Source: Rhodospirillum centenum SW
GTDB taxonomy: Bacteria > Pseudomonadota > Alphaproteobacteria > Azospirillales > Azospirillaceae
Assembly (NCBI RefSeq): GCF_000016185.1
Contig: NC_011420.2
Location: forward strand, 454,501 to 518,500
DNA length: 64,000 nucleotides
Direction of reading: 5' to 3'
Shown in pieces: positions 1-64,000 of this stretch (its first letter is position 1; each line of letters opens with the position of its first letter). A program made the position numbers and the translations under genes. Under the pieces are notes generated by a model. The model did no database searches. It saw only the letters and a list, made by a program, of their open reading frames with translations, and was not told the DNA's origin.

Positions 1-261
1 GAGGCCCGGCACGCGGCCCGACAGCGCCAGCACGTCACCGCCGCCGGCCAGATAGTCGCGGAAGGTGTCGCCGGAGATGGCCGCCACGGACACCGGCACC
101 TCCTGGAGGTTCTCGCTGCGCCGCTGCGCGGTGACGATGATCTCCTCCAGGGCCGGTTCCGCCGGCTGGGCGGTCTGGGCCGCGACACCGGCCGGCACGA
201 GCAGCGCCAGGGCGGAAAGCCCGGCGTTCAGAGCATGCTTGAGCTGCACTTGGGTCCTCAT
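1..261 (-). CDS. TonB-dependent receptor, 5' end only
   Basis: Outer-membrane receptor for TonB-powered uptake; the substrate cannot be told from this fragment. The gene runs off the left edge, leaving 87 N-terminal codons. The sequence shows a signal peptide (start MRTQVQLKHALNAG, a hydrophobic core, VPAGVAAQ cleavage region), then the TonB-box-like LEEIIVTAQRR and the start of the plug domain (VPVSVAAISGDTF). The EEIIVTAQ box is typical of alphaproteobacterial receptors. The start is the first ATG of the frame. Confidence 0.85.
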   Translation of the reverse strand, partial: MRTQVQLKHALNAGLSALALLVPAGVAAQTAQPAEPALEEIIVTAQRRSENLQEVPVSVAAISGDTFRDYLAGGGDVLALSGRVPGL

Positions 262-397
262 CAGTCGGTTCAGGCGGCTGGACATCCAGGCCTGCAAGGC
301 GGGCGGCCGCACGTCCGGGGGATGCCCTTTGCCCCGAACGCGGACGTGGACGGGCCGCCCCGCCGTTGGCGGCCCGGTTACTCCCGATCCGCGACGG

Positions 398-437
398 AGC
401 GATGACGAAAATGTTACAGCGATGAAAGTGGCGACGG
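398..437 (-). promoter_or_regulatory. upstream element of the TonB receptor
   Basis: Reading leftward, the region holds TTTCATC, then GCTGTAACA (412-420), then TTTTCGTCAT. The second TonB receptor of the window has TTTCACAAA followed by the same GCTGTAACA at 37462-37470. The sharing is seen directly; a regulatory role is inferred. The heptamers at about 11-bp spacing also loosely resemble a Pho box. Confidence 0.3.
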
Positions 438-487
438 GGTGTGGCTTCCGCACATCACCCCCGGCCGGGACAGCAGGCCTTCCCCCC

Positions 488-1786
488 TCAGCCCTGTCCC
501 TGCCGTTCCGTCCGCAGCCGGGCCCAGTAGTCCAGGCGCTTGCGGATCTCCCGCTCGAAGCCGCGTTCGACGGGGTTGTAGAAGACCTGCCGCTCCATCC
601 CGTCGGGGAAGTAGTTCTGCCCGCTGAAGCCATCCGCCGTATCGTGGTCGTAGGCGTAGCCGTGCCCGTAGCCGAGCTGCTTCATCAGCTTGGTCGGGGC
701 GTTCAGGATGTGCATGGGCGGCATCAGGCTGCCCGTCTCCCGCGCCGCGCGCAGGGCCGCGCCATGGGCCTTGTAGGCGGCGTTCGACTTGGGCGCCGTG
801 CCCAGATAGATGACGAGCTGGGCGATGGCGAGGTCGCCCTCCGGGCTGCCCAGCCGCTCATAGGCTTCCCAGGCGGCGATGGCCTGGGTCAGCGCCTGCG
901 GATCGGCAAGCCCGACATCCTCCACCGCGAAGCGGCAGAGCCGGCGGGCGATGTAGCGGGGGTCCTCCCCGCCCGCCAGCATGCGGGCGAACCAGTAGAG
1001 CGCCGCATCCGTGTCGGAGCCGCGCAGCGACTTGTGCAGCGCCGAGATCAGGTTGTAGTGGCCTTCCTGCGCCTTGTCGTAGAGCGGCATCCGCCGCTGC
1101 ACCGCCGCCGTCAGCCCCGTCGTGTCCAGCGCCGTGCCGTCGGGAAGCTGGAACAGCTCCTCGCACAGGTTCAGGCAGTAGCGGCCGTCGCCGTCCGCCA
1201 TGGCCTTCAGCGCCAGCCGTGCATCCTCGTCCAGCGGCAGGGGGCGGCCCGTCTCCGCCTCCGCGCGTTGCAGCAGCTTCTCCAGCGCCGCCTCGTCCAG
1301 CCGGTTCAGGACGAAGACCTGGGCGCGGGACAGGAGTGCGGCGTTCAGCTCGAAGCTGGGATTCTCCGTCGTGGCCCCGACCAGGGTGACGGTGCCGTCC
1401 TCGACATAGGGCAGGAAACCGTCCTGCTGGGAGCGGTTGAAGCGGTGGATCTCATCGATGAACAGCAGGGTCCCCTGCCCCATCGCCCGCCGCGCCTTGG
1501 CCGCCTCGAACACCTTGCGCAGGTCGGCCACGCCGGAGAAGACGGCGGACAGCGGCTCGAAATGCAGGTCGGTGGACTGGGCCAGAAGCCGGGCGATGGT
1601 GGTCTTGCCGCAGCCAGGCGGCCCCCAGAGGATCATGGAGGTGAGGCGCCGCGCCTTGACCTGCCGGCCGACGGGCCCCTCGGGGGCCAGCAGATGCTCC
1701 TGCCCCACGACCTCCTCCAGCCGGCGCGGCCGCAGCCGGTCGGCCAGGGGGCGGGGAGCCTGATCCTCGAACAACGTACCCGACAT
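488..1786 (-). CDS. rarA: replication-associated recombination protein A (RarA/MgsA)
   Basis: AAA+ ATPase of the clamp-loader-like RarA family, which acts on DNA at stalled replication forks. Visible motifs are Walker A GPPGCGKTT near residue 57, Walker B LLFIDEIHRF, the sensor stretch GATTENPSFE, and the C-terminal MgsA domain (LGTAPKSNAAY, MPPMHILNAPTKLMK). Its 432 residues match the usual family size. The frame opens with a GTG three codons earlier (1795), but MSGTLFEDQ at 1786 is preceded by GGTGAGGATC and is the likelier start. It ends 226 bp from the TonB receptor start. Confidence 0.95.
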   Translation of the reverse strand: MSGTLFEDQAPRPLADRLRPRRLEEVVGQEHLLAPEGPVGRQVKARRLTSMILWGPPGCGKTTIARLLAQSTDLHFEPLSAVFSGVADLRKVFEAAKARRAMGQGTLLFIDEIHRFNRSQQDGFLPYVEDGTVTLVGATTENPSFELNAALLSRAQVFVLNRLDEAALEKLLQRAEAETGRPLPLDEDARLALKAMADGDGRYCLNLCEELFQLPDGTALDTTGLTAAVQRRMPLYDKAQEGHYNLISALHKSLRGSDTDAALYWFARMLAGGEDPRYIARRLCRFAVEDVGLADPQALTQAIAAWEAYERLGSPEGDLAIAQLVIYLGTAPKSNAAYKAHGAALRAARETGSLMPPMHILNAPTKLMKQLGYGHGYAYDHDTADGFSGQNYFPDGMERQVFYNPVERGFEREIRKRLDYWARLRTERQGQG

Positions 1787-1861
1787 GATCCTCACCGGGC
1801 GGCGGAAGGCAGCCGGGCCCCAGCATGCCCGCCCCGCCCGCGGGCGGCAAACGCCATTGCG

Positions 1862-3289
1862 TCAGCCGCCGATGGTGGTGGTCAGGACCTGATCGCCGCG
1901 CTGCACGTCGATGGTCCAGGCCCGCGCCCGGCGGGCCAGTTCGGCCGACAGATCGCGCACCCGCTCAATGGCCGTGCCGTTGATCCGCAGGATCACGTCG
2001 CCCGGACGCAGCCCCGTCATGGCCGCGGGCGAGCCACGGGCGACCTGGAGCACCACCACGCCCTCCTGTGCGCCGGAGAAACCGATCTCCTCGATCAGGG
2101 CGGGGTTCAGGTTGCCGACCTCCGCCCCGGCCAGCGGGTTCCGGCCCTGCAGGGTCGTCACCTCCCGCGGCGGGTCCTCCGGCGGGGCGATCAGCCCGAG
2201 CGTGAGCTGCTGTTCCTTGCCGCCGCGCAGCACGGTCAGCGTCGCCTTGCCGCCGATCGGCAGGGTGGCGATGCGGTAACGCAGGGCGTCGGGACCGTCC
2301 ACCTCGCGCCCGTTCACGCCGGTGATGACGTCGCCGCGGCGCAGCCCCGCCTTGTCGGCCGGGCCACCCGGCCGGACCTGGTTGATCAGGACGCCACCGG
2401 GCCGCGCGAGATTGAGTCCGGCCGCGAGGTCGGCGGTGACCGCCTGCCCGTCGGCCCCGATCCAGGGCCGGACCAGCTTGCCGCCGGCGGCCACCGCGTC
2501 GATCACGGTGCGGACCATGTTGGAGGGGATGGCGAAGCCGATGCCGATGGAGCCGCCGTTGCGGGAATAGATCGCCGAATTGATGCCGACCAGCCGGCCG
2601 TCCATGGTGACCAGGGCACCGCCCGAATTACCCGGATTGATGGCCGCATCGGTCTGGATGAAGAAGTTGTAGTCCGACACGCCGACCGCCGTGCGGGCCA
2701 CGGCGGAGACGATGCCGCTGGTCACCGTCTGGCCGACGCCGAACGGGTTGCCGATGGCGAGCACGAGGTCACCGACCTCCAGATCGTCGGAGTCCCGGAG
2801 CTGCAGGAAGGGCAGCCGTTCGCCCTTGGTGTCGATCCGCAGCACGGCGAGGTCCACCCGCTCGTCCTGGCTGACCAGCTTGGCCGGGAACTCCCGCCGG
2901 TCGGCCAGGACGACCTGGATCTGGTCGCTGTCCTGGATGACGTGCGCGTTGGTGATGATCAGCCCGTCGGCGCTGACGATGACGCCGGAACCGAGCGACG
3001 CCTCCATGCGCTCCCGCGGGACGCCGCCGAGGGCATCGCCGAAGAAGCGGCGGAACAGCGGATCGTCGAACAGGGGCGAGACCCGCTGGCGCACCGTGCG
3101 GGTGGTGTAGATGTTCACCACCGCCGGGATCACCTGCTTCACGACGGGCGCGAAGGAGAGCTGGATCTGTTCCCGGTTGTCCGGGACCGCGCGCTGCGCC
3201 GAGGCCGGAGCGGGAACGAAGCTTGCCGCGAGGAGGAGTGCGAGCGCGACACCGCCGCGGCCGAGGGGGGAGAGGAACCTGGGCATCAT
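1862..3289 (-). CDS. Do-family periplasmic serine endopeptidase (DegP/HtrA-like)
   Basis: Periplasmic protease/chaperone of the HtrA family that degrades misfolded envelope proteins. A signal peptide (ALALLLAASFVPAPASA) precedes a trypsin-like domain. The triad is visible: His in ITNAHV, Asp in RVDLAVLRID, Ser in GNSGGAL. Two PDZ domains follow, each with a GDVI core (RRGDVITGVNG; RPGDVILRING). Its 475 residues are normal for the family. There is no strong ribosome-binding site, and the start could be either of two adjacent ATGs. Which paralogue (DegP, DegQ or DegS-like) is undecided; two PDZ domains argue against DegS. Confidence 0.93.
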   Translation of the reverse strand: MMPRFLSPLGRGGVALALLLAASFVPAPASAQRAVPDNREQIQLSFAPVVKQVIPAVVNIYTTRTVRQRVSPLFDDPLFRRFFGDALGGVPRERMEASLGSGVIVSADGLIITNAHVIQDSDQIQVVLADRREFPAKLVSQDERVDLAVLRIDTKGERLPFLQLRDSDDLEVGDLVLAIGNPFGVGQTVTSGIVSAVARTAVGVSDYNFFIQTDAAINPGNSGGALVTMDGRLVGINSAIYSRNGGSIGIGFAIPSNMVRTVIDAVAAGGKLVRPWIGADGQAVTADLAAGLNLARPGGVLINQVRPGGPADKAGLRRGDVITGVNGREVDGPDALRYRIATLPIGGKATLTVLRGGKEQQLTLGLIAPPEDPPREVTTLQGRNPLAGAEVGNLNPALIEEIGFSGAQEGVVVLQVARGSPAAMTGLRPGDVILRINGTAIERVRDLSAELARRARAWTIDVQRGDQVLTTTIGG

Positions 3290-3356
3290 GGCCGCAATGT
3301 AGGCAACCGATCGCGGCCGAAAAAGGGCGATCCTTTCCGGTCGGGAGCGACCCCGG

Positions 3357-3605
3357 TCAGCGCCCGCCGCAGCGGTTCAGGCACGACTTCATCTCGGCCT
3401 GGCAGGTGGCGCCCATGCCGTAGGTCGTGTTGCCGTCCTGCGCCGATCGCTGGTCGAAGCAGACATCGGCCTCGCGGTTGCACTGGGCGAGACAGGCCTG
3501 ATGGCCGTCGGTGGCGCCCTGCGCCTCCCGCCGGGCCGGGGGAGCCATGCAGGCCGTCAGCAGGACGGGCAGGAGAGCGGCAAGGGCGATCTGGCGCGGG
3601 CGCAT
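3357..3605 (-). CDS. small Cys-rich lipoprotein
   Basis: An 82-residue predicted lipoprotein of unknown function. The N terminus has a basic start and hydrophobic stretch ending in the lipobox LLTAC, so Cys19 would be lipidated. The mature part carries six further cysteines in CLAQCNREADVC, a CQAEMKSC stretch and CNRC, suggesting disulfides or metal binding. It lies 67 bp downstream of the Do protease on the same strand and is divergent from the racemase gene. Confidence 0.65.
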   Translation of the reverse strand: MRPRQIALAALLPVLLTACMAPPARREAQGATDGHQACLAQCNREADVCFDQRSAQDGNTTYGMGATCQAEMKSCLNRCGGR

Positions 3606-3758
3606 TGGCGGAACCCCTCAAGGACTGATAGCGTCCCCGATACCGCGCCGGGCCGGGCCGCCGCAAGGCTGCTGTCCGGCACGGGCGCGCATGCCGCGGA
3701 CCCGCCCGGGCGCGGATGACCACAGACCCGCGCCCGGATGCGCGGAAAGGAGCCTTGC

Positions 3759-4457
3759 ATGCGTACCCTGGGCCTGATCGGCGGCATGAGCTGGGAGAGC
3801 ACGGCCGTCTATTACCGCCTGCTGAACGGCATGGTGCGGGACCGGCTGGGCGGGCTGCATTCGGCCCGCCTGCTGCTGCTGTCCGTGGACTTCGCGGAGA
3901 TCGCCGCCCTCCAGGCGGAGGGGCGCTGGAGCGTGCTGACGGAGCGGATGGTCGATGCCGGCCGCCATCTGCGGGCCGGCGGGGCCGAGGCGCTGCTGAT
4001 CTGCACCAACACCATGCACCTGATGGCCGCGGCGGTGGAGGAGGCGGCAGGCCTGCCGCTGATACACATCGCCGACACGACCGCCGCAGCCTGCCGCAAG
4101 GCCGGAGTCCGCCGTCCCCTGCTGCTGGCGACCCGCTACACCATGGAGCACCCGTTCTATGCCGAGCGGCTGCACCGCCACGGGCTGGAGCCGCTGGTGC
4201 CGGGTCCCGAGGACCGCACCACCATCCACCGGATCATCTACGAGGAGCTGTGCCGGGGCGAAATCCGCGAGGACAGCCGCGCCGCCTACCGGGCCGTGAT
4301 CGAGCGGATGCGGGCGGAAGGGGCGGACGGCGTGATCCTGGGCTGCACCGAGATCGGCCTGCTGATCCGCCAGGAGGACAGCCCCCTGCCCGTCTTCGAC
4401 ACGACGGAGATTCACTGTGCGGCGGCCGTGGACTTCGCGCTCGCCCCCGGCCCCTGA
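3759..4457 (+). CDS. aspartate/glutamate racemase family protein
   Basis: PLP-independent amino acid racemase of the Asp/Glu racemase superfamily (YgeA/RacX-like). The two catalytic cysteines are visible: Cys82 in ICTNTMH and Cys196 in LGCTEI. The N-terminal LGLIGGMSWEST is the family signature. The start at 3759 is chosen over the upstream in-frame ATG (3738) because GGAAAGGAG lies 6 bp before it; the product is 232 residues. Substrate (Asp, Glu or other) is not decidable here. Confidence 0.9.
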   Translation: MRTLGLIGGMSWESTAVYYRLLNGMVRDRLGGLHSARLLLLSVDFAEIAALQAEGRWSVLTERMVDAGRHLRAGGAEALLICTNTMHLMAAAVEEAAGLPLIHIADTTAAACRKAGVRRPLLLATRYTMEHPFYAERLHRHGLEPLVPGPEDRTTIHRIIYEELCRGEIREDSRAAYRAVIERMRAEGADGVILGCTEIGLLIRQEDSPLPVFDTTEIHCAAAVDFALAPGP

Positions 4458-4547
4458 CCGGACAGGTTCCGAGCGTGACGGGCACGCCCTGTTCCTGTTT
4501 TCCAGGCACGACCCCGGGCCGATGCCCGGAAGACCATGGAGGGGAGC

Positions 4548-4817
4548 ATGATGGCGGACAGCCGCGACCGGCCGGGAACCCTGGGCAACGAATCCCCCGC
4601 CGACGTCGCAGAAGAGCAGTTCCGGGCCCGGCTGAGGTCACCCGACGGAAGCTCTCCGGCCGGTACGGCCTCCTCTACAGGCACGGTCGCGGCCGACACC
4701 CCCGTCCCGTCAGGGGCGGGGACCGGACAGCCGGAGACGGAAGCTGGCGGCGGGAAGACTTCTTCCCGACAGCCGACTTATCGCAGCGAGAGCGGCTTCG
4801 CCCAGTCCCTGAGCTGA
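4548..4817 (+). CDS. small hypothetical protein (weak)
   Basis: Possible 89-residue protein starting MMADSRDRPG behind a good GGAGGGGAGC ribosome-binding site. The product is polar, rich in Ser, Gly, Thr and Pro, has no membrane segment and matches no family I recognise. It fills the gap between the racemase gene and the convergent end of kdpE. The RBS is the best support; composition alone would not make it convincing. Confidence 0.4.
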   Translation: MMADSRDRPGTLGNESPADVAEEQFRARLRSPDGSSPAGTASSTGTVAADTPVPSGAGTGQPETEAGGGKTSSRQPTYRSESGFAQSLS

Positions 4818-4862
4818 CGGCGGGAGACCGCGCCGGCCGCAAAGAGCATGGGACGCGGCTTT

Positions 4863-5546
4863 CTAGGTGCCGTCGGTCCGCAGCCGGTAGCCGACGCCCG
4901 GTTCGGTGACGATCAGGGCGGGCTGCCCCGGATCAGGCTCCAGCTTCTGGCGGAGCTGGTTGACATAGACCCGCAGATAGGCCGTGTCCTCGACATGCGC
5001 GGGTCCCCAGACTTCCCGCAGAATCTGCTGGTGCGTCAGCACATGGTCGGCACTGCGGGCCAGGACGAACAGCAGGTCCTGCTCGCGCCGCGACAGGCGG
5101 ACCTCACCTCCGTCGCGTTCGACGACGCGGCGGTCCAGATCGATCATGACGCCACCCGCGACGACGACGGCCGGCCGGGGATCCTGCGGCGCACGGCGCA
5201 GCGCCACCCGGACCCGCGCCATCAGTTCGGCGATGCCGAAGGGTTTGGCGACATAGTCCTCCGCCCCGCGGTCGAGCGCCTCCACCTTGTCGGTCTCCCC
5301 CGTCCTGACCGAGAGCACCAGGATCGGAACCCGGCCGATCTCCCGGATGGCGCTGACCACCTCCTGCCCGTCCATGTCGGGCAGGCCGAGATCCAGGATC
5401 ACGAGGTCGGGCGCTTCGGCCCGCACCAGGGCCACGGCCTCCGCTCCCGTCTCCGCCTCCAGGACCGCGTGTCCGTTGGCGGCGAGGCTGATGCGCAGGA
5501 AGCGCCTGATCTGTGCCTCGTCATCGACCACGAGGATGCGGCTCAT
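4863..5546 (-). CDS. kdpE: KdpE response regulator
   Basis: OmpR-family regulator that activates the kdp operon when phosphorylated by KdpD. The receiver domain has the acidic pocket VVDDE and the phospho-acceptor Asp52 in LVILDLGLPDMDG, with a Thr/Ser-type VLSVRTG and KPF lysine. A winged-helix domain ends VRTEPGVGYRL-like (VTEPGVGYRL). Its 227 residues match E. coli KdpE. The start overlaps the kdpD stop (ATGA), indicating translational coupling. Confidence 0.95.
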   Translation of the reverse strand: MSRILVVDDEAQIRRFLRISLAANGHAVLEAETGAEAVALVRAEAPDLVILDLGLPDMDGQEVVSAIREIGRVPILVLSVRTGETDKVEALDRGAEDYVAKPFGIAELMARVRVALRRAPQDPRPAVVVAGGVMIDLDRRVVERDGGEVRLSRREQDLLFVLARSADHVLTHQQILREVWGPAHVEDTAYLRVYVNQLRQKLEPDPGQPALIVTEPGVGYRLRTDGT

Positions 5547-8296
5547 GCAGGCCCACCTCCCGCCGGCACCGCTACGGCCACTTCTGCCGACATCTCGGCC
5601 GGCGCCGGCGGTGCCTCCTCCGGCACGGGCAGGCGCAGGACAAGGCAGGCGCCCACGCCATGCATGCCGTCCAGCACGCCGATGCTGCCGCCGTGCGCCT
5701 CCACGATGCCCTTGGCGATGGCGAGCCCGAGGCCGGTGCCTGCCGTCTGCTGGTCACCCCCGGCCACGCGGTAGAACATGTCGAACACCCGGTCCCGGTC
5801 CGCCACCGGGATGCCGGGACCCTGGTCACACACCTCGGCCACCACCCTGTCACCCCGCCGCCGTGCCCATACCGTGATGGCGCCCTGCGCCGGACTGTAT
5901 CTGGCGGCATTGTCCAGCAGGTTGAAGAGGACCTGCTCCATCAGGACGGGGTCGAGCTGGAGCAAGGGCAGATCCGGGGCCAGATCCACCTTGATGCGCC
6001 GGCCCTTCAGCAACGGCTTCGCCCGCGCCAGCGCCCGGCCGACGATGTCCGCGAGGTCGGTCCAGTCCGTCTTCGGCTTCAGCCCGCCGCTGCCGAGCTT
6101 CGTCATGTCCAGCAGGTTCTGCACGAAGCGGTTCATCCGCTCCGCCTCCTCCTGGATGGTGCGGGCGAGTTCGCGCCGCGCATCGTCGTCCAGCTCGTGC
6201 TCCAGGGTCAGCAGGCTGCTGGCCGATCCCAGGATGGAGACCAGCGGCGTGCGCAGATCGTGCGAGAGGGAGGACAGCAGGGCGGCGCGGAGCTGCTCCT
6301 TTTCGCCGGCGATCTGGGCCGCCTCGATGTCCCGGACGAGCTGGGTGCGTTCCAGGACCAGGGCCGCCTGGTCGACCAGCGCGTCCAGCAGCCGGGCCTG
6401 ATCGGCAGAGAGGCGGCTGCCGCCCTCGTACCCCTGCACGCCCAGCACGCCGACGGTGCCGCGCTGGGTCTTGAGCGGCAGGAACAGCCATTCGGAAGCG
6501 GGCAGCGTGTCGGACCCGCGCCCGGCCCGCTCGCCGTTGCTCCAGGCCCATTGGGCCGCGGCGGCGGCCCGCTGGTCCAGCCTGTCCTCCGGCGGATAGC
6601 CCGCGCGGATCGCAAGCTCACCGTCCAGCGGCAACAGCACGAGCGCCTTTGCCTTCAGCGTCGCCGCCACGTGATGCACCACGGCCCAGAGCACGTCGTC
6701 CTCGCTGGCGGCGGAGGCGACCTTGCGGGCGAAGTCGTAGAGGTTGGCGGTCCGCCGCTGACTGGTCCGGGACAGCTCGATCTGGGCGCGCAGCCGGGAC
6801 GCCAGATGGCCGGTGAACACGGCAGCAACCAGGAAGAACCCGATGGTCAGCAGGTCCTCCGAGGTGTTGACCAGGAAGGTCTGCCGGGGTTCGGTGAAGA
6901 AGAAGTTGAAGGCGAAGAACGCCAGGACCGCCGTGACGATGGACGGGACCAGCCCGAACCGCGTGGCGATCAGGAGCACGGCGAGCAGATACACGAGACT
7001 GACATTGGCCACCGGCAGAACGCTGAAGACACCCCAGGACAGGGCCGTGGCCAGGATCAGCGCCACTCCCGCCCAGGCATAGGCCCGCCAGCCCCGCCGG
7101 TCCGATCCGGCCGGCCCCGCGAGCGCCTGTCCTGCCGCCCCCTGCCCCGACGGTTCCGGTTTCTCCTCCGTTCCGCCGACCAGAAGCAGGTCGTAGGCCG
7201 TGGCCCGCTTCAGCATGTCGTCCGTCGATGTCAGGCCGAAGCGGCGGCGCTGGCGGCTGCGCCCCAGCACGATCTGACTGACGTTGTTGGCCCGGGCCCA
7301 GCCGATCAGTTCTCCGGCGATGTCGTCGCCCGGCAGGACCACCGTCTCGCCCCCGAGCTGATGCGCCAGCCGCAGCGCCTCCGTGACATGGGCCTTCCTG
7401 GTTTCGGACAGGGTCTGGTGTCGGTGTGTCTCGACATAGGCGACGGTCCAGGGCGCCTGCCGGCGGTCCGCCATGCGCCGGGCCGACCGCACCAGGGTCG
7501 CCGCGTTCGGCTCCGGCCCGATGGCGACCAGGATGCGGTCGCGGGTCGGCCAGGGGCCGGCGATGCCGTTGCGGCGCATGTAGGAGAGCATCTGGGCATC
7601 GACCCGCTCCGCCGCCTGCCGCAGCGCCATCTCGCGCAGCGCCGTCAGATTGCCGACGGAGAAGAACTTCTCCACCGCCATGCGGGCCTGCGCCGGCACA
7701 TAGACCTTTCCTTCCCCCAGGCGCTTGCGCAGCTCCTGCGGCGGCAGGTCGATCATCTCGATCTCGTCCGCCCCGCGCAGGACGCTGTCGGGCACCGTCT
7801 CGCGCACCTTGATCCCGGCGATGCGCTCGATGACGTCGTTCAGGCTGTCGAGATGCTGGACGTTGAGGGTGGACCAGACATCGATGCCGGCCGCGAGCAG
7901 CTCTTCGACGTCCTGCCATCGCTTGAGGTGCCGGCTGCCGGGAATGTTGGTGTGGGCCAGTTCGTCCACCAGGACCAGCGCCGGCCGCCGGACCAGGATG
8001 GCGTCCAGGTCCATCTCCTCGAAGGAGCGGCCACGATAGTCGATGCGGCTGCGCGGCACGACCTCCAGGCCGTGGACCAGCCGCTCGGTCTCCGCCCGGC
8101 CATGTGTCTCGACGATGCCGACGACCAGAGCGACGCCATCCCGCCGGGCGGACTGGGCCGCCTCCAGCATGGCGTAGGTCTTGCCGACGCCGGGGGCGGC
8201 GCCCAGGAAGATCTTCAGCTTGCCGCGCTGCTCCCGCCGGGCGTGCTCCAGCAGGGCATCGGGGGACGGGCGGTCCTGGTCCTCAGGTCTGGCCAT
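5543..8296 (-). CDS. kdpD: KdpD potassium-responsive sensor histidine kinase
   Basis: Membrane sensor kinase for KdpE. Domains in order: N-terminal KdpD domain with Walker A GAAPGVGKTYAML; a USP-like domain with RNNVSQIVLGRSRQRR-type motif; four membrane segments (residues about 430-530); a GAF-like region; then the kinase core with H-box SHDLRTPL, N-box LLDNAARYSP, G1 DQGPGIP and G2 GTGLGLAI. I place the start at MARPEDQ (8296), with GAGAAG upstream, rather than the frame's first ATG at 8422, which overlaps kdpC. The product is 917 residues (E. coli 894). Confidence 0.95.
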   Translation of the reverse strand: MARPEDQDRPSPDALLEHARREQRGKLKIFLGAAPGVGKTYAMLEAAQSARRDGVALVVGIVETHGRAETERLVHGLEVVPRSRIDYRGRSFEEMDLDAILVRRPALVLVDELAHTNIPGSRHLKRWQDVEELLAAGIDVWSTLNVQHLDSLNDVIERIAGIKVRETVPDSVLRGADEIEMIDLPPQELRKRLGEGKVYVPAQARMAVEKFFSVGNLTALREMALRQAAERVDAQMLSYMRRNGIAGPWPTRDRILVAIGPEPNAATLVRSARRMADRRQAPWTVAYVETHRHQTLSETRKAHVTEALRLAHQLGGETVVLPGDDIAGELIGWARANNVSQIVLGRSRQRRRFGLTSTDDMLKRATAYDLLLVGGTEEKPEPSGQGAAGQALAGPAGSDRRGWRAYAWAGVALILATALSWGVFSVLPVANVSLVYLLAVLLIATRFGLVPSIVTAVLAFFAFNFFFTEPRQTFLVNTSEDLLTIGFFLVAAVFTGHLASRLRAQIELSRTSQRRTANLYDFARKVASAASEDDVLWAVVHHVAATLKAKALVLLPLDGELAIRAGYPPEDRLDQRAAAAAQWAWSNGERAGRGSDTLPASEWLFLPLKTQRGTVGVLGVQGYEGGSRLSADQARLLDALVDQAALVLERTQLVRDIEAAQIAGEKEQLRAALLSSLSHDLRTPLVSILGSASSLLTLEHELDDDARRELARTIQEEAERMNRFVQNLLDMTKLGSGGLKPKTDWTDLADIVGRALARAKPLLKGRRIKVDLAPDLPLLQLDPVLMEQVLFNLLDNAARYSPAQGAITVWARRRGDRVVAEVCDQGPGIPVADRDRVFDMFYRVAGGDQQTAGTGLGLAIAKGIVEAHGGSIGVLDGMHGVGACLVLRLPVPEEAPPAPAEMSAEVAVAVPAGGGPA

Positions 8297-8310
8297 GCAT
8301 CTTCTCGGGG

Positions 8311-8344
8311 AAAGAAAAGGCGGGCGGAACCGGGTTCCGCCCGC
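8311..8344 (-). terminator. hairpin plus T-run between kdpC and kdpD
   Basis: Perfect 10-bp stem (GCGGGCGGAA with TTCCGCCCGC), 5-nt loop, followed on the minus strand by CTTTTCTTT. It has the form of a rho-independent terminator. It lies 8 bp after the kdpC stop and 15 bp before the kdpD start, so it probably limits transcription into kdpDE. Confidence 0.75.
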
Positions 8345-8351
8345 GACACCG

Positions 8352-8981
8352 TCATCGGACCTCCGGACGGCCGGGTTCCGGATGGCCGGGTTCCGGCTGG
8401 CGGGGCGTCGGCGCCTGGGCATCCAGCGCGAGGTTGAGCTTTAGCACGTTGACGGACGGCTCGCCCAGGAAGCCGAAGACGCGGCCTTCCGTCGCCTGCC
8501 GGATCAGCTCCACGACCCGGCCGGTCTCCAGCCCGCGCGCGGCCGCCACCCGCGGCGCCTGCCAGAGGGCGGCGGCGGGAGAGATGTGCGGATCGAGGCC
8601 GCTGGCGCTCGCGGTCACCAGATCGACAGGGACCGGCCCGACGGCGTCCGGATTGGCTGCCTTGAGCGCCTCCACCCGTGCCTGCACGGCGGCGACGAGG
8701 GCGGTGTTGGACGGCCCGAGATTCGTGCCGGAGGAGTTGGCGGCGTCATAGCCGTCGCCGGCCGCCGAGGGCCGCGACCAGAAGTATTCCGGCCGGGTGA
8801 AGGTCTGACCGATCAGGGCGGAGCCCAGCACCGTACCATCGGCACGGTGGATCAGGCTGCCCGCCGCCTGCTCGGGAAAGGCCAGGCGGGCGACGGCGGT
8901 GACGGCCAGCGGATAGGCCAGCCCCGTCAGCACGGTCAGGGCCAGGATCATGGTCAGGGCGGGGCGCAGATGCGTCAGCAT
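8352..8981 (-). CDS. kdpC: potassium-transporting ATPase KdpC subunit
   Basis: Small membrane-anchored subunit of the KdpFABC high-affinity potassium pump. One N-terminal membrane segment ([24 protein letters not shown]) is followed by the conserved periplasmic part: [52 protein letters not shown]. The C terminus is a Pro-rich tail ([14 protein letters not shown]) that goes beyond the usual end near NVLKLNLAL. The start MLTHLRPAL has GGAGAGAG upstream and lies 11 bp after kdpB; the product is 209 residues. Confidence 0.95.
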
Positions 8982-8992
8982 TGTCTCTCTCC

Positions 8993-11169
<2,177 letters not shown>

Positions 11170-11173
<4 letters not shown>

Positions 11174-12891
11174 GGGACGGCTCCGAACAGGGTGCCGGCG
11201 GTCAGGCTCAGATGCTCGGCAATGGGGCCGAGGGCGAGCGCCGGGAAGAAGGTGAGGCCACCGACGATCAGGATCGTGGCGATCAGCAGAGTGATGAACA
11301 GGGTGCCATGGGTCGGCAGGGTGCCCGGCCCGGCGGGTGCGGCCCGCTTGGCGACCAGCGATCCGGCGATGGCGAGGGTCGGCACGATCACCGCGAAGCG
11401 GCCGAGCAGCATGGCGAGGCCGAGGCCCGTATTGTGCCAGGGCGTGTTGGCCCCGAAGCCGGCGAAGGCCGACCCGTTGTTGCCGGTGGCGGAGGTGTAG
11501 GCGTAGAGGATCTCCGACAGGCCGTGCGGACCCGGATCCTGCACGCTGGCCAGCATCTGCGGCACGACGGTCGTCAACGCCGCCCCGCCCAGGATGCCCA
11601 GCGGGAAGACCAGCACGGCGATCACGGCCAGCTTGATCTCCCGCGCCTCGATCTTCTTGCCGAGATATTCCGGCGTGCGGCCGACCATCAGCCCGGCGAT
11701 GAAGACGGCCAGGATGACGAAGACCAGCAGGCCGTAGAGCCCGGCGCCGACGCCGCCGTAGATCACCTCGCCCAGCATCATGTTCAGCATCGGCACCATG
11801 CCGCCGAGCGGCATGAAGCTGTCATGCATGGCGTTGACGGAACCGTTGGAGGCGGCGGTGGTGGCGACGGCCCAGAGCGCCGAGAGCGCGGTGCCGTAGC
11901 GGACCTCCTTGCCTTCCATGTTGCCATCGGTGGTCTCGACGCCCAGGGCGGTGACGGCGGGGTTGCCCTGCGCCTCGGCCCACCAGGTCACCGCCAGGCC
12001 GGCCACGAACAGGATGAACACAGCGGTCCAGAGGGCGCGCCCCTGGCGGGTATCCCCGACCATGCGGCCGAAGCTGTAGATCAGCGCCGCGGCGATCATC
12101 AGCAGATAGAAGCTCTCCAGCAGGTTCGTCAGCGCCGTCGGATTCTCATAGGGATGGGCGGAGTTGACGTTGAAGAAGCCGCCGCCGTTGGAACCCAGTT
12201 GCTTGATGGCGATCTGGCTGGCCGCCGGACCCTGGGCCAGAACCTGGTTGCCGCCCTCCAGCGTGGTGGCGGTGACATAGGCGTCGAAGTTCTGCGGCAC
12301 CCCCTGCCAGACGAGGACAAGCGCCCCCAGGAAGGCGAGAGGAAGCAGGACGTAGAGGGTCGCCCGCACCAGATCGGCCCAGAAATTGCCGACGGTCTTT
12401 CCCGCACGCCGGGCGAACCCGCGGATCAACGCGACGGCCACGGCGATGCCGGTGGCGGCGGAGACGAAGTTCTGCACCGTCAGGCCCAGCATCTGGGAGA
12501 GGTAGGACAGCGTCGTCTCGCCCCCGTAGGACTGCCAGTTCGTGTTGGTGGTGAAGCTGACGGCCGTGTTGAAGGCGAGGTCCGGCCCGACCGGCCCCAG
12601 TTCCGCCGGATTCAGCGGCAGCAAGGCCTGGAACCGCAGCAGGGCGTAGAGCAGCAGCAGCCCCAGCAGGTTGAAGGACAGCAGGGCCAGCGTGTAGCCG
12701 GTCCAGTGCTGCTCCCGCGCCGGGTCGATCCCGGCGATGCGGTAGAGCCCGCGTTCCAGCGGTCCCAGCACGATGCCCGGCAGGGTGCGTTCGCCTTCGA
12801 ACACCCGCGCCATGTAGCGGCCGAGCAGCGGCGTCACCGCCGCCAGCAGGCCGAGATAGAGGAGGATCTGGAGAAGTCCTTCCGCGGTCAT
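11170..12891 (-). CDS. kdpA: potassium-transporting ATPase KdpA subunit
   Basis: Potassium-binding channel-like subunit of KdpFABC, related to the Trk/Ktr superfamily. About ten membrane segments are visible in 573 residues. Selectivity-filter-like stretches include [33 protein letters not shown] (in pieces), [14 protein letters not shown] and [14 protein letters not shown], as in other KdpA. The start is 4 bp after the kdpF stop. Confidence 0.97.
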
Positions 12892-12895
12892 GGCG

Positions 12896-12985
12896 TCAGA
12901 ACTCCTCGGGGCGCAGGAGCGCGTAGACGAGGTACGCGAGCAGGCCGGCCGCCACGAGGCCGCCGGCGATCAGATCGACGATCAT
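12896..12985 (-). CDS. kdpF: KdpF, 29-residue subunit
   Basis: A 29-residue hydrophobic peptide beginning [14 protein letters not shown] and ending LLRPEEF, with one membrane helix. KdpF is the small lipid-like stabilising subunit of the KdpFABC complex, and the RPEEF/RPERF ending is the family hallmark. It sits immediately before kdpA, where kdpF is found in other genomes. Confidence 0.85.
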
Positions 12986-12997
12986 CGGGCGCCTCCG

Positions 12998-13081
12998 TCA
13001 GAGCCGGTCGCAGCCGTAGGTCAGCCCGGCGAAGGCGGCGAAGGCCGCCAGCACGAGGCCCAGAAAGATGATGTCAGCCAT
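12998..13081 (-). CDS. 27-residue membrane peptide upstream of kdpF
   Basis: A very short ORF starting MADIIFLGLVLAAF and ending YGCDRL, one hydrophobic helix with a charged tail. It has the best ribosome-binding site of the operon (AAGGGGGGAATCCC before ATG) and is separated from kdpF by 12 bp. I infer a second small Kdp-associated peptide; similar tiny ORFs occur in front of kdpF in some other bacteria, but no function is known to me. Confidence 0.6.
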   Translation of the reverse strand: MADIIFLGLVLAAFAAFAGLTYGCDRL

Positions 13082-13131
13082 GGGATTCCCCCCTTGCGTG
13101 GTCTCACACGGGGGCAGGATCGGCGAGGGGC

Positions 13132-13181
13132 GCATAAAGGATCGAGACGGACTTCGCGCGGCCGCATAAAGGCGGCATAAA
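13132..13181 (-). promoter_or_regulatory. probable KdpE operator (TTTATGC repeats)
   Basis: Three copies of TTTATGC on the minus strand, at 13175-13181, 13164-13170 and 13132-13138. The first two are 11 bp apart, one helical turn, and the third is a further 32 bp on, about three turns. E. coli KdpE binds a T-rich TTTATA-N-TTTACA direct repeat upstream of kdpF. Position and phasing support an operator here; binding is inferred. Confidence 0.6.
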
Positions 13182-13221
13182 GACGACCCGAGGGGCAGGC
13201 GCTGCGGATGTCTGATCCGGA

Positions 13222-14127
13222 TCAGCAGCGGCAGGACCGCGTGCCCTCGGCCAGATGGCCGGCGAGCCGCTGGAGATCAGCCTCCCGCACCGAACCGCGG
13301 CGCCAGACGAGGCCGACACGACGGACCGGCACGGGGGCCACGAAGGGCCGCAGCACGACCTGCCCGGCCGCCGTCAGCAGCGGGGCCGCCCGCGCCGGCA
13401 GAAGCGTGAGACCGAGCCCGCCGGCCACCATCTCCACCAGGGTCGGCAGCGAGGTGGCGGCGAAGCCCGGATCCTCCCGCGCGCCGGAAAGGCGGCAGAC
13501 ATCCAGCGCCTGATCGCGGAAGCAGTGCCCGTCCTCCAGCAGCAGCAGGACCTCTCCGGAGAGGTCGGACTGCCGCACCGCGGTACGCTCCGACAGGGGA
13601 TGGTTCTGTGGCAGCGCAACCAGGAACGGCTCCTCGAAGAGGTCCACCGTCTCCAGTCCCGGCTCCGCCACCGGCAGGGCCAGAACGGCTGCATCCAGAT
13701 CGCCCGCGCGCAGCCGGTCGAGCAGCCGCTCGGTCAGATCCTCGCGCAGATAGAGGCGCAGGTCCGGGTAGTCGCGCCGCAGGCCGGGCAGGACGCCCGG
13801 CAGCAGGTAAGGGCCGATGGTGGGAATCACGCCCAGCCGGAGGGCGCCGCACAGCGGCCGGCCCGCGGCCCGCGCCATCTGCGACATATCGTCCACGGCC
13901 GCCAGGACGTCGCGCGCGCGCCGGACCGTATCCTTGCCGGCCGGCGTCAGCAGCACGCGGTGCTTCGTCCGCTCCACCAGCGCGGTCCCGAGAAGGGATT
14001 CGAGCTGCTGGATCTGGGCCGACAGGCTGGGCTGGCTGACATGGCAGGCGGCCGCGGCCCGGCCGAAATGCAGCGTGTCGGCCAGGGCGACCAGATAGCG
14101 GAGCTGGCGCAGCGTGATGGCGGTCAT
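13222..14127 (-). CDS. oxyR: OxyR, peroxide-responsive LysR-type regulator
   Basis: LysR-family activator of peroxide defence. An N-terminal HTH (LRYLVALADTLHFGRAAAACHVSQPSLSAQIQQLE) is followed by a substrate-type sensor domain. Two cysteines, Cys202 and Cys211 in EDGHCFRDQALDVC, have the same 9-residue spacing as the redox pair Cys199/Cys208 of E. coli OxyR. The gene is divergent from ahpC, its expected target. Its 301 residues are normal for the family. Confidence 0.93.
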   Translation of the reverse strand: MTAITLRQLRYLVALADTLHFGRAAAACHVSQPSLSAQIQQLESLLGTALVERTKHRVLLTPAGKDTVRRARDVLAAVDDMSQMARAAGRPLCGALRLGVIPTIGPYLLPGVLPGLRRDYPDLRLYLREDLTERLLDRLRAGDLDAAVLALPVAEPGLETVDLFEEPFLVALPQNHPLSERTAVRQSDLSGEVLLLLEDGHCFRDQALDVCRLSGAREDPGFAATSLPTLVEMVAGGLGLTLLPARAAPLLTAAGQVVLRPFVAPVPVRRVGLVWRRGSVREADLQRLAGHLAEGTRSCRC

Positions 14128-14284
14128 CGCTTCTTCCTATCACGGCCAACGGAAATTTCGATTGGCAATTCCGCAGCGCAACCGCCAAGTTTCGAACGGT
14201 TCTAAAAACACGCTGCTTTGCAGCACGCGGAGCCTCGTTTCCAGATCCCCCTCTTTTCCCGACCTGAAATTGGAGCGTGAGATC
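14128..14284. promoter_or_regulatory. oxyR-ahpC divergent control region
   Basis: A 157-bp spacer, clearly more A+T-rich than its surroundings, between the oxyR and ahpC starts. It holds short palindromes (ATTGGCAAT at 14161-14169) and a CTATC at 14137 that could be half an OxyR site. A good ribosome-binding site (GGAGCGTGAGATC) precedes ahpC. No full consensus OxyR site is evident by eye. Confidence 0.45.
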
Positions 14285-14824
14285 ATGCTGACCGTTGGTG
14301 ACAAGTTCCCCGCCTTCGACCTGAAGGCCGTCGTGTCCACCGACCCGAAGACCGCCTTCACCCAGATCAACAACGAGACCTACAAGGGCAAGTGGCTGGT
14401 GGTCTTCTTCTGGCCGAAGGACTTCACCTTCGTGTGCCCGACCGAGATCGCTGCCTTCGGCAAGCTGAGCGGCGAGTTCGCCGACCGCGACGCCCAGGTC
14501 CTCGGCGCCTCCACGGACAGCGAGTTCGTGCATCTGGCGTGGCGCCAGCACCACGCCGACCTGAAGGATCTGCCGATCCCGATGCTCGCCGACATCAAGC
14601 GCGAGCTTTCCGGTGAACTTGGCATCCTGCACAAGCTTGAAGGCGTCGCTTTGCGCGCTACGTATATTGTGGACCCGGAAGGCGTGATCCGCTTCGCCTC
14701 GGTCCACGACCTCTCGGTCGGCCGGAACGTCAACGAGGTTCTCCGTACTCTTGACGCTCTTCAGACCGATGAGCTTTGCCCCTGCAACTGGCAGAAGGGC
14801 GACGAGGTTCTCAAGGCGGCCTGA
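14285..14824 (+). CDS. ahpC: alkyl hydroperoxide reductase AhpC (peroxiredoxin)
   Basis: Cytoplasmic peroxiredoxin that reduces organic peroxides and H2O2. The peroxidatic Cys51 is in FTFVCPTEIAAFG. The C-terminal DELCPCNW carries resolving-type cysteines (165, 167), the arrangement found in AhpC enzymes recycled by AhpD rather than AhpF. The start MLTVGDKFP follows a clear RBS; the frame is open for 57 codons further upstream but that part lies in the control region. 179 residues. Confidence 0.95.
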   Translation: MLTVGDKFPAFDLKAVVSTDPKTAFTQINNETYKGKWLVVFFWPKDFTFVCPTEIAAFGKLSGEFADRDAQVLGASTDSEFVHLAWRQHHADLKDLPIPMLADIKRELSGELGILHKLEGVALRATYIVDPEGVIRFASVHDLSVGRNVNEVLRTLDALQTDELCPCNWQKGDEVLKAA

Positions 14825-14843
14825 GCCTCCTGACAGGCCACCA

Positions 14844-14873
14844 GCAGGCGGGCGCCCATCGGCGCCCGCCTGC
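14844..14873 (+). terminator. 13-bp hairpin between ahpC and ahpD
   Basis: Perfect inverted repeat GCAGGCGGGCGCC / GGCGCCCGCCTGC with a 4-nt CATC loop, 20 bp after the ahpC stop. It lacks a T-run, so it may be an attenuator or mRNA-stabilising hairpin that lowers ahpD relative to ahpC rather than a full terminator. Confidence 0.5.
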
Positions 14874-14988
14874 GAACCTCCGAAATTCCGTCTCCATCCG
14901 TCAAGCCTGCGGTCTTCCGGCGCCTCTTCCGGTGCGCGTCCAGCGAAGGGCCGGGGCCGACGGATCATCAATCAAGGGGAACTGACCC

Positions 14989-15549
14989 ATGTCGATCGAA
15001 GCGCTGAAGGCGCGCCTGCCCGATTACGCCAAGGACCTCCGGCTGAATCTCGGTTCCGTGCTGACGACCTCGTCGCTGAAGCCGGGGCAGGTCTGGGGTG
15101 CTGCCATCGCCGCCGCCTATGCCGCGCGCAACGACGACGTGACCCGGGCCATCGTGGCCGAGGCCGCGCAGCACCTGGACGCCGCCGGTCTGACCGCCGC
15201 CAAGGCCGCCGGCGCCATCATGGGCATGAACAACGTCTATTACCGCACCGTCCACCTGTCCGGTAACGCCGACTTCAAGAAGATCCCGGCGCGGCTGCGC
15301 ATGAACGTGATCGGCAACCCGGGCGTGGAAAAGGTGGATTTCGAGCTGTGGTCGCTCGCCGCCAGCGCCGTCAACGGCTGCGGCATGTGCATCGAGGCGC
15401 ATGAGCGCGAGGTGATGCACAAGGGCATGTCCACGGAGAACATCCAGGATGCGGTCCGCATCGCCGCGGTGATCCACGCCGTGGCCACGGTGCTCGACGC
15501 CGAGGCGGCGCTGTCCGGTCAGGACGGCTCCACCGCCGTAGCGGCCTGA
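14989..15549 (+). CDS. ahpD: alkylhydroperoxidase AhpD
   Basis: Thiol-disulfide partner that recycles AhpC, of the carboxymuconolactone decarboxylase-like fold. The catalytic motif is ECys-x-x-Cys-type: Cys131 and Cys134 in [11 protein letters not shown], with His138 and an upstream Glu119. Its 186 residues start [11 protein letters not shown] behind AAGGGGAAC. It sits 164 bp after ahpC in the same direction, forming an oxyR-controlled peroxide unit. Confidence 0.94.
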
Positions 15550-15609
15550 GCGGACGGGAGGCGGCGGGTTCCCCCTTGTTCCCCGCCTTTCGTCCTCGAC
15601 AACTCCGGG

Positions 15610-15643
15610 CCCCGGACGCACCCCGCGTCCGGGGCTTTCCTTT
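15610..15643 (+). terminator. rho-independent terminator after ahpD
   Basis: 10-bp perfect stem (CCCCGGACGC with GCGTCCGGGG), 5-nt loop, then CTTTCCTTT. It lies between the convergent ends of ahpD and the next minus-strand gene. Confidence 0.75.
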
Positions 15644-15664
15644 GCCCTCACGGCGTCCGCCGGC

Positions 15665-16747
15665 TCAGGCGGACAGGCGGGTGATGTCCAGCACCGCCTG
15701 TTCCGAGGTCAGGCGCAGTTCGGGCAGGCCCGGCAGCATCTCCTGCCGCAGCCAGTCGATGCGCTGACCGGGCGAGCCCGGCACCTCACCGAAGCGCTGT
15801 TCCCAGGCGGTCAGCTTGGTCACCAGCCCGCAGAGCATGGCCCCGATGGCGCCCTGGTAGGCGGACAGCACCCGCTGGCCCTGCGCGCCCGTGAGCGGGG
15901 TCGGCTGCCGCCAGTAATGCTGGAGATGCCGCTCCAGGTGGCGAAGACAGTCGTCCAGCCGCAGGGTCAGTTCCGCCAGCGCCCCCTGCACCTCCTGCAC
16001 CAGCCGCATGTTGGCCGGCGTGCCGGTGACGACGGCGATCGCGGTCAACGCCCCCAGCCAGGCGGAGAAGTCCCCCAGAAGGTTCCGCAGGCCGCGGTCA
16101 CAGCTCTGGTAATAGGCCAGCGACAGGGCGGCGTCGGCGTAGCGGGTCAGCAGCTCGGGCAGCGCCTGCCGGTCGATCCGGAGCCGGCGGGCGATGGCAT
16201 CCAGGTTGGCGCGGACCGCCGCGCGGTGAAGCTGGACCAGCCCGTCATCCAGCGGCACCCCGGCCGGAACCGTGGCGCCGAAGACCCCGTCGGTCAGGGC
16301 GCGGGTGTAGGGGCGCAGATGGCCCGCCAGCTCCCGCCGCTTGCGCGGCGACAGCCCCACCCCTTCCCCCCGGGGCGGCGCGACCCGGAGTTCGCGGAGC
16401 GCCGTGCAGAGATTGAAGACATCGAACGAGGCCATGCGGGAGACCGCCTGCAGGAGCTTGGCGTCGCGTTCCATGGCGTCGGCCGGACCTGCCATGGCGC
16501 CGACCGCTGCCGCGATCTCCCGCCGGCCGCTGCCCGCACCGCCGGAATCGAACACCTCCACCAGGCTTTCCAGGCGGGCGGTCTTGACCAGCCGGGCCCC
16601 GGCGAGGCCCGCCGTCTCCAGCGGCAGCATGGCAAGCGGCAACACGTTCAGCGCGTCACGCGCCGCCTCCTGTGCGGACGCGGAGGCCGCGACTCCGTCG
16701 GCACGGAGCACCGGCACATCGCCATGCGGACCAAGCACCACAGGCAT
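15665..16747 (-). CDS. conserved-looking hypothetical protein, 360 residues
   Basis: I do not recognise this protein. It has no signal peptide or evident membrane span, is rich in Leu, Ala and Arg and looks largely helical. Features include LSPRKRRELAGHLRPYTRAL, a central stretch with YYQSCDRGLRNLLGDFSAWLGALTA in pieces, and LRHLERHLQHYWRQPTPLTG. Codon use fits its neighbours, so it is very likely real. It starts MPVVLGPHGD behind GGAG. It is not in an evident operon. Confidence 0.7.
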   Translation of the reverse strand: MPVVLGPHGDVPVLRADGVAASASAQEAARDALNVLPLAMLPLETAGLAGARLVKTARLESLVEVFDSGGAGSGRREIAAAVGAMAGPADAMERDAKLLQAVSRMASFDVFNLCTALRELRVAPPRGEGVGLSPRKRRELAGHLRPYTRALTDGVFGATVPAGVPLDDGLVQLHRAAVRANLDAIARRLRIDRQALPELLTRYADAALSLAYYQSCDRGLRNLLGDFSAWLGALTAIAVVTGTPANMRLVQEVQGALAELTLRLDDCLRHLERHLQHYWRQPTPLTGAQGQRVLSAYQGAIGAMLCGLVTKLTAWEQRFGEVPGSPGQRIDWLRQEMLPGLPELRLTSEQAVLDITRLSA

Positions 16748-16933
16748 CGACAGGAGGGCTCCGCCAGACAGGGATCAGAGGGTGGCCTATACACCACGCC
16801 AGAAAAAGTGGATTTAAATCTGCGCACACGCTCCCGACGGGCGCAGGGCGCCGCGTGGTGTTCCAGGTGGCAATCCCGGCATGTCATGCAAGCGCGACAC
16901 GCTGTCCGCGTTCCGGCGCCTGGGGGCGTCCCC

Positions 16934-17563
16934 TCAGCCGACCAGCCAGTTCCAGCCGACCCCGCCCAGGGCCCAGACGCCCAGGGCGCCCAGCATGATC
17001 CCGGTTCCCCGGTTGATCCAGAGCACCGAACGGCGGGTGATGCGGTGGCGCACCAGAGTGACGCCCCCGCACAGGATGAACCACCAGATGCCCGATCCGA
17101 CGAAGATGCCGGCCACCAGCGTGACCGCCTGATAGGTCTCCAGCCCGCCGCTGAATCCCACGACCAGGGCCGTGATGCCCAGGATGGTGACGGGATTGCC
17201 CATGGTCAGGGCCAGACCGCTGCCCGTCGCCCCCAGCAGATTCCGCGCCTCCGGCTCCTGCGCCGGGGGGCGCGGCTCACGCAGGAAGCTGTGCAATGCC
17301 ACCCCCAGCAGGAACAGCCCGCCGAACACCCGCAGCTCGCCCTCGTGCCCGATCACCAGCTCCAGGATGGCGTTGACGCCGAAGGCGGCGATGGCGCTGA
17401 ACAGGGCGTCCGCGATGGCAGCCCCCATGCCCGTGGCGATACCGACGGCGATGCCGCGTTCCAGCGTCCGCCGGATGCAGAGCAGTCCGATGGGGCCGAC
17501 CGGGGCGGCGATGGCGATGCCGAGTATGATGCCCCGGAGGAAGACACCGATCTCTGCAAGCAA
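16934..17563 (-). CDS. LysE/RhtB-family amino acid exporter
   Basis: Inner-membrane exporter of the LysE superfamily with about six membrane segments. The hallmark is the N-terminal ILGIAIAAPVGPIGLLCIRRTLERG in pieces (AAPVGPIG), followed by GxGAAxADALF (GMGAAIADALFSA) and a mid-protein NPVTILG (MGNPVTILGITAL). Its 209 residues are the family size. The start appears to be TTG with GGAG 8 bp upstream. It is divergent from an Lrp-type regulator, the usual arrangement for amino-acid exporters such as lysE/lysG. Confidence 0.88.
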   Translation of the reverse strand: MLAEIGVFLRGIILGIAIAAPVGPIGLLCIRRTLERGIAVGIATGMGAAIADALFSAIAAFGVNAILELVIGHEGELRVFGGLFLLGVALHSFLREPRPPAQEPEARNLLGATGSGLALTMGNPVTILGITALVVGFSGGLETYQAVTLVAGIFVGSGIWWFILCGGVTLVRHRITRRSVLWINRGTGIMLGALGVWALGGVGWNWLVG

Positions 17564-17663
17564 AAGGTGAACTCCGTCTGGCCTGGACCTGATGCCGACT
17601 ATGCCCTACCGGCCGTTGCGGCAGAATGGCGGACTGGGGGCGCGGCGATATAGAATTACGCGC

Positions 17664-18149
17664 ATGGACGCTCCGTCATCCCCACCCGGACACTCTGTCG
17701 CCGGCTCCCGCCCTCTGGACGCCACGGGATGGCGAATCCTGCAGGAGCTGCAACGGGATGCCCGTCTGCCCTTCGCCGAACTGGGCCGCCGCGTCGGGCT
17801 GACCGCACCGGCCGTCGCGGAACGGGTACGACGGATGGAACTGGCCGGGCTGATACAGGGCTACCGGGCGGAGGTCAACCGCGCCGCCCTGGGGGCTGCC
17901 CTGACGGCCTTCGTCCGCATCCGGGCCTTTCCCGGGCGTGACGGCGCGATCGAGTCGTTCGCCGCGACCCGCGGCGAGGTGCTGGAATGCCATGAGGTGA
18001 CGGGAGAGGACAGCTACCTGCTGAAGATCGCAGCCGGCAGCGTCCGCCAGCTCGACCGCGTGGTGACCGACCTCGCGCCCTTCGGCACGACCCATTCCCT
18101 GCTGGTGCTCAGCACCAAGGTGGCCGGCAAGCCTGTGTCCGGCGGCTGA
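17664..18149 (+). CDS. Lrp/AsnC-family transcriptional regulator
   Basis: 161-residue regulator with an AsnC-type N-terminal HTH (LDATGWRILQELQRDARLPFAELGRRVGLTAPAVAERVRRME in pieces) and a C-terminal RAM ligand-binding domain (AALTAFVRIRAFPGR, VLECHEVTGEDSYLLKI). It starts 100 bp from the divergent LysE exporter and is inferred to control it in response to an amino acid. The frame is open upstream to 17592; MDAPSSPPG is chosen as the start nearest the domain. Confidence 0.9.
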   Translation: MDAPSSPPGHSVAGSRPLDATGWRILQELQRDARLPFAELGRRVGLTAPAVAERVRRMELAGLIQGYRAEVNRAALGAALTAFVRIRAFPGRDGAIESFAATRGEVLECHEVTGEDSYLLKIAAGSVRQLDRVVTDLAPFGTTHSLLVLSTKVAGKPVSGG

Positions 18150-18321
18150 ACCGCTCCGGAGAGAACAACCCCGGCGATCTCATTTTCGGATGAATGCGCG
18201 CACAGCGGGTTGACTCTTTTCCGCGCACTGAAAGATAGTCACCTCCACCATCACTGGCGATGGTCATAGAACAACCGGTCGGGCGGCCTGGATGCCGTCA
18301 CGCTCCGGAACGGAGGAACCC

Positions 18322-18801
18322 ATGAACACCTGGAACCCCATGAGCCCCTGGAAGAGCGTTGCGAGCGGCCTCGCCCTTCTCTCCCTCACGGCCCTGCCCG
18401 CCGTGGCTGCGGAACAGTCGGGCACCAGCACGGTGAAGCTCACGAACCTCTACGGCGTGGAACAGACCGGCAGCCGCAACCCCGGTGCGGACGCTGCCTG
18501 CAAGAAGGCGTTCGGCAGCTTCGTCGGCAGCAGCATGACGACGACCTGGAAGGTCGATCCCAGCTCGATGATGATGTCGGCGGAAGCCACCTACGAAGGC
18601 GCGCAGGTGCGGATGTTCCCGCTGGGCATCGCCGGCACCTACAATTTCATGTCCGACGGGGTGCCGGAGTCGCTGGCCGCCAAGAAGATCAACCGGCTGA
18701 TCTTCGCGCTGGACACCAGCTTCCAGAATCCCGCCGGCACCGTGCTGTTCCTGATGGACGAGAAGGACAACTGCGTGCTGTCGAGCCAGCCCGCCTCCTG
18801 A
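18322..18801 (+). CDS. secreted protein of unknown function
   Basis: 159-residue product with a signal peptide (VASGLALLSLTALPAVAAEQ). The mature part has two Cys (in ADAACKKAF and DNCVLSS) that could form a disulfide, and no motif I recognise. The start is fixed by GGAGGAACCC before MNTWNPMSP; an upstream in-frame ATG at 18292 lacks an RBS. It stands alone, followed by a terminator. Confidence 0.65.
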   Translation: MNTWNPMSPWKSVASGLALLSLTALPAVAAEQSGTSTVKLTNLYGVEQTGSRNPGADAACKKAFGSFVGSSMTTTWKVDPSSMMMSAEATYEGAQVRMFPLGIAGTYNFMSDGVPESLAAKKINRLIFALDTSFQNPAGTVLFLMDEKDNCVLSSQPAS

Positions 18802-18812
18802 CGCGGGCCTGA

Positions 18813-18857
18813 CGGCACGGATGGCGCCCCGGCCCCGGGCGCCGTCCGTGCCGGTTT
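18813..18857. terminator. long hairpin between convergent genes
   Basis: A 16-bp stem with a single G-T wobble (CGGCACGGATGGCGCC paired with GGCGCCGTCCGTGCCG) and a 9-nt loop, followed by GTTT. It sits between the ends of the secreted protein gene and proB and could serve both. Confidence 0.6.
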
Positions 18858-18885
18858 CCCTGGCCGCCCTCGCCGGCCGGCCCGT

Positions 18886-20043
18886 TCAGCCGACCACCAG
18901 ATCGTCGCGGTGGATCACCTCGTCCCGGCCACGGTAGCCGAGCAGCGCCTCGATCTCTGCCGAGCGGCGCCCGGCCAGCCGGCGGGCATCCTCGGCCGAA
19001 TAGGCGGACAGGCCGCGCCCGACCTCGCGCCCGTCCGGTCCCAGCACCTGGACCAGATCGCCGCGCTCGAACTCCCCCTCCACCGCCCGCACGCCGGCCG
19101 GCAGCAGGCTGCCGCCGCGGGCCAGCGCCGCCACCGCACCGGCATCCACGGTGAGCCGGCCATGCGGCTTCAGCGCCCCGGCGATCCAGCGTTTGCGCGC
19201 CGTCAGCGGCTCCGCCTGCGGCAGGAACCAGGTGGCCGGCGCCCCGCCCGCAGCGGGCGGTTCCAGCAGGGCGGCCAGCGGGTTCAGGCGCTTGCCCTTG
19301 GCGATGGCCATGCGGCAGCCGGCCGCCATGGCGATCCGGGCCGCCGCGATCTTCGTCACCATGCCGCCCGAGCTGTAGCCCGGCGGCGGTTCACCGGCCA
19401 TGGCGGTGATCTCCGGCGTCACCTCTGTCACCACCGGGATGTGGCGGGCGTCGGGGTCCTTGCGCGGGTCGGCGGTGTAGAGCCCGTCGATGTCGGACAG
19501 CAGCACCAGCGTGTCGGCGCTGATCATCTGGGCCACGCGGGCGGCCAGCCGGTCGTTGTCGCCGAAGCGGATCTCCGCCGTGGCGACCGTGTCGTTCTCG
19601 TTGATGACGGGGACGGCGCCGAGCTTCAGCAGCGCCTCGATGGTGGCGCGGCCGTTCAGGTGGCGCCGCCGCATCTCCGTGTCATCGAGTGTCAGCAGCA
19701 CCTGCGCCACGGTGATGCCGTGGCGCGCCAGCGTCTCCTGGTAGACGGCGGCAAGGCGGATCTGCCCCGTGGCGGCGGCCGCCTGCTTCTCCTCCAGCCG
19801 CAGCGGACGGCCGACCAGGCCGAGATGCTCCCGGCCCACGGCGATGGCGCCGGAGGTGACGACCACCACCTCCACCCCGCGGGCGCGCAGGACGGCGATG
19901 TCGTCGGCCACGCTGTCCAGCCAGTCGCGGCGGATATTGTGGTCGTCCACCAGCAGGGCCGAGCCGATCTTGACGATCAGCCGCCGCGCCCCGGCCAGGG
20001 GAGCGTCGGTGGAGACGGCGGGAGACTCGGCGGGAGCGGACAT
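18886..20043 (-). CDS. proB: glutamate 5-kinase ProB
   Basis: First enzyme of proline synthesis, ATP-dependent phosphorylation of glutamate. The amino-acid-kinase domain shows [47 protein letters not shown] and [17 protein letters not shown] domain follows (residues about 295-385, [18 protein letters not shown]). The start MSAPAESPA at 20043 gives 385 residues; the frame is open 20 codons further. It is the last gene of the rplU-rpmA-obgE cluster, a common order in Alphaproteobacteria. Confidence 0.95.
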
Positions 20044-20136
20044 GGCGGCACGCGGGCAGGCTGGGGAGCCTCCGTTATCGGCGCGGAGTTCCCCGCCGGT
20101 CAATGCCGGCGATCGGGGGCCGTGCCGCCGCCGGCC

Positions 20137-21743
<1,607 letters not shown>

Positions 21744-21774
21744 GGATTGGTACTCCTGCTTTCCTGGACGGCGG

Positions 21775-22086
21775 TCAGGCCTGGATGCCGGTGATTCGCA
21801 GCACCGTCAGGTCCTGGCGGTGGCCGTTCTTGCGGCGGTAGTTCTGGCGCCGCTTCTTCTTGAAGATGATGATCTTCGGGCCGCGCGACTGGGCCACGAC
21901 CTCGGCCGTGACGGCAGCGCCCTGGACCACCGGGGTGCCGATGGTGGTCTTGCCGGCGTCGCTGACCATCAGCACGTCGTCGAGCGTGACGGTGGCGCCG
22001 GCATCGGCGACCAGCTTCTCGACCTTGATCACGTCGCCGTTGGCGACCTTGTACTGCTTGCCGCCGGTGCGGATGACTGCGAACAT
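21775..22086 (-). CDS. rplU: 50S ribosomal protein L21
   Basis: 103-residue large-subunit protein. Family motifs are [14 protein letters not shown] and [18 protein letters not shown] (in pieces). I place the start at MFAV; the frame has an extra in-frame start four codons earlier (22098). First gene of rplU-rpmA-obgE-proB, about 120 nt behind its predicted promoter. Confidence 0.97.
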
Positions 22087-22214
22087 TGTGCCCACCACTG
22101 ATCGGATCAGGTGCCTGACCGATCACCCGTGACCGGCGGCCGCCTTCCATAAATACGAACGACCGGGCTCCCCTGCCGGCAGGCAGCGGTCCGACCCGTT
22201 TCCAGAGGGAGCGG

Positions 22215-22242
22215 ACTATAACGTCCCCCACCGCCTTGTCAA
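22215..22242 (-). promoter_or_regulatory. sigma-70-type promoter of rplU-rpmA
   Basis: On the minus strand: -35 TTGACA (22237-22242), 16-bp spacer, -10 TATAGT (22215-22220). This is the closest match to consensus found by eye in the window. It implies an rplU leader of about 120 nt. Confidence 0.8.
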
Positions 22243-22245
22243 CGC

Positions 22246-22310
22246 CGATCCAAGAAGTCGATCCACAGGGTCGATCCACCGGCCCGATCCATGGAACCGA
22301 TACAGGGCCA
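22246..22310. repeat. five 13-bp direct repeats upstream of the rplU promoter
   Basis: CGATCCA begins at 22246, 22259, 22272 and 22285, and CGATACA at 22298, an exact 13-bp period. The 6-bp tail of each unit varies. The array starts 4 bp upstream of the rplU -35 box and ends before the convergent-side gene for the YhaN-like protein. Confidence 0.75.
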
Positions 22311-22356
22311 GGAACGGGCACGGCGGCGCGCGCCGGCCCTCTCCGGGGCGGTCGCC

Positions 22357-25300
22357 CTATGCCGGTTGCAGCAACGGCGCCAGCGCATGGACCCGGAGCT
22401 GCCGGGCCGGCACGGCGTCCCGCGCCGCTTCCACCACGTAGCGATGGTGCGTGAACAGGATGACCTGCGTCCGCCGTCCCAGTTCGGCCAGGGCCCGGAT
22501 GCCCGGCGCCGTCCGCTCCTCGTCGCTGGTGATGAAGAGGTCGTCGGCGATGAAGGGCAGCGGCTCCCGGTTCTCGATGTGGCGCTCCACCGACGCGATC
22601 CGCAGGGCCAGATAGAGCTGGTCCCGCGTCCCCTCGCTGAGCCCCGTCACCGGCACCCGGCGGCCGTCGCGGCGGTGGGCGATCGGCACCGGGTGGGCCT
22701 CGTCGGCATAGTCCACCGAGAGCCGGACGATGGGGTCGTCCCCGGTCCCGGCCACCGCCGCGAAGATCGCGCTGGCCCGGCTGATGAGCGGATGCTCGTT
22801 CTCCCTCCGGTAGCGCTCGATGGCCCGGTTGAGCAGCATTCCGGCCGTGCGGGTGCGCAGCCACTGCTCGACCAGGGCGCCGATCTCCGCCGCGGCGTTG
22901 TTCATCTCCCCCGCGGCGTCGGCGGCTCCCTCGCTCTTCTCCAGGGTCCGCTGGTCCGCCCTGGCGGTCGCCAGCTCCTGCATCGCGGCCTCAAGCTCCG
23001 CCTGGAGGCGCGCGATCTCCGGCTCCAGCCGCTGGCGTTCCGCCATCGCGGCATCAAGATCGACGGTGGCGGCCTCGGTGCGGAGCCTGGCCCCGTCCAG
23101 CCCGTCCCCCGCCTCCAGCAGCCGGCCGGTCAGATCGGCGATCTCCCGGCGCAGGCGGCGCCGCTCCGCCGCGGCGCGGGTGGCTGCGATCACGTCCAGC
23201 GCCGGGTCCAGCCCGTGCCGCTCGCGCAGGGCGACGACGGCATCGTCGGCGTCGCGCGCCGCCAGCTCGGCCTTGCCCGCCTCCTCCTCCGCCGCGGCGA
23301 GCCGGCTCCGCGCCTCGGCGATCCGGATGCCCAGGTCCCGGTTCTCGGCCAGCCGCTTCTGCATCAGCGGGACCAGCTCGGTCGGGTCCGCCGCCGGGTC
23401 GATGTCGCCGGCGGCCCCGCCCAGGTCGTGCAGCAGGGCGGCGACACGGGTCCGGTAGGCGTCCGTCGCCTCCTGCATCTGGTCGCGGCGGTGGCGCTGC
23501 TCCACCTGCCCCTTCTCCTCCAGCGCCACCTGCTGCCAGAGCGCGAGCGCGGCTTCCGCCTCCTCCGCCGTGGCCGCCGGCGACAGGCCCAGCCGCGGCG
23601 CGGCCTCGGCCCAGAGCGTCTTCCAGTCCTCCAGCCGGCGCTGCACGTCCTCCAGGGCGCGGCGGCGCTCGGTCTCTTCCGTCCGGGCATCGGCCAGCGC
23701 CTTGCGCGCGGCGGCGGCCTCGGTCCAGGCCGCCTTCGCCCGGCCGACCGCGGCCTTCACGGCGTCGCGCAGTTCCGGTGCCGTCAGCCGTCCGGCGTCG
23801 GCCAGGGACAGCCGGTCCGCCAGGACCAGCAGCCCGCGGTGCAGATCGCTCTCCGCACGGCGCCGCGTCGCCAGCGCCGCTTCCGCCTTGCGGACGCCGC
23901 CCAGCCGATCCAGCGCGGCCTGCCGCCGCTCCAGCCAGCCCCTCATCTCGTCGGGCGATCCGGGACGCAGGCCGGTCGGCAGCCATGCCGCCTCCCACCC
24001 GGCCGCCCAGGCGGCCAGGGCGTCGGTGGTCTCCGCCGCCGTGGCGACGACCGTCCGCAGTTCCGCCTCCGTCTTCTCCAGCCGGCCGCGGAGCTGCCGG
24101 TCCCGCTCCACCCGCGCGGCCTCGCGCTCCTTGCGGTCCACCAGACCGTCGGCGTGGCGCACCGACGCCTCGTAGGCGTCCGCCAGCGGCGTGCCGGCGC
24201 GGAAGGCGTCGATCTCCTCCGCGGCGACCGGGCCGCCCTCGACATGGTGGCGGCGGATCAGGCGCCAGCCGGTGTCCCGCCGCTCCCGCGCGGCGGCGAC
24301 GGCCGTCTCCGTCGGCACCTCCCCCCCGGCCTGGAGGGTCCGCAGGTCCAGGGCGATGCCGTCCAGCTCGGCCTGGAGCCGGGCGCGGGCCTCCTCCAGC
24401 TCGTCCCGCCGGCGGGCAAGCGCGCTCCGGCGCGCCTCGACCTGGTGGAGGGTTTCCAGGGACGGGGGCGCCAGCGCCAGCAGCGTCTCCGGCTGCCAGT
24501 CGCCCCGTCCCACGGCCAGCAGGGCGTCCGCCAGCTCCCGCCGGGCCAGATCGAGCGCGGCGTCCGCCTCGCGCAGCGGGGTCCAGACGTCGCCCATCTC
24601 CCGCAGCCGCTCGAAGCCCGCCTCAAGGTCGGCCGGGTCGGCCGGGGTTCCGGCCGCCTCCAGGGCCGCCGTGGCGCGGGCCGTCCGGCGTTCCGCCTCG
24701 CGCAGTTCCTCGGCCGCGTTCCTGTGGTCGGCGTCCAGGGTGGTGCGCCCGGTGCGCAGCGCCTGGATGCGGGCCACCGTCGCCGCGTCCGGCAGCAGTG
24801 CCGCGACGCTGGCGGGATCGCGGCCCGGCAGCCCCAGCCGGCGCAGCAGGTCGGCGATCCGCTCGGCGCCGGCGGCGAGGTCGCGCTTCCGGTTCGGGAT
24901 CGACTCCATGAAGCTGCGGTACTCGCCCAGGCCGGAGACCAGTGCGTTGATCGTCTTCTCGTGCTGCGCCCACGGGCCGATGCCGCCCAGCGCGTCGAGC
25001 GCGGCCTTCGCGGCCTCGCGGTTCTCCCGCCGGGCGCGGAGCTGGTCGGCCCGGGTCCGCTGCGTCTCCAGCGCCTGCCGCCAGTCGGCCTCGAATCCGT
25101 CATCGAGGTCGGGGCCGTCCCCCAGGGTGCCCAGCAGTGCCTCCAGCGCCTCGATCCGGCGGAGCAGGGGCAGCACGCGGCACAGGCGCTCGATCCGGTT
25201 GCGCTCGGCCTGGAGGGCGGAAAGCTCCGCGGCGATGCGGTCGCGCCGGGCCTGCGCCTCATCGGCGGCGCGGACCGCCTTCGTCCAGTCCTCCGTCCGC

Positions 25301-25911
25301 AGCCCGTCGTTGCGGCAGCGCCGTTGCGCGTCCTCGAAGCGGGCGAGGGCGGCGAAATAGGGCTTCTTCGCGGAGGCGCGGGCGTTGGGGGCGCCGATCT
25401 CGTCGGCGGCCGTCTTCAGCGCCTCCGCCACGGCGGAGAGACCGGCCGTGCCGCTGCCCGCCTCGAACAGGCTGCGGCCGATGTCGCCCCGGGCGTCGAG
25501 CATGGCGTCACCGCCTTCGCGCAGGCGGCGGTGGTCCAGGCCGAACAGCCGCTCGAACTCCTCCCGCGTCGTGCCGCCCAGGAACGGGGCCAGCACCGCT
25601 TCCGGCAGGGCGGCACCGTCGGCGGACAGGATGGTGTCGCCCCGACCCTTGCGCCGGCGGAAGCTGATGGCGCGACCCTCCCGGTTCACCAGGGTGGCGC
25701 CGATCCGCAGGCTGCCCGTGTCATGGCGGAAGGCGTAGTCGGTGGTGTGCCCGAAGCCGAACAGCAGGTCGTAGATCGCCTGCAGGGTCGTGGACTTGCC
25801 GGCCTCGTTCGGGCCGTGGACGACGTGCAGCAGCACGTCCGGCCCGGAGAGGTCAAGCTCCCTGTCCTCGAAATGGCCGTAACGCTCCAGAGCGAGCCTG
25901 TCGATCCGCAC
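22357..25911 (-). CDS. YhaN-like (SbcC/Rad50-type) AAA ATPase
   Basis: 1184-residue SMC-like ATPase that works with the neighbouring nuclease in DNA end processing or repair. Walker A GPNEAGKST (residues 33-41) is at the N terminus. A very long coiled-coil arm rich in Ala, Arg and Glu follows. The C-terminal head has the signature LSEGTRDQLYLALRIA, Walker B-like LPFIADDLFITSD and FTHH. The start is a GTG (MRIDRLALERYGHF) behind GGGAGGCGAC, 10 bp after the upstream gene; the open frame extends further but would overlap that gene by 330 bp. Confidence 0.88.
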   Translation of the reverse strand: MRIDRLALERYGHFEDRELDLSGPDVLLHVVHGPNEAGKSTTLQAIYDLLFGFGHTTDYAFRHDTGSLRIGATLVNREGRAISFRRRKGRGDTILSADGAALPEAVLAPFLGGTTREEFERLFGLDHRRLREGGDAMLDARGDIGRSLFEAGSGTAGLSAVAEALKTAADEIGAPNARASAKKPYFAALARFEDAQRRCRNDGLRTEDWTKAVRAADEAQARRDRIAAELSALQAERNRIERLCRVLPLLRRIEALEALLGTLGDGPDLDDGFEADWRQALETQRTRADQLRARRENREAAKAALDALGGIGPWAQHEKTINALVSGLGEYRSFMESIPNRKRDLAAGAERIADLLRRLGLPGRDPASVAALLPDAATVARIQALRTGRTTLDADHRNAAEELREAERRTARATAALEAAGTPADPADLEAGFERLREMGDVWTPLREADAALDLARRELADALLAVGRGDWQPETLLALAPPSLETLHQVEARRSALARRRDELEEARARLQAELDGIALDLRTLQAGGEVPTETAVAAARERRDTGWRLIRRHHVEGGPVAAEEIDAFRAGTPLADAYEASVRHADGLVDRKEREAARVERDRQLRGRLEKTEAELRTVVATAAETTDALAAWAAGWEAAWLPTGLRPGSPDEMRGWLERRQAALDRLGGVRKAEAALATRRRAESDLHRGLLVLADRLSLADAGRLTAPELRDAVKAAVGRAKAAWTEAAAARKALADARTEETERRRALEDVQRRLEDWKTLWAEAAPRLGLSPAATAEEAEAALALWQQVALEEKGQVEQRHRRDQMQEATDAYRTRVAALLHDLGGAAGDIDPAADPTELVPLMQKRLAENRDLGIRIAEARSRLAAAEEEAGKAELAARDADDAVVALRERHGLDPALDVIAATRAAAERRRLRREIADLTGRLLEAGDGLDGARLRTEAATVDLDAAMAERQRLEPEIARLQAELEAAMQELATARADQRTLEKSEGAADAAGEMNNAAAEIGALVEQWLRTRTAGMLLNRAIERYRRENEHPLISRASAIFAAVAGTGDDPIVRLSVDYADEAHPVPIAHRRDGRRVPVTGLSEGTRDQLYLALRIASVERHIENREPLPFIADDLFITSDEERTAPGIRALAELGRRTQVILFTHHRYVVEAARDAVPARQLRVHALAPLLQPA

Positions 25912-25921
25912 CGTCGCCTCC

Positions 25922-27166
25922 CTACCGCGACCCGTCCAGCAGATGGTGCAGCAGCGTGGCCGCCGCGCCATCGAGCACCGAGGCCAGACGCGCCTCGTCC
26001 AGGTCCTCCAGCCCGACCAGCCGGCGCGCCGGCGCCGGCACCTTCGCCAGCGCCTGTTCCAGGTCCTGGCGCAGCTCGGCCATCTCCAACGGATCGGCCT
26101 TGATGGCCTCGACCGTGCGCAGCAGCTCCGCGAAGGCATCGGCCGAGGGGGGGCCGTCGCGGCCCGGCTCCGCCGTCTCCACGACGACGCGCTCGATCCA
26201 GACGTCGCCGGCCCGCTCGGCCAGGGCGGCGCATTCCGCACGGGTGCGCTCCAGGTCGCCGGCGATCCGGCGGTGCGCCGCGGTGCGGCCGGAGAGCGTC
26301 AGCCGGACGGCCAGGGCCCGGCCGTCCGCCGCCTCCAGCTCCGTCACCAGCCCCCTGCCGATCCGCCCGCAGGCGTCGTCGAACGTGTCGCAGCCGGTCA
26401 GATCCGCCGTCACGCGGGCCCAGCGGACCACATCCGCCGTCACGGCCTCCGCCGACCGGATGGTCTGCCCCTCCGCCGTGACCAGGGTGAAGCCCTTGGC
26501 CCCGGTCTCGTTCGCATGGCGGCCCTGGAGGTTGCCGGGATAGACCACCCACGGGCTCTGCGACACCACCTCGCGCCCATGCACATGGCCCAGCGCCCAG
26601 TAGTCGTAGCCGCGGGCGGTCAGATCGCGCAGCGCGCACGGCGCGTAGGCCGCGTGCCCGGGCCGGCCGTCCAGCGAGGTGTGCAGCAGGCCGATGTTCA
26701 GCAGGCCGGGCCGCGGCGCCGGATAGTCCAGCGCGATGTTCTCCGGCACCGCCCGGTTCGGGAAGCTCTGGCCGTGGACGGCGACGCCCAGCCCCGGCGG
26801 CTCCCAGGTTTCGGGCCGGGCGCTGCCGAAGAGGTGCACGTTCGGCGGCAGGTTCAGGGTCCGCGTCACGACGCTGACGGCATCGTGGTTGCCCTTGATG
26901 ATGCCGACCGGGATGCCCGCCCCGTGCAGCCGCGCCATCTGCGAGACGAAGAAGAGGCCGGTGGAGAAGTCCCGCCAGTCACCGTCGAACAGGTCGCCGG
27001 CGATCAGGAAAAGGTCCACCCGCTCCCGCAGCGCATGGTCGATCAGGCGCTCGAAGGCGCGGCGCGGGGCCTTGACGAAATCGTCGGCGCGATGCTCCGC
27101 CCGCAGGCAGAGACCCGCCAGCGGGCTGTCGAGATGGATGTCGGCCGCGTGGATGAAGCGGAGCAT
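25922..27166 (-). CDS. YhaO-like metallophosphoesterase, DNA repair exonuclease
   Basis: 414-residue SbcD/Mre11-type nuclease. The N-terminal calcineurin-like domain has the metal motifs FIHAADIHLDSPL, LFLIAGDLFDGDW, IKGNHD and the later LGHVHGRE. A C-terminal part would contact the ATPase. It is 10 bp upstream of the YhaN-like gene, the order of sbcD-sbcC and yhaO-yhaN pairs. Confidence 0.9.
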   Translation of the reverse strand: MLRFIHAADIHLDSPLAGLCLRAEHRADDFVKAPRRAFERLIDHALRERVDLFLIAGDLFDGDWRDFSTGLFFVSQMARLHGAGIPVGIIKGNHDAVSVVTRTLNLPPNVHLFGSARPETWEPPGLGVAVHGQSFPNRAVPENIALDYPAPRPGLLNIGLLHTSLDGRPGHAAYAPCALRDLTARGYDYWALGHVHGREVVSQSPWVVYPGNLQGRHANETGAKGFTLVTAEGQTIRSAEAVTADVVRWARVTADLTGCDTFDDACGRIGRGLVTELEAADGRALAVRLTLSGRTAAHRRIAGDLERTRAECAALAERAGDVWIERVVVETAEPGRDGPPSADAFAELLRTVEAIKADPLEMAELRQDLEQALAKVPAPARRLVGLEDLDEARLASVLDGAAATLLHHLLDGSR

Positions 27167-27279
27167 GGTTCAACCCTGGGGGAACATGGCCGTCCGGTAC
27201 AGCCCGCAGTCTCTGAAAAATACCGCCCGCCGCAAGTCTTTCCTGCAGGGGCGCGGCGTGCCGCCGCCCGGGCGCCGTC

Positions 27280-27999
27280 TCACCCCGCGTCCGGGGCGTG
27301 GGCGAGGCGGTCGGCGGCGGCCAGATCGTCGGGGGTGTTGACGTTGAAGAAGGGGTCGATGCCGCCCCCGGGACCGACGTCGAGGGGGGCGAAATCGACG
27401 GGGATCACGGGACAGCGCGCCAGGAACGCGCCGACGCTGCGTACCCCTTCCCGGTACAGGGCCCGGCGCAGGTCGGAGCGGAGGGTCACCGGCCAGCGCG
27501 CCACCACGGGATGCAGCCGGGGCGGAATCCACCCGCTGCCGTCCGGACAGGAGCGGGCGACGGCCACGATGCGGGGGGCCACGGCACCGGAAGCCTGCGC
27601 GCCGGCAGAGGCCGCGGCAAGGCGGGCGACGAGGTCCGCCGGCAGGAACGGGCAGTCGGTGGGCACGCTCACCAGATGCGTCGCGTCCAGCCCCTGCGCC
27701 GCGATCCAGTCGAGAGCGGCCAGGATGCCGGCCAGGGGGCCGGCCCCGTCTTCATCTCCCGCCGCTGGCGCTCCGTCCGCGCCGGCATCGGGCAGCACCG
27801 GCAGTCCGGTCAGCGGCGGGCGGCTGCGGAAGCGCCCCGGATCGCCGTTGGCGCTCAGCACCAGCCGGTCAACCTGGGAGCCGAAGCGGGCGACGATCCG
27901 CTCCAGCATCGGGGTGCCGCCGACCGCAACCAGCCCCTTGTCGCCGCCGCCCAGGCGGCGGGCCCGCCCGCCCGCCAGGATGACGCCCACCGTTCTCAC
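27280..27999 (-). CDS. mobA: molybdenum cofactor guanylyltransferase MobA
   Basis: Links GMP to molybdopterin to form the bis-MGD cofactor needed by enzymes such as NapA. Motifs: VGVILAGGRARRLGGGDKGLVAVGG in pieces (LAGGxxxRxGGxDK), PDAGADGA/GPLAGILAAL, PTDCPFLPADLV and FFNVNTPDDL. The start is taken as the GTG at 27999, 11 bp after the upstream stop, giving 239 residues; no strong RBS is visible. An Ala/Asp-rich insertion (GADGAPAAGDEDGA) precedes the GPLAG motif. Its place next to nap suggests supply of cofactor to NapA. Confidence 0.88.
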   Translation of the reverse strand: MRTVGVILAGGRARRLGGGDKGLVAVGGTPMLERIVARFGSQVDRLVLSANGDPGRFRSRPPLTGLPVLPDAGADGAPAAGDEDGAGPLAGILAALDWIAAQGLDATHLVSVPTDCPFLPADLVARLAAASAGAQASGAVAPRIVAVARSCPDGSGWIPPRLHPVVARWPVTLRSDLRRALYREGVRSVGAFLARCPVIPVDFAPLDVGPGGGIDPFFNVNTPDDLAAADRLAHAPDAG

Positions 28000-28010
28000 G
28001 GGCGCGCGTC

Positions 28011-28595
28011 TCACGGGGGCGCGGCGCCCACCGGCCCGTCCCCCACGGGTGCCAGGGCAACCCGCAGGTCGAGGGCCTGCCGGCGCAGCGCGTCCAGACC
28101 GGGCAGGGCCTGCGCCGCCGCTGCGCGCAGCGCCGGGTCGGACGCCTGCGCGGCGAGCTTCTCCAGCGTGTTCACCTGCCGCATCAGGCCCTGGGCACGG
28201 TCGCGCAGGAAGCCGTCCTGGAACGCCGGGTCCTCCAGGGTGGCGAGCCGGTCCTGCACCGCGCGGTCCTCCGGCAGCGGGGCTGTCGGCAGCGCGACCG
28301 CGAGCCGGCGGGCGACCACGGCAAGGTCCCCGTTCAGCCCCGCCAGCCGGTCCCCCGCGGCCTCGGCGAGCGCACGCACCTCGGGCCGCACCGTCCGGGA
28401 CAGGGCAAGCTCCACCTGCGCCAGCTCCCCCAGGCCCCGCTGGTAGGCCTGTTGCAGGTGCGTGGCGTCGAAGCCCGCCGCGGCCGCAGGAGCCTCCGGC
28501 CGGGCCTGCCCGGCGGCTGCCGTCAGGACCGGAGCGGCGGCCAGGGCCGCGGCCAGCAGCAGGGCCGGCGCCCGGCGTTCCCTCCACCCCGTCAT
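28011..28595 (-). CDS. DUF4142-like exported protein
   Basis: 194-residue exported protein with a signal peptide (APALLLAAALAAAPVLTAAAGQA). The mature part is helical with the DUF4142-like pattern of repeated helices (ELAQVELALSRTVRPEVRALAEAAGDRL). The DUF4142 assignment is my inference from pattern. The start MTGWRERR has GAGG upstream; an in-frame ATG three codons earlier has the RBS too close. It is 11 bp before mobA. Confidence 0.6.
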   Translation of the reverse strand: MTGWRERRAPALLLAAALAAAPVLTAAAGQARPEAPAAAAGFDATHLQQAYQRGLGELAQVELALSRTVRPEVRALAEAAGDRLAGLNGDLAVVARRLAVALPTAPLPEDRAVQDRLATLEDPAFQDGFLRDRAQGLMRQVNTLEKLAAQASDPALRAAAAQALPGLDALRRQALDLRVALAPVGDGPVGAAPP

Positions 28596-28835
28596 TCTTG
28601 TCATCCTCGTCCCGCCACCGGCGGCCCCCCGTGATCGTGCACCCTCTTCCGCAGAACACGGCCAGCCGCGCGACGGCCCGGCCACCGGCTCCGCACGGAG
28701 GCGACAAATTCCGGTCCGTCGGGATGCGGGGAACCAGATGTGCCGGCCCAGGTTGACAGGACAGGGGCCGCCCGCCGAACGGGGATCGTCGAACGGGGGC
28801 CGGCCAGAGCATCCGGTCAGTCCAGCAGGGTTGTC

Positions 28836-29042
28836 ATGTCCCAGGCTCCCGCCCCGCCCGCGCCCGACAGCGCCGATCCCGTCGGCGATGCCCACGACCG
28901 CCGCCGGGTCGAGCTGGTCGCCTTCTTCTTCCTGGCCTTCGTGATCTGGCCGTTCCTCGCGGTGGCCGTGGTCGGCGGTTACGGCTTCCTGGTCTGGATG
29001 TACCAGCTCGTCATGGGCCCGCCCGGGCCGTCGCAGGTCTAG
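28836..29042 (+). CDS. napE: periplasmic nitrate reductase subunit NapE
   Basis: 68-residue single-span membrane protein. The sequence shows a polar N terminus, then RRRVELVAFFFLAFVIWPFLAVAVVGGYGFLVWM, the NapE pattern (ELxxFxFLAxxIWPxLAVxxVGGYGFxVWM). First gene of napEFDABC. Role in electron transfer is unclear. The start follows AGCAGGG. Confidence 0.88.
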   Translation: MSQAPAPPAPDSADPVGDAHDRRRVELVAFFFLAFVIWPFLAVAVVGGYGFLVWMYQLVMGPPGPSQV

Positions 29043-29052
29043 GGGGTTCGCC

Positions 29053-29583
29053 ATGCCCGGTATCGACCTTGCGCGGCGGCGCTTCCTGCGCGGCGGCCGC
29101 TCCGTCCCCGACCCCGTCCGGCCGCCCTGGTCCGTGGACCGGGCTTTCACCGATCTCTGCACCCGCTGCGGCGCCTGCGTGGCGGCCTGCGGGCCGGGGC
29201 CGCTGACGACCGGCGACGGTGGCTTCCCGGCGATGGATTTCGGCCGCGGCGAGTGCAGCTTCTGCGCCGCCTGCGCCGACGCCTGTCCGGAGCCGCTGTT
29301 CCTGCCGCGGACCCTGCCGCCCTGGCGGCTGCGGGCGGAGATCGGTCCTGGTTGCCTTGCCGCCGGGGGCACCTACTGCCGTAGCTGCGGCGACGCCTGC
29401 CCGGCCGGCGCCATCCGCTTCGCCGTGCGCCTGGGCGGCCGGGCCGACGCCGAGGTCGCGTCGGACGCCTGCACCGGCTGCGGCGCCTGCGTCTCCGCCT
29501 GTCCCGCCGGCGTCGTGACGGTGACCGCCGCAGAGCCCCTGACCGGGGGGGCCCTGTCCGGGGAGGCCGTCCATGGGACCTGA
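29053..29583 (+). CDS. napF: ferredoxin-type protein NapF
   Basis: 176-residue cytoplasmic iron-sulfur protein implicated in NapA maturation. It carries four cysteine groups: CTRCGACVAAC, CSFCAACADACPEP, CRSCGDACPAG and CTGCGACVSACPAG. An N-terminal RRRFLRGGR resembles the twin-Arg motif seen in NapF without being a clear export signal. It overlaps napD by 11 bp. Confidence 0.93.
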   Translation: MPGIDLARRRFLRGGRSVPDPVRPPWSVDRAFTDLCTRCGACVAACGPGPLTTGDGGFPAMDFGRGECSFCAACADACPEPLFLPRTLPPWRLRAEIGPGCLAAGGTYCRSCGDACPAGAIRFAVRLGGRADAEVASDACTGCGACVSACPAGVVTVTAAEPLTGGALSGEAVHGT

Positions 29584-29860
29584 GGATATCGGGGAACTCC
29601 ACATCGCCAGCCTGCTGGTCCAGCGCGATCCCGGCCAGGCCGGCATGGTCCGGGACGGGCTGGCCGGGGTGCCGGGCGCCGAACTCCAGATCGAGGAGGG
29701 GGCGAAGGCGATCGTGACGGTGGAGGGGGCGAGTGCCGGGGACATCGCCGAGGCGCTGACCCGGATTCAGCTCCTGCCGGGCGTGATGTCGGCCGTGATG
29801 GTGTTCCACCACCAGGAGGCGGGGGAGCCGGACGGCGGTGCGGAAAGAGGGGTGCCATGA
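29573..29860 (+). CDS. napD: NapD chaperone
   Basis: 95-residue cytoplasmic chaperone that binds the NapA Tat signal and restrains premature export. The family pattern is visible in LHIASLLVQ and in the ferredoxin-like fold stretch [22 protein letters not shown], followed by [12 protein letters not shown]. It overlaps napF at its start and napA at its end (ATGA). Confidence 0.9.
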
Positions 29861-32382
29861 CCGCCATGCAGACGATCCCGACCGGGCTGTCCCGGCGCGA
29901 CTTCATCAAGGCCCAGGCGGTGGCCACCGCCGCCGTGGCCGCCGGCATCAGCCTGCCGGCCTCGGCGCAGGCCCCGCTCGCGGTGGGGGAGGCGGCACAG
30001 CTCCGCTGGTCGAAGGCGCCCTGCCGCTTCTGCGGCACGGGCTGCGGGGTCATGGTGGGGGTCAAGGACGACCGCGTGGTCGCCACCCACGGCGACATGC
30101 AGGCCGAGGTCAACCGCGGCCTGAACTGCGTGAAGGGCTACTTCCTCTCCAAGATCATGTACGGCGCCGACCGGCTGACCACGCCGCTGCTGCGCATGCG
30201 CGACGGGCGCTATGCCAAGGACGGCGAGTTCATGCCGGTGACCTGGGACCGCGCCTTCGACGAGATGGCGCGGCAGTGGAAGCGCGTGCTCAAGGAGAAG
30301 GGGCCGAAGGCCGTCGGCATGTTCGGCAGCGGCCAGGCCACGATCTGGGAGGGCTACGCCCAGTCCAAGCTGATGCGGGCGGGCTTCCGCTCCAACAACC
30401 TGGACCCCAACGCCCGGCACTGCATGGCGTCGGCCGCGGTGGGCTTCATCCGCACCTTCGGGATGGATGAGCCCATGGGCTGCTACGACGACATCGAGCA
30501 GACCGACGCCTTCGTGCTGTGGGGCAGCAACATGGCGGAGATGCACCCGATCCTCTGGACCCGGGTCACCGACCGCCGCCTGTCCGCCCCGCATGTGAAG
30601 GTGGCCGTGCTGTCCACCTTCGAGCACCGGACCTTCGATCTGGCCGACGTGCCGATGGTCTTCCACCCCGGCACCGATCTGGCGATCCTGAACTGGATCG
30701 CCAACCACATCATCAGCACCGGCCGGATCAACAAGGACTTCGTCACCCGGCACACCACGTTCCACGAAGGCACGACCGACATCGGCTACGGGCTGCGCCC
30801 CGAGCACGAGCTGGAGATGCGGGCGACCCATGCCCGCGAGGCCGCGGACGCGAAGCCCTGCGACCTCGCCCGCTACACCGAACTGGTCAGGCCCTACACG
30901 CTGGAGCACACGGCCCGGCTCACCGGCGTGCCCGAGGAGCGCCTGCTGGCGCTGGCGGAACTGTATGCCGACCCGAAGACCAAGGTGGTGTCCTTCTGGA
31001 CCATGGGCTTCAACCAGCATGTCCGCGGCGTCTGGTGCAACCACCTGGTCACGAACATCCACCTGCTGACGGGCAAGATCTCCGAACCCGGCAACGGCCC
31101 CTTCTCCCTGACGGGGCAGCCCAGCGCCTGCGGCACGGCGCGGGAGGTCGGCGTGTTCGCCCACCGGCTGCCGGCCGACATGGTGGTGACGAACGCCGAC
31201 CACCGGCGGCGGGCGGAGGAGATCTGGAAGGTCCCCACCGGCCTGCTGAGCGGCGAGCCCGGCTACCATGCCGTGCTGCAGGACCGCATGCTGAAGGACG
31301 GCAGGCTCAACGCCTACTGGGTGATGTGCAACAACAACCTCCAGGCGGCCCCGAACACCGCGCAGGAGACCTGGCCCGGCTACCGCAACCCGGACAACTT
31401 CATCGTCGTCACCGACGCCTATCCCACGGTGACGGCCATGGCGGCCGACCTCGTGCTGCCGGCCGCCATGTGGGTGGAGAAGGAGGGGGCCTACGGCAAT
31501 GCCGAGCGGCGCACCCATTTCTGGCACCAGCTCGTCCCCGCCCCCGGCGAGTCACGCTCCGACCTCTGGCAGCTCATGGAGTTCTCCCGCCGCTTCACGA
31601 CGGACGAGGCATGGCCGGAGGAGATCCTGGCCGCCAATCCCGCCTACCGGGGCCGCACGCTCTACGACGTGCTGTTCGCCAACGGGGAGACGAACCGCTA
31701 TCCCCTGTCGGACATCGAGGCCGGCTATGCCAACCACGAATCCGAGCATTTCGGCTTCTACGTCCAGAAGGGGCTGTTCGAGGAATATGCCGCCTTCGGC
31801 CGGCACCACGGGCACGATCTGGCGCCCTTCGATACCTATCACGAGGAGCGCGGGCTGCGCTGGCCCGTGGTGGACGGCAAGGAGACCCGCTGGCGCTACC
31901 GCGAGGGCCTGGACCCCTATGTCCCCGCGGGCGAGGGCGTGCGCTTCTACGGCATGTCCGACGGCAAGGCCAAGATCATCAGCTACCCCTACGAGGCCCC
32001 GGCCGAATCCCCGGACACGGAGTTCGACCTCTGGCTGGTGACGGGGCGGGTGCTGGAGCACTGGCACTCCGGCTCGATGACCATGCGGGTGCCGGAACTC
32101 TACAAGGCGTTTCCCATGGCGGTGGTCTTCATGCACCCCGACGACGCCCGGGCGCGCGGCCTGCGCCGCGGCTCGGAGGTCGAGGTGGCGTCGCGCCGCG
32201 GCATGATCCGCACCCGGGTGGAGACACGGGGCCGCAACCGCCCGCCGCGCGGGGTGGTGTTCGTGCCCTGGTTCGACAGCGCGCGGCTGATCAACAAGGT
32301 GACGCTCGACGCCACGGACCCGATCAGCAAGCAGACCGATTTCAAGAAATGCGCCGTGAAGGTGGTGCCGGTGCAGGCATAG
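29857..32382 (+). CDS. napA: periplasmic nitrate reductase catalytic subunit NapA
   Basis: Molybdenum bis-MGD enzyme that reduces nitrate to nitrite in the periplasm. A Tat signal ([20 protein letters not shown]) is followed by the [4Fe-4S] motif [13 protein letters not shown]...[11 protein letters not shown]. The Mo-ligand Cys is in [12 protein letters not shown]. The C terminus has the MopB lid residues including [19 protein letters not shown] in pieces. 841 residues, the normal length. Confidence 0.98.
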
Positions 32383-32396
32383 GGAGGGGGACGGGA

Positions 32397-32903
32397 ATGC
32401 GCGCAGCCGTGCGGATGGCGCTGCTCTCGGGCGGGCTGGTGGTCGCGTGCGCCGCGGTGGCGGTGCAGGGAAGGGCGGCCCAGGAGGGCACGGGCCGGGC
32501 CGGTACGGACACGCCCTTCCGGCCGCCGGTCGGCTTCACCGACGAAGCGGCGGCCCCGCCCCTGGCCAAGGAAATCACCGACGACCGGCGGCGGGCCCGC
32601 AACTACCCCGAACAGCCGCCGGTCATTCCCCACAACATCGTGGGCTATCAGGTCAATCTCCAACTCAACCAGTGCCTGACCTGCCACAGCCGGCAGTATA
32701 CGGAGCAGGTCCAGGCGCCGATGGTCAGCATCAGCCACTACCAGACGCGCGAGGGGCAGACGCTGGGGGCGGTGGCGCCGCGGCGCTATTTCTGTACCCA
32801 GTGCCATGTCCCGCAGACCGACGCGCGGCCGGTGGTGGAGAACCGCTTCCGGCCCTTCGATGCGCTGGTGGAGCCGACGCCCGACAGCGGGAGCGGGCGA
32901 TGA
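32397..32903 (+). CDS. napB: nitrate reductase diheme cytochrome NapB
   Basis: 168-residue periplasmic electron-transfer subunit that forms a complex with NapA. It has a signal peptide ([22 protein letters not shown]) and two c-type heme motifs, CLTCH and CTQCH, with the conserved PPVIPHN and FRPFD ends. The RBS is AGGGAGGGGG. The stop overlaps the napC start. Confidence 0.95.
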
Positions 32904-33571
32904 GGCTGCCCGGATTCCTCCTGCGACCCTGGCTGCGGTCCTGGCAGGTGTTCTCCCGGCCGGCGACCCGGCTCAGCCTGGGCTTCCTCACGCTCGGCGG
33001 TTTCCTGGCCGGAGTGCTGTTCTGGGGGGGCTTCAACACCGCGCTGGAACTGACCAACCGCGAGGCGTTCTGCGTCGGCTGCCACGAGATGCGCGACAAC
33101 GTCTTCGAGGAACTGAAGACCACCATCCATTTCAGCAACCGCTCCGGCGTGCGGGCGAGCTGCCCGGACTGCCATGTCCCGCACGAGTGGACGGACAAGA
33201 TCGCGCGCAAGATGCAGGCCTCGAAGGAGGTCTGGGGCACGATCTTCGGCAGCATCGACACGCGCGACAAGTTCGTGGCGAAGCGGCGGGAGCTGGCCGA
33301 GCACGAATGGGCCCGGTTGAAGGCGAACGACAGCCTGGAATGCCGCAACTGCCACAGCGCGGCCTCCATGGACATCACCCGGCAGGGCGCGCGGGCGGCA
33401 CGGGTCCACGAAGCCTTCCTGTTCACCGGACAGCGGACCTGCATCGACTGCCACAAGGGCATCGCCCACCGGCTGCCGGACATGCACGGCGTGCCGCCGG
33501 GCTGGAGCGAAACGGTGGCCGGCGGCCCCGCCGCGGATGGCCCCTGGCCGGCACCGGCTGCCATACGCTGA
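32900..33571 (+). CDS. napC: tetraheme quinol dehydrogenase NapC
   Basis: Membrane-anchored NapC/NirT cytochrome passing electrons from quinol to NapB. One N-terminal anchor ([24 protein letters not shown]) and four heme motifs: CVGCH, CPDCH, CRNCH, CIDCH. 223 residues. With napGH absent, quinol oxidation here should depend on NapC. Last gene of the operon. Confidence 0.96.
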
Positions 33572-33616
33572 GGCCGGGGCCGGCAGCCGCCGCGGCTCTC
33601 GTTCAGAGGGCCGGTT

Positions 33617-34345
33617 TCAGGAGAATGCCCGCTCCCCCTCGTAGCAGCCCGCCAGGGGGGCCGCTTCCCCGGCGATGCGCGCCAGCGTCGCCGCCATGTG
33701 GCGGGGCGGCGGTGCCGTGGCGGCGACCGGCGGGCCGTCGGCCGGTCCCAGGTGGAAGGAGACGGTGCGCGCGTGCAGATGCAGCGGGACGGGCGGCGGC
33801 TGTTCGGCGCCATAGATCGGATCGCCCAGGATCGGAAAGCCGGAACAGGCGCAGTGGGCCCGGAGCTGGTGCATGCGCCCCGTGCGCGGGGTCAGCTCCA
33901 GCCAGGACAGCCGACCGTCCGTCGCCAGCAGGCGCCAGTCCGTCAGGGCCGGCTTGCCGTCGGGATCGACGACGACCTTGGAGCAGCCGGGAATGTGGAC
34001 CTTCAGGAGCGGCAGGTCGATCCGCCCGGCATCGCCGCGAGGGCGGCCGAGAACGACGGCCCAGTAGGTCTTGCCGACATGGCCGTGCAGGAACAGCCGC
34101 CCCAGCCGGGCGGCCACTTCGGCGTCGCGGGCCAGGACCAGGCAGCCGCTGGTGTCCTTGTCCAGCCGGTGCGCCAGCCGCGGCGGCTCTTCCCGTTCGA
34201 AGGCGATCCAGGGCAGGTACTGCTCCAGATGCTCCACGGTCTTGGTGCCGTAATGGACCGGCAGGCCGTGCGGCTTGTCGAGGATCAGGACGTCCGCATC
34301 CCGATGCAGGACGCGGGCCCGGATCTCCCCGGCGGTATATGGCAT
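33617..34345 (-). CDS. RluA-family pseudouridine synthase
   Basis: RNA pseudouridine synthase with the family core: [14 protein letters not shown], catalytic Asp in [25 protein letters not shown] and [10 protein letters not shown]. It has no S4 domain at the N terminus. 242 residues. The RNA target cannot be assigned from sequence reading. Divergent from the copper ATPase gene. Confidence 0.9.
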
Positions 34346-34447
34346 GACCGGCTCCCGGCGGTTCTGGCGGCCGGGGTTATAGCCGGATCGCCCCGCTGCG
34401 TCAGCGGGAGAGAGGGGGCATCCGCACCGGCGGGCGGAACCGGCCCC

Positions 34448-34480
34448 TTGACCTTCCAGTCACTGGAAGGTCCATCTGTA
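34448..34480 (+). promoter_or_regulatory. CueR/HmrR-type promoter of the copper ATPase gene
   Basis: -35 TTGACC (34448-34453) overlaps a 21-bp palindrome (34451-34471): ACCTTCCAGT, a central C, then ACTGGAAGGT. The -10 lies near 34473-34480 (CATCTGTA), which implies an overlong 19-20-bp spacer. This layout, with a dyad in an overlong spacer, is the hallmark of MerR-family copper regulators. No cueR/hmrR gene lies within the window. Confidence 0.82.
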
Positions 34481-34501
34481 AGGGGCATCGGAGGATCGAG
34501 C

Positions 34502-36960
34502 ATGACCGCACTGCCCCGCAAGGACCCCGTTCCGGCCCCCGCCGCGACCCTGGCCGCCACGCCCCTGGCCGCCACCACGGCCCGGCTGGACTTCCCCGTC
34601 ACCGGCATGACCTGCGCCGCCTGCGCCGGCCGCATCGGCAAGGCGCTGTCGCGGCTGGAGGGCGTGGCGGACGCCACCGTCAATCTGGCGACGGAGCGTG
34701 CCTCCGTCGCCTTCGATCCGACACGAACCGGAGCGGCAGCCCTGCTGAAGACGGTGCGCCGGACCGGGTTCGACGCCCCGACGCAGACCCTGGACCTGGA
34801 GATCGGCGGCATGACCTGCGCCTCCTGCGTCGCGCGGGTGGAGAAAGCGCTCACGCGGGTTCCCGGTGTGCTGGCGGCCGACGTGGCCCTGGCGACGGAG
34901 ACGGCGCGGGTCACCGTCCTGGGCACACCGCCCGAGGCGCTGGTGGCCGCCGTGGAGCGCGCCGGCTATCAGGCGGCCCCGCGCCGGGACGAGGCGCAGG
35001 CGGACGCGGATGCCGCCGCGGAGGTCCGGGCCCGGCGCGAGCGGGGGCGTGTGCTGGCCGCCGCGGTACTGACCCTGCCGCTGGCCCTGCCCATGCTGCT
35101 CCAGGCCGCGGGCCTGCACGTCATGCTGCCGGGCTGGGTGCAGCTTGTCCTGGCGAGCGTCGTGCAGTTCTGGCTGGGCGCCCGCTTCTACGCCGCCGGC
35201 TGGCGGGCGCTGCGAGCCGGCAGCGGCAACATGGACCTGCTGGTGGCACTGGGCACCAGCGCCGCCTATGCGCTGAGCGTCTGGGAACTGGCCGTCGCAG
35301 CCCCGTCCGCGGGTGCGCCGCATCTCTACTTCGAGGCGTCGGCCGTCATCATCACCCTGGTGCTGCTGGGCAAGTACCTGGAGGCGCGGGCCAAGCGCCA
35401 GACCACCGCCGCCATCCGCGCGCTCTCGGCCCTGCGGCCGGAGACGGCGCGGGTCGTGCGCGACGGGCGGGAGGAGATGGTGCCGGCCGCCGCGGTCCGT
35501 GTCGGCGACACGGTGCTGGTCCGCCCCGGCGAACGCATCCCGGTGGACGGCATCGTCCGCGAGGGCGCCAGCCATGCCGACGAATCCCTGCTGACGGGCG
35601 AGAGCCTGCCCGTGGCGAAGGAGCCGGGCGCGCGGGTGGCGGGCGGCTCCGTCAACGGCGAGGGACGGCTGCTGGTGGAGACCACGGCCGTCGGGGCGGA
35701 GACGGTACTGGCCCGCATCATCCGGCTGGTGGAGAGTGCGCAGGCGGCGAAGGCGCCGATCCAGCGGCTGGTGGACCGGGTGGCCGCCGTCTTCGTGCCG
35801 GTCGTGCTGGGCATCGCCCTGGTCACCCTGGCCGGCTGGCTGCTGGCGGGGGCCGCGGTGGAGACGGCGGTGGTCGCCGCCGTCTCGGTGCTGGTGATCG
35901 CCTGTCCCTGCGCGCTGGGCCTCGCCACGCCGACCGCCATCATGGCGGGCACGGGTGTGGCCGCCCAGGCGGGCATCCTGGTCAAGGACGCCGAGGCGCT
36001 GGAGCGCGCCCATGCCGTGGACACGGTGGTGTTCGACAAGACCGGCACCCTGACGGAAGGCCGCCCCGCGGTCGTGGCGCTGGTGCCGGCCGGGATCGCG
36101 GAAGCCGACCTGCTCAGCCTCGCCGCGGCGGTCCAGTCCGGCAGCGAGCATCCGCTGGCCGAGGCGGTGCGGACGGCCGCCGCGGCCCGGCATCTGGCGG
36201 TGACACCGGCCGCTGACCTGCGCGCCCTGCCCGGCCGCGGCGTGGCCGCCACCGCGGCGGGGCGCGACCTCCGCCTGGGCAGCGCCCGGCTGATGCAGGA
36301 ACTCGGCATCGACCTCGCCCCGCTGGCCGACGCGGCGGCCCGGCAGCAGGCGGAGGGACGCACCGTCTCCTTCCTGGCGGACACGGCCGGTCCCGTCCTG
36401 CTGGGCCTGCTGGCCTTCGGCGATGCGCCCAAGCCGACTGCGGTGCAGGCGGTCGAGCGGCTGCACGCGGCGGGGCTGCGCACGGTGCTGCTGACCGGCG
36501 ACAACCGCGGCAGCGCCGAGGCCACGGCCCGCCGCCTGGGCATCCCCACGGTGCTGGCGGAGGTCCTGCCGGAGGACAAGGCGGCCGCGTCGCCGCCCTG
36601 AAGGCGGAGGGCCGGACCGTCGCCATGGTCGGCGACGGCGTCAACGACGCCCCCGCCCTGGCCGCGGCCGATGTCGGGCTGGCCATGGGCGGCGGCACCG
36701 ACGTCGCCATGCAGGCGGCGGGCATCACCCTGATGCGGGGCGACCCCGCCCTGGTGGCGGATGCGCTGGCCGTCTCCCGCCGCACCTACGCCAAGATCCG
36801 GCAGAACCTGTTCTGGGCCTTCGCCTACAACGTGCTGGGCATCCCGCTGGCGGCACTGGGCCTCCTGAGCCCCGTGCTGGCGGGCGCGGCCATGGCCTTC
36901 TCCAGCGTCAGCGTGGTGACGAACGCCCTGCTGCTGCGCCGCTGGCGGCCGGAGGCCTGA
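34502..36960 (+). pseudogene. copper-translocating P-type ATPase (CopA/ActP type), frameshifted
   Basis: Cu(I)-exporting P1B ATPase. Two N-terminal metal-binding domains (GMTCAAC, GMTCASC), the membrane CPC motif ([14 protein letters not shown], Cys near residue 468) and DKTGT (Asp512) are in the first frame, which ends [16 protein letters not shown]-like at 36601. The rest ([25 protein letters not shown] and the last two membrane helices) is in the +1-shifted frame to 36960. One missing base near 36585-36590 explains it: restoring it joins DKAAA to [17 protein letters not shown] and gives a full 819-residue enzyme. Sequencing error or true mutation cannot be told apart. As read, the product lacks the hinge motif and would be inactive. 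RBS GGAGGATCGAGC. Confidence 0.88.
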
Positions 36961-37507
36961 CCCCGGCGCCGGGGTCTCGGGCGATTCGCCGTCGGCGCCC
37001 CCCGCGACGCCCTCCGGCGGTCGGGATCGGGGTCGCGCCGGGCCGCCACCCCGGTCGCGCGCACCAGGCCGGCCCCGCGGCGGCCGGGATCGCGGCCGCC
37101 GCTCCCCCGCCCCTCCGGGCACCATTCGATCGCGCAAGCCACGGATCAGGCAACGAACGGTCCGCCGGGGCGGGCCTGTCGGTCCGAAAGCAACATACCG
37201 CATCGCAGCAAGGACAGAGGAGATCCGCCGGACGGCTCGGCAGGCGGGCCGGCCACGCCCGCAATGACCGCCCTTGAGCCTTAAGAAGAAAGGACTTTCC
37301 AGGACAGCCCCGGAACACGAAATTCTCGGCAAGCCATCCCCGGAGACAGCCCGCAGGCTCCCGTTTTATCGCACCCGCGAACTGTAGCGTGCCGGCAACA
37401 ACCCCCGACAATCGAAAGAGCCATGCACGACTGAGTCGAAATCGGCTCAAAGTTTCACAAAGCTGTAACACCATTCGGGAATACGGGCAGCGGAATTCGG
37501 AAGCCTC
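36961..37507. other. 547-bp non-coding stretch
   Basis: No credible ORF on either strand. It opens with an 18-bp palindrome (36959-36976, GACCCCGGC/GCCGGGGTC) right after the ATPase stop, possibly a hairpin without a T-run. The last 100 bp are A+T-richer and carry GTTTCACAAAGCTGTAACA (37452-37470), presumably part of the receptor promoter. Confidence 0.6.
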
Positions 37508-40500
37508 ATGGCCACCCGGACCCGAATCACATTTGGGGGCTACGTAATGACCATGCAGACCAAGCGGGCTGCCGCAGCCTTGCGGCGGCATCTGAACGTG
37601 TTGAAGCTGGGCACCGGCGCCATGGCGCTGGCTGTTGCCTCGGCCTGGGTCGTCCCGGCGGTCGCGCAGGAGACCACCTCCTCGATCCGCGGCCAGATCT
37701 TCACCGCTGAGGGTGAGCCCGCGGCCGGCGTGAACGTCGAGATCATCCACACCCCGTCGGGCACCCGGTCCTCGGCCGCGGTGAATTCCCAGGGCTCCTT
37801 CCTGGCGACGGGCCTGCGCATCGGCGGCCCCTACACCATCCGCTTCACCGGCAGCGGCATCCAGACCCAGCAGGTCGAGAACGTCTTCATCACCCTGGGC
37901 GAGCCGTTCTCCCTGGACCTGGTGCTCCAGAGCGGCCAGCAGCAGTCGGTCGAGGAGATCGTCGTCACCGGCCAGCGCACGACGGCCCTGGTGATCGGCT
38001 CCGGCACCCAGTTCGACCGCCGCGCGATCGAGAACACCCCGACCGCGACACGCGACCTCAAGGACGTGATCAAGCGCGACCCGAAGGTCAGCCTGGACCC
38101 GACCAACGGCAACGCGATCACCATCGCCGGCGCCAACAACCGCTTCAACAGCCTGACCGTCGACGGCGTGAAGCAGAACGACGATTTCGGCCTGAACGCG
38201 AACGGCTACCCGACGCAGCGCGTGCCGATCTCGCTGGACGCGATCGACCAGCTCTCCGTTCTGACGGCGCCTTATGATGTCGAGTACTCCGGCTTCACCG
38301 GCGGTACGGTCAACATCGTCACCAAGTCCGGCACGAACGAGTTCACCGGCTCGCTGTTCTACTACTACTCCGATGACAACCTGTCGGGCGATCGGAGCAA
38401 GGACAACAAGAACATCATCTCGCCGTACAAGGACAAGACGTACGGCGGCTCGATCGGCGGCCCGCTGATCGAGGACAAGCTGTTCTTCTTCGTGAACTAC
38501 GAGAAGTACAGCGGCGACAGCTCGATCTCCTACGGCCCCGAGGGGTCGGGCGCCGGCCAGACCGTGCGCGGCATCACCCAGGCCGAGTACGAGCAGGTCG
38601 CCGAGATCGCCCGCCGCGTCTATGGCTACGATGCCATGGGCCTGGGCGAGCCGCAGCCGGAGTCCGACGAGAAGATCCTGGCCAAGGTGGACTGGAACCT
38701 CACGGACGATCACCGTATCTCCGCCGCCTACCAGCGCGACGAGGGCAACAACTACGTCACCTCGTCCAACAACACCCGTCTGGGCTACGATTCGTACAGC
38801 TACGACCGTTCCCAGAAGATGGAGAGCTACTCGCTCCAGGTCTTCTCGGACTGGACCACCGATTTCTCGACCGAAGCCAAGGTCGGCTACAAGAAGGTGG
38901 ACAGCCTGCGGCCGACCACCTCGCCGCTGAACTTCTCCTCCATCATCATCCGCGATCCGGGTGGCAGCCAGTTCGTTCTCGGCACCGAGTCGAGCAGCCA
39001 GTCCAACGTCCTCGAAACCGAGACGCTGTCCTACAAGCTGAAGGGCACCTACCTGCTGGGCGACCACAAGGTCGAGGCCGGCTGGGAGCGTGACGATTAC
39101 GACTACTACAATCTGTTCGTGCAGCGCAGCCTCGGCGAGTTCGAGTTCAACACGATCGCCGATTTCGAGGCCCGCCGCGCCTCCCGCTTCCGCTACAACA
39201 GCGCTGCCGGGACGAACAACCCGCTCGATGCTGCCGCCGACTGGGGCTACAAGGTCGACAGCCTGTTCGTGCAGGACGAGTGGAACATCACCCCGGACTT
39301 CACGCTGACGGCCGGCCTGCGCTACGAGTACTACAGCTCTGACGACAAGCCGCGCCTGAACACGAACTTCGTCAGCCGCTACGGCTTCGGCAACGACGAG
39401 AACCTGGACGGCCGCGACCTCTGGCTGCCCCGCGCCGGCTTCAACTGGAAGGTCCAGGAAAGCACCACCCTGCGCGGCGGTGTCGGCCTGTTCAGCGCGC
39501 TCGGCCCGACCGTCTGGATGTCGAACAACTACAGCAACGACGGCATCACCCAGGTCGGTGTTGACATCCGCCGCGCCAACACGACGCCGGCCAACTCCAT
39601 CCTGAACAACGTCGATCCGAATTCCTCGGCGGTCGTGCCCGCGGCCGGCCAGCTCCTGGCCTCCGGTAGCGACAGCTTCGTCAACGCGCTGGACCCGGAC
39701 TTCAAGATCCCGTCCACTTGGCGCGCCAGCTTCGCGGTCGACCAGGTGTTCGACCTCGGCCCGCTCGGCAGCGACTACGTCGTCACCGCCGAGGCGATCT
39801 ACTCCCGCGTCAAGGAGGCGATCAGCTACACCGACCTGCGTCTGGTCAAGGTCGGCACCGCGCCGGACGGCCGTCCGATCTACCAGTCGCGCGCCGACGG
39901 CCGTCCGTCGATCGGCACCAACAGCGACCTCATGGTCACGAACACCGACGAGGGCGAAGGCGTCGTCCTGACCCTGGGTCTCGCCAAGACCTGGGAGACG
40001 GATTACGGCGACTTCGACCTGGGTGCGGGCTACGCCTACCAGAACATCGACGAAGTGCACGCGCTGACCAGCTCGGTCGCCTCGTCGAACTATGAGAACG
40101 TGGCCGTCAGCGATCCGAACGATCCGGGCTCCGACACCAGCGACTACGAGGTGAAGCACCGCTTCACCACGAGCGTGAGCTGGTCGAAGGCCTTCTTCGG
40201 CGACTTCGAGACGACGCTGAGCCTGTTCCACGAGAGCCGCGAGGGCCGGCCCTACAGCTACGCCTTCCGCTGCGGTTCCTCGGGCGGCAACGCCAACCCG
40301 TTCGGCGATCCGGCCTGCACCAACAACAACCGGTCCCGCCAGCTCTTCTACGTGCCGTCGGGTGCGAACGACCCGCTGGTCACCTACGCCCCCGGCTTCA
40401 GCTACGATCAGCTCCTGCCGTACCTGGAAGAGAACGGCCTGACCAAGTACGCCGGCCGTATCGCCCCGCGGAACGGCTTCACCAGCCCGTGGGTGCATAC

Positions 40501-40786
40501 CTTCGACCTGCACATCGCCCAGGAGATCCCGGGCCTGCTGGAAGGTCACCGCGGCGTCTTCACCTTCGACATCCGCAACCTCGGCAACATGCTGAACAAG
40601 GACTGGGGCCGACTGGAGCAGGTCTCCTTCTCCGCCGGCCGCACGGTCGATGTGCTGGAGGCCCGGATCGTGGACGGCAAGTACGTCTACGCCCCCGGTT
40701 CCGCCGGCCTGAAGGACCCGAACTCCCAGGTCAGCGCACGTTCCTCGGTGTGGAGCATCCTCGTCGGCGTCCGCTACGAGTTCTGA
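37508..40786 (+). CDS. Oar-like TonB-dependent receptor with carboxypeptidase-regulatory-like N-terminal domain
   Basis: Large outer-membrane receptor, 1092 residues. Signal peptide (LKLGTGAMALAVASAWVVPAVAQ) then a carboxypeptidase-regulatory-like beta domain (SSIRGQIFTAEGEPAAGVNVEIIHTPSG), the TonB box VEEIVVTGQR, a plug domain (RFNSLTVDGVKQNDDFGL; GFTGGTVNIVTKSGTNEF) and a long beta-barrel ending in VGVRYEF with a C-terminal Phe. This matches the OmpA-related (Oar) receptor class. Codon use is markedly biased to one preferred codon per residue, suggesting high expression. Start may be 37508 (GGAAG upstream) or MTMQTKRAA at 37547. Substrate unknown. Confidence 0.9.
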   Translation: MATRTRITFGGYVMTMQTKRAAAALRRHLNVLKLGTGAMALAVASAWVVPAVAQETTSSIRGQIFTAEGEPAAGVNVEIIHTPSGTRSSAAVNSQGSFLATGLRIGGPYTIRFTGSGIQTQQVENVFITLGEPFSLDLVLQSGQQQSVEEIVVTGQRTTALVIGSGTQFDRRAIENTPTATRDLKDVIKRDPKVSLDPTNGNAITIAGANNRFNSLTVDGVKQNDDFGLNANGYPTQRVPISLDAIDQLSVLTAPYDVEYSGFTGGTVNIVTKSGTNEFTGSLFYYYSDDNLSGDRSKDNKNIISPYKDKTYGGSIGGPLIEDKLFFFVNYEKYSGDSSISYGPEGSGAGQTVRGITQAEYEQVAEIARRVYGYDAMGLGEPQPESDEKILAKVDWNLTDDHRISAAYQRDEGNNYVTSSNNTRLGYDSYSYDRSQKMESYSLQVFSDWTTDFSTEAKVGYKKVDSLRPTTSPLNFSSIIIRDPGGSQFVLGTESSSQSNVLETETLSYKLKGTYLLGDHKVEAGWERDDYDYYNLFVQRSLGEFEFNTIADFEARRASRFRYNSAAGTNNPLDAAADWGYKVDSLFVQDEWNITPDFTLTAGLRYEYYSSDDKPRLNTNFVSRYGFGNDENLDGRDLWLPRAGFNWKVQESTTLRGGVGLFSALGPTVWMSNNYSNDGITQVGVDIRRANTTPANSILNNVDPNSSAVVPAAGQLLASGSDSFVNALDPDFKIPSTWRASFAVDQVFDLGPLGSDYVVTAEAIYSRVKEAISYTDLRLVKVGTAPDGRPIYQSRADGRPSIGTNSDLMVTNTDEGEGVVLTLGLAKTWETDYGDFDLGAGYAYQNIDEVHALTSSVASSNYENVAVSDPNDPGSDTSDYEVKHRFTTSVSWSKAFFGDFETTLSLFHESREGRPYSYAFRCGSSGGNANPFGDPACTNNNRSRQLFYVPSGANDPLVTYAPGFSYDQLLPYLEENGLTKYAGRIAPRNGFTSPWVHTFDLHIAQEIPGLLEGHRGVFTFDIRNLGNMLNKDWGRLEQVSFSAGRTVDVLEARIVDGKYVYAPGSAGLKDPNSQVSARSSVWSILVGVRYEF

Positions 40787-40812
40787 GCACCGACACCAGT
40801 ACCCAGCCTCTG

Positions 40813-40840
40813 GGGGCGGCCTTCGGGCCGCCCCTTTTCT
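40813..40840 (+). terminator. rho-independent terminator of the TonB receptor gene
   Basis: 9-bp G+C stem GGGGCGGCC/GGCCGCCCC closed by a TTCG tetraloop and followed by TTTTCT, 26 bp after the stop codon. Confidence 0.9.
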
Positions 40841-40886
40841 ATGGGCGGTTCCCGCGACGGTGACCGCCGCCGGACCGCGGCGCCGG

Positions 40887-41558
40887 TCAGCCGGCGCCGG
40901 GCAGCACGCGCAGGGGAATGCGGTGGCGGGCGCAGAAGACGCGCAGGGTCGGCACCAGTTCGCCTTCCACCGTGCCGCGGTAGAGGCCCGCCCCCTGGTG
41001 CGCCAGACCGAACTCCCGCAGTTCCGGATGATGGCGCAGCACCGGCCCGGCTTCGACCCGCAGGTCCGCAACCGGCCCCAGGCTGCGGCGCCAGTGCAGC
41101 CATTGCAGATAGCGCCGGTAGGACGGCCGCACCGATCCCATCGCCCGCAGCGGATCTTGCGTCGCCTCGTAGGCGCGCACGATGTCGCCCGGCAGCAGCT
41201 CGGCCGTCAGCCAGTCGCGCGGCGCGAAACTGGCGGCCGTCGCCGCCTCGATCGCCTTCAGCCGGGCGCCGGTGGCGATCCTGCGCCGGCCGGTGCCGGG
41301 ACCACGCTCGGCCCCTGCCTTCCAGCCGCCCGGCGCGCGCCCGGCCTTGCCCTGGCGCTCCTTCTCGGCCTGCTGGCGTGAATGCAGGGCGTAGCCGCGC
41401 GCCCAACGGCGGACGAGCGCACGGTGTTCGTGGCCGCAGGGCTCGCCCAGGCGGCCCTCGTGCTCGGCCGCCGTCAGCCGGGCACGCAGACCGGGGATCT
41501 TCCAGGCCGGAACGTGGGAGGCAAAGGTGTCGTCCGGGCCGGGGGGAACGGTCCTCAT
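40887..41558 (-). CDS. hypothetical protein, 223 residues
   Basis: I do not recognise this protein. It has no signal peptide or membrane span. The middle is very basic (RQQAEKERQGKAGRAPGGWKAGAERG in pieces), followed by WLTAELLPGDIVRAYEA and YRRYLQWLHWRRSLGPV. Four-base stop/start overlap with the upstream gene makes it the second gene of a two-gene unit. Confidence 0.55.
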   Translation of the reverse strand: MRTVPPGPDDTFASHVPAWKIPGLRARLTAAEHEGRLGEPCGHEHRALVRRWARGYALHSRQQAEKERQGKAGRAPGGWKAGAERGPGTGRRRIATGARLKAIEAATAASFAPRDWLTAELLPGDIVRAYEATQDPLRAMGSVRPSYRRYLQWLHWRRSLGPVADLRVEAGPVLRHHPELREFGLAHQGAGLYRGTVEGELVPTLRVFCARHRIPLRVLPGAG

Positions 41559-42070
41559 GGCCCGGCTCCGCTCCGGTCGAGGCCCGTCCGCTCCGCCGCG
41601 CGCGACAGCAGCAGGCAGGGCAGCCCCGCCGCAGCCGCCACATCCACCCAGGGGGCGAGGCGCAGGGCCGCCACCCGTTCCCCCGGCCGCACCGGGATGG
41701 CAAGGCGGTCGCCGGCCGGCATGCGGTCGGCAAGGCGCAAGAGCGGGCGCCGCTCCCGCGACAGCAGCCGCACCTCCAGCCGCCCGCCCGACCGGCGCAG
41801 GTCCAGCGCGAAGCCGGCCAGGGCGGTGATGGCCCTCCCGTCCAGCGGCACGCGGGCCGTGGCGCCCTCGGCCAGTTCAATCCGGCGGGTCGTGTGCGCG
41901 TTCTCCACGTCGAGCACCAGGAGATCCAGGCGGACGAGATCGTCCTCCAGCTCCGCCCGCGCCGGCAACGGCACGACGGTGAGCGGCAGGGCGAGCGCCA
42001 GCGCCAGCAGCGCCGTGGCACCGTCCGGCCACCGCCCCGCCCCCCGTCCGCTGCGTCGGTCCCAGTCCAT
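41555..42070 (-). CDS. exported hypothetical protein, 171 residues
   Basis: Unknown. The N terminus has Arg residues, a hydrophobic stretch (ATALLALALALPLTVVPLPARA) and a likely cleavage before ELEDD. The mature part looks beta-rich (DLLVLDVENAHTTRRIELAEGATARVPL in pieces; LEVRLLSRERRPLLRL). It is translationally coupled to the downstream 223-residue protein. Confidence 0.55.
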   Translation of the reverse strand: MDWDRRSGRGAGRWPDGATALLALALALPLTVVPLPARAELEDDLVRLDLLVLDVENAHTTRRIELAEGATARVPLDGRAITALAGFALDLRRSGGRLEVRLLSRERRPLLRLADRMPAGDRLAIPVRPGERVAALRLAPWVDVAAAAGLPCLLLSRAAERTGLDRSGAGP

Positions 42071-42208
42071 GGCCCATGCTTAGCACGGAAGCGGCAGGGC
42101 GGCATCCGCGCGGGTGGCGCGGGCACCGGGAGCGGTCCGCGGGCACCCGGGGGGTTGGCGGGTGCCGCCCACCTGCGCTAGGAGGGGGCGCCAGTTCCGG
42201 GAGAGATC

Positions 42209-42688
42209 ATGTCAGCCTGCCCCTGCGGCTCCGGCCGTCCCCTTGATGCCTGCTGCGGCCCCCACCTGTCGGGCGCCGCCCTGCCCCCGACCGCGGAGGC
42301 GCTGATGCGCTCCCGCTACGCGGCCTATGCGACCGGGGCCGTGGACTATCTGGAGCAGACCCTGCTGCCGGAGACGCGCGGCGACTTCGACCGCGAGCAG
42401 ACCGCCAACTGGTCCGGCACCAGCGAATGGACGGGCCTGGAGGTGCGCGCCACGGAAAAGGGCGGGGCCGGCGACGAGGAGGGCTGGGTCGAATTCGTCG
42501 CCCGGTTCCGGACCGACGGCAAGGATTATGTCCACCACGAGACCAGCCGCTTCGTGCGCCGGGACGGGCGCTGGTTCTATGCCGACGGGATCATCGGCAC
42601 GAAGCCACGGTCTGCCCCCAAGGTGGGGCGCAACGACCCCTGCCCCTGCGGCAGCGGCCGCAAGTTCAAGAAGTGCTGCGGCGCCTGA
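42209..42688 (+). CDS. YchJ-family SEC-C motif protein
   Basis: 159-residue UPF0225/YchJ protein. It carries two SEC-C zinc motifs, one at each end: [14 protein letters not shown] near the N terminus and [19 protein letters not shown] at the C terminus, flanking an NTF2-like middle ([40 protein letters not shown]). Molecular role is unknown. RBS GGGAGAGATC. Confidence 0.92.
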
Positions 42689-42712
42689 GCGCTCCCTGAT
42701 CCACAGGGAAAC

Positions 42713-42737
42713 GCCCCCGCGGGAGAACCGCGGGGGC
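42713..42737. terminator. hairpin between convergent genes
   Basis: 10-bp perfect stem GCCCCCGCGG/CCGCGGGGGC with a GAGAA loop between the ends of the ychJ-like gene and the flavoprotein gene. No T-run follows on either strand. Confidence 0.5.
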
Positions 42738-42769
42738 ATCCGTCCGGAACAGCCGCCCGGCGCCGGGTC

Positions 42770-44974
42770 TCAGTCGAACAGGTCGCGGCGCAGGCGGCCT
42801 TCCGCGTCCCAGCGGGCGATCTGGCGGGTGGCCGCGTCCGCATCCATGCCGCGGTGACGCGCCAGGATGGTGTGCAGCGCCCGGTCGAGTCCGGCGCCCA
42901 GGGTGCTGGCCCGGCCGCAGGCGTAGAGCACGGCCCCCTTTTCGTCCATCCACTCCAGGAATTCCGCCCCGGCCTCGATCAGACGGTCGGGGGCGTAGCC
43001 ACCCTCCGGCTCACGCGAGAAGGCCGTATCGAGGCGGGCGAGCACGCCACGGCGCATCCAGCCCTCCAGCAGGTCGCCGTAGAAGAAGTCCGCCTTGCGC
43101 TTGCGGTTGCCGAACACCAGCCAGACCGGCTGCCGTGCTCCCGTCTCCTCGCGCTCGGCCAGGAAGCCGATGAAGGGGGCGATGCCGCAGCCGGCGCAGA
43201 GCAGGATCATGGGATGATCCGCCTCCGGCGACGGCGGGTTGAAGGCGGGATGCCGGCGCAGGGTCGCGTCCAGCCGGTCGCCCGGTCGCAGCCCGCGGCA
43301 GAGCAGACCCGACGCCTTGCCCAGGCTCTCGCTGCCGTCCGCCTCGCGCCGCCAGGTCAGACCGACCGTGAGCAACAGGTGCTCCGGCCCCTGGCCCGGC
43401 GCCGCCGAGACGGAATAGGGCCGTGGCGGCTCCCCCGGCCCCGGCGACACCATCAGCAGGTCGCCGGAGCGGTAGTCGAGCGGTCCGTCGCCCTGGAACA
43501 GCAGGCTCCAGGCCTCATGCGTATCCGGGTCTGCGGGGTCGTTGAGCTGCCGGCGGGAGACCAGGGTCAGGGACAGCGGGCGGTCGGCCTCCGGGGCCGC
43601 GACGCTGCCGGTATCCACGCCGATCCGGGTGCCCACCGCCGCCAGCCAGTCCCGCCACGGCCCCATGGCCTCCCCGTCAACGCAGGCCATGCCGACCGCT
43701 TCCACAGCACCCGCCGCCAGCAAAGCATCGCGCACCGCGATGCCGCCGGCGCAGTAGTCGGGATAGCGGCTGTCGCCCAGCGCCAGCAGCGCGAAAGGCA
43801 CCCCCTTGAGGTCCGTTCCCCGGAGCCTCTGCAGGAAGGCCCGGCCCTGGTCCGGAATCTCGCCCTCGCCGGTGGTGGACACGACCAGCAGGACCTGCCG
43901 GAAGTGCTTCAGTTCCTCCGGCGCCAGCGCGGCCAGCGCCGCACAGGACACCTTGCCGCCGCCGGCCGCGAGCGCGGCGGCCGTGGCTTCCGCAAGCCGC
44001 GCGGCGCGGCCGGTCTGGCTGGCGAAGGCGACAAGAATATCGGCATCCGCACCGCCCGACCGGCGGCGGGCCTGCCGCCAGCGCCGGACCCAGGGCAGCA
44101 CCCCGGTCACCGTCAGTCCGAGCAGGGCGACGGAGGCCAACAGGTTGACAAGGCCCGACCAGCCGCCGGCCCAGGTCCCCTCGTGCAGCTCATGGATCAG
44201 GCCCGGCCCGCCCTCCATCGGGGCCACGGCGCCGCCGCCGACCAGGTAGGCCACGCGGCCGTCGGGCGTGCCGGTGAGGAGCATCACCCCGTTGCCCATC
44301 CACCGCGCCCAGACGAGACCGGACAGGTCGGCGGCGGGCGCCGCCTGCTCCAGCGCGCGGGCGATGCTGGCCGGCGCGGCGGAGGGCGGGAGCTGCGGCC
44401 GGGCGGGACCGCCGATGTGCAGGATCATCAGCACCGCCGTCAGCGGCGTCAGCAGCACCAGCGGGAACAGCACCCAGCCGATGCCGCGGTGCCAGCCGGC
44501 GAGCGTGCGGTTCAGCCGCGGCCAGGCCAGGACGGGGCCGATGATGATCAGCAGGGTCATGGCCCAGGTGGCGATCTCCACCAGCAGGCCGGCCTCCAGC
44601 AGCAGGTCCTCATGGAACCGCTTGACCAGCCCGAAGAAATCGGCGCCCTGCTGCGGCGCGGACACGGCCGCCCCCGTCGCCAGATCATAGGTGTCGCGCA
44701 CGCCGCCGGGCTTGGCGAGGACAAGCGTATGCCCGTCGCCGCCGATGACCGCCATGCGCGCGGCACCCCCTGGATCGACCCGGTCGAGCAGCCCGACCAG
44801 GGCCGCCGTATCGACCGGCGCAGGGGCCGCGGCGTCACGGGGAACCGCCTCCAGGATCGGCTTCACCGCCAGCACGGCGCCGGACAGGATGATCAGCACG
44901 AACAGCGGCGTCAGGATCAGGGCGACCCAGCGGTGGGCGATCAGCAGGATGGATTTCAGGTCATGAGCGGACAT
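42770..44974 (-). CDS. PepSY-membrane / flavodoxin / NAD(P)H-reductase fusion
   Basis: 734-residue membrane flavoprotein. Domains in order: a PepSY-type membrane part with about four helices and His residues (LLIAHRWVALILTPLF; WLFPLV-like near 190; residues 1-300); a flavodoxin domain (ADILVAFASQTGRAARLAE, VVSTTGEGEIPDQG, ALGDSRY; about 310-450); an FAD domain (RPYSVSAAPG) and an NAD(P) domain (PMILLCAGCGIAPFIGFL, LVFGNR, YACGRAS). It resembles the diflavin reductase (CysJ/P450-reductase) plan fused to a heme-type membrane anchor. It should pass NAD(P)H electrons across or into the membrane. Place at the end of the SHP/DHC gene cluster suggests it feeds those cytochromes; the acceptor is an inference. 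Confidence 0.85.
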   Translation of the reverse strand: MSAHDLKSILLIAHRWVALILTPLFVLIILSGAVLAVKPILEAVPRDAAAPAPVDTAALVGLLDRVDPGGAARMAVIGGDGHTLVLAKPGGVRDTYDLATGAAVSAPQQGADFFGLVKRFHEDLLLEAGLLVEIATWAMTLLIIIGPVLAWPRLNRTLAGWHRGIGWVLFPLVLLTPLTAVLMILHIGGPARPQLPPSAAPASIARALEQAAPAADLSGLVWARWMGNGVMLLTGTPDGRVAYLVGGGAVAPMEGGPGLIHELHEGTWAGGWSGLVNLLASVALLGLTVTGVLPWVRRWRQARRRSGGADADILVAFASQTGRAARLAEATAAALAAGGGKVSCAALAALAPEELKHFRQVLLVVSTTGEGEIPDQGRAFLQRLRGTDLKGVPFALLALGDSRYPDYCAGGIAVRDALLAAGAVEAVGMACVDGEAMGPWRDWLAAVGTRIGVDTGSVAAPEADRPLSLTLVSRRQLNDPADPDTHEAWSLLFQGDGPLDYRSGDLLMVSPGPGEPPRPYSVSAAPGQGPEHLLLTVGLTWRREADGSESLGKASGLLCRGLRPGDRLDATLRRHPAFNPPSPEADHPMILLCAGCGIAPFIGFLAEREETGARQPVWLVFGNRKRKADFFYGDLLEGWMRRGVLARLDTAFSREPEGGYAPDRLIEAGAEFLEWMDEKGAVLYACGRASTLGAGLDRALHTILARHRGMDADAATRQIARWDAEGRLRRDLFD

Positions 44975-45059
44975 CGGCCGCCTCCCTTGCAGGCGCGATG
45001 TCGCGGCGGTATCCGCCGACGGCGTGGCGCAGTGTTGGTGACGGCAGTGTCGGTGATGC

Positions 45060-45097
45060 AGGAAAGACTCCCCGGCGCCGGAGATCCGGCGCCGGGG
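45060..45097 (-). terminator. terminator after the GMGPGQ-repeat gene
   Basis: Perfect 12-bp stem CCCCGGCGCCGG/CCGGCGCCGGGG with a 4-nt loop; on the minus strand it is followed by GAGTCTTTCC. It separates the repeat-protein gene from the flavoprotein gene 85 bp further on. Confidence 0.65.
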
Positions 45098-45121
45098 TGA
45101 CCCTCATCTGAACCGGCAGGC

Positions 45122-45673
45122 TTACTGCCCGCCGGTCCTGTCGGTCTGTGCGGCGGGCGGCGGCGAGGCCGGCGGCTGCGCGGCGGGCGCCTGCCCCCTC
45201 ATGCCCGGCCCCATGCCCTGACCGGGACCCATTCCCTGGCCGGGGCCCATGCCCTGACCCGGCCCCATGCCCTGACCCATGCCGCGGCCCTGGCCCATCC
45301 CCTGGCCCGGGCCCATCCCCTGGCCGGGAGCCATGCCCTGGCCGGGACCCATGCCACGCCCCTGGCCCATGCCCCGGGCGGGCATGGCGGGCGGTTCGTC
45401 GGGCAGGGTGACGCCCTGCTCCTTGGCCCGGGCCTGCATCCGGGCATGGTGCTCCTGCCGGATCTGCTCCCGTTCCTCCATGCTCCGCGCCTGCCGCATG
45501 CGGCTGCGCAGATCCATCCGCTCCTGCGGCGTCATCAACTGACTGCCGTAGAGGGGGGTATCGTCCGCTTCCGCCACCGGGGGAGACGCCGGCGGCTGGG
45601 ACTGGGCCATGGCGACCGATGCCGCAGGAAGCGACAGGGAGAGCGCCAGGAACGACGCTGTCAACACGCGCAT
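45122..45673 (-). CDS. exported protein with GMGPGQ repeats
   Basis: 183-residue exported protein. A signal peptide (LTASFLALSLSLPAASVAMAQ) is followed by a charged helical part (LMTPQERMDLRSRMRQARSMEEREQ, residues 46-82), like other small periplasmic proteins of metal or redox loci. Residues 101-160 are ten units based on GMGPGQ or GMGQGR, then a Pro/Ala tail. Met-rich repeats of this kind can bind copper, but that is only a guess here. The start follows GGAGGCAATCCC. Confidence 0.75.
   Translation of the reverse strand: MRVLTASFLALSLSLPAASVAMAQSQPPASPPVAEADDTPLYGSQLMTPQERMDLRSRMRQARSMEEREQIRQEHHARMQARAKEQGVTLPDEPPAMPARGMGQGRGMGPGQGMAPGQGMGPGQGMGQGRGMGQGMGPGQGMGPGQGMGPGQGMGPGMRGQAPAAQPPASPPPAAQTDRTGGQ
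45194..45373 (-). repeat. 18-bp coding repeats (GMGPGQ units)
   Basis: About ten imperfect units of 18 bp (one of 12 bp) inside the gene above, encoding GMGPGQ, GMAPGQ or GMGQGR. Unit number is likely to vary between strains by slippage. Confidence 0.85.
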
Positions 45674-45810
45674 GGGATTGCCTCCGTTCTTCGGGGTTGG
45701 ACCCGGCGGGAAGGGTCGCACTCAGAACAGCCGCCGGGCCTTGAGATCTGTCAGGAAACGGTCTCCCTGCGACAGAATAACCAGCACAGGGCAACCGGCT
45801 TACTCCGGGC

Positions 45811-46272
45811 TCATTCATCCTCGAACACCCCCTGCCCCGCCCGGTCGTGGCAGGCCTCGCAGTTGGCCTTGGAGCGGATGTGGGGGCGTTCCCAGATCTG
45901 GGGCCGGAAATCGTGCTCGCGCAGCCACCAGCGCTGCTCGGTGATGCGGATCGTATCGGTATCGCCCCGACGTGCGGCATTCGCGGTCAGATAGGCGCGG
46001 ATGTCCGCTGCCACCTCCGCCGGCAGGCTGGCATCCTCGCCGAAATGACGGGGCAGCGTGTCCATGAGGCGGTCCCAGCCCGCGGCGGGCAGCAGGGCCG
46101 CGGGAAAGGCCATGTGGCACTGGCCGCATTCCTTGAGGGTCGCTGCATGGGTGACGGGGCGGGCCGCCCCGTCACGGTCGTGCCCGCCGCGGTCGGCAAG
46201 GGAGGGGCTGGCGAAGAGGGGGGCGGCGGCCGCGATCAGGGCGGCGGCGGCGAAGGCATGGCGCAGGCTCAT
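45811..46272 (-). CDS. diheme cytochrome c (DHC type)
   Basis: 153-residue periplasmic cytochrome with a signal peptide (AAAALIAAAAPLFASPSLA) and two heme motifs, CGQCH and CEACH. The stretch LKECGQCHMAFPAALLPAAGW and ...TEQRWWLREHDF match the diheme cytochrome c (DHC) of the SHP operon known in Rhodobacter sphaeroides and Shewanella. DHC is the electron donor of SHP. No clear SD precedes the chosen ATG. Confidence 0.87.
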   Translation of the reverse strand: MSLRHAFAAAALIAAAAPLFASPSLADRGGHDRDGAARPVTHAATLKECGQCHMAFPAALLPAAGWDRLMDTLPRHFGEDASLPAEVAADIRAYLTANAARRGDTDTIRITEQRWWLREHDFRPQIWERPHIRSKANCEACHDRAGQGVFEDE

Positions 46273-46339
46273 GGGAGAGGGTCCTGTATCCTGAAAGGCT
46301 GGCGGGAAGGCGGGCGCTGCGGTGGACGCGCGGCCGGCC

Positions 46340-46804
46340 TTACTGGCTGGCGAGGAAGGTGATGTAGTCGCCCTTCTCCTGGGCACTGCACTCGCGGCCC
46401 AGCACGCCCGGGCAGTCGCGGCGGAAATGCTTTTCGACGTAGTCGGCATCCGTGAACCGCCAGGGACTGACCGAAACGGCGACCGGCTTGATCGCCCGGC
46501 CGGTCTTGCGGTGCTGGCCCGTGGCACGGGGGTCCGCCGTATGGCAGGCGGCGCAGCCGTCAGCCTCGGCCCCCGCCACCTGACCGAGATAGACCGCCCG
46601 GCCGCGTTCGGCGGAGAAGCCGGTGAAGGCGGGATCCTGGGCCTTCGCCTGCGCCGCATAGGAGGCCAGAAGGGCATCGCGGCTGGCGGCGTCGTCACCC
46701 GCGGCCAGGGCCGGGCCGGCGACCAGCAGAAAGGCGGCGGCGACCAGCGGACGGAGCCGGCGGGAACGGACGGAAGCAGCGGAAGGGAAAGCGTCGTTGG
46801 TCAT
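46340..46804 (-). CDS. SHP-type oxygen-binding cytochrome c (DUF1924)
   Basis: 154-residue secreted monoheme cytochrome with signal peptide ([16 protein letters not shown]) and one heme motif, CAACH. The later HFRRDCPGVLGRECSAQEKGDYITFL has the two extra cysteines that form a disulfide in SHP (sphaeroides heme protein), which binds O2 and NO through an unusual Asn ligand. Assignment rests on the pattern and the DHC and cytochrome b neighbours. RBS GAAGG. Confidence 0.85.
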   Translation of the reverse strand: MTNDAFPSAASVRSRRLRPLVAAAFLLVAGPALAAGDDAASRDALLASYAAQAKAQDPAFTGFSAERGRAVYLGQVAGAEADGCAACHTADPRATGQHRKTGRAIKPVAVSVSPWRFTDADYVEKHFRRDCPGVLGRECSAQEKGDYITFLASQ

Positions 46805-46978
46805 GGGAGCCTTCGGGGAAGCGGTGGCAAGGGTCGTCCGGCCAACCTGAACGCCGGCTGAACGGGCAGGTCCGCCGCGGGGCGGTCCGGTGGAAAGGGA
46901 GGGGTGGAAAGGCCTGGAGAACCGGGCCGTCCCGGACGGAGGCGCGACCGGGCGCCGCGCCCCCTTTGCCGTCCGGGG

Positions 46979-47572
46979 TCAGGCGTGTTTGCGCCCGGTG
47001 AGCATGGCGCGGACGAGATTTTCCCGGTGCATCAGACCCGTCAGCAGGACGCCGGCGACATGCAGGCCGACCAGGACGAGGATTCCGGTGGCGGCCGCCT
47101 CGTGGATCTCCTCCAGGTCATGCTCCCGGATGAAATCGCCGGGAACGCCGTACTGGAGGCCAACGCCGGTCGCCGTGGTGAGCAGCAGGCAGGCGAGCAG
47201 GGCGACGATCATGGCCCCGCCGGCCGGCGTGTGGCCGATGTAGCGCCGGGCATGACCGCCGATCAGATCGCGGCAGTAGGCCAGAAAGCCTGCCGGCGTC
47301 GGCACGAAGTCGTCGAAGCGGGCATGCGGGCTGCCGGCCAGCCCCCAGAAGGAGCGCACGGCCACGATGGTCAGCACCGTGAAGCCGGCCGCGAGGTGCG
47401 CCGTGGAAGCGTCGCCCGAGCTGATCCAGGCGACCGCGACAGCCAGGGCGAGCGTCCAGTGCGAGACCCGCACCAGCGGGTCCCAGACCCGGACGCTGGC
47501 CGGGGGCGGCTCGGCAGCATCCGGAGTGATGGCCTCTGACATCACAGTGTCAGGCTGGTTGATGGTGGTCAT
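46979..47572 (-). CDS. cytochrome b561-type membrane protein
   Basis: 197-residue b-type cytochrome with four membrane helices and candidate heme His residues (RVSHWTLALAVAVAWISSG, HLAAGFTVLTIVAVRSFWG, LEEIHEAAATGILVLVGLHVAGVL). In the known SHP operons such a protein passes quinol electrons to DHC. The start MTTINQPD overlaps the upstream PepSY gene by one base (TGATG). Confidence 0.87.
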   Translation of the reverse strand: MTTINQPDTVMSEAITPDAAEPPPASVRVWDPLVRVSHWTLALAVAVAWISSGDASTAHLAAGFTVLTIVAVRSFWGLAGSPHARFDDFVPTPAGFLAYCRDLIGGHARRYIGHTPAGGAMIVALLACLLLTTATGVGLQYGVPGDFIREHDLEEIHEAAATGILVLVGLHVAGVLLTGLMHRENLVRAMLTGRKHA

Positions 47573-47919
47573 CAGCGGTGCCCCCACCCGTCCTTGCCGC
47601 TGCGCTCTTCCTTCAGGATGTCGCCGGTCCGTGCATCGACATAGAGTTCGCGGCGGTTGCCGTTCGCGTCGCGCGCCTTGATCTCGTAGATGGCGCCGGT
47701 CTTGCGCTCGACCTCGCTGACGTCGGTGTAGCCCTGCTTCGCCAGCAGGTCGATGAGCTGGGGAATGGGCATGGGCGCCGGAGCCTGGGAGGAGACCGCC
47801 GGGGAAGCGGTGGTGGTCGCCGGACCGGTGTCCTGAAGAATCTCCTTGGCGACGGCATAGCCGCCGACCAGGACGGAACCGGCCAGCAGGGTCGCGGCGG
47901 TGAGTTTGGCATAGATCAT
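47572..47919 (-). CDS. exported PepSY-domain protein
   Basis: 115-residue protein with an N-terminal signal or anchor (AKLTAATLLAGSVLVGGYAVA) and one PepSY domain (LIDLLAKQGYTDVSEVERKTGAIYEIKARDANGNRRELYVDARTGDIL in pieces). Start is fixed by GGAGGACGACC. First gene of the cytochrome b-SHP-DHC unit and divergent from a second PepSY gene and a two-component system. Confidence 0.83.
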   Translation of the reverse strand: MIYAKLTAATLLAGSVLVGGYAVAKEILQDTGPATTTASPAVSSQAPAPMPIPQLIDLLAKQGYTDVSEVERKTGAIYEIKARDANGNRRELYVDARTGDILKEERSGKDGWGHR

Positions 47920-48040
47920 GGTCGTCCTCCGGGGGATGGGGGAAAGGTTGCGATGCCGTGGAGACTGCCCGGGGTCGCCTGAACCTGCTCTGAACACTCC
48001 GTTCAGCGTGCGTTCAGCATCAGAGGTGCTGAGTGGAGGC

Positions 48041-48418
48041 ATGCAGAAGAAGACGATCCTCGCCCTCACGGGCCTTGCCCTCGGCGGCTTTCTCCTGACC
48101 GCCGCCCCGCTTCCCCTGCGCGCGGACGACGACCATCGCCGCGATCACGACCGCGCGCGCGAGGCCGTGCTGCGGGGGGAGGTACTGCCGCTGCGCGACA
48201 TCCTTGAGCGCGCGGAGGCGGAGTTCCCCGGACGCCTGCTGGAGGCCGAACTGGAAGACGACCACGGCCGCCTGACCTATGAAGTGAAGCTGCTGACGGA
48301 GGACGGGCGGGTGCTGGAACTGGTCTATGACGCGCGCGACGGCACCCTTCTCGGCGTCGAGGGCCGCGACCTGGAACGGCGCCGTGGGCATCGCGGCTGG
48401 CGGGAGCAGGACCGATGA
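48041..48418 (+). CDS. exported PepSY-domain protein
   Basis: 125-residue protein with signal peptide (ALTGLALGGFLLTAAPLPLRA) and a PepSY domain (LRDILERAEAEFPGRLLEAELE, LTYEVKLLTEDGRVLELVYDARDGTLLGVEG in pieces). It overlaps the response regulator start by 4 bp, so it may act as a periplasmic input for the kinase, as suggested for similar loci. Confidence 0.84.
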   Translation: MQKKTILALTGLALGGFLLTAAPLPLRADDDHRRDHDRAREAVLRGEVLPLRDILERAEAEFPGRLLEAELEDDHGRLTYEVKLLTEDGRVLELVYDARDGTLLGVEGRDLERRRGHRGWREQDR

Positions 48419-49074
48419 GGGTGCTGGTCGCGGAGGATGACGAGGCCCTGCGCCGCCAGCTCCGGGACGCGCTGGCAGCCTCCGGCTATGCGGTGGATGA
48501 AGCGCCCGACGGGGAAGAGGCGGCCTTCCTGGGAGAGACCGAACCCTATGACGCCGTGGTCCTGGACCTGGGCCTGCCGGTCCGGGACGGTCTGTCCGCC
48601 CTGCGCGGCTGGCGCCAGCAGGGCATCGTCACGCCGGTGCTGATCCTGACGGCGCGCGGCACCTGGCAGGAGAAGGTGGAGGGCATCGACGCCGGCGCCG
48701 ACGACTACCTGGCCAAGCCCTTCCGGATGGAGGAACTGCTGGCCCGGCTGCGCGCCCTGATCCGCCGGGCCGGCGGCCATGCCGCGGCGGACCTCCGGTG
48801 CGGCCCGGTGCTGCTGGATACCCGCACCGGCCGGGTCAGCGTGGACGGTCGTCTCGTCTCCCTGACCGCCCACGAGTTGAAGGTGCTGGACTATCTGATG
48901 CACCACCAGGGCCGCGTCGTCTCGCGCACCGAGCTGACCGAGCATGTCTACGCCCAGGATTTCGACCGCGACAGCAACACGATCGAAGTCTTCGTCGGCC
49001 GGCTGCGCCGCAAGCTGGGGGTGGACGTGATCCGCACGGAGCGCGGGCTGGGCTACCGCATGGATGCGGGGTGA
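48415..49074 (+). CDS. OmpR-family response regulator
   Basis: 219-residue regulator of the QseB/PmrA type. Receiver domain with AEDDE, phospho-acceptor Asp51 (VVLDLGLPVRDG) and KPF; winged-helix domain ending VDVIRTERGLGYRM. It shares a TGATG junction with the kinase gene. The target is likely the divergent cytochrome operon, by position. Confidence 0.93.
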   Translation: MRVLVAEDDEALRRQLRDALAASGYAVDEAPDGEEAAFLGETEPYDAVVLDLGLPVRDGLSALRGWRQQGIVTPVLILTARGTWQEKVEGIDAGADDYLAKPFRMEELLARLRALIRRAGGHAAADLRCGPVLLDTRTGRVSVDGRLVSLTAHELKVLDYLMHHQGRVVSRTELTEHVYAQDFDRDSNTIEVFVGRLRRKLGVDVIRTERGLGYRMDAG

Positions 49075-50441
49075 TGGCGTCGGGATCGCTGAACGGACGC
49101 CTGCTGGCGCTGGCCGCGGTCTGGGTCACGGCCGCCCTGGTGATCGCCGGGATCTTCCTCACCGACCTGTTCCGCCGCCATGCGGAGGCGGATCTCGCCC
49201 GGCGCATGGGCCACCAGCTTGACGAGCTGGCGGCGGCGCTGGAGATCGGCGCCGACGGCCGGCTGGCTGTCACCCGCGACCCCGGCGATCCCCGCTTCCA
49301 CCGGCCCCTGTCGGGGCTCTACTGGGAGGTGATGGTCGGCGATGCGGAGGTGCTGCGCTCCCGCTCGCTCTGGGACCAGACCCTGGCGCTGCCGGTGGAC
49401 CGGCCGGCAAGCGGTGAACTGCACCGGCATGAGCTGACCGGCCCGGCCGGTGAGCGTCTGGTCGCCTGGGAGCGCACGCTGGAGCTTTCCGGGATCGACC
49501 TGCCGGTGCGCGTGGCCGTGATCGCCGATGCGGCCGATATTCAGGCGGCGACAGCCGACTTCTCTCAGGTGCTGGCCCTGTCGCTGGCGATCCTGGCCGC
49601 AGGGCTGATGGCGGCGGCGCTGGTCCAGGTGCGGCTCGGCCTCGTGCCGCTGCGCCGCATGCGTGCGGCCCTGGCGCAACTGCGGGCGGGCACGGCGACG
49701 CGGCTGGAGGGACGCTTCCCCGACGAGGTGCAGCCCCTGGCCGACGACCTGAACCAGCTCCTGACCGAAAACGCGGCCATGGTGGAGCGGGCCCGGGCCG
49801 AAGCGGCCGATCTGGCGCACGCCCTGAAGACCCCCCTCGCCGTCATCGCCAATGCCGTCTCCGGCGGCGGGGAGGATGCCGCCGGCGTCGTCGCCCGCGA
49901 GGCCGACCGGATGCAGCGCCAGATCGAACGGCATCTGGCCCGCGCCCGGGCCGCTGCGGCCGGGCGCACCCTGGGCAGTGCCGGAAGCCCTGCACTGGCG
50001 ACCCTGCGCCCGCTGGCCGCGGCGGTGCAGCGGCTCCATGCCGACCGCGGCATCCGGATCGATCTTTCCGGCGACCCCGCCATCCGCATCCGGGGCGATG
50101 CGCAGGACGTGCAGGAGATGGCGGGCAACCTGATCGACAACGCCGCCAAGTGGGGCCGGTCGCTGGTCCGGGTGGGCGTCACCCGGATCGGGACGGTTGC
50201 CGTCGTGACGGTGGAGGATGACGGCCCCGGCATCCCGCCCGGACGGCGGGCCGTCCTGCCGGAACGTGGCCGCCGGCTGGACGAGACGGTTCCCGGAACG
50301 GGCCTGGGGCTTGCCATCAGCGACGAACTGGCCCGCCTGCATGGCGGCACCCTCCGTCTCGACGACTCCCCGCTGGGGGGACTGCGGGTCACGTTGGAAC
50401 TGCCGGCCGTGCCGCCACGGGTCCCCGGCAACGCCCCCTGA
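49074..50441 (+). CDS. sensor histidine kinase
   Basis: 455-residue membrane kinase. Two membrane helices ([39 protein letters not shown]) flank a periplasmic domain of about 130 residues. HAMP-like linker, phospho-acceptor His in [18 protein letters not shown]-box [11 protein letters not shown]1 VEDDGPGIP and G2 GTGLGLAIS follow. This is the PhoQ/QseC-like type. It is paired with the response regulator at 48415. Confidence 0.92.
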
Positions 50442-50682
50442 ACCCGCCGGTCAAGGCGAACCGGCGCCTGAAGACCCCTTTCCTGGAAATGTCCGGAAGT
50501 ACAGGTCTTCGACAGCCCACCCCACCCCGGAGGATTTCCCCCTTCTGTACAGGGCCAAGTATATACCGTCGGACAGGATGCCCTTCCCCCCACTGTCCCT
50601 TCGTCATTCCGGGGACAATCTTAGGCCAATCTTAAGGGGCGATGCGCCTCAATCGGGCATCCAATCCGGGGGGAGTCCTGCC

Positions 50683-52365
50683 ATGCCGCGTCTTGTCGAT
50701 GTTTCCATCCGTATCCGAATCTTCGCCGCCTTCGGGCTGGTCCTGTTCGTCACCCTGGCCCTGGGCGGCTTCGGCCTGGTCCAGCTCTCCAGGATCGACG
50801 ATGCCGCGGACGTCGTGGTGGGCAACTCTCTGCCCTCCGTTTCCGAGAGCAACGCCATCCTGAAAGGGGTCCTCAACTACCGCCGCCATCAGGCGGCGAT
50901 GATGCTGAACGATGATCCGCAGGTCCGTGCCGAGCGCAGGCAGCGTCTTGTCGAAATGTCGGCCGATCTCGCCGCCCGGCGCAAGGCCTATGAGGCCCTG
51001 ATCACCACGGACCGCGACGCCTTCGAGCGGTTCGACCGGGCCTGGGCCCGGTTCCTGCCGCTGGCGGCAGAGATCGACTCCCTGATGGAGGCGGGGAAGC
51101 GGGACGAGTATCTGGCGATCTACAACGGCCCGGCCCGGCAGGCGCTGGAAGAGGCTCTGGTCGCCCTGGAAGAGGCCGTCGGGATCAATGAGCGCGACGG
51201 CAAGGACGGGGGCGATGCCATCATCGCGGCCAGGGAGAGCGCAACCTTCGGCACCATCGTCGCCCTGCTGGCCGCCGCCGGCCTGTCCATCGGCGCCGGC
51301 CTTCTCACCGTCACCACCGTGGCCGGTCCGGTCAACCGCCTGACCGACACGATGAACCGGCTCAGCCGCCGCGAACTGACGGCAGCCGTGGACGGTACGG
51401 ACCGCAAGGACGAGATCGGCGCCATGGCCCGGGCCGTGCAGGTCTTCAAGGACGGGCTGATCGAGGCCGAGCGCCTGACCGCCGCCCAGAAGGCGGAAGA
51501 GAAGGCCAAGGCCGCCCGCACCGCCCGGATCGACAGCCTGATCCGCAGCTTCGACGGCACCTCCAGCGAATCGCTGCGCGCCGTCGCCGCCGCCGCCACC
51601 GAACTGGACGCCACCGCCCAGAGCATGGCCGCCATCGCGGACGAGACCGGGCGTCAGGCCAGCTCCGCCGCCTCGGCCGCGGAGGAGACCACGGCCAACG
51701 TGCAGACCGTCGCCTCGGCGGCGGAGGAGATGGCCGCCTCCATCCAGGAGATCAACCGGCAGGTCAACCGTGCCAAGGGCGTGGCCCAGCGCGCGGCGGA
51801 GAGCGTGCAGGAGACGAACGTCACGGTCGAGGGCCTGACCGCCGCGACACAGAAGATCGGCGAGGTGGTCAGCCTGATCCAGGCGATCGCGGCCCAGACC
51901 AACCTGCTGGCGCTGAACGCCACGATCGAGGCGGCCCGCGCCGGCGAAGCCGGCAAGGGCTTCGCCGTCGTCGCCAGCGAGGTGAAGAACCTCGCCGGCC
52001 AGACCGCCAAGGCGACGGAGGAGATCGCTGCCCAGATCTCTGCCGTGCAGAAGGTGTCGGCCGAGACCTCCACCGCGATCCAGTCCATCGGCACCATCAT
52101 CGAGGAGGTCAACGGCATCTCCGCCACCATCGCCGCGGCGATGGAGCAGCAGGGCGCCTCGACCAACGAGATCAGCCGCAACGTGACCCAGGCCGCGGCC
52201 GGCACGCAGGAGGTGTCCGCCAACATCGGTCAGGTGACGCAGGTCACCGGCCAGGCCGGCGCCGCCGCGACCCAGGTGCTGGGCGCCGCCGGCGAGCTGG
52301 CCCGGCAGTCGGAAACCCTCAAGCAGGAGGTCGAACGCTTCCTCGCCGCCATCAAGGCCGCCTGA
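50683..52365 (+). CDS. methyl-accepting chemotaxis protein
   Basis: 560-residue chemoreceptor. Membrane helix 1 ([21 protein letters not shown]), a helical periplasmic sensor of about 160 residues, membrane helix 2 ([23 protein letters not shown]), HAMP, and the signalling hairpin with [37 protein letters not shown] in pieces. Sensor type resembles the four-helix-bundle class. No CheW-binding C-terminal pentapeptide. Start MPRLVDVS is behind GGGGGAG. Confidence 0.94.
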
Positions 52366-52403
52366 TCCCGGAAGCTCCGCCCGGGCCCCATGGGCTCCCG
52401 CGC

Positions 52404-52434
52404 CCCGCCCCCGGCCTCCGGGGGCGGGTTTTTT
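52404..52434 (+). terminator. rho-independent terminator of the chemoreceptor gene
   Basis: 11-bp perfect stem CCCGCCCCCGG/CCGGGGGCGGG, 3-nt loop, TTTTTT tail, 38 bp after the stop. Confidence 0.92.
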
Positions 52435-52453
52435 CTGTCCGGAGGGCGCGGTC

Positions 52454-53665
52454 TCACGAATAGACGGGCGCGAAGTTCCCCGCCTGTCCGGTCGCCCGGC
52501 CGGCATCCCAGAAGGGGGAGAAGGCCCGCAACCGGGCGACGATGGGCGGCACGGCGGCGATCACCCGGTCAACCTCGGCCTCCGTCGTCTCCCGCGAGAG
52601 GGAGAAGCGGATGGCACCGTGCGCCGCCGTAAAGGGCACGTCCATGGCGCGCAGGACATGGCTCGGCTCCAGGCTGCCACTGGTGCAGGCGGAGCCCGAC
52701 GAGGCGGCGATCCCCGCCTTGTCCAGCAGCAGCAGAATGGCCTCCCCCTCGATGAACTCGAAGGCGATGGTGCTGGTGTTGGGCACCCGTTCGGCCTCTC
52801 CGCCGACCGCGAAGCAGTGTCCGACCGCGCCCAGGATGCCGTGCTCCAGCCGGTCGCGCAGGGTGCGGATGCGGTCCGCGTCCTCGGCCACGGAGCGGGC
52901 GGCAAGCTCGGCCGCCATGCCCAGCCCGACGATGCCGGGCACGTTCTCCGTTCCCGCCCGGCGGCCGCGCTCCTGCCCGCCGCCGCGCAGCAGGGGCCGG
53001 AAGCGCGTGCCCTTGCGGACATAGAGCGCGCCGATCCCCTTCGGTCCGTGCAGCTTGTGCGCCGACAGCGACAGCATGTCGATGCCGGTCCCGGCGACGG
53101 AGACAGGCAGCTTGCCGACCGCCTGCACGGCGTCGGTGTGGAAGGTGGCTCCCACCTCCTTCGCCAGTTCGGCCAGTTCGGGGACCGGATTGACGACTCC
53201 CGTCTCGTTGTTCGCCCACATCAGGCTGACCAGCGCCACATCGGGGCGCAGCGCCCGGCGGTAGGCTTCCAGGTCCAGGCGCCCGTGCCGGTCCACGGGC
53301 ATGATGCGGACCTCGATGCCGTCCGTCTTCTCCAGATGTTCCAGCACGCCCAGGACGGCATGGTGCTCCACGGCGGAGGTGACGACCGCCCGCCGCTCCG
53401 GCTGCGCCCGCAGGGCCGAGTGGATGGCCGTGCTGTTGGCCTCCGTCGCCCCGCTGAGGAAGAGGATCTCGTGGTCGTGGGCGGCGCCGACCAGGGCCTG
53501 CACCTGTCCCCGCGCCGTGCGGATCGCGGCCCCGACCGCCTCTCCGAAGCGGTGCATGGAGGAAGGATTGCCGAACAGCTCCGTGAAGCAGGGCAGCATC
53601 GCCTCCAGCACGCGGGGGTCGGTGCGGGTGGTCGCGTTGTTGTCGAGATAGACCGGGGTGTCCAT
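52454..53665 (-). CDS. nifS: cysteine desulfurase NifS
   Basis: PLP enzyme that supplies sulfur for nitrogenase Fe-S clusters. 403 residues of the NifS/IscS class I fold: VYLDNNATTRTDPRVLEAM, PLP lysine in LSAHKLHGPKGIGALYVRKG, and the mobile active Cys in ASSGSACTSGSLEPSHVL. RBS GGGGAGAGGCC before MDTPVYLDNN. It is 17 bp after nifU and last in the hesB-nifU-nifS unit. Confidence 0.96.
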   Translation of the reverse strand: MDTPVYLDNNATTRTDPRVLEAMLPCFTELFGNPSSMHRFGEAVGAAIRTARGQVQALVGAAHDHEILFLSGATEANSTAIHSALRAQPERRAVVTSAVEHHAVLGVLEHLEKTDGIEVRIMPVDRHGRLDLEAYRRALRPDVALVSLMWANNETGVVNPVPELAELAKEVGATFHTDAVQAVGKLPVSVAGTGIDMLSLSAHKLHGPKGIGALYVRKGTRFRPLLRGGGQERGRRAGTENVPGIVGLGMAAELAARSVAEDADRIRTLRDRLEHGILGAVGHCFAVGGEAERVPNTSTIAFEFIEGEAILLLLDKAGIAASSGSACTSGSLEPSHVLRAMDVPFTAAHGAIRFSLSRETTEAEVDRVIAAVPPIVARLRAFSPFWDAGRATGQAGNFAPVYS

Positions 53666-53682
53666 GGCCTCTCCCCTCCCCT

Positions 53683-54663
53683 TCAGACCGGAATCACGAT
53701 GACGGGGGCGCCCAGCTTCTCCGTCACCCGGGCGGCAAGGCCATCGACGGTCATCCGGGCCATGCGGCAGCCGGCGCAGGCGCCGGTGAGCCGGACATGG
53801 ACATGGCGGCCGTCCACATCGACCAGCTCGCAGTCGCCGCCGTCGGCCAGGAAGGTCGGGCGGGCCTCGGCGATGGCCTCCTCGATCAGGCGGATGCGCT
53901 GCACCAGGGTCAGCTTCGGCCCCGGCGTCACGGGGGCCGGCGCCAGCGCCGGCGGCGCGGGTTTCGCGGGGGGCGCCGTGGGAACCGCCTTCACCGGCGG
54001 CGACAGGGAGACGAGCGCGCCGGCCGGCTTCAGCGCGGGCCGGGCCGGGGCGCCGGCGAAGGCCTCCGCCGCGCCGAGCAGGCCCTCGGCCACCATCTCG
54101 GCGTTCACCGCGGCCAGCACCTCCTCCATCCGCTCGTTGCAGGCGCCGCAGCTCCCGCCCGCCTTGGTGTAGAAGGTGACCTGCTCCATGCTGGTCAGCC
54201 GGTTCGTCCGCACCGCCCGGCGCAGCATCGGCTCGTCCACGGCGAAGCACTTGCAGATCAGGGCGCCCTCGTCGTGGTCGTCGTCGATCGCCACGCCACG
54301 GTAGTGGGCGATGGCGGCGTGCAGCGCCTCCGCCCCCATGACGGAGCAGTGCATCTTCTGCGCCGGCAGCCCGCCGAGGAAGGCGGCGATGTCCTGGTTG
54401 GTCAGCCGGGCGGCGTCGTCCAGGGTGCGGCCGATGACCAGTTCGGTCAGGGCGGAGGAGGAGGCGATGGCCGAGCCGCAGCCGAAGGTCTGGAAGCGGG
54501 CGTCCTGGATCACCTCCGTCGCCGGGTCCACCTTCAGCATCAGCTTCAGCGCATCGCCGCAGGTCAGCGACCCCACCTCGCCCACCGCGTTGGCGTCGGC
54601 CAGGACGCCCGCGTTCTTCGGCTCGAAGAAGTACGCCTTGACCTTGTCCGTGTAGTCCCACAT
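53683..54663 (-). CDS. nifU: Fe-S scaffold NifU
   Basis: Three-domain scaffold for nitrogenase Fe-S clusters, 326 residues. N-terminal IscU-like domain ([49 protein letters not shown]), a central [2Fe-2S] domain ([29 protein letters not shown]) and a C-terminal NFU domain ([30 protein letters not shown]). A Pro/Ala-rich linker near residues 185-225 joins the last two. Confidence 0.97.
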
Positions 54664-54768
54664 TGGCCGGTTGCCTCCCGCGTGCCCGTTCGCGTCATCG
54701 CCCGTTGCCGGCGATCCCAGCCCGGCAGGGATCCCGCCGGATGGGGGTGCCGGCCCGTGGCAGGATCG

Positions 54769-55092
54769 TCAGTGGCAGGATCTCGTGGAACAGGTGCAGC
54801 CGCCGCCGGGGGCGGCGTTCTCGAAGACGAAGCCCGCCCCCTCCAGCCGCTCGACGAAATCCACCGTCACCGCGTCGAGCAGCGGCACGGAATCCTGATC
54901 GACATAGACGTCCAGCCCCTCGAACCGGATCACGGCGTCGGCGTCGCCCGGCCCCTCCTCCAGTTGCAGTCCGAACTGGAGACCGGCGCAACCCGCCGGG
55001 CGCACCATGATCCTGAGGCCGGCCGCCTGTCCGGCGGCGGCCTCCACGGCCGTGCGGGCCGCCTGTACCGCGCTGTCCGTGAGTGCCACCAT
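54769..55092 (-). CDS. HesB/IscA-like nif-associated Fe-S protein
   Basis: 107-residue A-type Fe-S carrier (IscA-nif). The three conserved cysteines are in RPAGCAGLQFGLQLEEGP and the C-terminal GGGCTCSTRSCH, with an unusual extra Cys near the end. Start MVALTDSAV is behind GGAGGTTTGCG. First gene of the nifU-nifS unit, 57 bp downstream of a sigma-54 promoter. Confidence 0.92.
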   Translation of the reverse strand: MVALTDSAVQAARTAVEAAAGQAAGLRIMVRPAGCAGLQFGLQLEEGPGDADAVIRFEGLDVYVDQDSVPLLDAVTVDFVERLEGAGFVFENAAPGGGCTCSTRSCH

Positions 55093-55148
55093 CGCAAACC
55101 TCCGTCCCGTGTCAGGGGCGTCCGTACCGCCCCGGGCAAGGACGTGAG

Positions 55149-55163
55149 GCAATCGGCGTGCCA
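55149..55163 (-). promoter_or_regulatory. sigma-54 (-24/-12) promoter of hesB-nifU-nifS
   Basis: Minus-strand TGGCAC-N5-TTGC, an exact match to the RpoN core consensus; the -12 box is 57 bp from the start codon. Confidence 0.88.
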
Positions 55164-55198
55164 GAGGCGAACCCCAGGGAATCCGCGGGGTCCGGCAG

Positions 55199-55250
55199 TG
55201 TCGGCAACGCGACAACGGGGCCTTCGCCACCGGATGTCGGATTCCCGACA
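55199..55250. promoter_or_regulatory. two NifA upstream activator sites
   Basis: TGTCGGCAACGCGACA (55199-55214) and TGTCGGATTCCCGACA (55235-55250) both fit TGT-N10-ACA exactly, 36 bp apart. They lie between the hesB-side and the nifQ-side sigma-54 promoters and could serve both. Confidence 0.88.
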
Positions 55251-55310
55251 GCGACACAGGTCGCGGCGCGGCGCCGGTGGAACTGCGCCCGCTCCGGGGG
55301 CGCAGCCCCC

Positions 55311-55325
55311 CGGCCCGCCGCTTGC
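55311..55325 (+). promoter_or_regulatory. probable sigma-54 promoter of nifQ
   Basis: CGGCCC-N5-TTGC on the plus strand, with GG and GC invariant dinucleotides at -24/-12 spacing, 42 bp from the nifQ start. Two mismatches in the -24 box against TGGCAC suggest it is weaker than the divergent promoter. Confidence 0.65.
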
Positions 55326-55366
55326 AGGGTCCCCGGCGGAGACGACGACGCGGGGGGAGACCGACC

Positions 55367-55948
55367 ATGCCGCCGCCCTATGGACCCGACCTGTCCCCGT
55401 GCGGGGCGGACAGCCTCGACACCTACCTGTTCGGACGCATCCTCGCCCTGGCGGCGACGGCCCCGGCCCGCCCGCTGACGGCGGCGACGGGCCTGACGCG
55501 CGCGGCGCTGGAGCGGCTGCTCCGCCGCCATCTGCCGGACCGGCTGGCGCTGCTGGACGCTGTGCCCCCGGATGCCGGCACCGGGGAGGACGCGCCGGAG
55601 GAGCCGGACCTGCGCCAGCTTCTCCTGGAGCACGGGGCCACCGGGGCGGAGGAGGAGGTCTGGCTGGCGGCCATCGTCGCCCGCCGGTCGCTGGAGCCGA
55701 ACCATCTCTGGCAGGATCTGGGGCTGGCCAGCCGCGCCGACCTGAACGCCCTGTTCCGCCGCCACTTCCCCGCCCTGGTCCGGCGCAATGCGGGCGACAT
55801 GAAGTGGAAGAAGTTCTTCTACCGCGAACTCTGCCGGCGCGAAGGCATGCTGATCTGCAAATCCCCCAACTGCGAGGTCTGCACCGATGTCCATGCCTGC
55901 TTCGGGCAGGAGGACGGGCCGGCGCTGCTGACGGGGCTCTGGCGCTGA
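55367..55948 (+). CDS. nifQ: NifQ, molybdenum donor for FeMo-cofactor
   Basis: 193-residue protein that delivers molybdenum for FeMo-co synthesis. The family signature C-x4-C-x2-C-x5-C is present in CKSPNCEVCTDVHACF, preceded by MKWKKFFYRELCRREGMLIC in pieces. The start MPPPYGPD has GGGGGGAG upstream. Divergent from hesB-nifU-nifS and convergent with fdxB. Confidence 0.95.
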   Translation: MPPPYGPDLSPCGADSLDTYLFGRILALAATAPARPLTAATGLTRAALERLLRRHLPDRLALLDAVPPDAGTGEDAPEEPDLRQLLLEHGATGAEEEVWLAAIVARRSLEPNHLWQDLGLASRADLNALFRRHFPALVRRNAGDMKWKKFFYRELCRREGMLICKSPNCEVCTDVHACFGQEDGPALLTGLWR

Positions 55949-55977
55949 CGGAGCCCCCCGTGCCCCCGCGCCTGTCC

Positions 55978-56271
55978 CTACGCCTCCCCGTGCTTCTGGC
56001 AGCCCTTGGGACAGACGCGGGCGCAGGCGCCGCAGCCGATGCAGTTGCCGGCATCGGCCACGACCATGACCTTGCGCAGGAACTCCTCGTCGTCGTCGCC
56101 GTCGGGATCGGCGTCCACCAGCTCGTCATCCTCCGTCACGCCCTTCAGGCTCATGACGGCGCGGCTGCACACCTTGAAGCAACGGCCGCAGCCGATGCAC
56201 TTCGTCTGGTCGATGGAGAGAAGGTAGGCGGGCGTCCAGGGAGCGCCGCCGCGGGTCAGGAACACCGCCAT
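55978..56271 (-). CDS. fdxB: nif-type ferredoxin III (FdxB)
   Basis: 97-residue 2[4Fe-4S] ferredoxin with CIGCGRCFKVCSRAV and CIGCGACARVCPKGC, the spacing of nif-linked FdxB. The AYLLSIDQTKCIGCG start and acidic linker (DADPDGDDDEE) are typical. Only 2 bp separate it from the stop of the truncated gene upstream. Its ancestral nif promoter has probably been cut off by the IS630 insertion. Confidence 0.92.
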   Translation of the reverse strand: MAVFLTRGGAPWTPAYLLSIDQTKCIGCGRCFKVCSRAVMSLKGVTEDDELVDADPDGDDDEEFLRKVMVVADAGNCIGCGACARVCPKGCQKHGEA

Positions 56272-56273
56272 GC

Positions 56274-56333
56274 TCAGCCCTCCGCCGCGCGCAGGCGGGC
56301 CCGCGCCGCCGCCAGCCCCTCATACCGCCGCGC
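56274..56333 (-). pseudogene. C-terminal remnant of a small nif gene (DUF683-like)
   Basis: Nineteen codons (ARRYEGLAAARARLRAAEG and a TGA) directly upstream of fdxB, cut where the IS630 sequence begins. The helical RYExLxxARxRLxAxE tail resembles the end of the DUF683 (CCE_0567-type) proteins that precede fdxB in nif operons. The identity is inferred from position and tail only. Confidence 0.5.
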
Positions 56334-57400
56334 CTAAGCATTGACACATGGGAGCCACGGATAGCTGGTGAGGGAGCGTAGACGTTCTGGTGTGGCGGTG
56401 AGGGCGTTCCAGGCGTCGCAGCAGGCTTGGACGACGGCGTCGTAGTCGTCCAGGATCTGGTGGGACAGAAAGCGCTCGCGCAGGTACAGCCAGACGCGCT
56501 CGACCGGGTTGAGTTCGGGGCTGTAGGGCGGGAGCGGGACCAGCGTGATGTTGTCCGGGACGACCAGCGCCCGCGCTCCGTGCCAGCCGGCCTGATCGAG
56601 CACGAGCACCGCCTGGACGTCCGGTTCCAGGCTCCGGGAGAAGCCGTCCAGGAACAGGCTCATGACGGCAGTGGAGACGGTCGGCATCACCAGCGCGAAG
56701 TCGGCGCCGCTGGCTGGGCAGACGGCGGCGTAGAGCCAGGCCGAGGTGAAACGCTTGTCGCACAACCCGAGTGGGCGCTGCCCGCGCTCCCACCAGCGGT
56801 GTGCGGTGCGGCCCTTCTGGCCGATGCGGGCTTCGTCCTGGAACCAGAGTTGAAGGCGACGCTCCGGATGCGCGGCACCTGCGGCCTTCAGGGCTTCGCG
56901 CAGCCCCTTTTTTGGAAGGCGGCCTGGGTCTTGGCGTCGGACTGCGGATGGCGGGGCCGCGTCTTCTGCTTCGACAGGTTGAGCCGGCGGACGATGCGCG
57001 ACAGGCTGGCCGGATGCAGCGTCTTGGCGAAGCGTTCGGCGATCACCTCGCACAGGATCGGCAGGGTCCATTCCACGCAGCCATGCCGCTTGGGATCGGG
57101 GCCGGCGAGGATGATGGCCTTGAGCGTCGCCTGCTCGCCTTCGCTCAGCCACTCCGGCCGGCCGGGCAGCGGGCGGTCGTAGAGCCCGGCTACGCCTTCC
57201 GCGTTGTAGCGCACAACCGCGTCGCGCAGGGCTTGGCGGTCCATGCCGGCCAGCCGCGCCGCTTCCGCCCGGCTCACCCCCTCCAAGGCATGGGCGATCG
57301 CGAACATCCGCGCCGCCACCCGCCCTTTGCTCTCCCGCCGCGCCAGGGCACGCAATTCGCTGGCGCTCAGGTCTTCCCGGATCGGCAACGCCGCTGGCAT
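56334..57400 (-). CDS. IS630 transposase, two frames joined by -1 frameshifting
   Basis: Frame 1 (57400 to 56888, 170 residues) holds the N-terminal HTH (ARLAGMDRQALRDAVVRYNAEGVAGLYDR). The DDE catalytic part is in the -1 frame and ends at 56334 (LWFQDEARIGQKGR, VLVLDQAGWHGA, LPPYSPELNPVERVWLYLRE in pieces). The frames meet at A6 on the minus strand (56908-56913), a slippery CAAAAAAGG. A -1 slip there yields AFQKKGLREALKAAG, a seamless join. IS630 elements often use such frameshifting, so the transposase is probably intact. Confidence 0.8.
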
Positions 57401-57477
57401 TCGCTCCTCCCCATCGCGATGGGGAATCGAATCACGGATTGCCAGCCTTGGGAATCCCTCTCAGTGTGTCAGCGGCT
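56335..57477 (-). mobile_element. IS630-family insertion sequence
   Basis: About 1.14 kb. Ends are imperfect inverted repeats, judged from AGCATTGACACATGGGAG at the left and, read inward from the right, AGCCGCTGACACACTGAGAG. A TA lies at the left edge (56335-56336), the IS630 target; I do not see a clean matching TA at the right, so the right end may have been altered. Confidence 0.75.
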
Positions 57478-57490
57478 CCGCTCGCCGGTA

Positions 57491-58525
57491 TTAGGCGCTC
57501 GCGAGCCACCCCTTGTTCTGCAAGGTCTGAAGGGCGATGCCGATCTGGCGTGGCGAAAAACGCTTCTTCCGCTCGTTCCACGCATAAACCTTGGCCATCG
57601 CATCCTCCGCGCTAATAGCGTTCTCGCGTGTCGTCACCCAGTGCACAGTTGCGAGGAGTTCCAGGCCGAACGGTGTCTCAAACCCCTCGACGAGTTCAGC
57701 CACACGATCAAGCCGAGCAGTTGTATCCTGTTTGTCCGACAAGAAGGACTCCGCGTCCTTCACCGCGCCGGGGACCAGCTCAAGCTGCTTGTCGGGCGCA
57801 TCGCCACCATCGGCATATCCCGAAACGAGGTGCCCCTCGACCGCATGAAGAACGTGGCGCAAGTTCTCGGCATAAGGACCATACGGTGCCTTCGCGTATT
57901 TGAGGCGGAGAGGCTCGCCTGCCTCCTGCATGAAGTACATGAGCTTATGTAGTTCAAGCAGAGTTACGAACGGGTCCATCAGTCCGCCAAGATAGCGGTT
58001 CATCAGAACCACCAGTGCGGCTCGTCCGGGGCTCATCGTTGGAACTTCCTGCGACTTGGTTGTGACCGGCGCATTGTTGGGCTCAAAGACAATAACGTCC
58101 AAGTCCGGTAGGTCACGCAGCGCTGCTTCGATCCGGGGACGAACGTCCTCCCAGTTAAGCCCACCAAGGCCGCTCCCAAGCGGCGGGATGGCGATTGATC
58201 TGATGCTACGCTGCCGAACCTCTTCGGCAAGGGCGACAAGCCCGGAATCGATGTCATCCATCCGACTTTTCCCGCGCCAATGCCGCTTCGTCGGAAAATT
58301 GATGATGTACTTGGGATTCGTGAAGGTGCCCGTATCGAAGACGAACATCTTCCCCGGCTGAACTTCGTCGCGCTTGCAGGCCGCTTCATATGCCTTGAAA
58401 TTCGCAGGAAAGGCGTTCTTGAACTGAAGAGCGATGCCACGGCCCATGATGCCGACGCAGTTCACCGTGTTGACGATCGCTTCTGCGTCCGCCCTCAAGA
58501 TGTCTCCTGTCGTATATCTGATCAT
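57491..58525 (-). CDS. darG: DarG-type macrodomain antitoxin
   Basis: 344-residue antitoxin with ADP-ribosylglycohydrolase activity that removes ADP-ribose from DNA. The macrodomain (residues 1-150) has MIRYTTGDILRADAEAIVNTVNCVGIMGRGIALQFK in pieces, FPTKRHWRGKSRMDDI and PPLGSGLGGLNW. A C-terminal domain (about 165-344) with LELHKLMYFMQEAGEPLRLKYAKAPYGPYAENLRHVLH is the toxin-binding part in other DarG. Start MIRYTTGD (58525) has AAGGTGGGG upstream. It lies 13 bp after darT. The last codons adjoin the IS630 right end, so the terminus may be slightly altered. Confidence 0.88.
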   Translation of the reverse strand: MIRYTTGDILRADAEAIVNTVNCVGIMGRGIALQFKNAFPANFKAYEAACKRDEVQPGKMFVFDTGTFTNPKYIINFPTKRHWRGKSRMDDIDSGLVALAEEVRQRSIRSIAIPPLGSGLGGLNWEDVRPRIEAALRDLPDLDVIVFEPNNAPVTTKSQEVPTMSPGRAALVVLMNRYLGGLMDPFVTLLELHKLMYFMQEAGEPLRLKYAKAPYGPYAENLRHVLHAVEGHLVSGYADGGDAPDKQLELVPGAVKDAESFLSDKQDTTARLDRVAELVEGFETPFGLELLATVHWVTTRENAISAEDAMAKVYAWNERKKRFSPRQIGIALQTLQNKGWLASA

Positions 58526-58538
58526 GGTCATCCCCACC

Positions 58539-59195
58539 TTAGTAATACCATTCACGTCGGATTTCGACGTTCGGCCGGTGGCCGGCCCCGTTCATTGCAG
58601 CATAGACCCGCTGAGCGACCCCCTGTGAGTAGACGCCGATTCTTTCGATCAGGTGCCAAGGAAAGGCCTCTTCGACGAGAAACTCGGCTTGTTTACCTTC
58701 CTTAACTGATCGCGAAACCCCGTTACCAGACCACTGGCGAGCTTGGACAGCATCCCAGTTGATCTCGCCAAGGGCGGCAATATCCGAGCGATCCTCAAAG
58801 TAGTAGGCGCCCGCATTGGACAGCGTGAATGCCCAACGCTTGTTATGGGCGTTTGCCCACGCGACCGCGTCTTTAAGATCAGCCTCGAGATGAACGATCG
58901 GCTCCTGGCCGCCCTTATAAGACAGCTCTTCGTTCCGGCGAAAAATCAAGTAAAGCATCACTGATCGTGGACAAAAATAAAACGGTGTACATTGGCCCAC
59001 ATACAAGCCTGAGTGACATGAGAGGCGAAGCTGATTGAGACGGCGAGATTTGATGTTGCTCATGCCTATGGTGGTGCCAGTTCCCTTTCGCTGGTTCATC
59101 TGAGCGTCCGACCACAGAAAGCCATCTGACAAGATCGAAGGAATTCGATCATGATGAACGATGTGGTAGATCTTGGGGTGGCTTGGCATCGGCAT
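58539..59195 (-). CDS. darT: DarT-type DNA ADP-ribosyltransferase toxin
   Basis: 218-residue toxin that ADP-ribosylates thymidine in single-stranded DNA. Recognised by LYVGQCTPFYFCPRSVMLYLI and a Glu171 in KEGKQAEFLVEEAFPW, the catalytic Glu position of DarT. Conserved basic RR at 51-52 also fits. Both domain length and partner match known DarTG pairs, which act as toxin-antitoxin systems and anti-phage defence. Its base composition is visibly lower in G+C than the neighbours. No strong RBS. Confidence 0.9.
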   Translation of the reverse strand: MPMPSHPKIYHIVHHDRIPSILSDGFLWSDAQMNQRKGTGTTIGMSNIKSRRLNQLRLSCHSGLYVGQCTPFYFCPRSVMLYLIFRRNEELSYKGGQEPIVHLEADLKDAVAWANAHNKRWAFTLSNAGAYYFEDRSDIAALGEINWDAVQARQWSGNGVSRSVKEGKQAEFLVEEAFPWHLIERIGVYSQGVAQRVYAAMNGAGHRPNVEIRREWYY

Positions 59196-59216
59196 TTTTC
59201 AGAGACCATTCTCATA

Positions 59217-59432
59217 TCATTCGCCATTGATCATAGGTTTCTTGGAAAGAGCAGCTGCATCTTCCGCCGCCATCCGGTCCATGATCCAATGATCAACATC
59301 GCTCAAATTAAACTTTCATAGCCGCCCAACCCGCTGAGCAGGCAAGCTCTTAGCTTCGATCCGGCGGTACACCATGTCCTTCGCAACCCCCAGGGGGGCT
59401 ACTTCATCAACGGAAACCCATGATTCAGTCAT
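59217..59432 (-). pseudogene. small HTH (excisionase-type) gene with in-frame TGA
   Basis: 72 codons: MTESWVSVDEVAPLGVAKDMVYRRIEAKS, then LPAQRVGRL, TGA (59316-59318 on the plus strand as TCA), then KFNLSDVDHWIMDRM. The excisionase-type HTH pattern normally reads RVGRLWKFxxSEVDxW, so a Trp codon TGG has become TGA by one transition (CCA to TCA on the plus strand). The frame is otherwise intact to 59217. It lies 21 bp upstream of darT in the same direction, as a likely regulator of the pair. Confidence 0.7.
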
Positions 59433-59518
59433 CCGCCGCCATCCCCGTTGGCCCGTGTATATCGGCTTGACTAAGCAAGAGTCGATAAAACTCGTATAGC
59501 CCGACCGGGCGTTCCCCT

Positions 59519-59908
59519 AGCAGGCTGCTGAAAGGCCCCCTGGCACCGGCTTCCGGCGCGTGATTCTCTGACCTTGGGTGTGGGGATGCACGGGCGTCGG
59601 TCGGACCGGGGCGGGATGTTCAGCTCCGTGTCGCTGGAGGACCGGCTGCCGCCCAGCATCCGTTGCGGCTGATCCGGCGGGTGGGGGAAGAGGTGCTGGC
59701 GGCGATGGACGGCGACCTCGCCGGGCTCTACGCCGCGCCGGACTTGTCCCTCGGTCCCGCCGGAGCAGGGCGACGCCGCTGCTGCTCCAGGCTTGCTACG
59801 TCGAGGTCTGATGGAGCCGTTGGACGACAATCTGCTGTTCCGGCGGTTCGTCGGGCTCGGGATCGGCGATGCGGTCTGGCTCCCGGCGGTGTTCCAGGAA
59901 CCGTGACC
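59519..59908 (+). pseudogene. decayed IS5-type transposase fragment
   Basis: Left-end-like sequence AGCAGGCTGCTGAAAGGC (from 59519) and an ATG at 59586 (MHGRRSDRGGMFSSVSLEDRLPP) match the N terminus of IS5-group transposases. Frame breaks occur near 59645 (one base missing; then HPLRLIRRVGEEVLAAMDGDLAGLYAA) and near 59745. The third frame gives LMEPLDDNLLFRRFVGLGIGDAVW, the family signature. The rest of the enzyme is missing. Confidence 0.72.
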
Positions 59909-59967
59909 GGCTCATCACCTGCGGCCCGGGTTTTCCCTCTCCCCGGGGCCAGTCAGCCCCCGGAGCC

Positions 59968-60321
59968 TCACACCGTGAAGCTCTCCCCGCAGCCGCAGCG
60001 GGCCTTTTCGTTGGGGTTGCGGAAGGTGAAGCCCGACTGGAAGCGGTCCTCCACATAGTCCATCTCGGAGCCGAGCAGGAACATGGTGGCGGCGGGGTCG
60101 ATCAGGATGGTGACGCCCTTGTCCTCCACCACCTCCTCGAACTTCTTCCGGTCCTTGGCGTATTCGACGAAATAGCTCATGCCGGAGCAGCCGCGCGCCT
60201 TCACGCCGACGCGCAGGCCCAGGATCGGCTCGCTGCTGCGCGCCATCAGCAGCCGCACGCGCTCGGCGGCCGCGTCCGTCAGCGTCAGCGCCTTGGGGCG
60301 TTCCTTCAGGGTCGTGCTCAT
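59968..60321 (-). CDS. sufA: A-type Fe-S carrier (SufA/ErpA-like)
   Basis: 117-residue protein at the 3' end of the SUF operon. The three-Cys motif is present: Cys in VKARGCSGMSYFVEY and the C-terminal ARCGCGESFTV. Exact name (SufA versus another A-type) is by operon context. 28 bp after sufT. Confidence 0.92.
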   Translation of the reverse strand: MSTTLKERPKALTLTDAAAERVRLLMARSSEPILGLRVGVKARGCSGMSYFVEYAKDRKKFEEVVEDKGVTILIDPAATMFLLGSEMDYVEDRFQSGFTFRNPNEKARCGCGESFTV

Positions 60322-60349
60322 GGCCTCCGTCCTCCTCTCCGCCTGAAGA

Positions 60350-60742
60350 TCAGAACATGTCCAGGGCCACCCGGGCCTCGTCGCTCATCATCCCGGGGTG
60401 CCAGGACGGCTCCCAGACGATGTCCACGCTCACCGAGCGCACGCCCGCCACGGCCTCCACGGCGCGCTCCACCGTGCCCGGCATCTCCTCCGCCACGGGA
60501 CAGCCGGGGGCGGTGAGGGTCATCTCGATGCGGACGTCGCCGTCGGCGTCCACCTCGCATTTGTAGACAAGGCCCATCTCATAGATGTTCACCGGGATTT
60601 CCGGGTCGTAGACGGTGCGCAGCGCCTCCACGACGCGGTCGTGCAGCGGCGCGTCGGGCGGCAGCCGCTCCTCCGGCGGGATCTCCACCGGGTCGCCCAT
60701 GGACAGGCCGGGCGCGATCGGCCGCATGGAATTCATCATCAT
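60350..60742 (-). CDS. sufT: SufT-like DUF59 Fe-S assembly protein
   Basis: 130-residue MIP18/DUF59 protein: DRVVEALRTVYDPEIPVNIYEMGLVYKCEV, the Cys motif APGCPVAEEMPGTVERAV and VWEPSWHPGMMSDEAR. Such proteins help mature Fe-S proteins. Starts in ATG ATG ATG after GAAGGAAGGG. Confidence 0.9.
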   Translation of the reverse strand: MMMNSMRPIAPGLSMGDPVEIPPEERLPPDAPLHDRVVEALRTVYDPEIPVNIYEMGLVYKCEVDADGDVRIEMTLTAPGCPVAEEMPGTVERAVEAVAGVRSVSVDIVWEPSWHPGMMSDEARVALDMF

Positions 60743-60760
60743 CCCATCCCTTCCTTCTTC

Positions 60761-61243
60761 TCAGAAACCCGCGCTCTCGCTGGATGCCTTGCCTTCGCCC
60801 TGAAGGGCCGCGTGCATCGTGTGCCAGGCCAGGGTCGCGCACTTCACCCGCATGGGGAATTCGCGCACCCCCGACAGCACCTGCAACTTGTCCAGGGCCT
60901 CCTCGTCCACGGGGCCGTGCGTGCCCCACTGGTCCTCGTCCTTGGTGCACATGTCATGGAAGCGGCCGAACAGCGCCTCGGCCTCCGCCACCGGCCTGCC
61001 CTTCAGGATCTCCGTCATCAGGCTGGCGCTGGCCTGGCTGATGGCGCAGCCGCGCCCGTCGAAGCCCGCATCCGTGATCACGCCGTCGTCGCTGACCGTC
61101 AGATAGATGGTGATCTTGTCGCCGCACATCGGGTTGTCGCCCCGCGCCGTGCGGTTGAAGGTGGCCGGCCGGCCGAAGTTGCGGGGGTGCCGGCCGTGGT
61201 CGAGGATGACTTCCTGGTACAGATCGCGCAGATCGTCGAACAT
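60761..61243 (-). CDS. sufU: SUF scaffold/sulfur-transfer protein SufU
   Basis: 160-residue IscU-like protein: LYQEVILDHGRHPRNFG, NPMCGDKITIYL, GFDGRGCAISQASASLMTE and REFPMRVKCATLAWHT give the three ligand Cys. In SUF of this kind SufU accepts sulfur from SufS. Overlaps the sufS stop by one base (TGATG). Confidence 0.94.
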   Translation of the reverse strand: MFDDLRDLYQEVILDHGRHPRNFGRPATFNRTARGDNPMCGDKITIYLTVSDDGVITDAGFDGRGCAISQASASLMTEILKGRPVAEAEALFGRFHDMCTKDEDQWGTHGPVDEEALDKLQVLSGVREFPMRVKCATLAWHTMHAALQGEGKASSESAGF

Positions 61244-62532
61244 CAGCCGAAGAACTCCTTGCAGGCCCGCACCGCGTCGGCCAGCGCCTCCGCCTCGGCC
61301 TCGGTGTTGTAGAGCCCGAAGGAGGCGCGGGCCGTGGCGCCCACCCCGAACCGGTCCATCAGCGGCTCGGCGCAGTGCCGGCCGACCCGCACGGCCACGC
61401 CGGCCCGGTCCAGCAGCGTGCCGATATCGTGCGGATGGATGCCGTCGATGGTGAAGCTGATGATGGCCGCCTTGCCGGGGGCGGTGCCGACGACGCGCAG
61501 CCCCTCGATCCCCGACAGCCGGTCCATGGCATGGGCCAGCAGGCGCTGCTCGTGCGCCAGGATGGCGTCCATGCCCAGCGCCGTCACATAGTCGATGGCG
61601 GCGCCCAGTCCCACCCCCTCGATGATCGGCGGGGTGCCGGCCTCGAAGCGGTAGGGCGGCTCGCGGAAGCTGGTGCCGGCGAAGCTGACGGCGCTGATCA
61701 TGTCGCCGCCGCCCTGCCAGGGCGGCATGGCCGCCAGCAGTTCCGCCTTGGCGTAGAGGGCGCCGATGCCGGTCGGGCCGTACAGCTTGTGGCCGGTCAT
61801 GACGTAGAAGTCGGCGTCGATGGCCTGCACGTCCACCGGCATGTGGACGGCCGCCTGACTGCCGTCGAACAGCACCGGCACGCCCCGCTCATGCGCCATG
61901 CGGGCGATCTGGCGGGCCGGGTTGACGGTGCCCAGCACGTTGCTGGCATGGCTGACGGCGAGAAGCCGGACCGCCGGGTCGCGCAGGAGGCCCTCCAGCG
62001 CGTCCAGGTCCAGGCTGCCGTCGTCCAGCACGGGCACGACCTTCAGCACAATGCCGGTCTGCGCCTGGAGCAACTGCCAGGGCACGATGTTGGCGTGGTG
62101 CTCCATCTCCGACAGGACCACCACGTCGCCCGCCTTCAGGTGGGCACGGCCCCAGCTCTGGGCCACCAGATTGAAGGCTTCGGTGGCGTTGCGGGTGAAG
62201 ACGATGGTCTCCCGCGAGGGCGCGTTCAGGAAGCGGGCCAGCCGGTCCCGCGTCGCCTCGTAGAGGTCCGTCGCCCGCTGCGAGAGGAAATGGACGCCGC
62301 GGTGGACGTTGGCATAATCCTCCTCCAGGAAGCGGGTCATCGCCTCGATCACGGCCCGCGGCTTCTGGGCCGAGGCGGCATTGTCCAGATAGACCAGCGG
62401 CTTGCCCGGCCGGCCCGGCTTCTCGTGGATGCGGCGGGTCAGGATCGGGAAATCTTCCCGCACCCGCGCCACGTCATAGGGCGCGTTGTGGTCGTGGGCG
62501 GGCGTGGTGCGGTGGGCGGTGGCACCCGTCAT
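61243..62532 (-). CDS. sufS: cysteine desulfurase SufS
   Basis: Class II PLP desulfurase, 429 residues. KPLVYLDNAASAQKP, the PLP lysine in VMTGHKLYGPTGIGALY and the active Cys in RVGRHCAEPLMDRFG identify SufS. Start MTGATAH at 62532 with GGGAG upstream, 4 bp after the sufD stop; the frame opens nine codons earlier. Confidence 0.95.
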   Translation of the reverse strand: MTGATAHRTTPAHDHNAPYDVARVREDFPILTRRIHEKPGRPGKPLVYLDNAASAQKPRAVIEAMTRFLEEDYANVHRGVHFLSQRATDLYEATRDRLARFLNAPSRETIVFTRNATEAFNLVAQSWGRAHLKAGDVVVLSEMEHHANIVPWQLLQAQTGIVLKVVPVLDDGSLDLDALEGLLRDPAVRLLAVSHASNVLGTVNPARQIARMAHERGVPVLFDGSQAAVHMPVDVQAIDADFYVMTGHKLYGPTGIGALYAKAELLAAMPPWQGGGDMISAVSFAGTSFREPPYRFEAGTPPIIEGVGLGAAIDYVTALGMDAILAHEQRLLAHAMDRLSGIEGLRVVGTAPGKAAIISFTIDGIHPHDIGTLLDRAGVAVRVGRHCAEPLMDRFGVGATARASFGLYNTEAEAEALADAVRACKEFFG

Positions 62533-62536
62533 GGTC

Positions 62537-63856
62537 TCAGCGCTCCCCCAGCCAGCCATGGACGGCGGCCTTGAAGTGCTCGCGCACCGCCTCCACCGGG
62601 ATTTCCTCCAGCGCCTCGTCCAGGAAGGCGGCGATCAGCAGGGCGCGGGCGCGCTCCAGCGGCAGGCCGCGGGAGCGCAGGTAGAAGAGCTGCGCGTCGT
62701 CCAGCTCGCCGGCGGTGGCGCCGTGGCTGCACTTCACGTCGTCGGCATAGATCTCCAGCTCCGGCTTGCTGTCGATCTCCGCCTGGTCTGACAGCAGCAG
62801 GGCCCGGTTCAACTGGTAGCCGTCGGTCTTCTGCGCGTCCGGCCGGACGATGATCTTGCCCTGGAAGACGGCGCGGGCCTGCCCGTCGATCACGCCCTTG
62901 ACCACCTCGCGGCTGGTGCCGCGCGGCTTGGCGTGGTCGATCAGGGTGGTGATGTCGGTGTGCTGCGTGCCGCGCACGGCATAGGCGCCGCTGATGCGGC
63001 AGGTGGTGCCGGTGCCCTCCAGCACGCTGCGCCCCTCGTGCCGGGAGAGTGCCGCCCCCAGGTTCAGGATGAAGGTGTCGTAAGTGGCGTCGCGGCCGAC
63101 ATGGGCCGTCGTCGTGGCCAGATGGATGGTGGACAGGCTCTCGCGCTGGATCTTGTAGTGGTGCAGCCGGGCGCCGGCGCCCAGCACGATCTCCGCCACG
63201 ATATTGCTGAAACAGGTGGCGCTGCCCAGCCCGACATGGTGCTCGACGAGGGTCGCCTCGGCGTTCTCCTCGGCCAGGACCAGGATGCGCGGGTGCCAGG
63301 CGGCGGGCAGGCCGTCGTCGCTGCTCAGGAAGACCAGCTCCACCGGCTTCGCCACCACCGTGCCGCGGGCCAGCCGCAGCACGACGCCGTCCGTCAGGAA
63401 GGCGAGATTGAGCGCCAGCAGAGGGTGCCCGTCCAGCGTCGCCGTGCGGCCCAGATGTTCGGCCACGCCGTCGGGCGCGCGGACCAGCGCCTCGCCCAGG
63501 CTCTCCAGCGTGGCGCCGGGCGGCAGGCCGCCGATGTCGGACAGGTCGGGCCGGTAGCGGCCGCCCAGGAAGACCATGCGGTGGCTGCCGCCGTCCGGCG
63601 CCACGGTCGGGATGGACGCGGCCGGGACGGGGGCGGTCAGCGCCGGGGCGAGGCCGAAGCTCTGCCGCTCCAGCGGGCGCAGGCTGGTGAACTTCCAGGA
63701 TTCCTGCCGCGGGGTGGGGAAGCCGGTCTTGACGAAGCGGTCCAGGCCGGCGGCGCGCAGCTCGTCCAGCCAGGGCAGGCCGGCGCCGGGCAGCGTCGCC
63801 GCATGCGCCTTGAACTGCTCGACATAGCTCTGGAGAGCGGGGGTTTCGGATGCCAT
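62537..63856 (-). CDS. sufD: Fe-S assembly protein SufD
   Basis: 439-residue subunit of the SufBCD scaffold with the beta-helix core and conserved C-terminal CSHGATAGELDDAQLFYLRSRGL in pieces. The His/Cys region VKCSHGATAG is typical. Start ATG at 63856 has GAGGAAG 8 bp upstream; a GTG at 63865 is too close to it. Confidence 0.95.
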   Translation of the reverse strand: MASETPALQSYVEQFKAHAATLPGAGLPWLDELRAAGLDRFVKTGFPTPRQESWKFTSLRPLERQSFGLAPALTAPVPAASIPTVAPDGGSHRMVFLGGRYRPDLSDIGGLPPGATLESLGEALVRAPDGVAEHLGRTATLDGHPLLALNLAFLTDGVVLRLARGTVVAKPVELVFLSSDDGLPAAWHPRILVLAEENAEATLVEHHVGLGSATCFSNIVAEIVLGAGARLHHYKIQRESLSTIHLATTTAHVGRDATYDTFILNLGAALSRHEGRSVLEGTGTTCRISGAYAVRGTQHTDITTLIDHAKPRGTSREVVKGVIDGQARAVFQGKIIVRPDAQKTDGYQLNRALLLSDQAEIDSKPELEIYADDVKCSHGATAGELDDAQLFYLRSRGLPLERARALLIAAFLDEALEEIPVEAVREHFKAAVHGWLGER

Positions 63857-63869
63857 GGCGGACACTTCC

Positions 63870-64000
63870 TCAGGCGGCCTCGTTCACGCCGAACTCGGCA
63901 TAGCCCTTCTGCTCCAGCTCCAGCGCCAGCTCCTTGCCGCCGGTCTTCTGGATGCGGCCGTGGGCCAGCACATGCACGACGTCCGGGACGATGTAGTCCA
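63870..64000 (-). CDS. sufC: Fe-S assembly ATPase SufC, 3' end only
   Basis: The last 43 residues of SufC ([37 protein letters not shown] in pieces) end in TGA at 63870. SufC is the ABC ATPase of SufBCD. The rest of the gene lies beyond the right edge. Confidence 0.92.

Follow-up and report, generated by a model that had tools for sequence, protein, structure and literature searches.

An SHP locus of Rhodospirillum centenum with optional accessory genes tied to it by one putative operator

The SHP locus of R. centenum is a known locus with optional accessories, a PepSY_TM diflavin reductase (flavoprotein) and a GMGPGQ-repeat protein, tied to it by one predicted operator. Placement of the operator is almost exclusive to SHP loci. 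In other genomes, both accessories lie across it from the regulatory genes. The operator, the recurrence of the flavoprotein across it and the repeat-protein relatives in the flavoprotein slot are new relative to the 2010 description of the locus (Meyer, Kyndt and Cusanovich, PMC2909971). Regulator binding to the putative operator, the signal, the cofactors and the electron acceptors are what we infer.

Gene content and layout

The window is the whole analysed stretch of DNA, 64,000 nucleotides in length. Features of the locus are given in Table 1.

Table 1. Coordinates (window numbering), strand and basis of the features of the SHP locus
Feature	Positions	Strand	Basis or remark
734-residue membrane flavoprotein with PepSY_TM, flavodoxin and NAD(P)H reductase domains	42770..44974	-	PepSY_TM, Flavodoxin_1 and NAD_binding_1 (Pfam)
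Terminator-like hairpin, 12 G-C pairs	45070..45097	-	between repeat-protein and flavoprotein genes; consensus match only
Degenerate putative operator box, 2 mismatches, function doubtful	45097..45113	-	122 bp before flavoprotein start, far side of hairpin
Secreted GMGPGQ-repeat protein, 183 aa from ATG	45122..45673	-	repeat array (TRF), codon-position GC, relatives
DHC, diheme cytochrome c	45811..46272	-	PF09626 E 2.4e-30; two CxxCH
SHP (DUF1924), H84/D88 form	46340..46804	-	PF09086 E 6.1e-35; PDB 1dw0 E 2.2e-19
Perfect two-half-site putative operator box	46847..46863	-	42 bp before SHP
Cytochrome b561-type membrane cytochrome b	46979..47572	-	PF01292 E 3.8e-20
PepSY protein 1, heading the cytochrome operon (Orf1 in Meyer et al.)	47572..47919	-	PF13670/PF03413
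39-bp putative operator, CTGAAC-N5-CTGAAC-N5-GTTCAG-N5-GTTCAG	47979..48017	.	no mismatch, between divergent operons
PepSY protein 2, heading the regulatory operon (second Orf1)	48041..48418	+	PF03413
OmpR/PmrA-class response regulator (RR)	48415..49074	+	profile matches
Sensor kinase (HK), SK1 type of Meyer et al. (SGLYWE, RSRSLWD)	49071..50441	+	HAMP-HisKA-HATPase domains; motifs

All genes named in the earlier note were recovered by Pfam profiles and open reading frames. The divergent two-component system claimed there stands; the bracketing by PepSY proteins does not. One PepSY gene heads each divergent operon, and the PepSY genes therefore flank the shared promoter region, not the cytochrome genes. 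PepSY-cytochrome b-SHP-DHC divergent from PepSY-RR-SK1 was published for R. centenum in 2010 (PMC2909971). The SHP operons with Orf1-RR-SK1 described there for Rhodospirillum rubrum and R. centenum share with the window the gene content, the divergent Orf1 genes, the SK1 motifs and the D88 and H84 substitutions; a divergent promoter was suggested. A sensor belonging to the locus, as the earlier note supposed, is present as the adjacent PepSY-RR-SK1 genes and had been proposed in the same paper. In its available text no operator is described and the words flavodoxin, reductase and NADPH are absent; the available text of two other R. centenum papers holds nothing on the SHP locus.

The window SHP has the DUF1924 profile, a single CxxCH heme site and H84/D88, not W84/N88, at the ligand positions, as given for R. 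centenum by Meyer et al. In that account Asn88 is the sixth ligand in 33 of 42 species, with Trp84; among 106 SHPs compared here W/N is found in 61 and D88 in 44. O2 binding by reduced D88-form SHPs is doubted in the same paper. The window protein stays in the SHP family, because D88 forms are counted there as members. Partners at other loci are DHC (103 of 105) and cytochrome b (99 of 105). SK1 motifs (SGVYWQ-like and RSRSLWD) are present in all 11 kinases aligned; in the window, PepSY protein 2 is the adjacent Orf1. The window kinase is joined to Caenispirillum in the HK tree (support 92/95); trees of SHP, DHC and RR resolve poorly around the window. No NCBIfam family was matched by SHP, DHC or either PepSY protein at E <= 0.01. 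SHP occurs in 13 records of the plasmid collection.

Putative operator

The element consists of four half-sites (GTTCAG) with an 11-bp period. Perfect boxes number three in the whole 4.36-Mb genome of R. centenum, all within the SHP locus. Only two each are present in G249 and in G463 (genome 75% complete), all at the SHP-flavoprotein loci. In G005, each SHP-locus box has one mismatch and the sole perfect box of the genome lies elsewhere. The scan of SHP loci gave 39 matches to the 39-bp element, spread over 36 of 106 loci, and 0 matches for each of 15 permuted half-site controls. The element is absent, with up to 4 mismatches allowed, from 21 of 52 loci carrying PepSY protein 2. It had escaped the earlier note.

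Flavoprotein: features and transcription

The PepSY_TM domain is recognized with 88.6 bits (PF03929, cut-off 28.8); the C-terminal half is CysJ-like. Hydropathy gives four TM-like segments, adjoining four histidines (H14, H121, H162, H264) that are invariant among 4 orthologues and are candidate heme ligands. A fifth hydrophobic window (587-607) falls inside the reductase domain. Neighbouring genes encode the repeat protein and a YchJ/SEC-C protein; neither ApbE nor DUF2271 adjoins the flavoprotein gene of the window. No siderophore or TonB receptor gene is present in the flavoprotein operon; a TonB-receptor-like gene (37508-40786) lies about 2 kb away on the opposite strand, with the YchJ/SEC-C gene between.

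DHC, the repeat protein, the hairpin and the flavoprotein follow in this order on one strand. Terminator-like sites in 42600-50800 number five (1.8 expected), the hairpin at 45097-45070 having the longest stem. The flavoprotein gene of R. centenum is probably a separate transcript, because a strong predicted terminator and at best a degenerate box precede it. The degenerate box was rejected as a control element of the flavoprotein in R. centenum, being distant from the gene and beyond the hairpin.

Linkage of the flavoprotein to SHP in other genomes

Full-length relatives are rare. At most two candidates were scored per genome in these searches. In the plasmid collection relatives occur in 153 records; query coverage is <=58% in the 30 records listed, 28 of which are annotated with a PepSY protein and FAD:protein FMN transferase.

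The set of 105 SHP loci was composed of 55, 10 and 40, the last picked for variety from 91 places listed; 28 of the 105 have less than 7 kb on one side, and the weak SHP matches of G196 and G334 were left out. A single species is possibly represented in both collections, and RR and HK were counted wherever such a gene occurred in a stretch. The flavoprotein is present at 3 of the 105 loci. Two of the three (L138, L139, both from the group of 10) were retrieved via flavoprotein matches; leaving these out, the count is therefore 1 of 103. Where each flank reaches 7 kb or more (77 loci), the flavoprotein is present at 1. After 55 loci the flavoprotein appeared never to stand beside SHP elsewhere, a reading overturned by matches in a second order. 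Flavoprotein and SHP are found there in the same 3 of 7 genomes and neither in the other 4; the flavoprotein gene is divergent from PepSY-RR-SK1, with the 39-bp element between. This recurrence at SHP loci runs counter to the refuting case named in the earlier note, in which flavoprotein and repeat protein would never accompany SHP/DHC elsewhere. Linkage holds in 4 of 4 genomes, with gene order and orientation differing between the two lineages.

Flavoproteins of the second order and the window protein form one clade (support 100/99) in a tree that lacks L118 and L151, contains a number of incomplete rows and has flags on long branches, among them that of the window protein. Because SHPs of the second order group with Azospirillaceae SHPs (80/86 with L080), the two flavoprotein lineages are possibly not independent.

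GMGPGQ-repeat protein

The gene is regarded as real because of its repeat array (TRF), its codon-position GC (0.76/0.60/0.88) and relatives of its N-terminus, 61-70% identical in three other genomes. The protein falls below the Spy/CpxP cut-off (Spy E 0.0079, 16.5 bits vs 174, residues 2-41), and Pfam gives no Spy/CpxP match for it. Relatives occur in 11 of 82 family genomes, 6 of the 11 also with SHP, and in 2 plasmid records. Relative and SHP stand together in 3 of these 6 genomes (G000, G048, G051). Association with SHP recurs at 3 of 105 loci, likewise counter to the refuting case of the earlier note. In G048 (L069) the relative lies across the 39-bp element from PepSY-RR-HK, i.e. in the flavoprotein slot; in G051 (L077) it is directly 3' of DHC. 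The nearest relatives have a different neighbourhood (TauE/SafE, ArsR, metallo-beta-lactamase fold). Flavoprotein and repeat-protein relatives thus each face PepSY-RR-HK across the operator in at least one other genome.

Proposed regulon and alternative readings

We somewhat favour a regulon specific to the locus, in which electrons follow two branches. The PepSY-SK1-RR system would detect a metal or redox signal in the periplasm and respond, via the four-half-site operator, by turning on the PepSY-cytochrome b-SHP-DHC operon and its own operon. One branch, as in the published idea, would run from quinol through cytochrome b and DHC to SHP. The other, optional and confined to few species, would run from NADPH through FAD, FMN and two b-hemes of PepSY_TM to the periplasm, most likely to an oxidized metal complex and less likely to DHC/SHP directly. 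The GMGPGQ protein would be a second optional periplasmic accessory.

The earlier note suggested that the parts could form a single module carrying electrons from NAD(P)H or quinol to SHP. As a single chain, electrons of NADPH would pass via the two membrane hemes of the flavoprotein to DHC and SHP, a second entrance beside quinol-cytochrome b. This is rather unlikely, although in the second order flavoprotein and SHP always occur together, the operator is the same and the architecture of the flavoprotein suits electron export. The flavoprotein is missing in 102 of 105 SHP loci, 99 of the 105 have their own cytochrome b, promoters are separate in the second order, the gene is probably transcribed separately in R. 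centenum, and the known PepSY_TM acceptors are metal chelates, the characterized proteins being ferrisiderophore reductases (PMC13038864). Electron flow from flavoprotein to SHP is hypothetical, with a metal-reductase branch equally likely or more so. Similarly doubtful is a private redox regulon of the periplasm that has SHP among its outputs and is fed from two sides, by quinol via cytochrome b and by cytosolic NADPH via a two-heme PepSY_TM diflavin reductase; with this second entrance, heme chemistry in the periplasm, be it of O2, NO, peroxide or metal, could proceed independently of the quinone pool.

Descent might also account for the linkage: the flavoprotein would be a PepSY_TM reductase of the ordinary kind, acting on metals or siderophores, that moved once with an SHP locus and has no functional tie to it. 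Rarity of the flavoprotein, the terminator and weak box in R. centenum and the possible shared origin of the two SHP loci are consistent with this. Linkage in all four genomes despite differing order and orientation, and the operator right at the flavoprotein promoter in the second order, argue against it, and it is the least probable of the readings.

Comparison with known systems

A PepSY gene with a PmrA-class RR and a kinase is shared with DbfQRS of V. cholerae (PMC12714742) and BqsPQRS/CarRS of P. aeruginosa (PMC12666569, PMC4682146); unlike these, the window module is proposed to regulate cytochromes at its own locus. The BqsR operator, TTAAG-N6-TTAAG, differs in half-site from TTCAG-N6-TTCAG found here, but the 11-bp direct-repeat period is the same. 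Of 11 SK1 kinases aligned, 8 lack Exx(x)E, a sensor-domain motif put forward for kinases that sense iron; the window kinase has a single match, ERTLE. The kinase was considered as a BqsS orthologue and rejected. The PepSY_TM domain and four conserved histidines on two membrane faces are shared with FoxB, CrpH and other PepSY_TM reductases (PMC13038864), and the heme ladder described for FoxB resembles the four histidines by four TM segments of the window flavoprotein; fused flavodoxin and CysJ-like reductase domains and SHP linkage set the latter apart. PepSY-like flavinylation clusters (PMC8238504) share a PepSY_TM protein, some with an NAD-binding domain, but carry ApbE/DUF2271, which the window flavoprotein gene lacks as neighbours.

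Implications

In Allochromatium vinosum on pyrite, Alvin_0013-0026 are reported among the most induced genes; this run holds SHP, DHC, cytochrome b561, RR, HK, FieF and Czc. Together with the repeated PepSY_TM diflavin reductase link, this induction points to periplasmic metal or redox stress. The operator provides a direct handle: it predicts the genes of the response, and the inducing signal could be found with one reporter. Its occurrence at the flavoprotein position in a distant relative makes the function of the SHP cluster easier to test.

Gene layout of the SHP locus

All genes named in the earlier note, which had joined SHP (DUF1924 heme protein), DHC (diheme cytochrome c) and cytochrome b to PepSY proteins, a two-component system, a flavoprotein and a GMGPGQ-repeat protein, are present by gene calls and domain profiles. 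Orf1-cytb-SHP-DHC and the divergent Orf1-RR-SK1 operon (response regulator, sensor kinase type SK1), headed by a homologous Orf1, are described for R. centenum and R. rubrum by Meyer, Kyndt and Cusanovich 2010 (PMC2909971), together with a possible divergent promoter between the Orf1 operons, an electron path quinol -> cytb -> DHC -> SHP and an H84/D88 pair in R. centenum SHP; the words flavodoxin, reductase and NADPH are absent from the accessible text of that paper. SK1 motifs are present in the window kinase (alignment). The window SHP carries this H84/D88 pair, the sole instance among 106 SHPs (105 fetched loci and the window), the other pairs at 84/88 being W/N (61), R/D (36), Q/D (7) and N/H (1). 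The core locus is already described; the operator and the flavoprotein-SHP link appear to be new, being unreported in the searched titles and abstract openings, which leave out most subscription journals.

Features of the window, with coordinates and strand
Feature	Position	Strand	Remark
PepSY1	47919-47572	-	first in transcription order
Cytochrome b	47572-46979	-	second
SHP	46804-46340	-	third
DHC	46272-45811	-	fourth
GMGPGQ-repeat protein	45673-45122	-	fifth
PepSY_TM-flavodoxin-reductase (flavoprotein)	44974-42770	-	sixth
PepSY2	48041-48418	+	first of divergent group
Response regulator	48415-49074	+	second of divergent group
Sensor kinase	49071-50441	+	third of divergent group
39-bp element	47979-48017		PepSY1-PepSY2 gap
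Perfect two-half-site box	46847-46863		42 bp upstream of SHP
Hairpin	45097-45070		12 G-C pairs, T-rich tail
Molybdopterin oxidoreductase, TAT signal	29857-32382	+	NapA-like by eye; ~14 kb from SHP
Heavy-metal P-type ATPase	33698-36960	+	HMA, E1-E2 ATPase, HAD domains
Chemotaxis receptor (Pfam)	50629-52365		between kinase and NifU/NifS-like genes
NifU/NifS-like and ferredoxin-like genes (by eye)	52454-56271	-	nitrogen-fixation neighbourhood; ~2 kb past kinase
DarT-DarG toxin-antitoxin pair	57491-59195	-	DarT PF14487, E 5e-67; DarG PADLOC, E 3e-141

DarT falls where the window is poorest in GC (58.5% over 58001-60000). The P-type ATPase gene may be interrupted or its sequence in error, since the apparent C-terminal part (36625-36960, by eye) is in a different frame.

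Predicted operator element

The 121-bp gap between PepSY1 and PepSY2 contains CTGAAC-N5-CTGAAC-N5-GTTCAG-N5-GTTCAG with 0 mismatches (sequence scan), a predicted operator of four half-sites; two half-sites make a box, and a further perfect box precedes SHP. Box matches with at most 2 mismatches number 8 in the window against 2.88 expected, and the whole R. centenum genome holds exactly 3 perfect boxes, every one at the SHP locus. Genome-wide scans of G249 and G463, two flavoprotein-bearing genomes of a second order, gave 2 perfect boxes each, all at the respective SHP loci; that of G005 gave a single perfect box away from the SHP locus, where boxes carry 1 mismatch. With at most 4 mismatches allowed, the 39-bp element has 39 matches, spread over 36 of 106 SHP loci (1.8 Mb, window counted), and each of 15 permuted half-site controls gave 0 matches over the same 106. 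It is present in 31/52 fetched loci with PepSY2; the 21 loci lacking it all lie outside the families of the window and of G249.

In G014 the first gene on the cytochrome side of the element is CcmE-like with an OB fold (L071:10208-10723; PF03100 above cut-off), and G005 has a second element copy at another genomic site, upstream of a similar gene (L253:8070-8558; PF03100 below cut-off). A second element in G038 (L058:1964-2002) stands ahead of a small gene, near a resolvase-like gene.

According to the accessible parts of PMC12666569 and PMC4682146, the BqsR operator is TTAAG-N6-TTAAG; its 11-bp period is alike, the pentamer TTCAG here resembles TTAAG, and two PepSY genes precede the BqsRS genes, as PepSY genes also accompany the SHP-locus regulator and kinase. 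A simple analogy to BqsS is weakened by the absence of the Exx(x)E motif from 8/11 aligned SK1-locus kinases.

Distribution of the flavoprotein and the repeat protein

The earlier note had asked whether these families co-occur across genomes, and relatives of both proteins do recur at other SHP loci. No flavoprotein relative was found in the first 55 SHP loci, and within the window's family (82 genomes) the window alone has the full-length protein. Class-wide (385 genomes) a full-length relative (47% identity, E 1e-181) turned up in one further genome, G249, where it shares contig and strand with SHP at a distance of 2.9 kb; a search of 398 genomes across the phylum added no full-length relative at E <= 1e-50. 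Of 7 genomes from the G249 order, 3 carry both flavoprotein and SHP, the remaining 4 lacking both. Each of these 3 has the flavoprotein gene and PepSY-RR-HK (HK, kinase) transcribed away from each other on either side of the 39-bp element (1, 1 and 3 mismatches), and cytb-SHP-DHC points at the kinase from the opposite side; an additional element lies upstream of cytb in G249 and G463, the G464 contig stopping inside cytb. The flavoprotein is present in 3/105 fetched SHP loci (1/103 without the two fetched because of it) and in 1/77 having at least 7 kb on each side. It is a rare accessory, yet every full-length copy found is linked to SHP (4/4 genomes, two lineages).

The four flavoproteins form one clade (support 100/99) in a midpoint-rooted tree with flagged long branches, and their membrane domains have four invariant His in common, positioned like a two-heme ladder (alignment, hydropathy). 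The two lineages may share one origin, since second-order SHP groups with an Azospirillaceae SHP (80/86, SHP tree). Another PepSY_TM-flavodoxin-reductase, in G080 (L119:3263-10256), stands beside a different two-component pair; its flanking genes resemble DUF2271 and ApbE by eye.

More distant repeat-protein relatives occur at 3/105 SHP loci: immediately downstream of DHC in G051 (L077); in G048 (L069), as two genes separated from PepSY-RR-HK by the 39-bp element; and in G757 (L197), adjoining a kinase of a different type at 3.4 kb from SHP. The Met/Gly-rich tail is shorter or missing in relatives (alignment). The closest relatives (G080, G078, G035; 61-70% identity) neighbour TauE/SafE, ArsR-type and metallo-beta-lactamase-fold genes (domain profiles run on L102 only). 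Judged from sequence, the repeat protein is a predicted small secreted protein and optional companion of the SHP regulon. The L102 locus (4859-13386), which surrounds the closest of these relatives, with ArsR, TauE/SafE, metallo-beta-lactamase-fold, cytochrome c, DUF305, thioredoxin-like and DsrE-like genes, is possibly a sulfur-stress cluster.

Transcription and proposed function

The hairpin falls within the 147 bp that separate the repeat-protein gene from the flavoprotein gene. The single box-like match there (at most 3 mismatches, right strand) has 2 mismatches and is beyond the hairpin as seen from the flavoprotein. Judged from sequence, the likeliest R. centenum transcripts are therefore PepSY1-cytb, SHP-DHC-repeat protein with its end at the hairpin, and a flavoprotein transcript of its own.

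PepSY2 and SK1 would sense a periplasmic signal, and the regulator, on four in-phase half-sites, would drive both divergent operons. Metal or iron is a candidate signal, supported by induction of the SHP cluster of Allochromatium vinosum on pyrite and by the PepSY_TM proteins characterised to date, which are, in the accessible text of PMC13038864, ferrisiderophore reductases. Log2 changes on pyrite versus sulfide (accessible part of PMC11267869) are 7.10 for SHP (Alvin_0022, rank two of the table), 5.54 for DHC, 5.13 for cytochrome b561, 4.15 for the regulator, 2.18 for the kinase and 5.32 for 'membrane protein-like' Alvin_0024, by position probably Orf1; FieF and Czc genes in the same run are induced too, and metal-transport genes of this cluster are described by Meyer 2010 (PMC2909971). 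The flavoprotein would carry NADPH electrons to the periplasm. As its acceptor a metal complex is favoured over direct DHC or SHP reduction, because the flavoprotein is rare at SHP loci, whereas cytochrome b is nearly constant (99/105).
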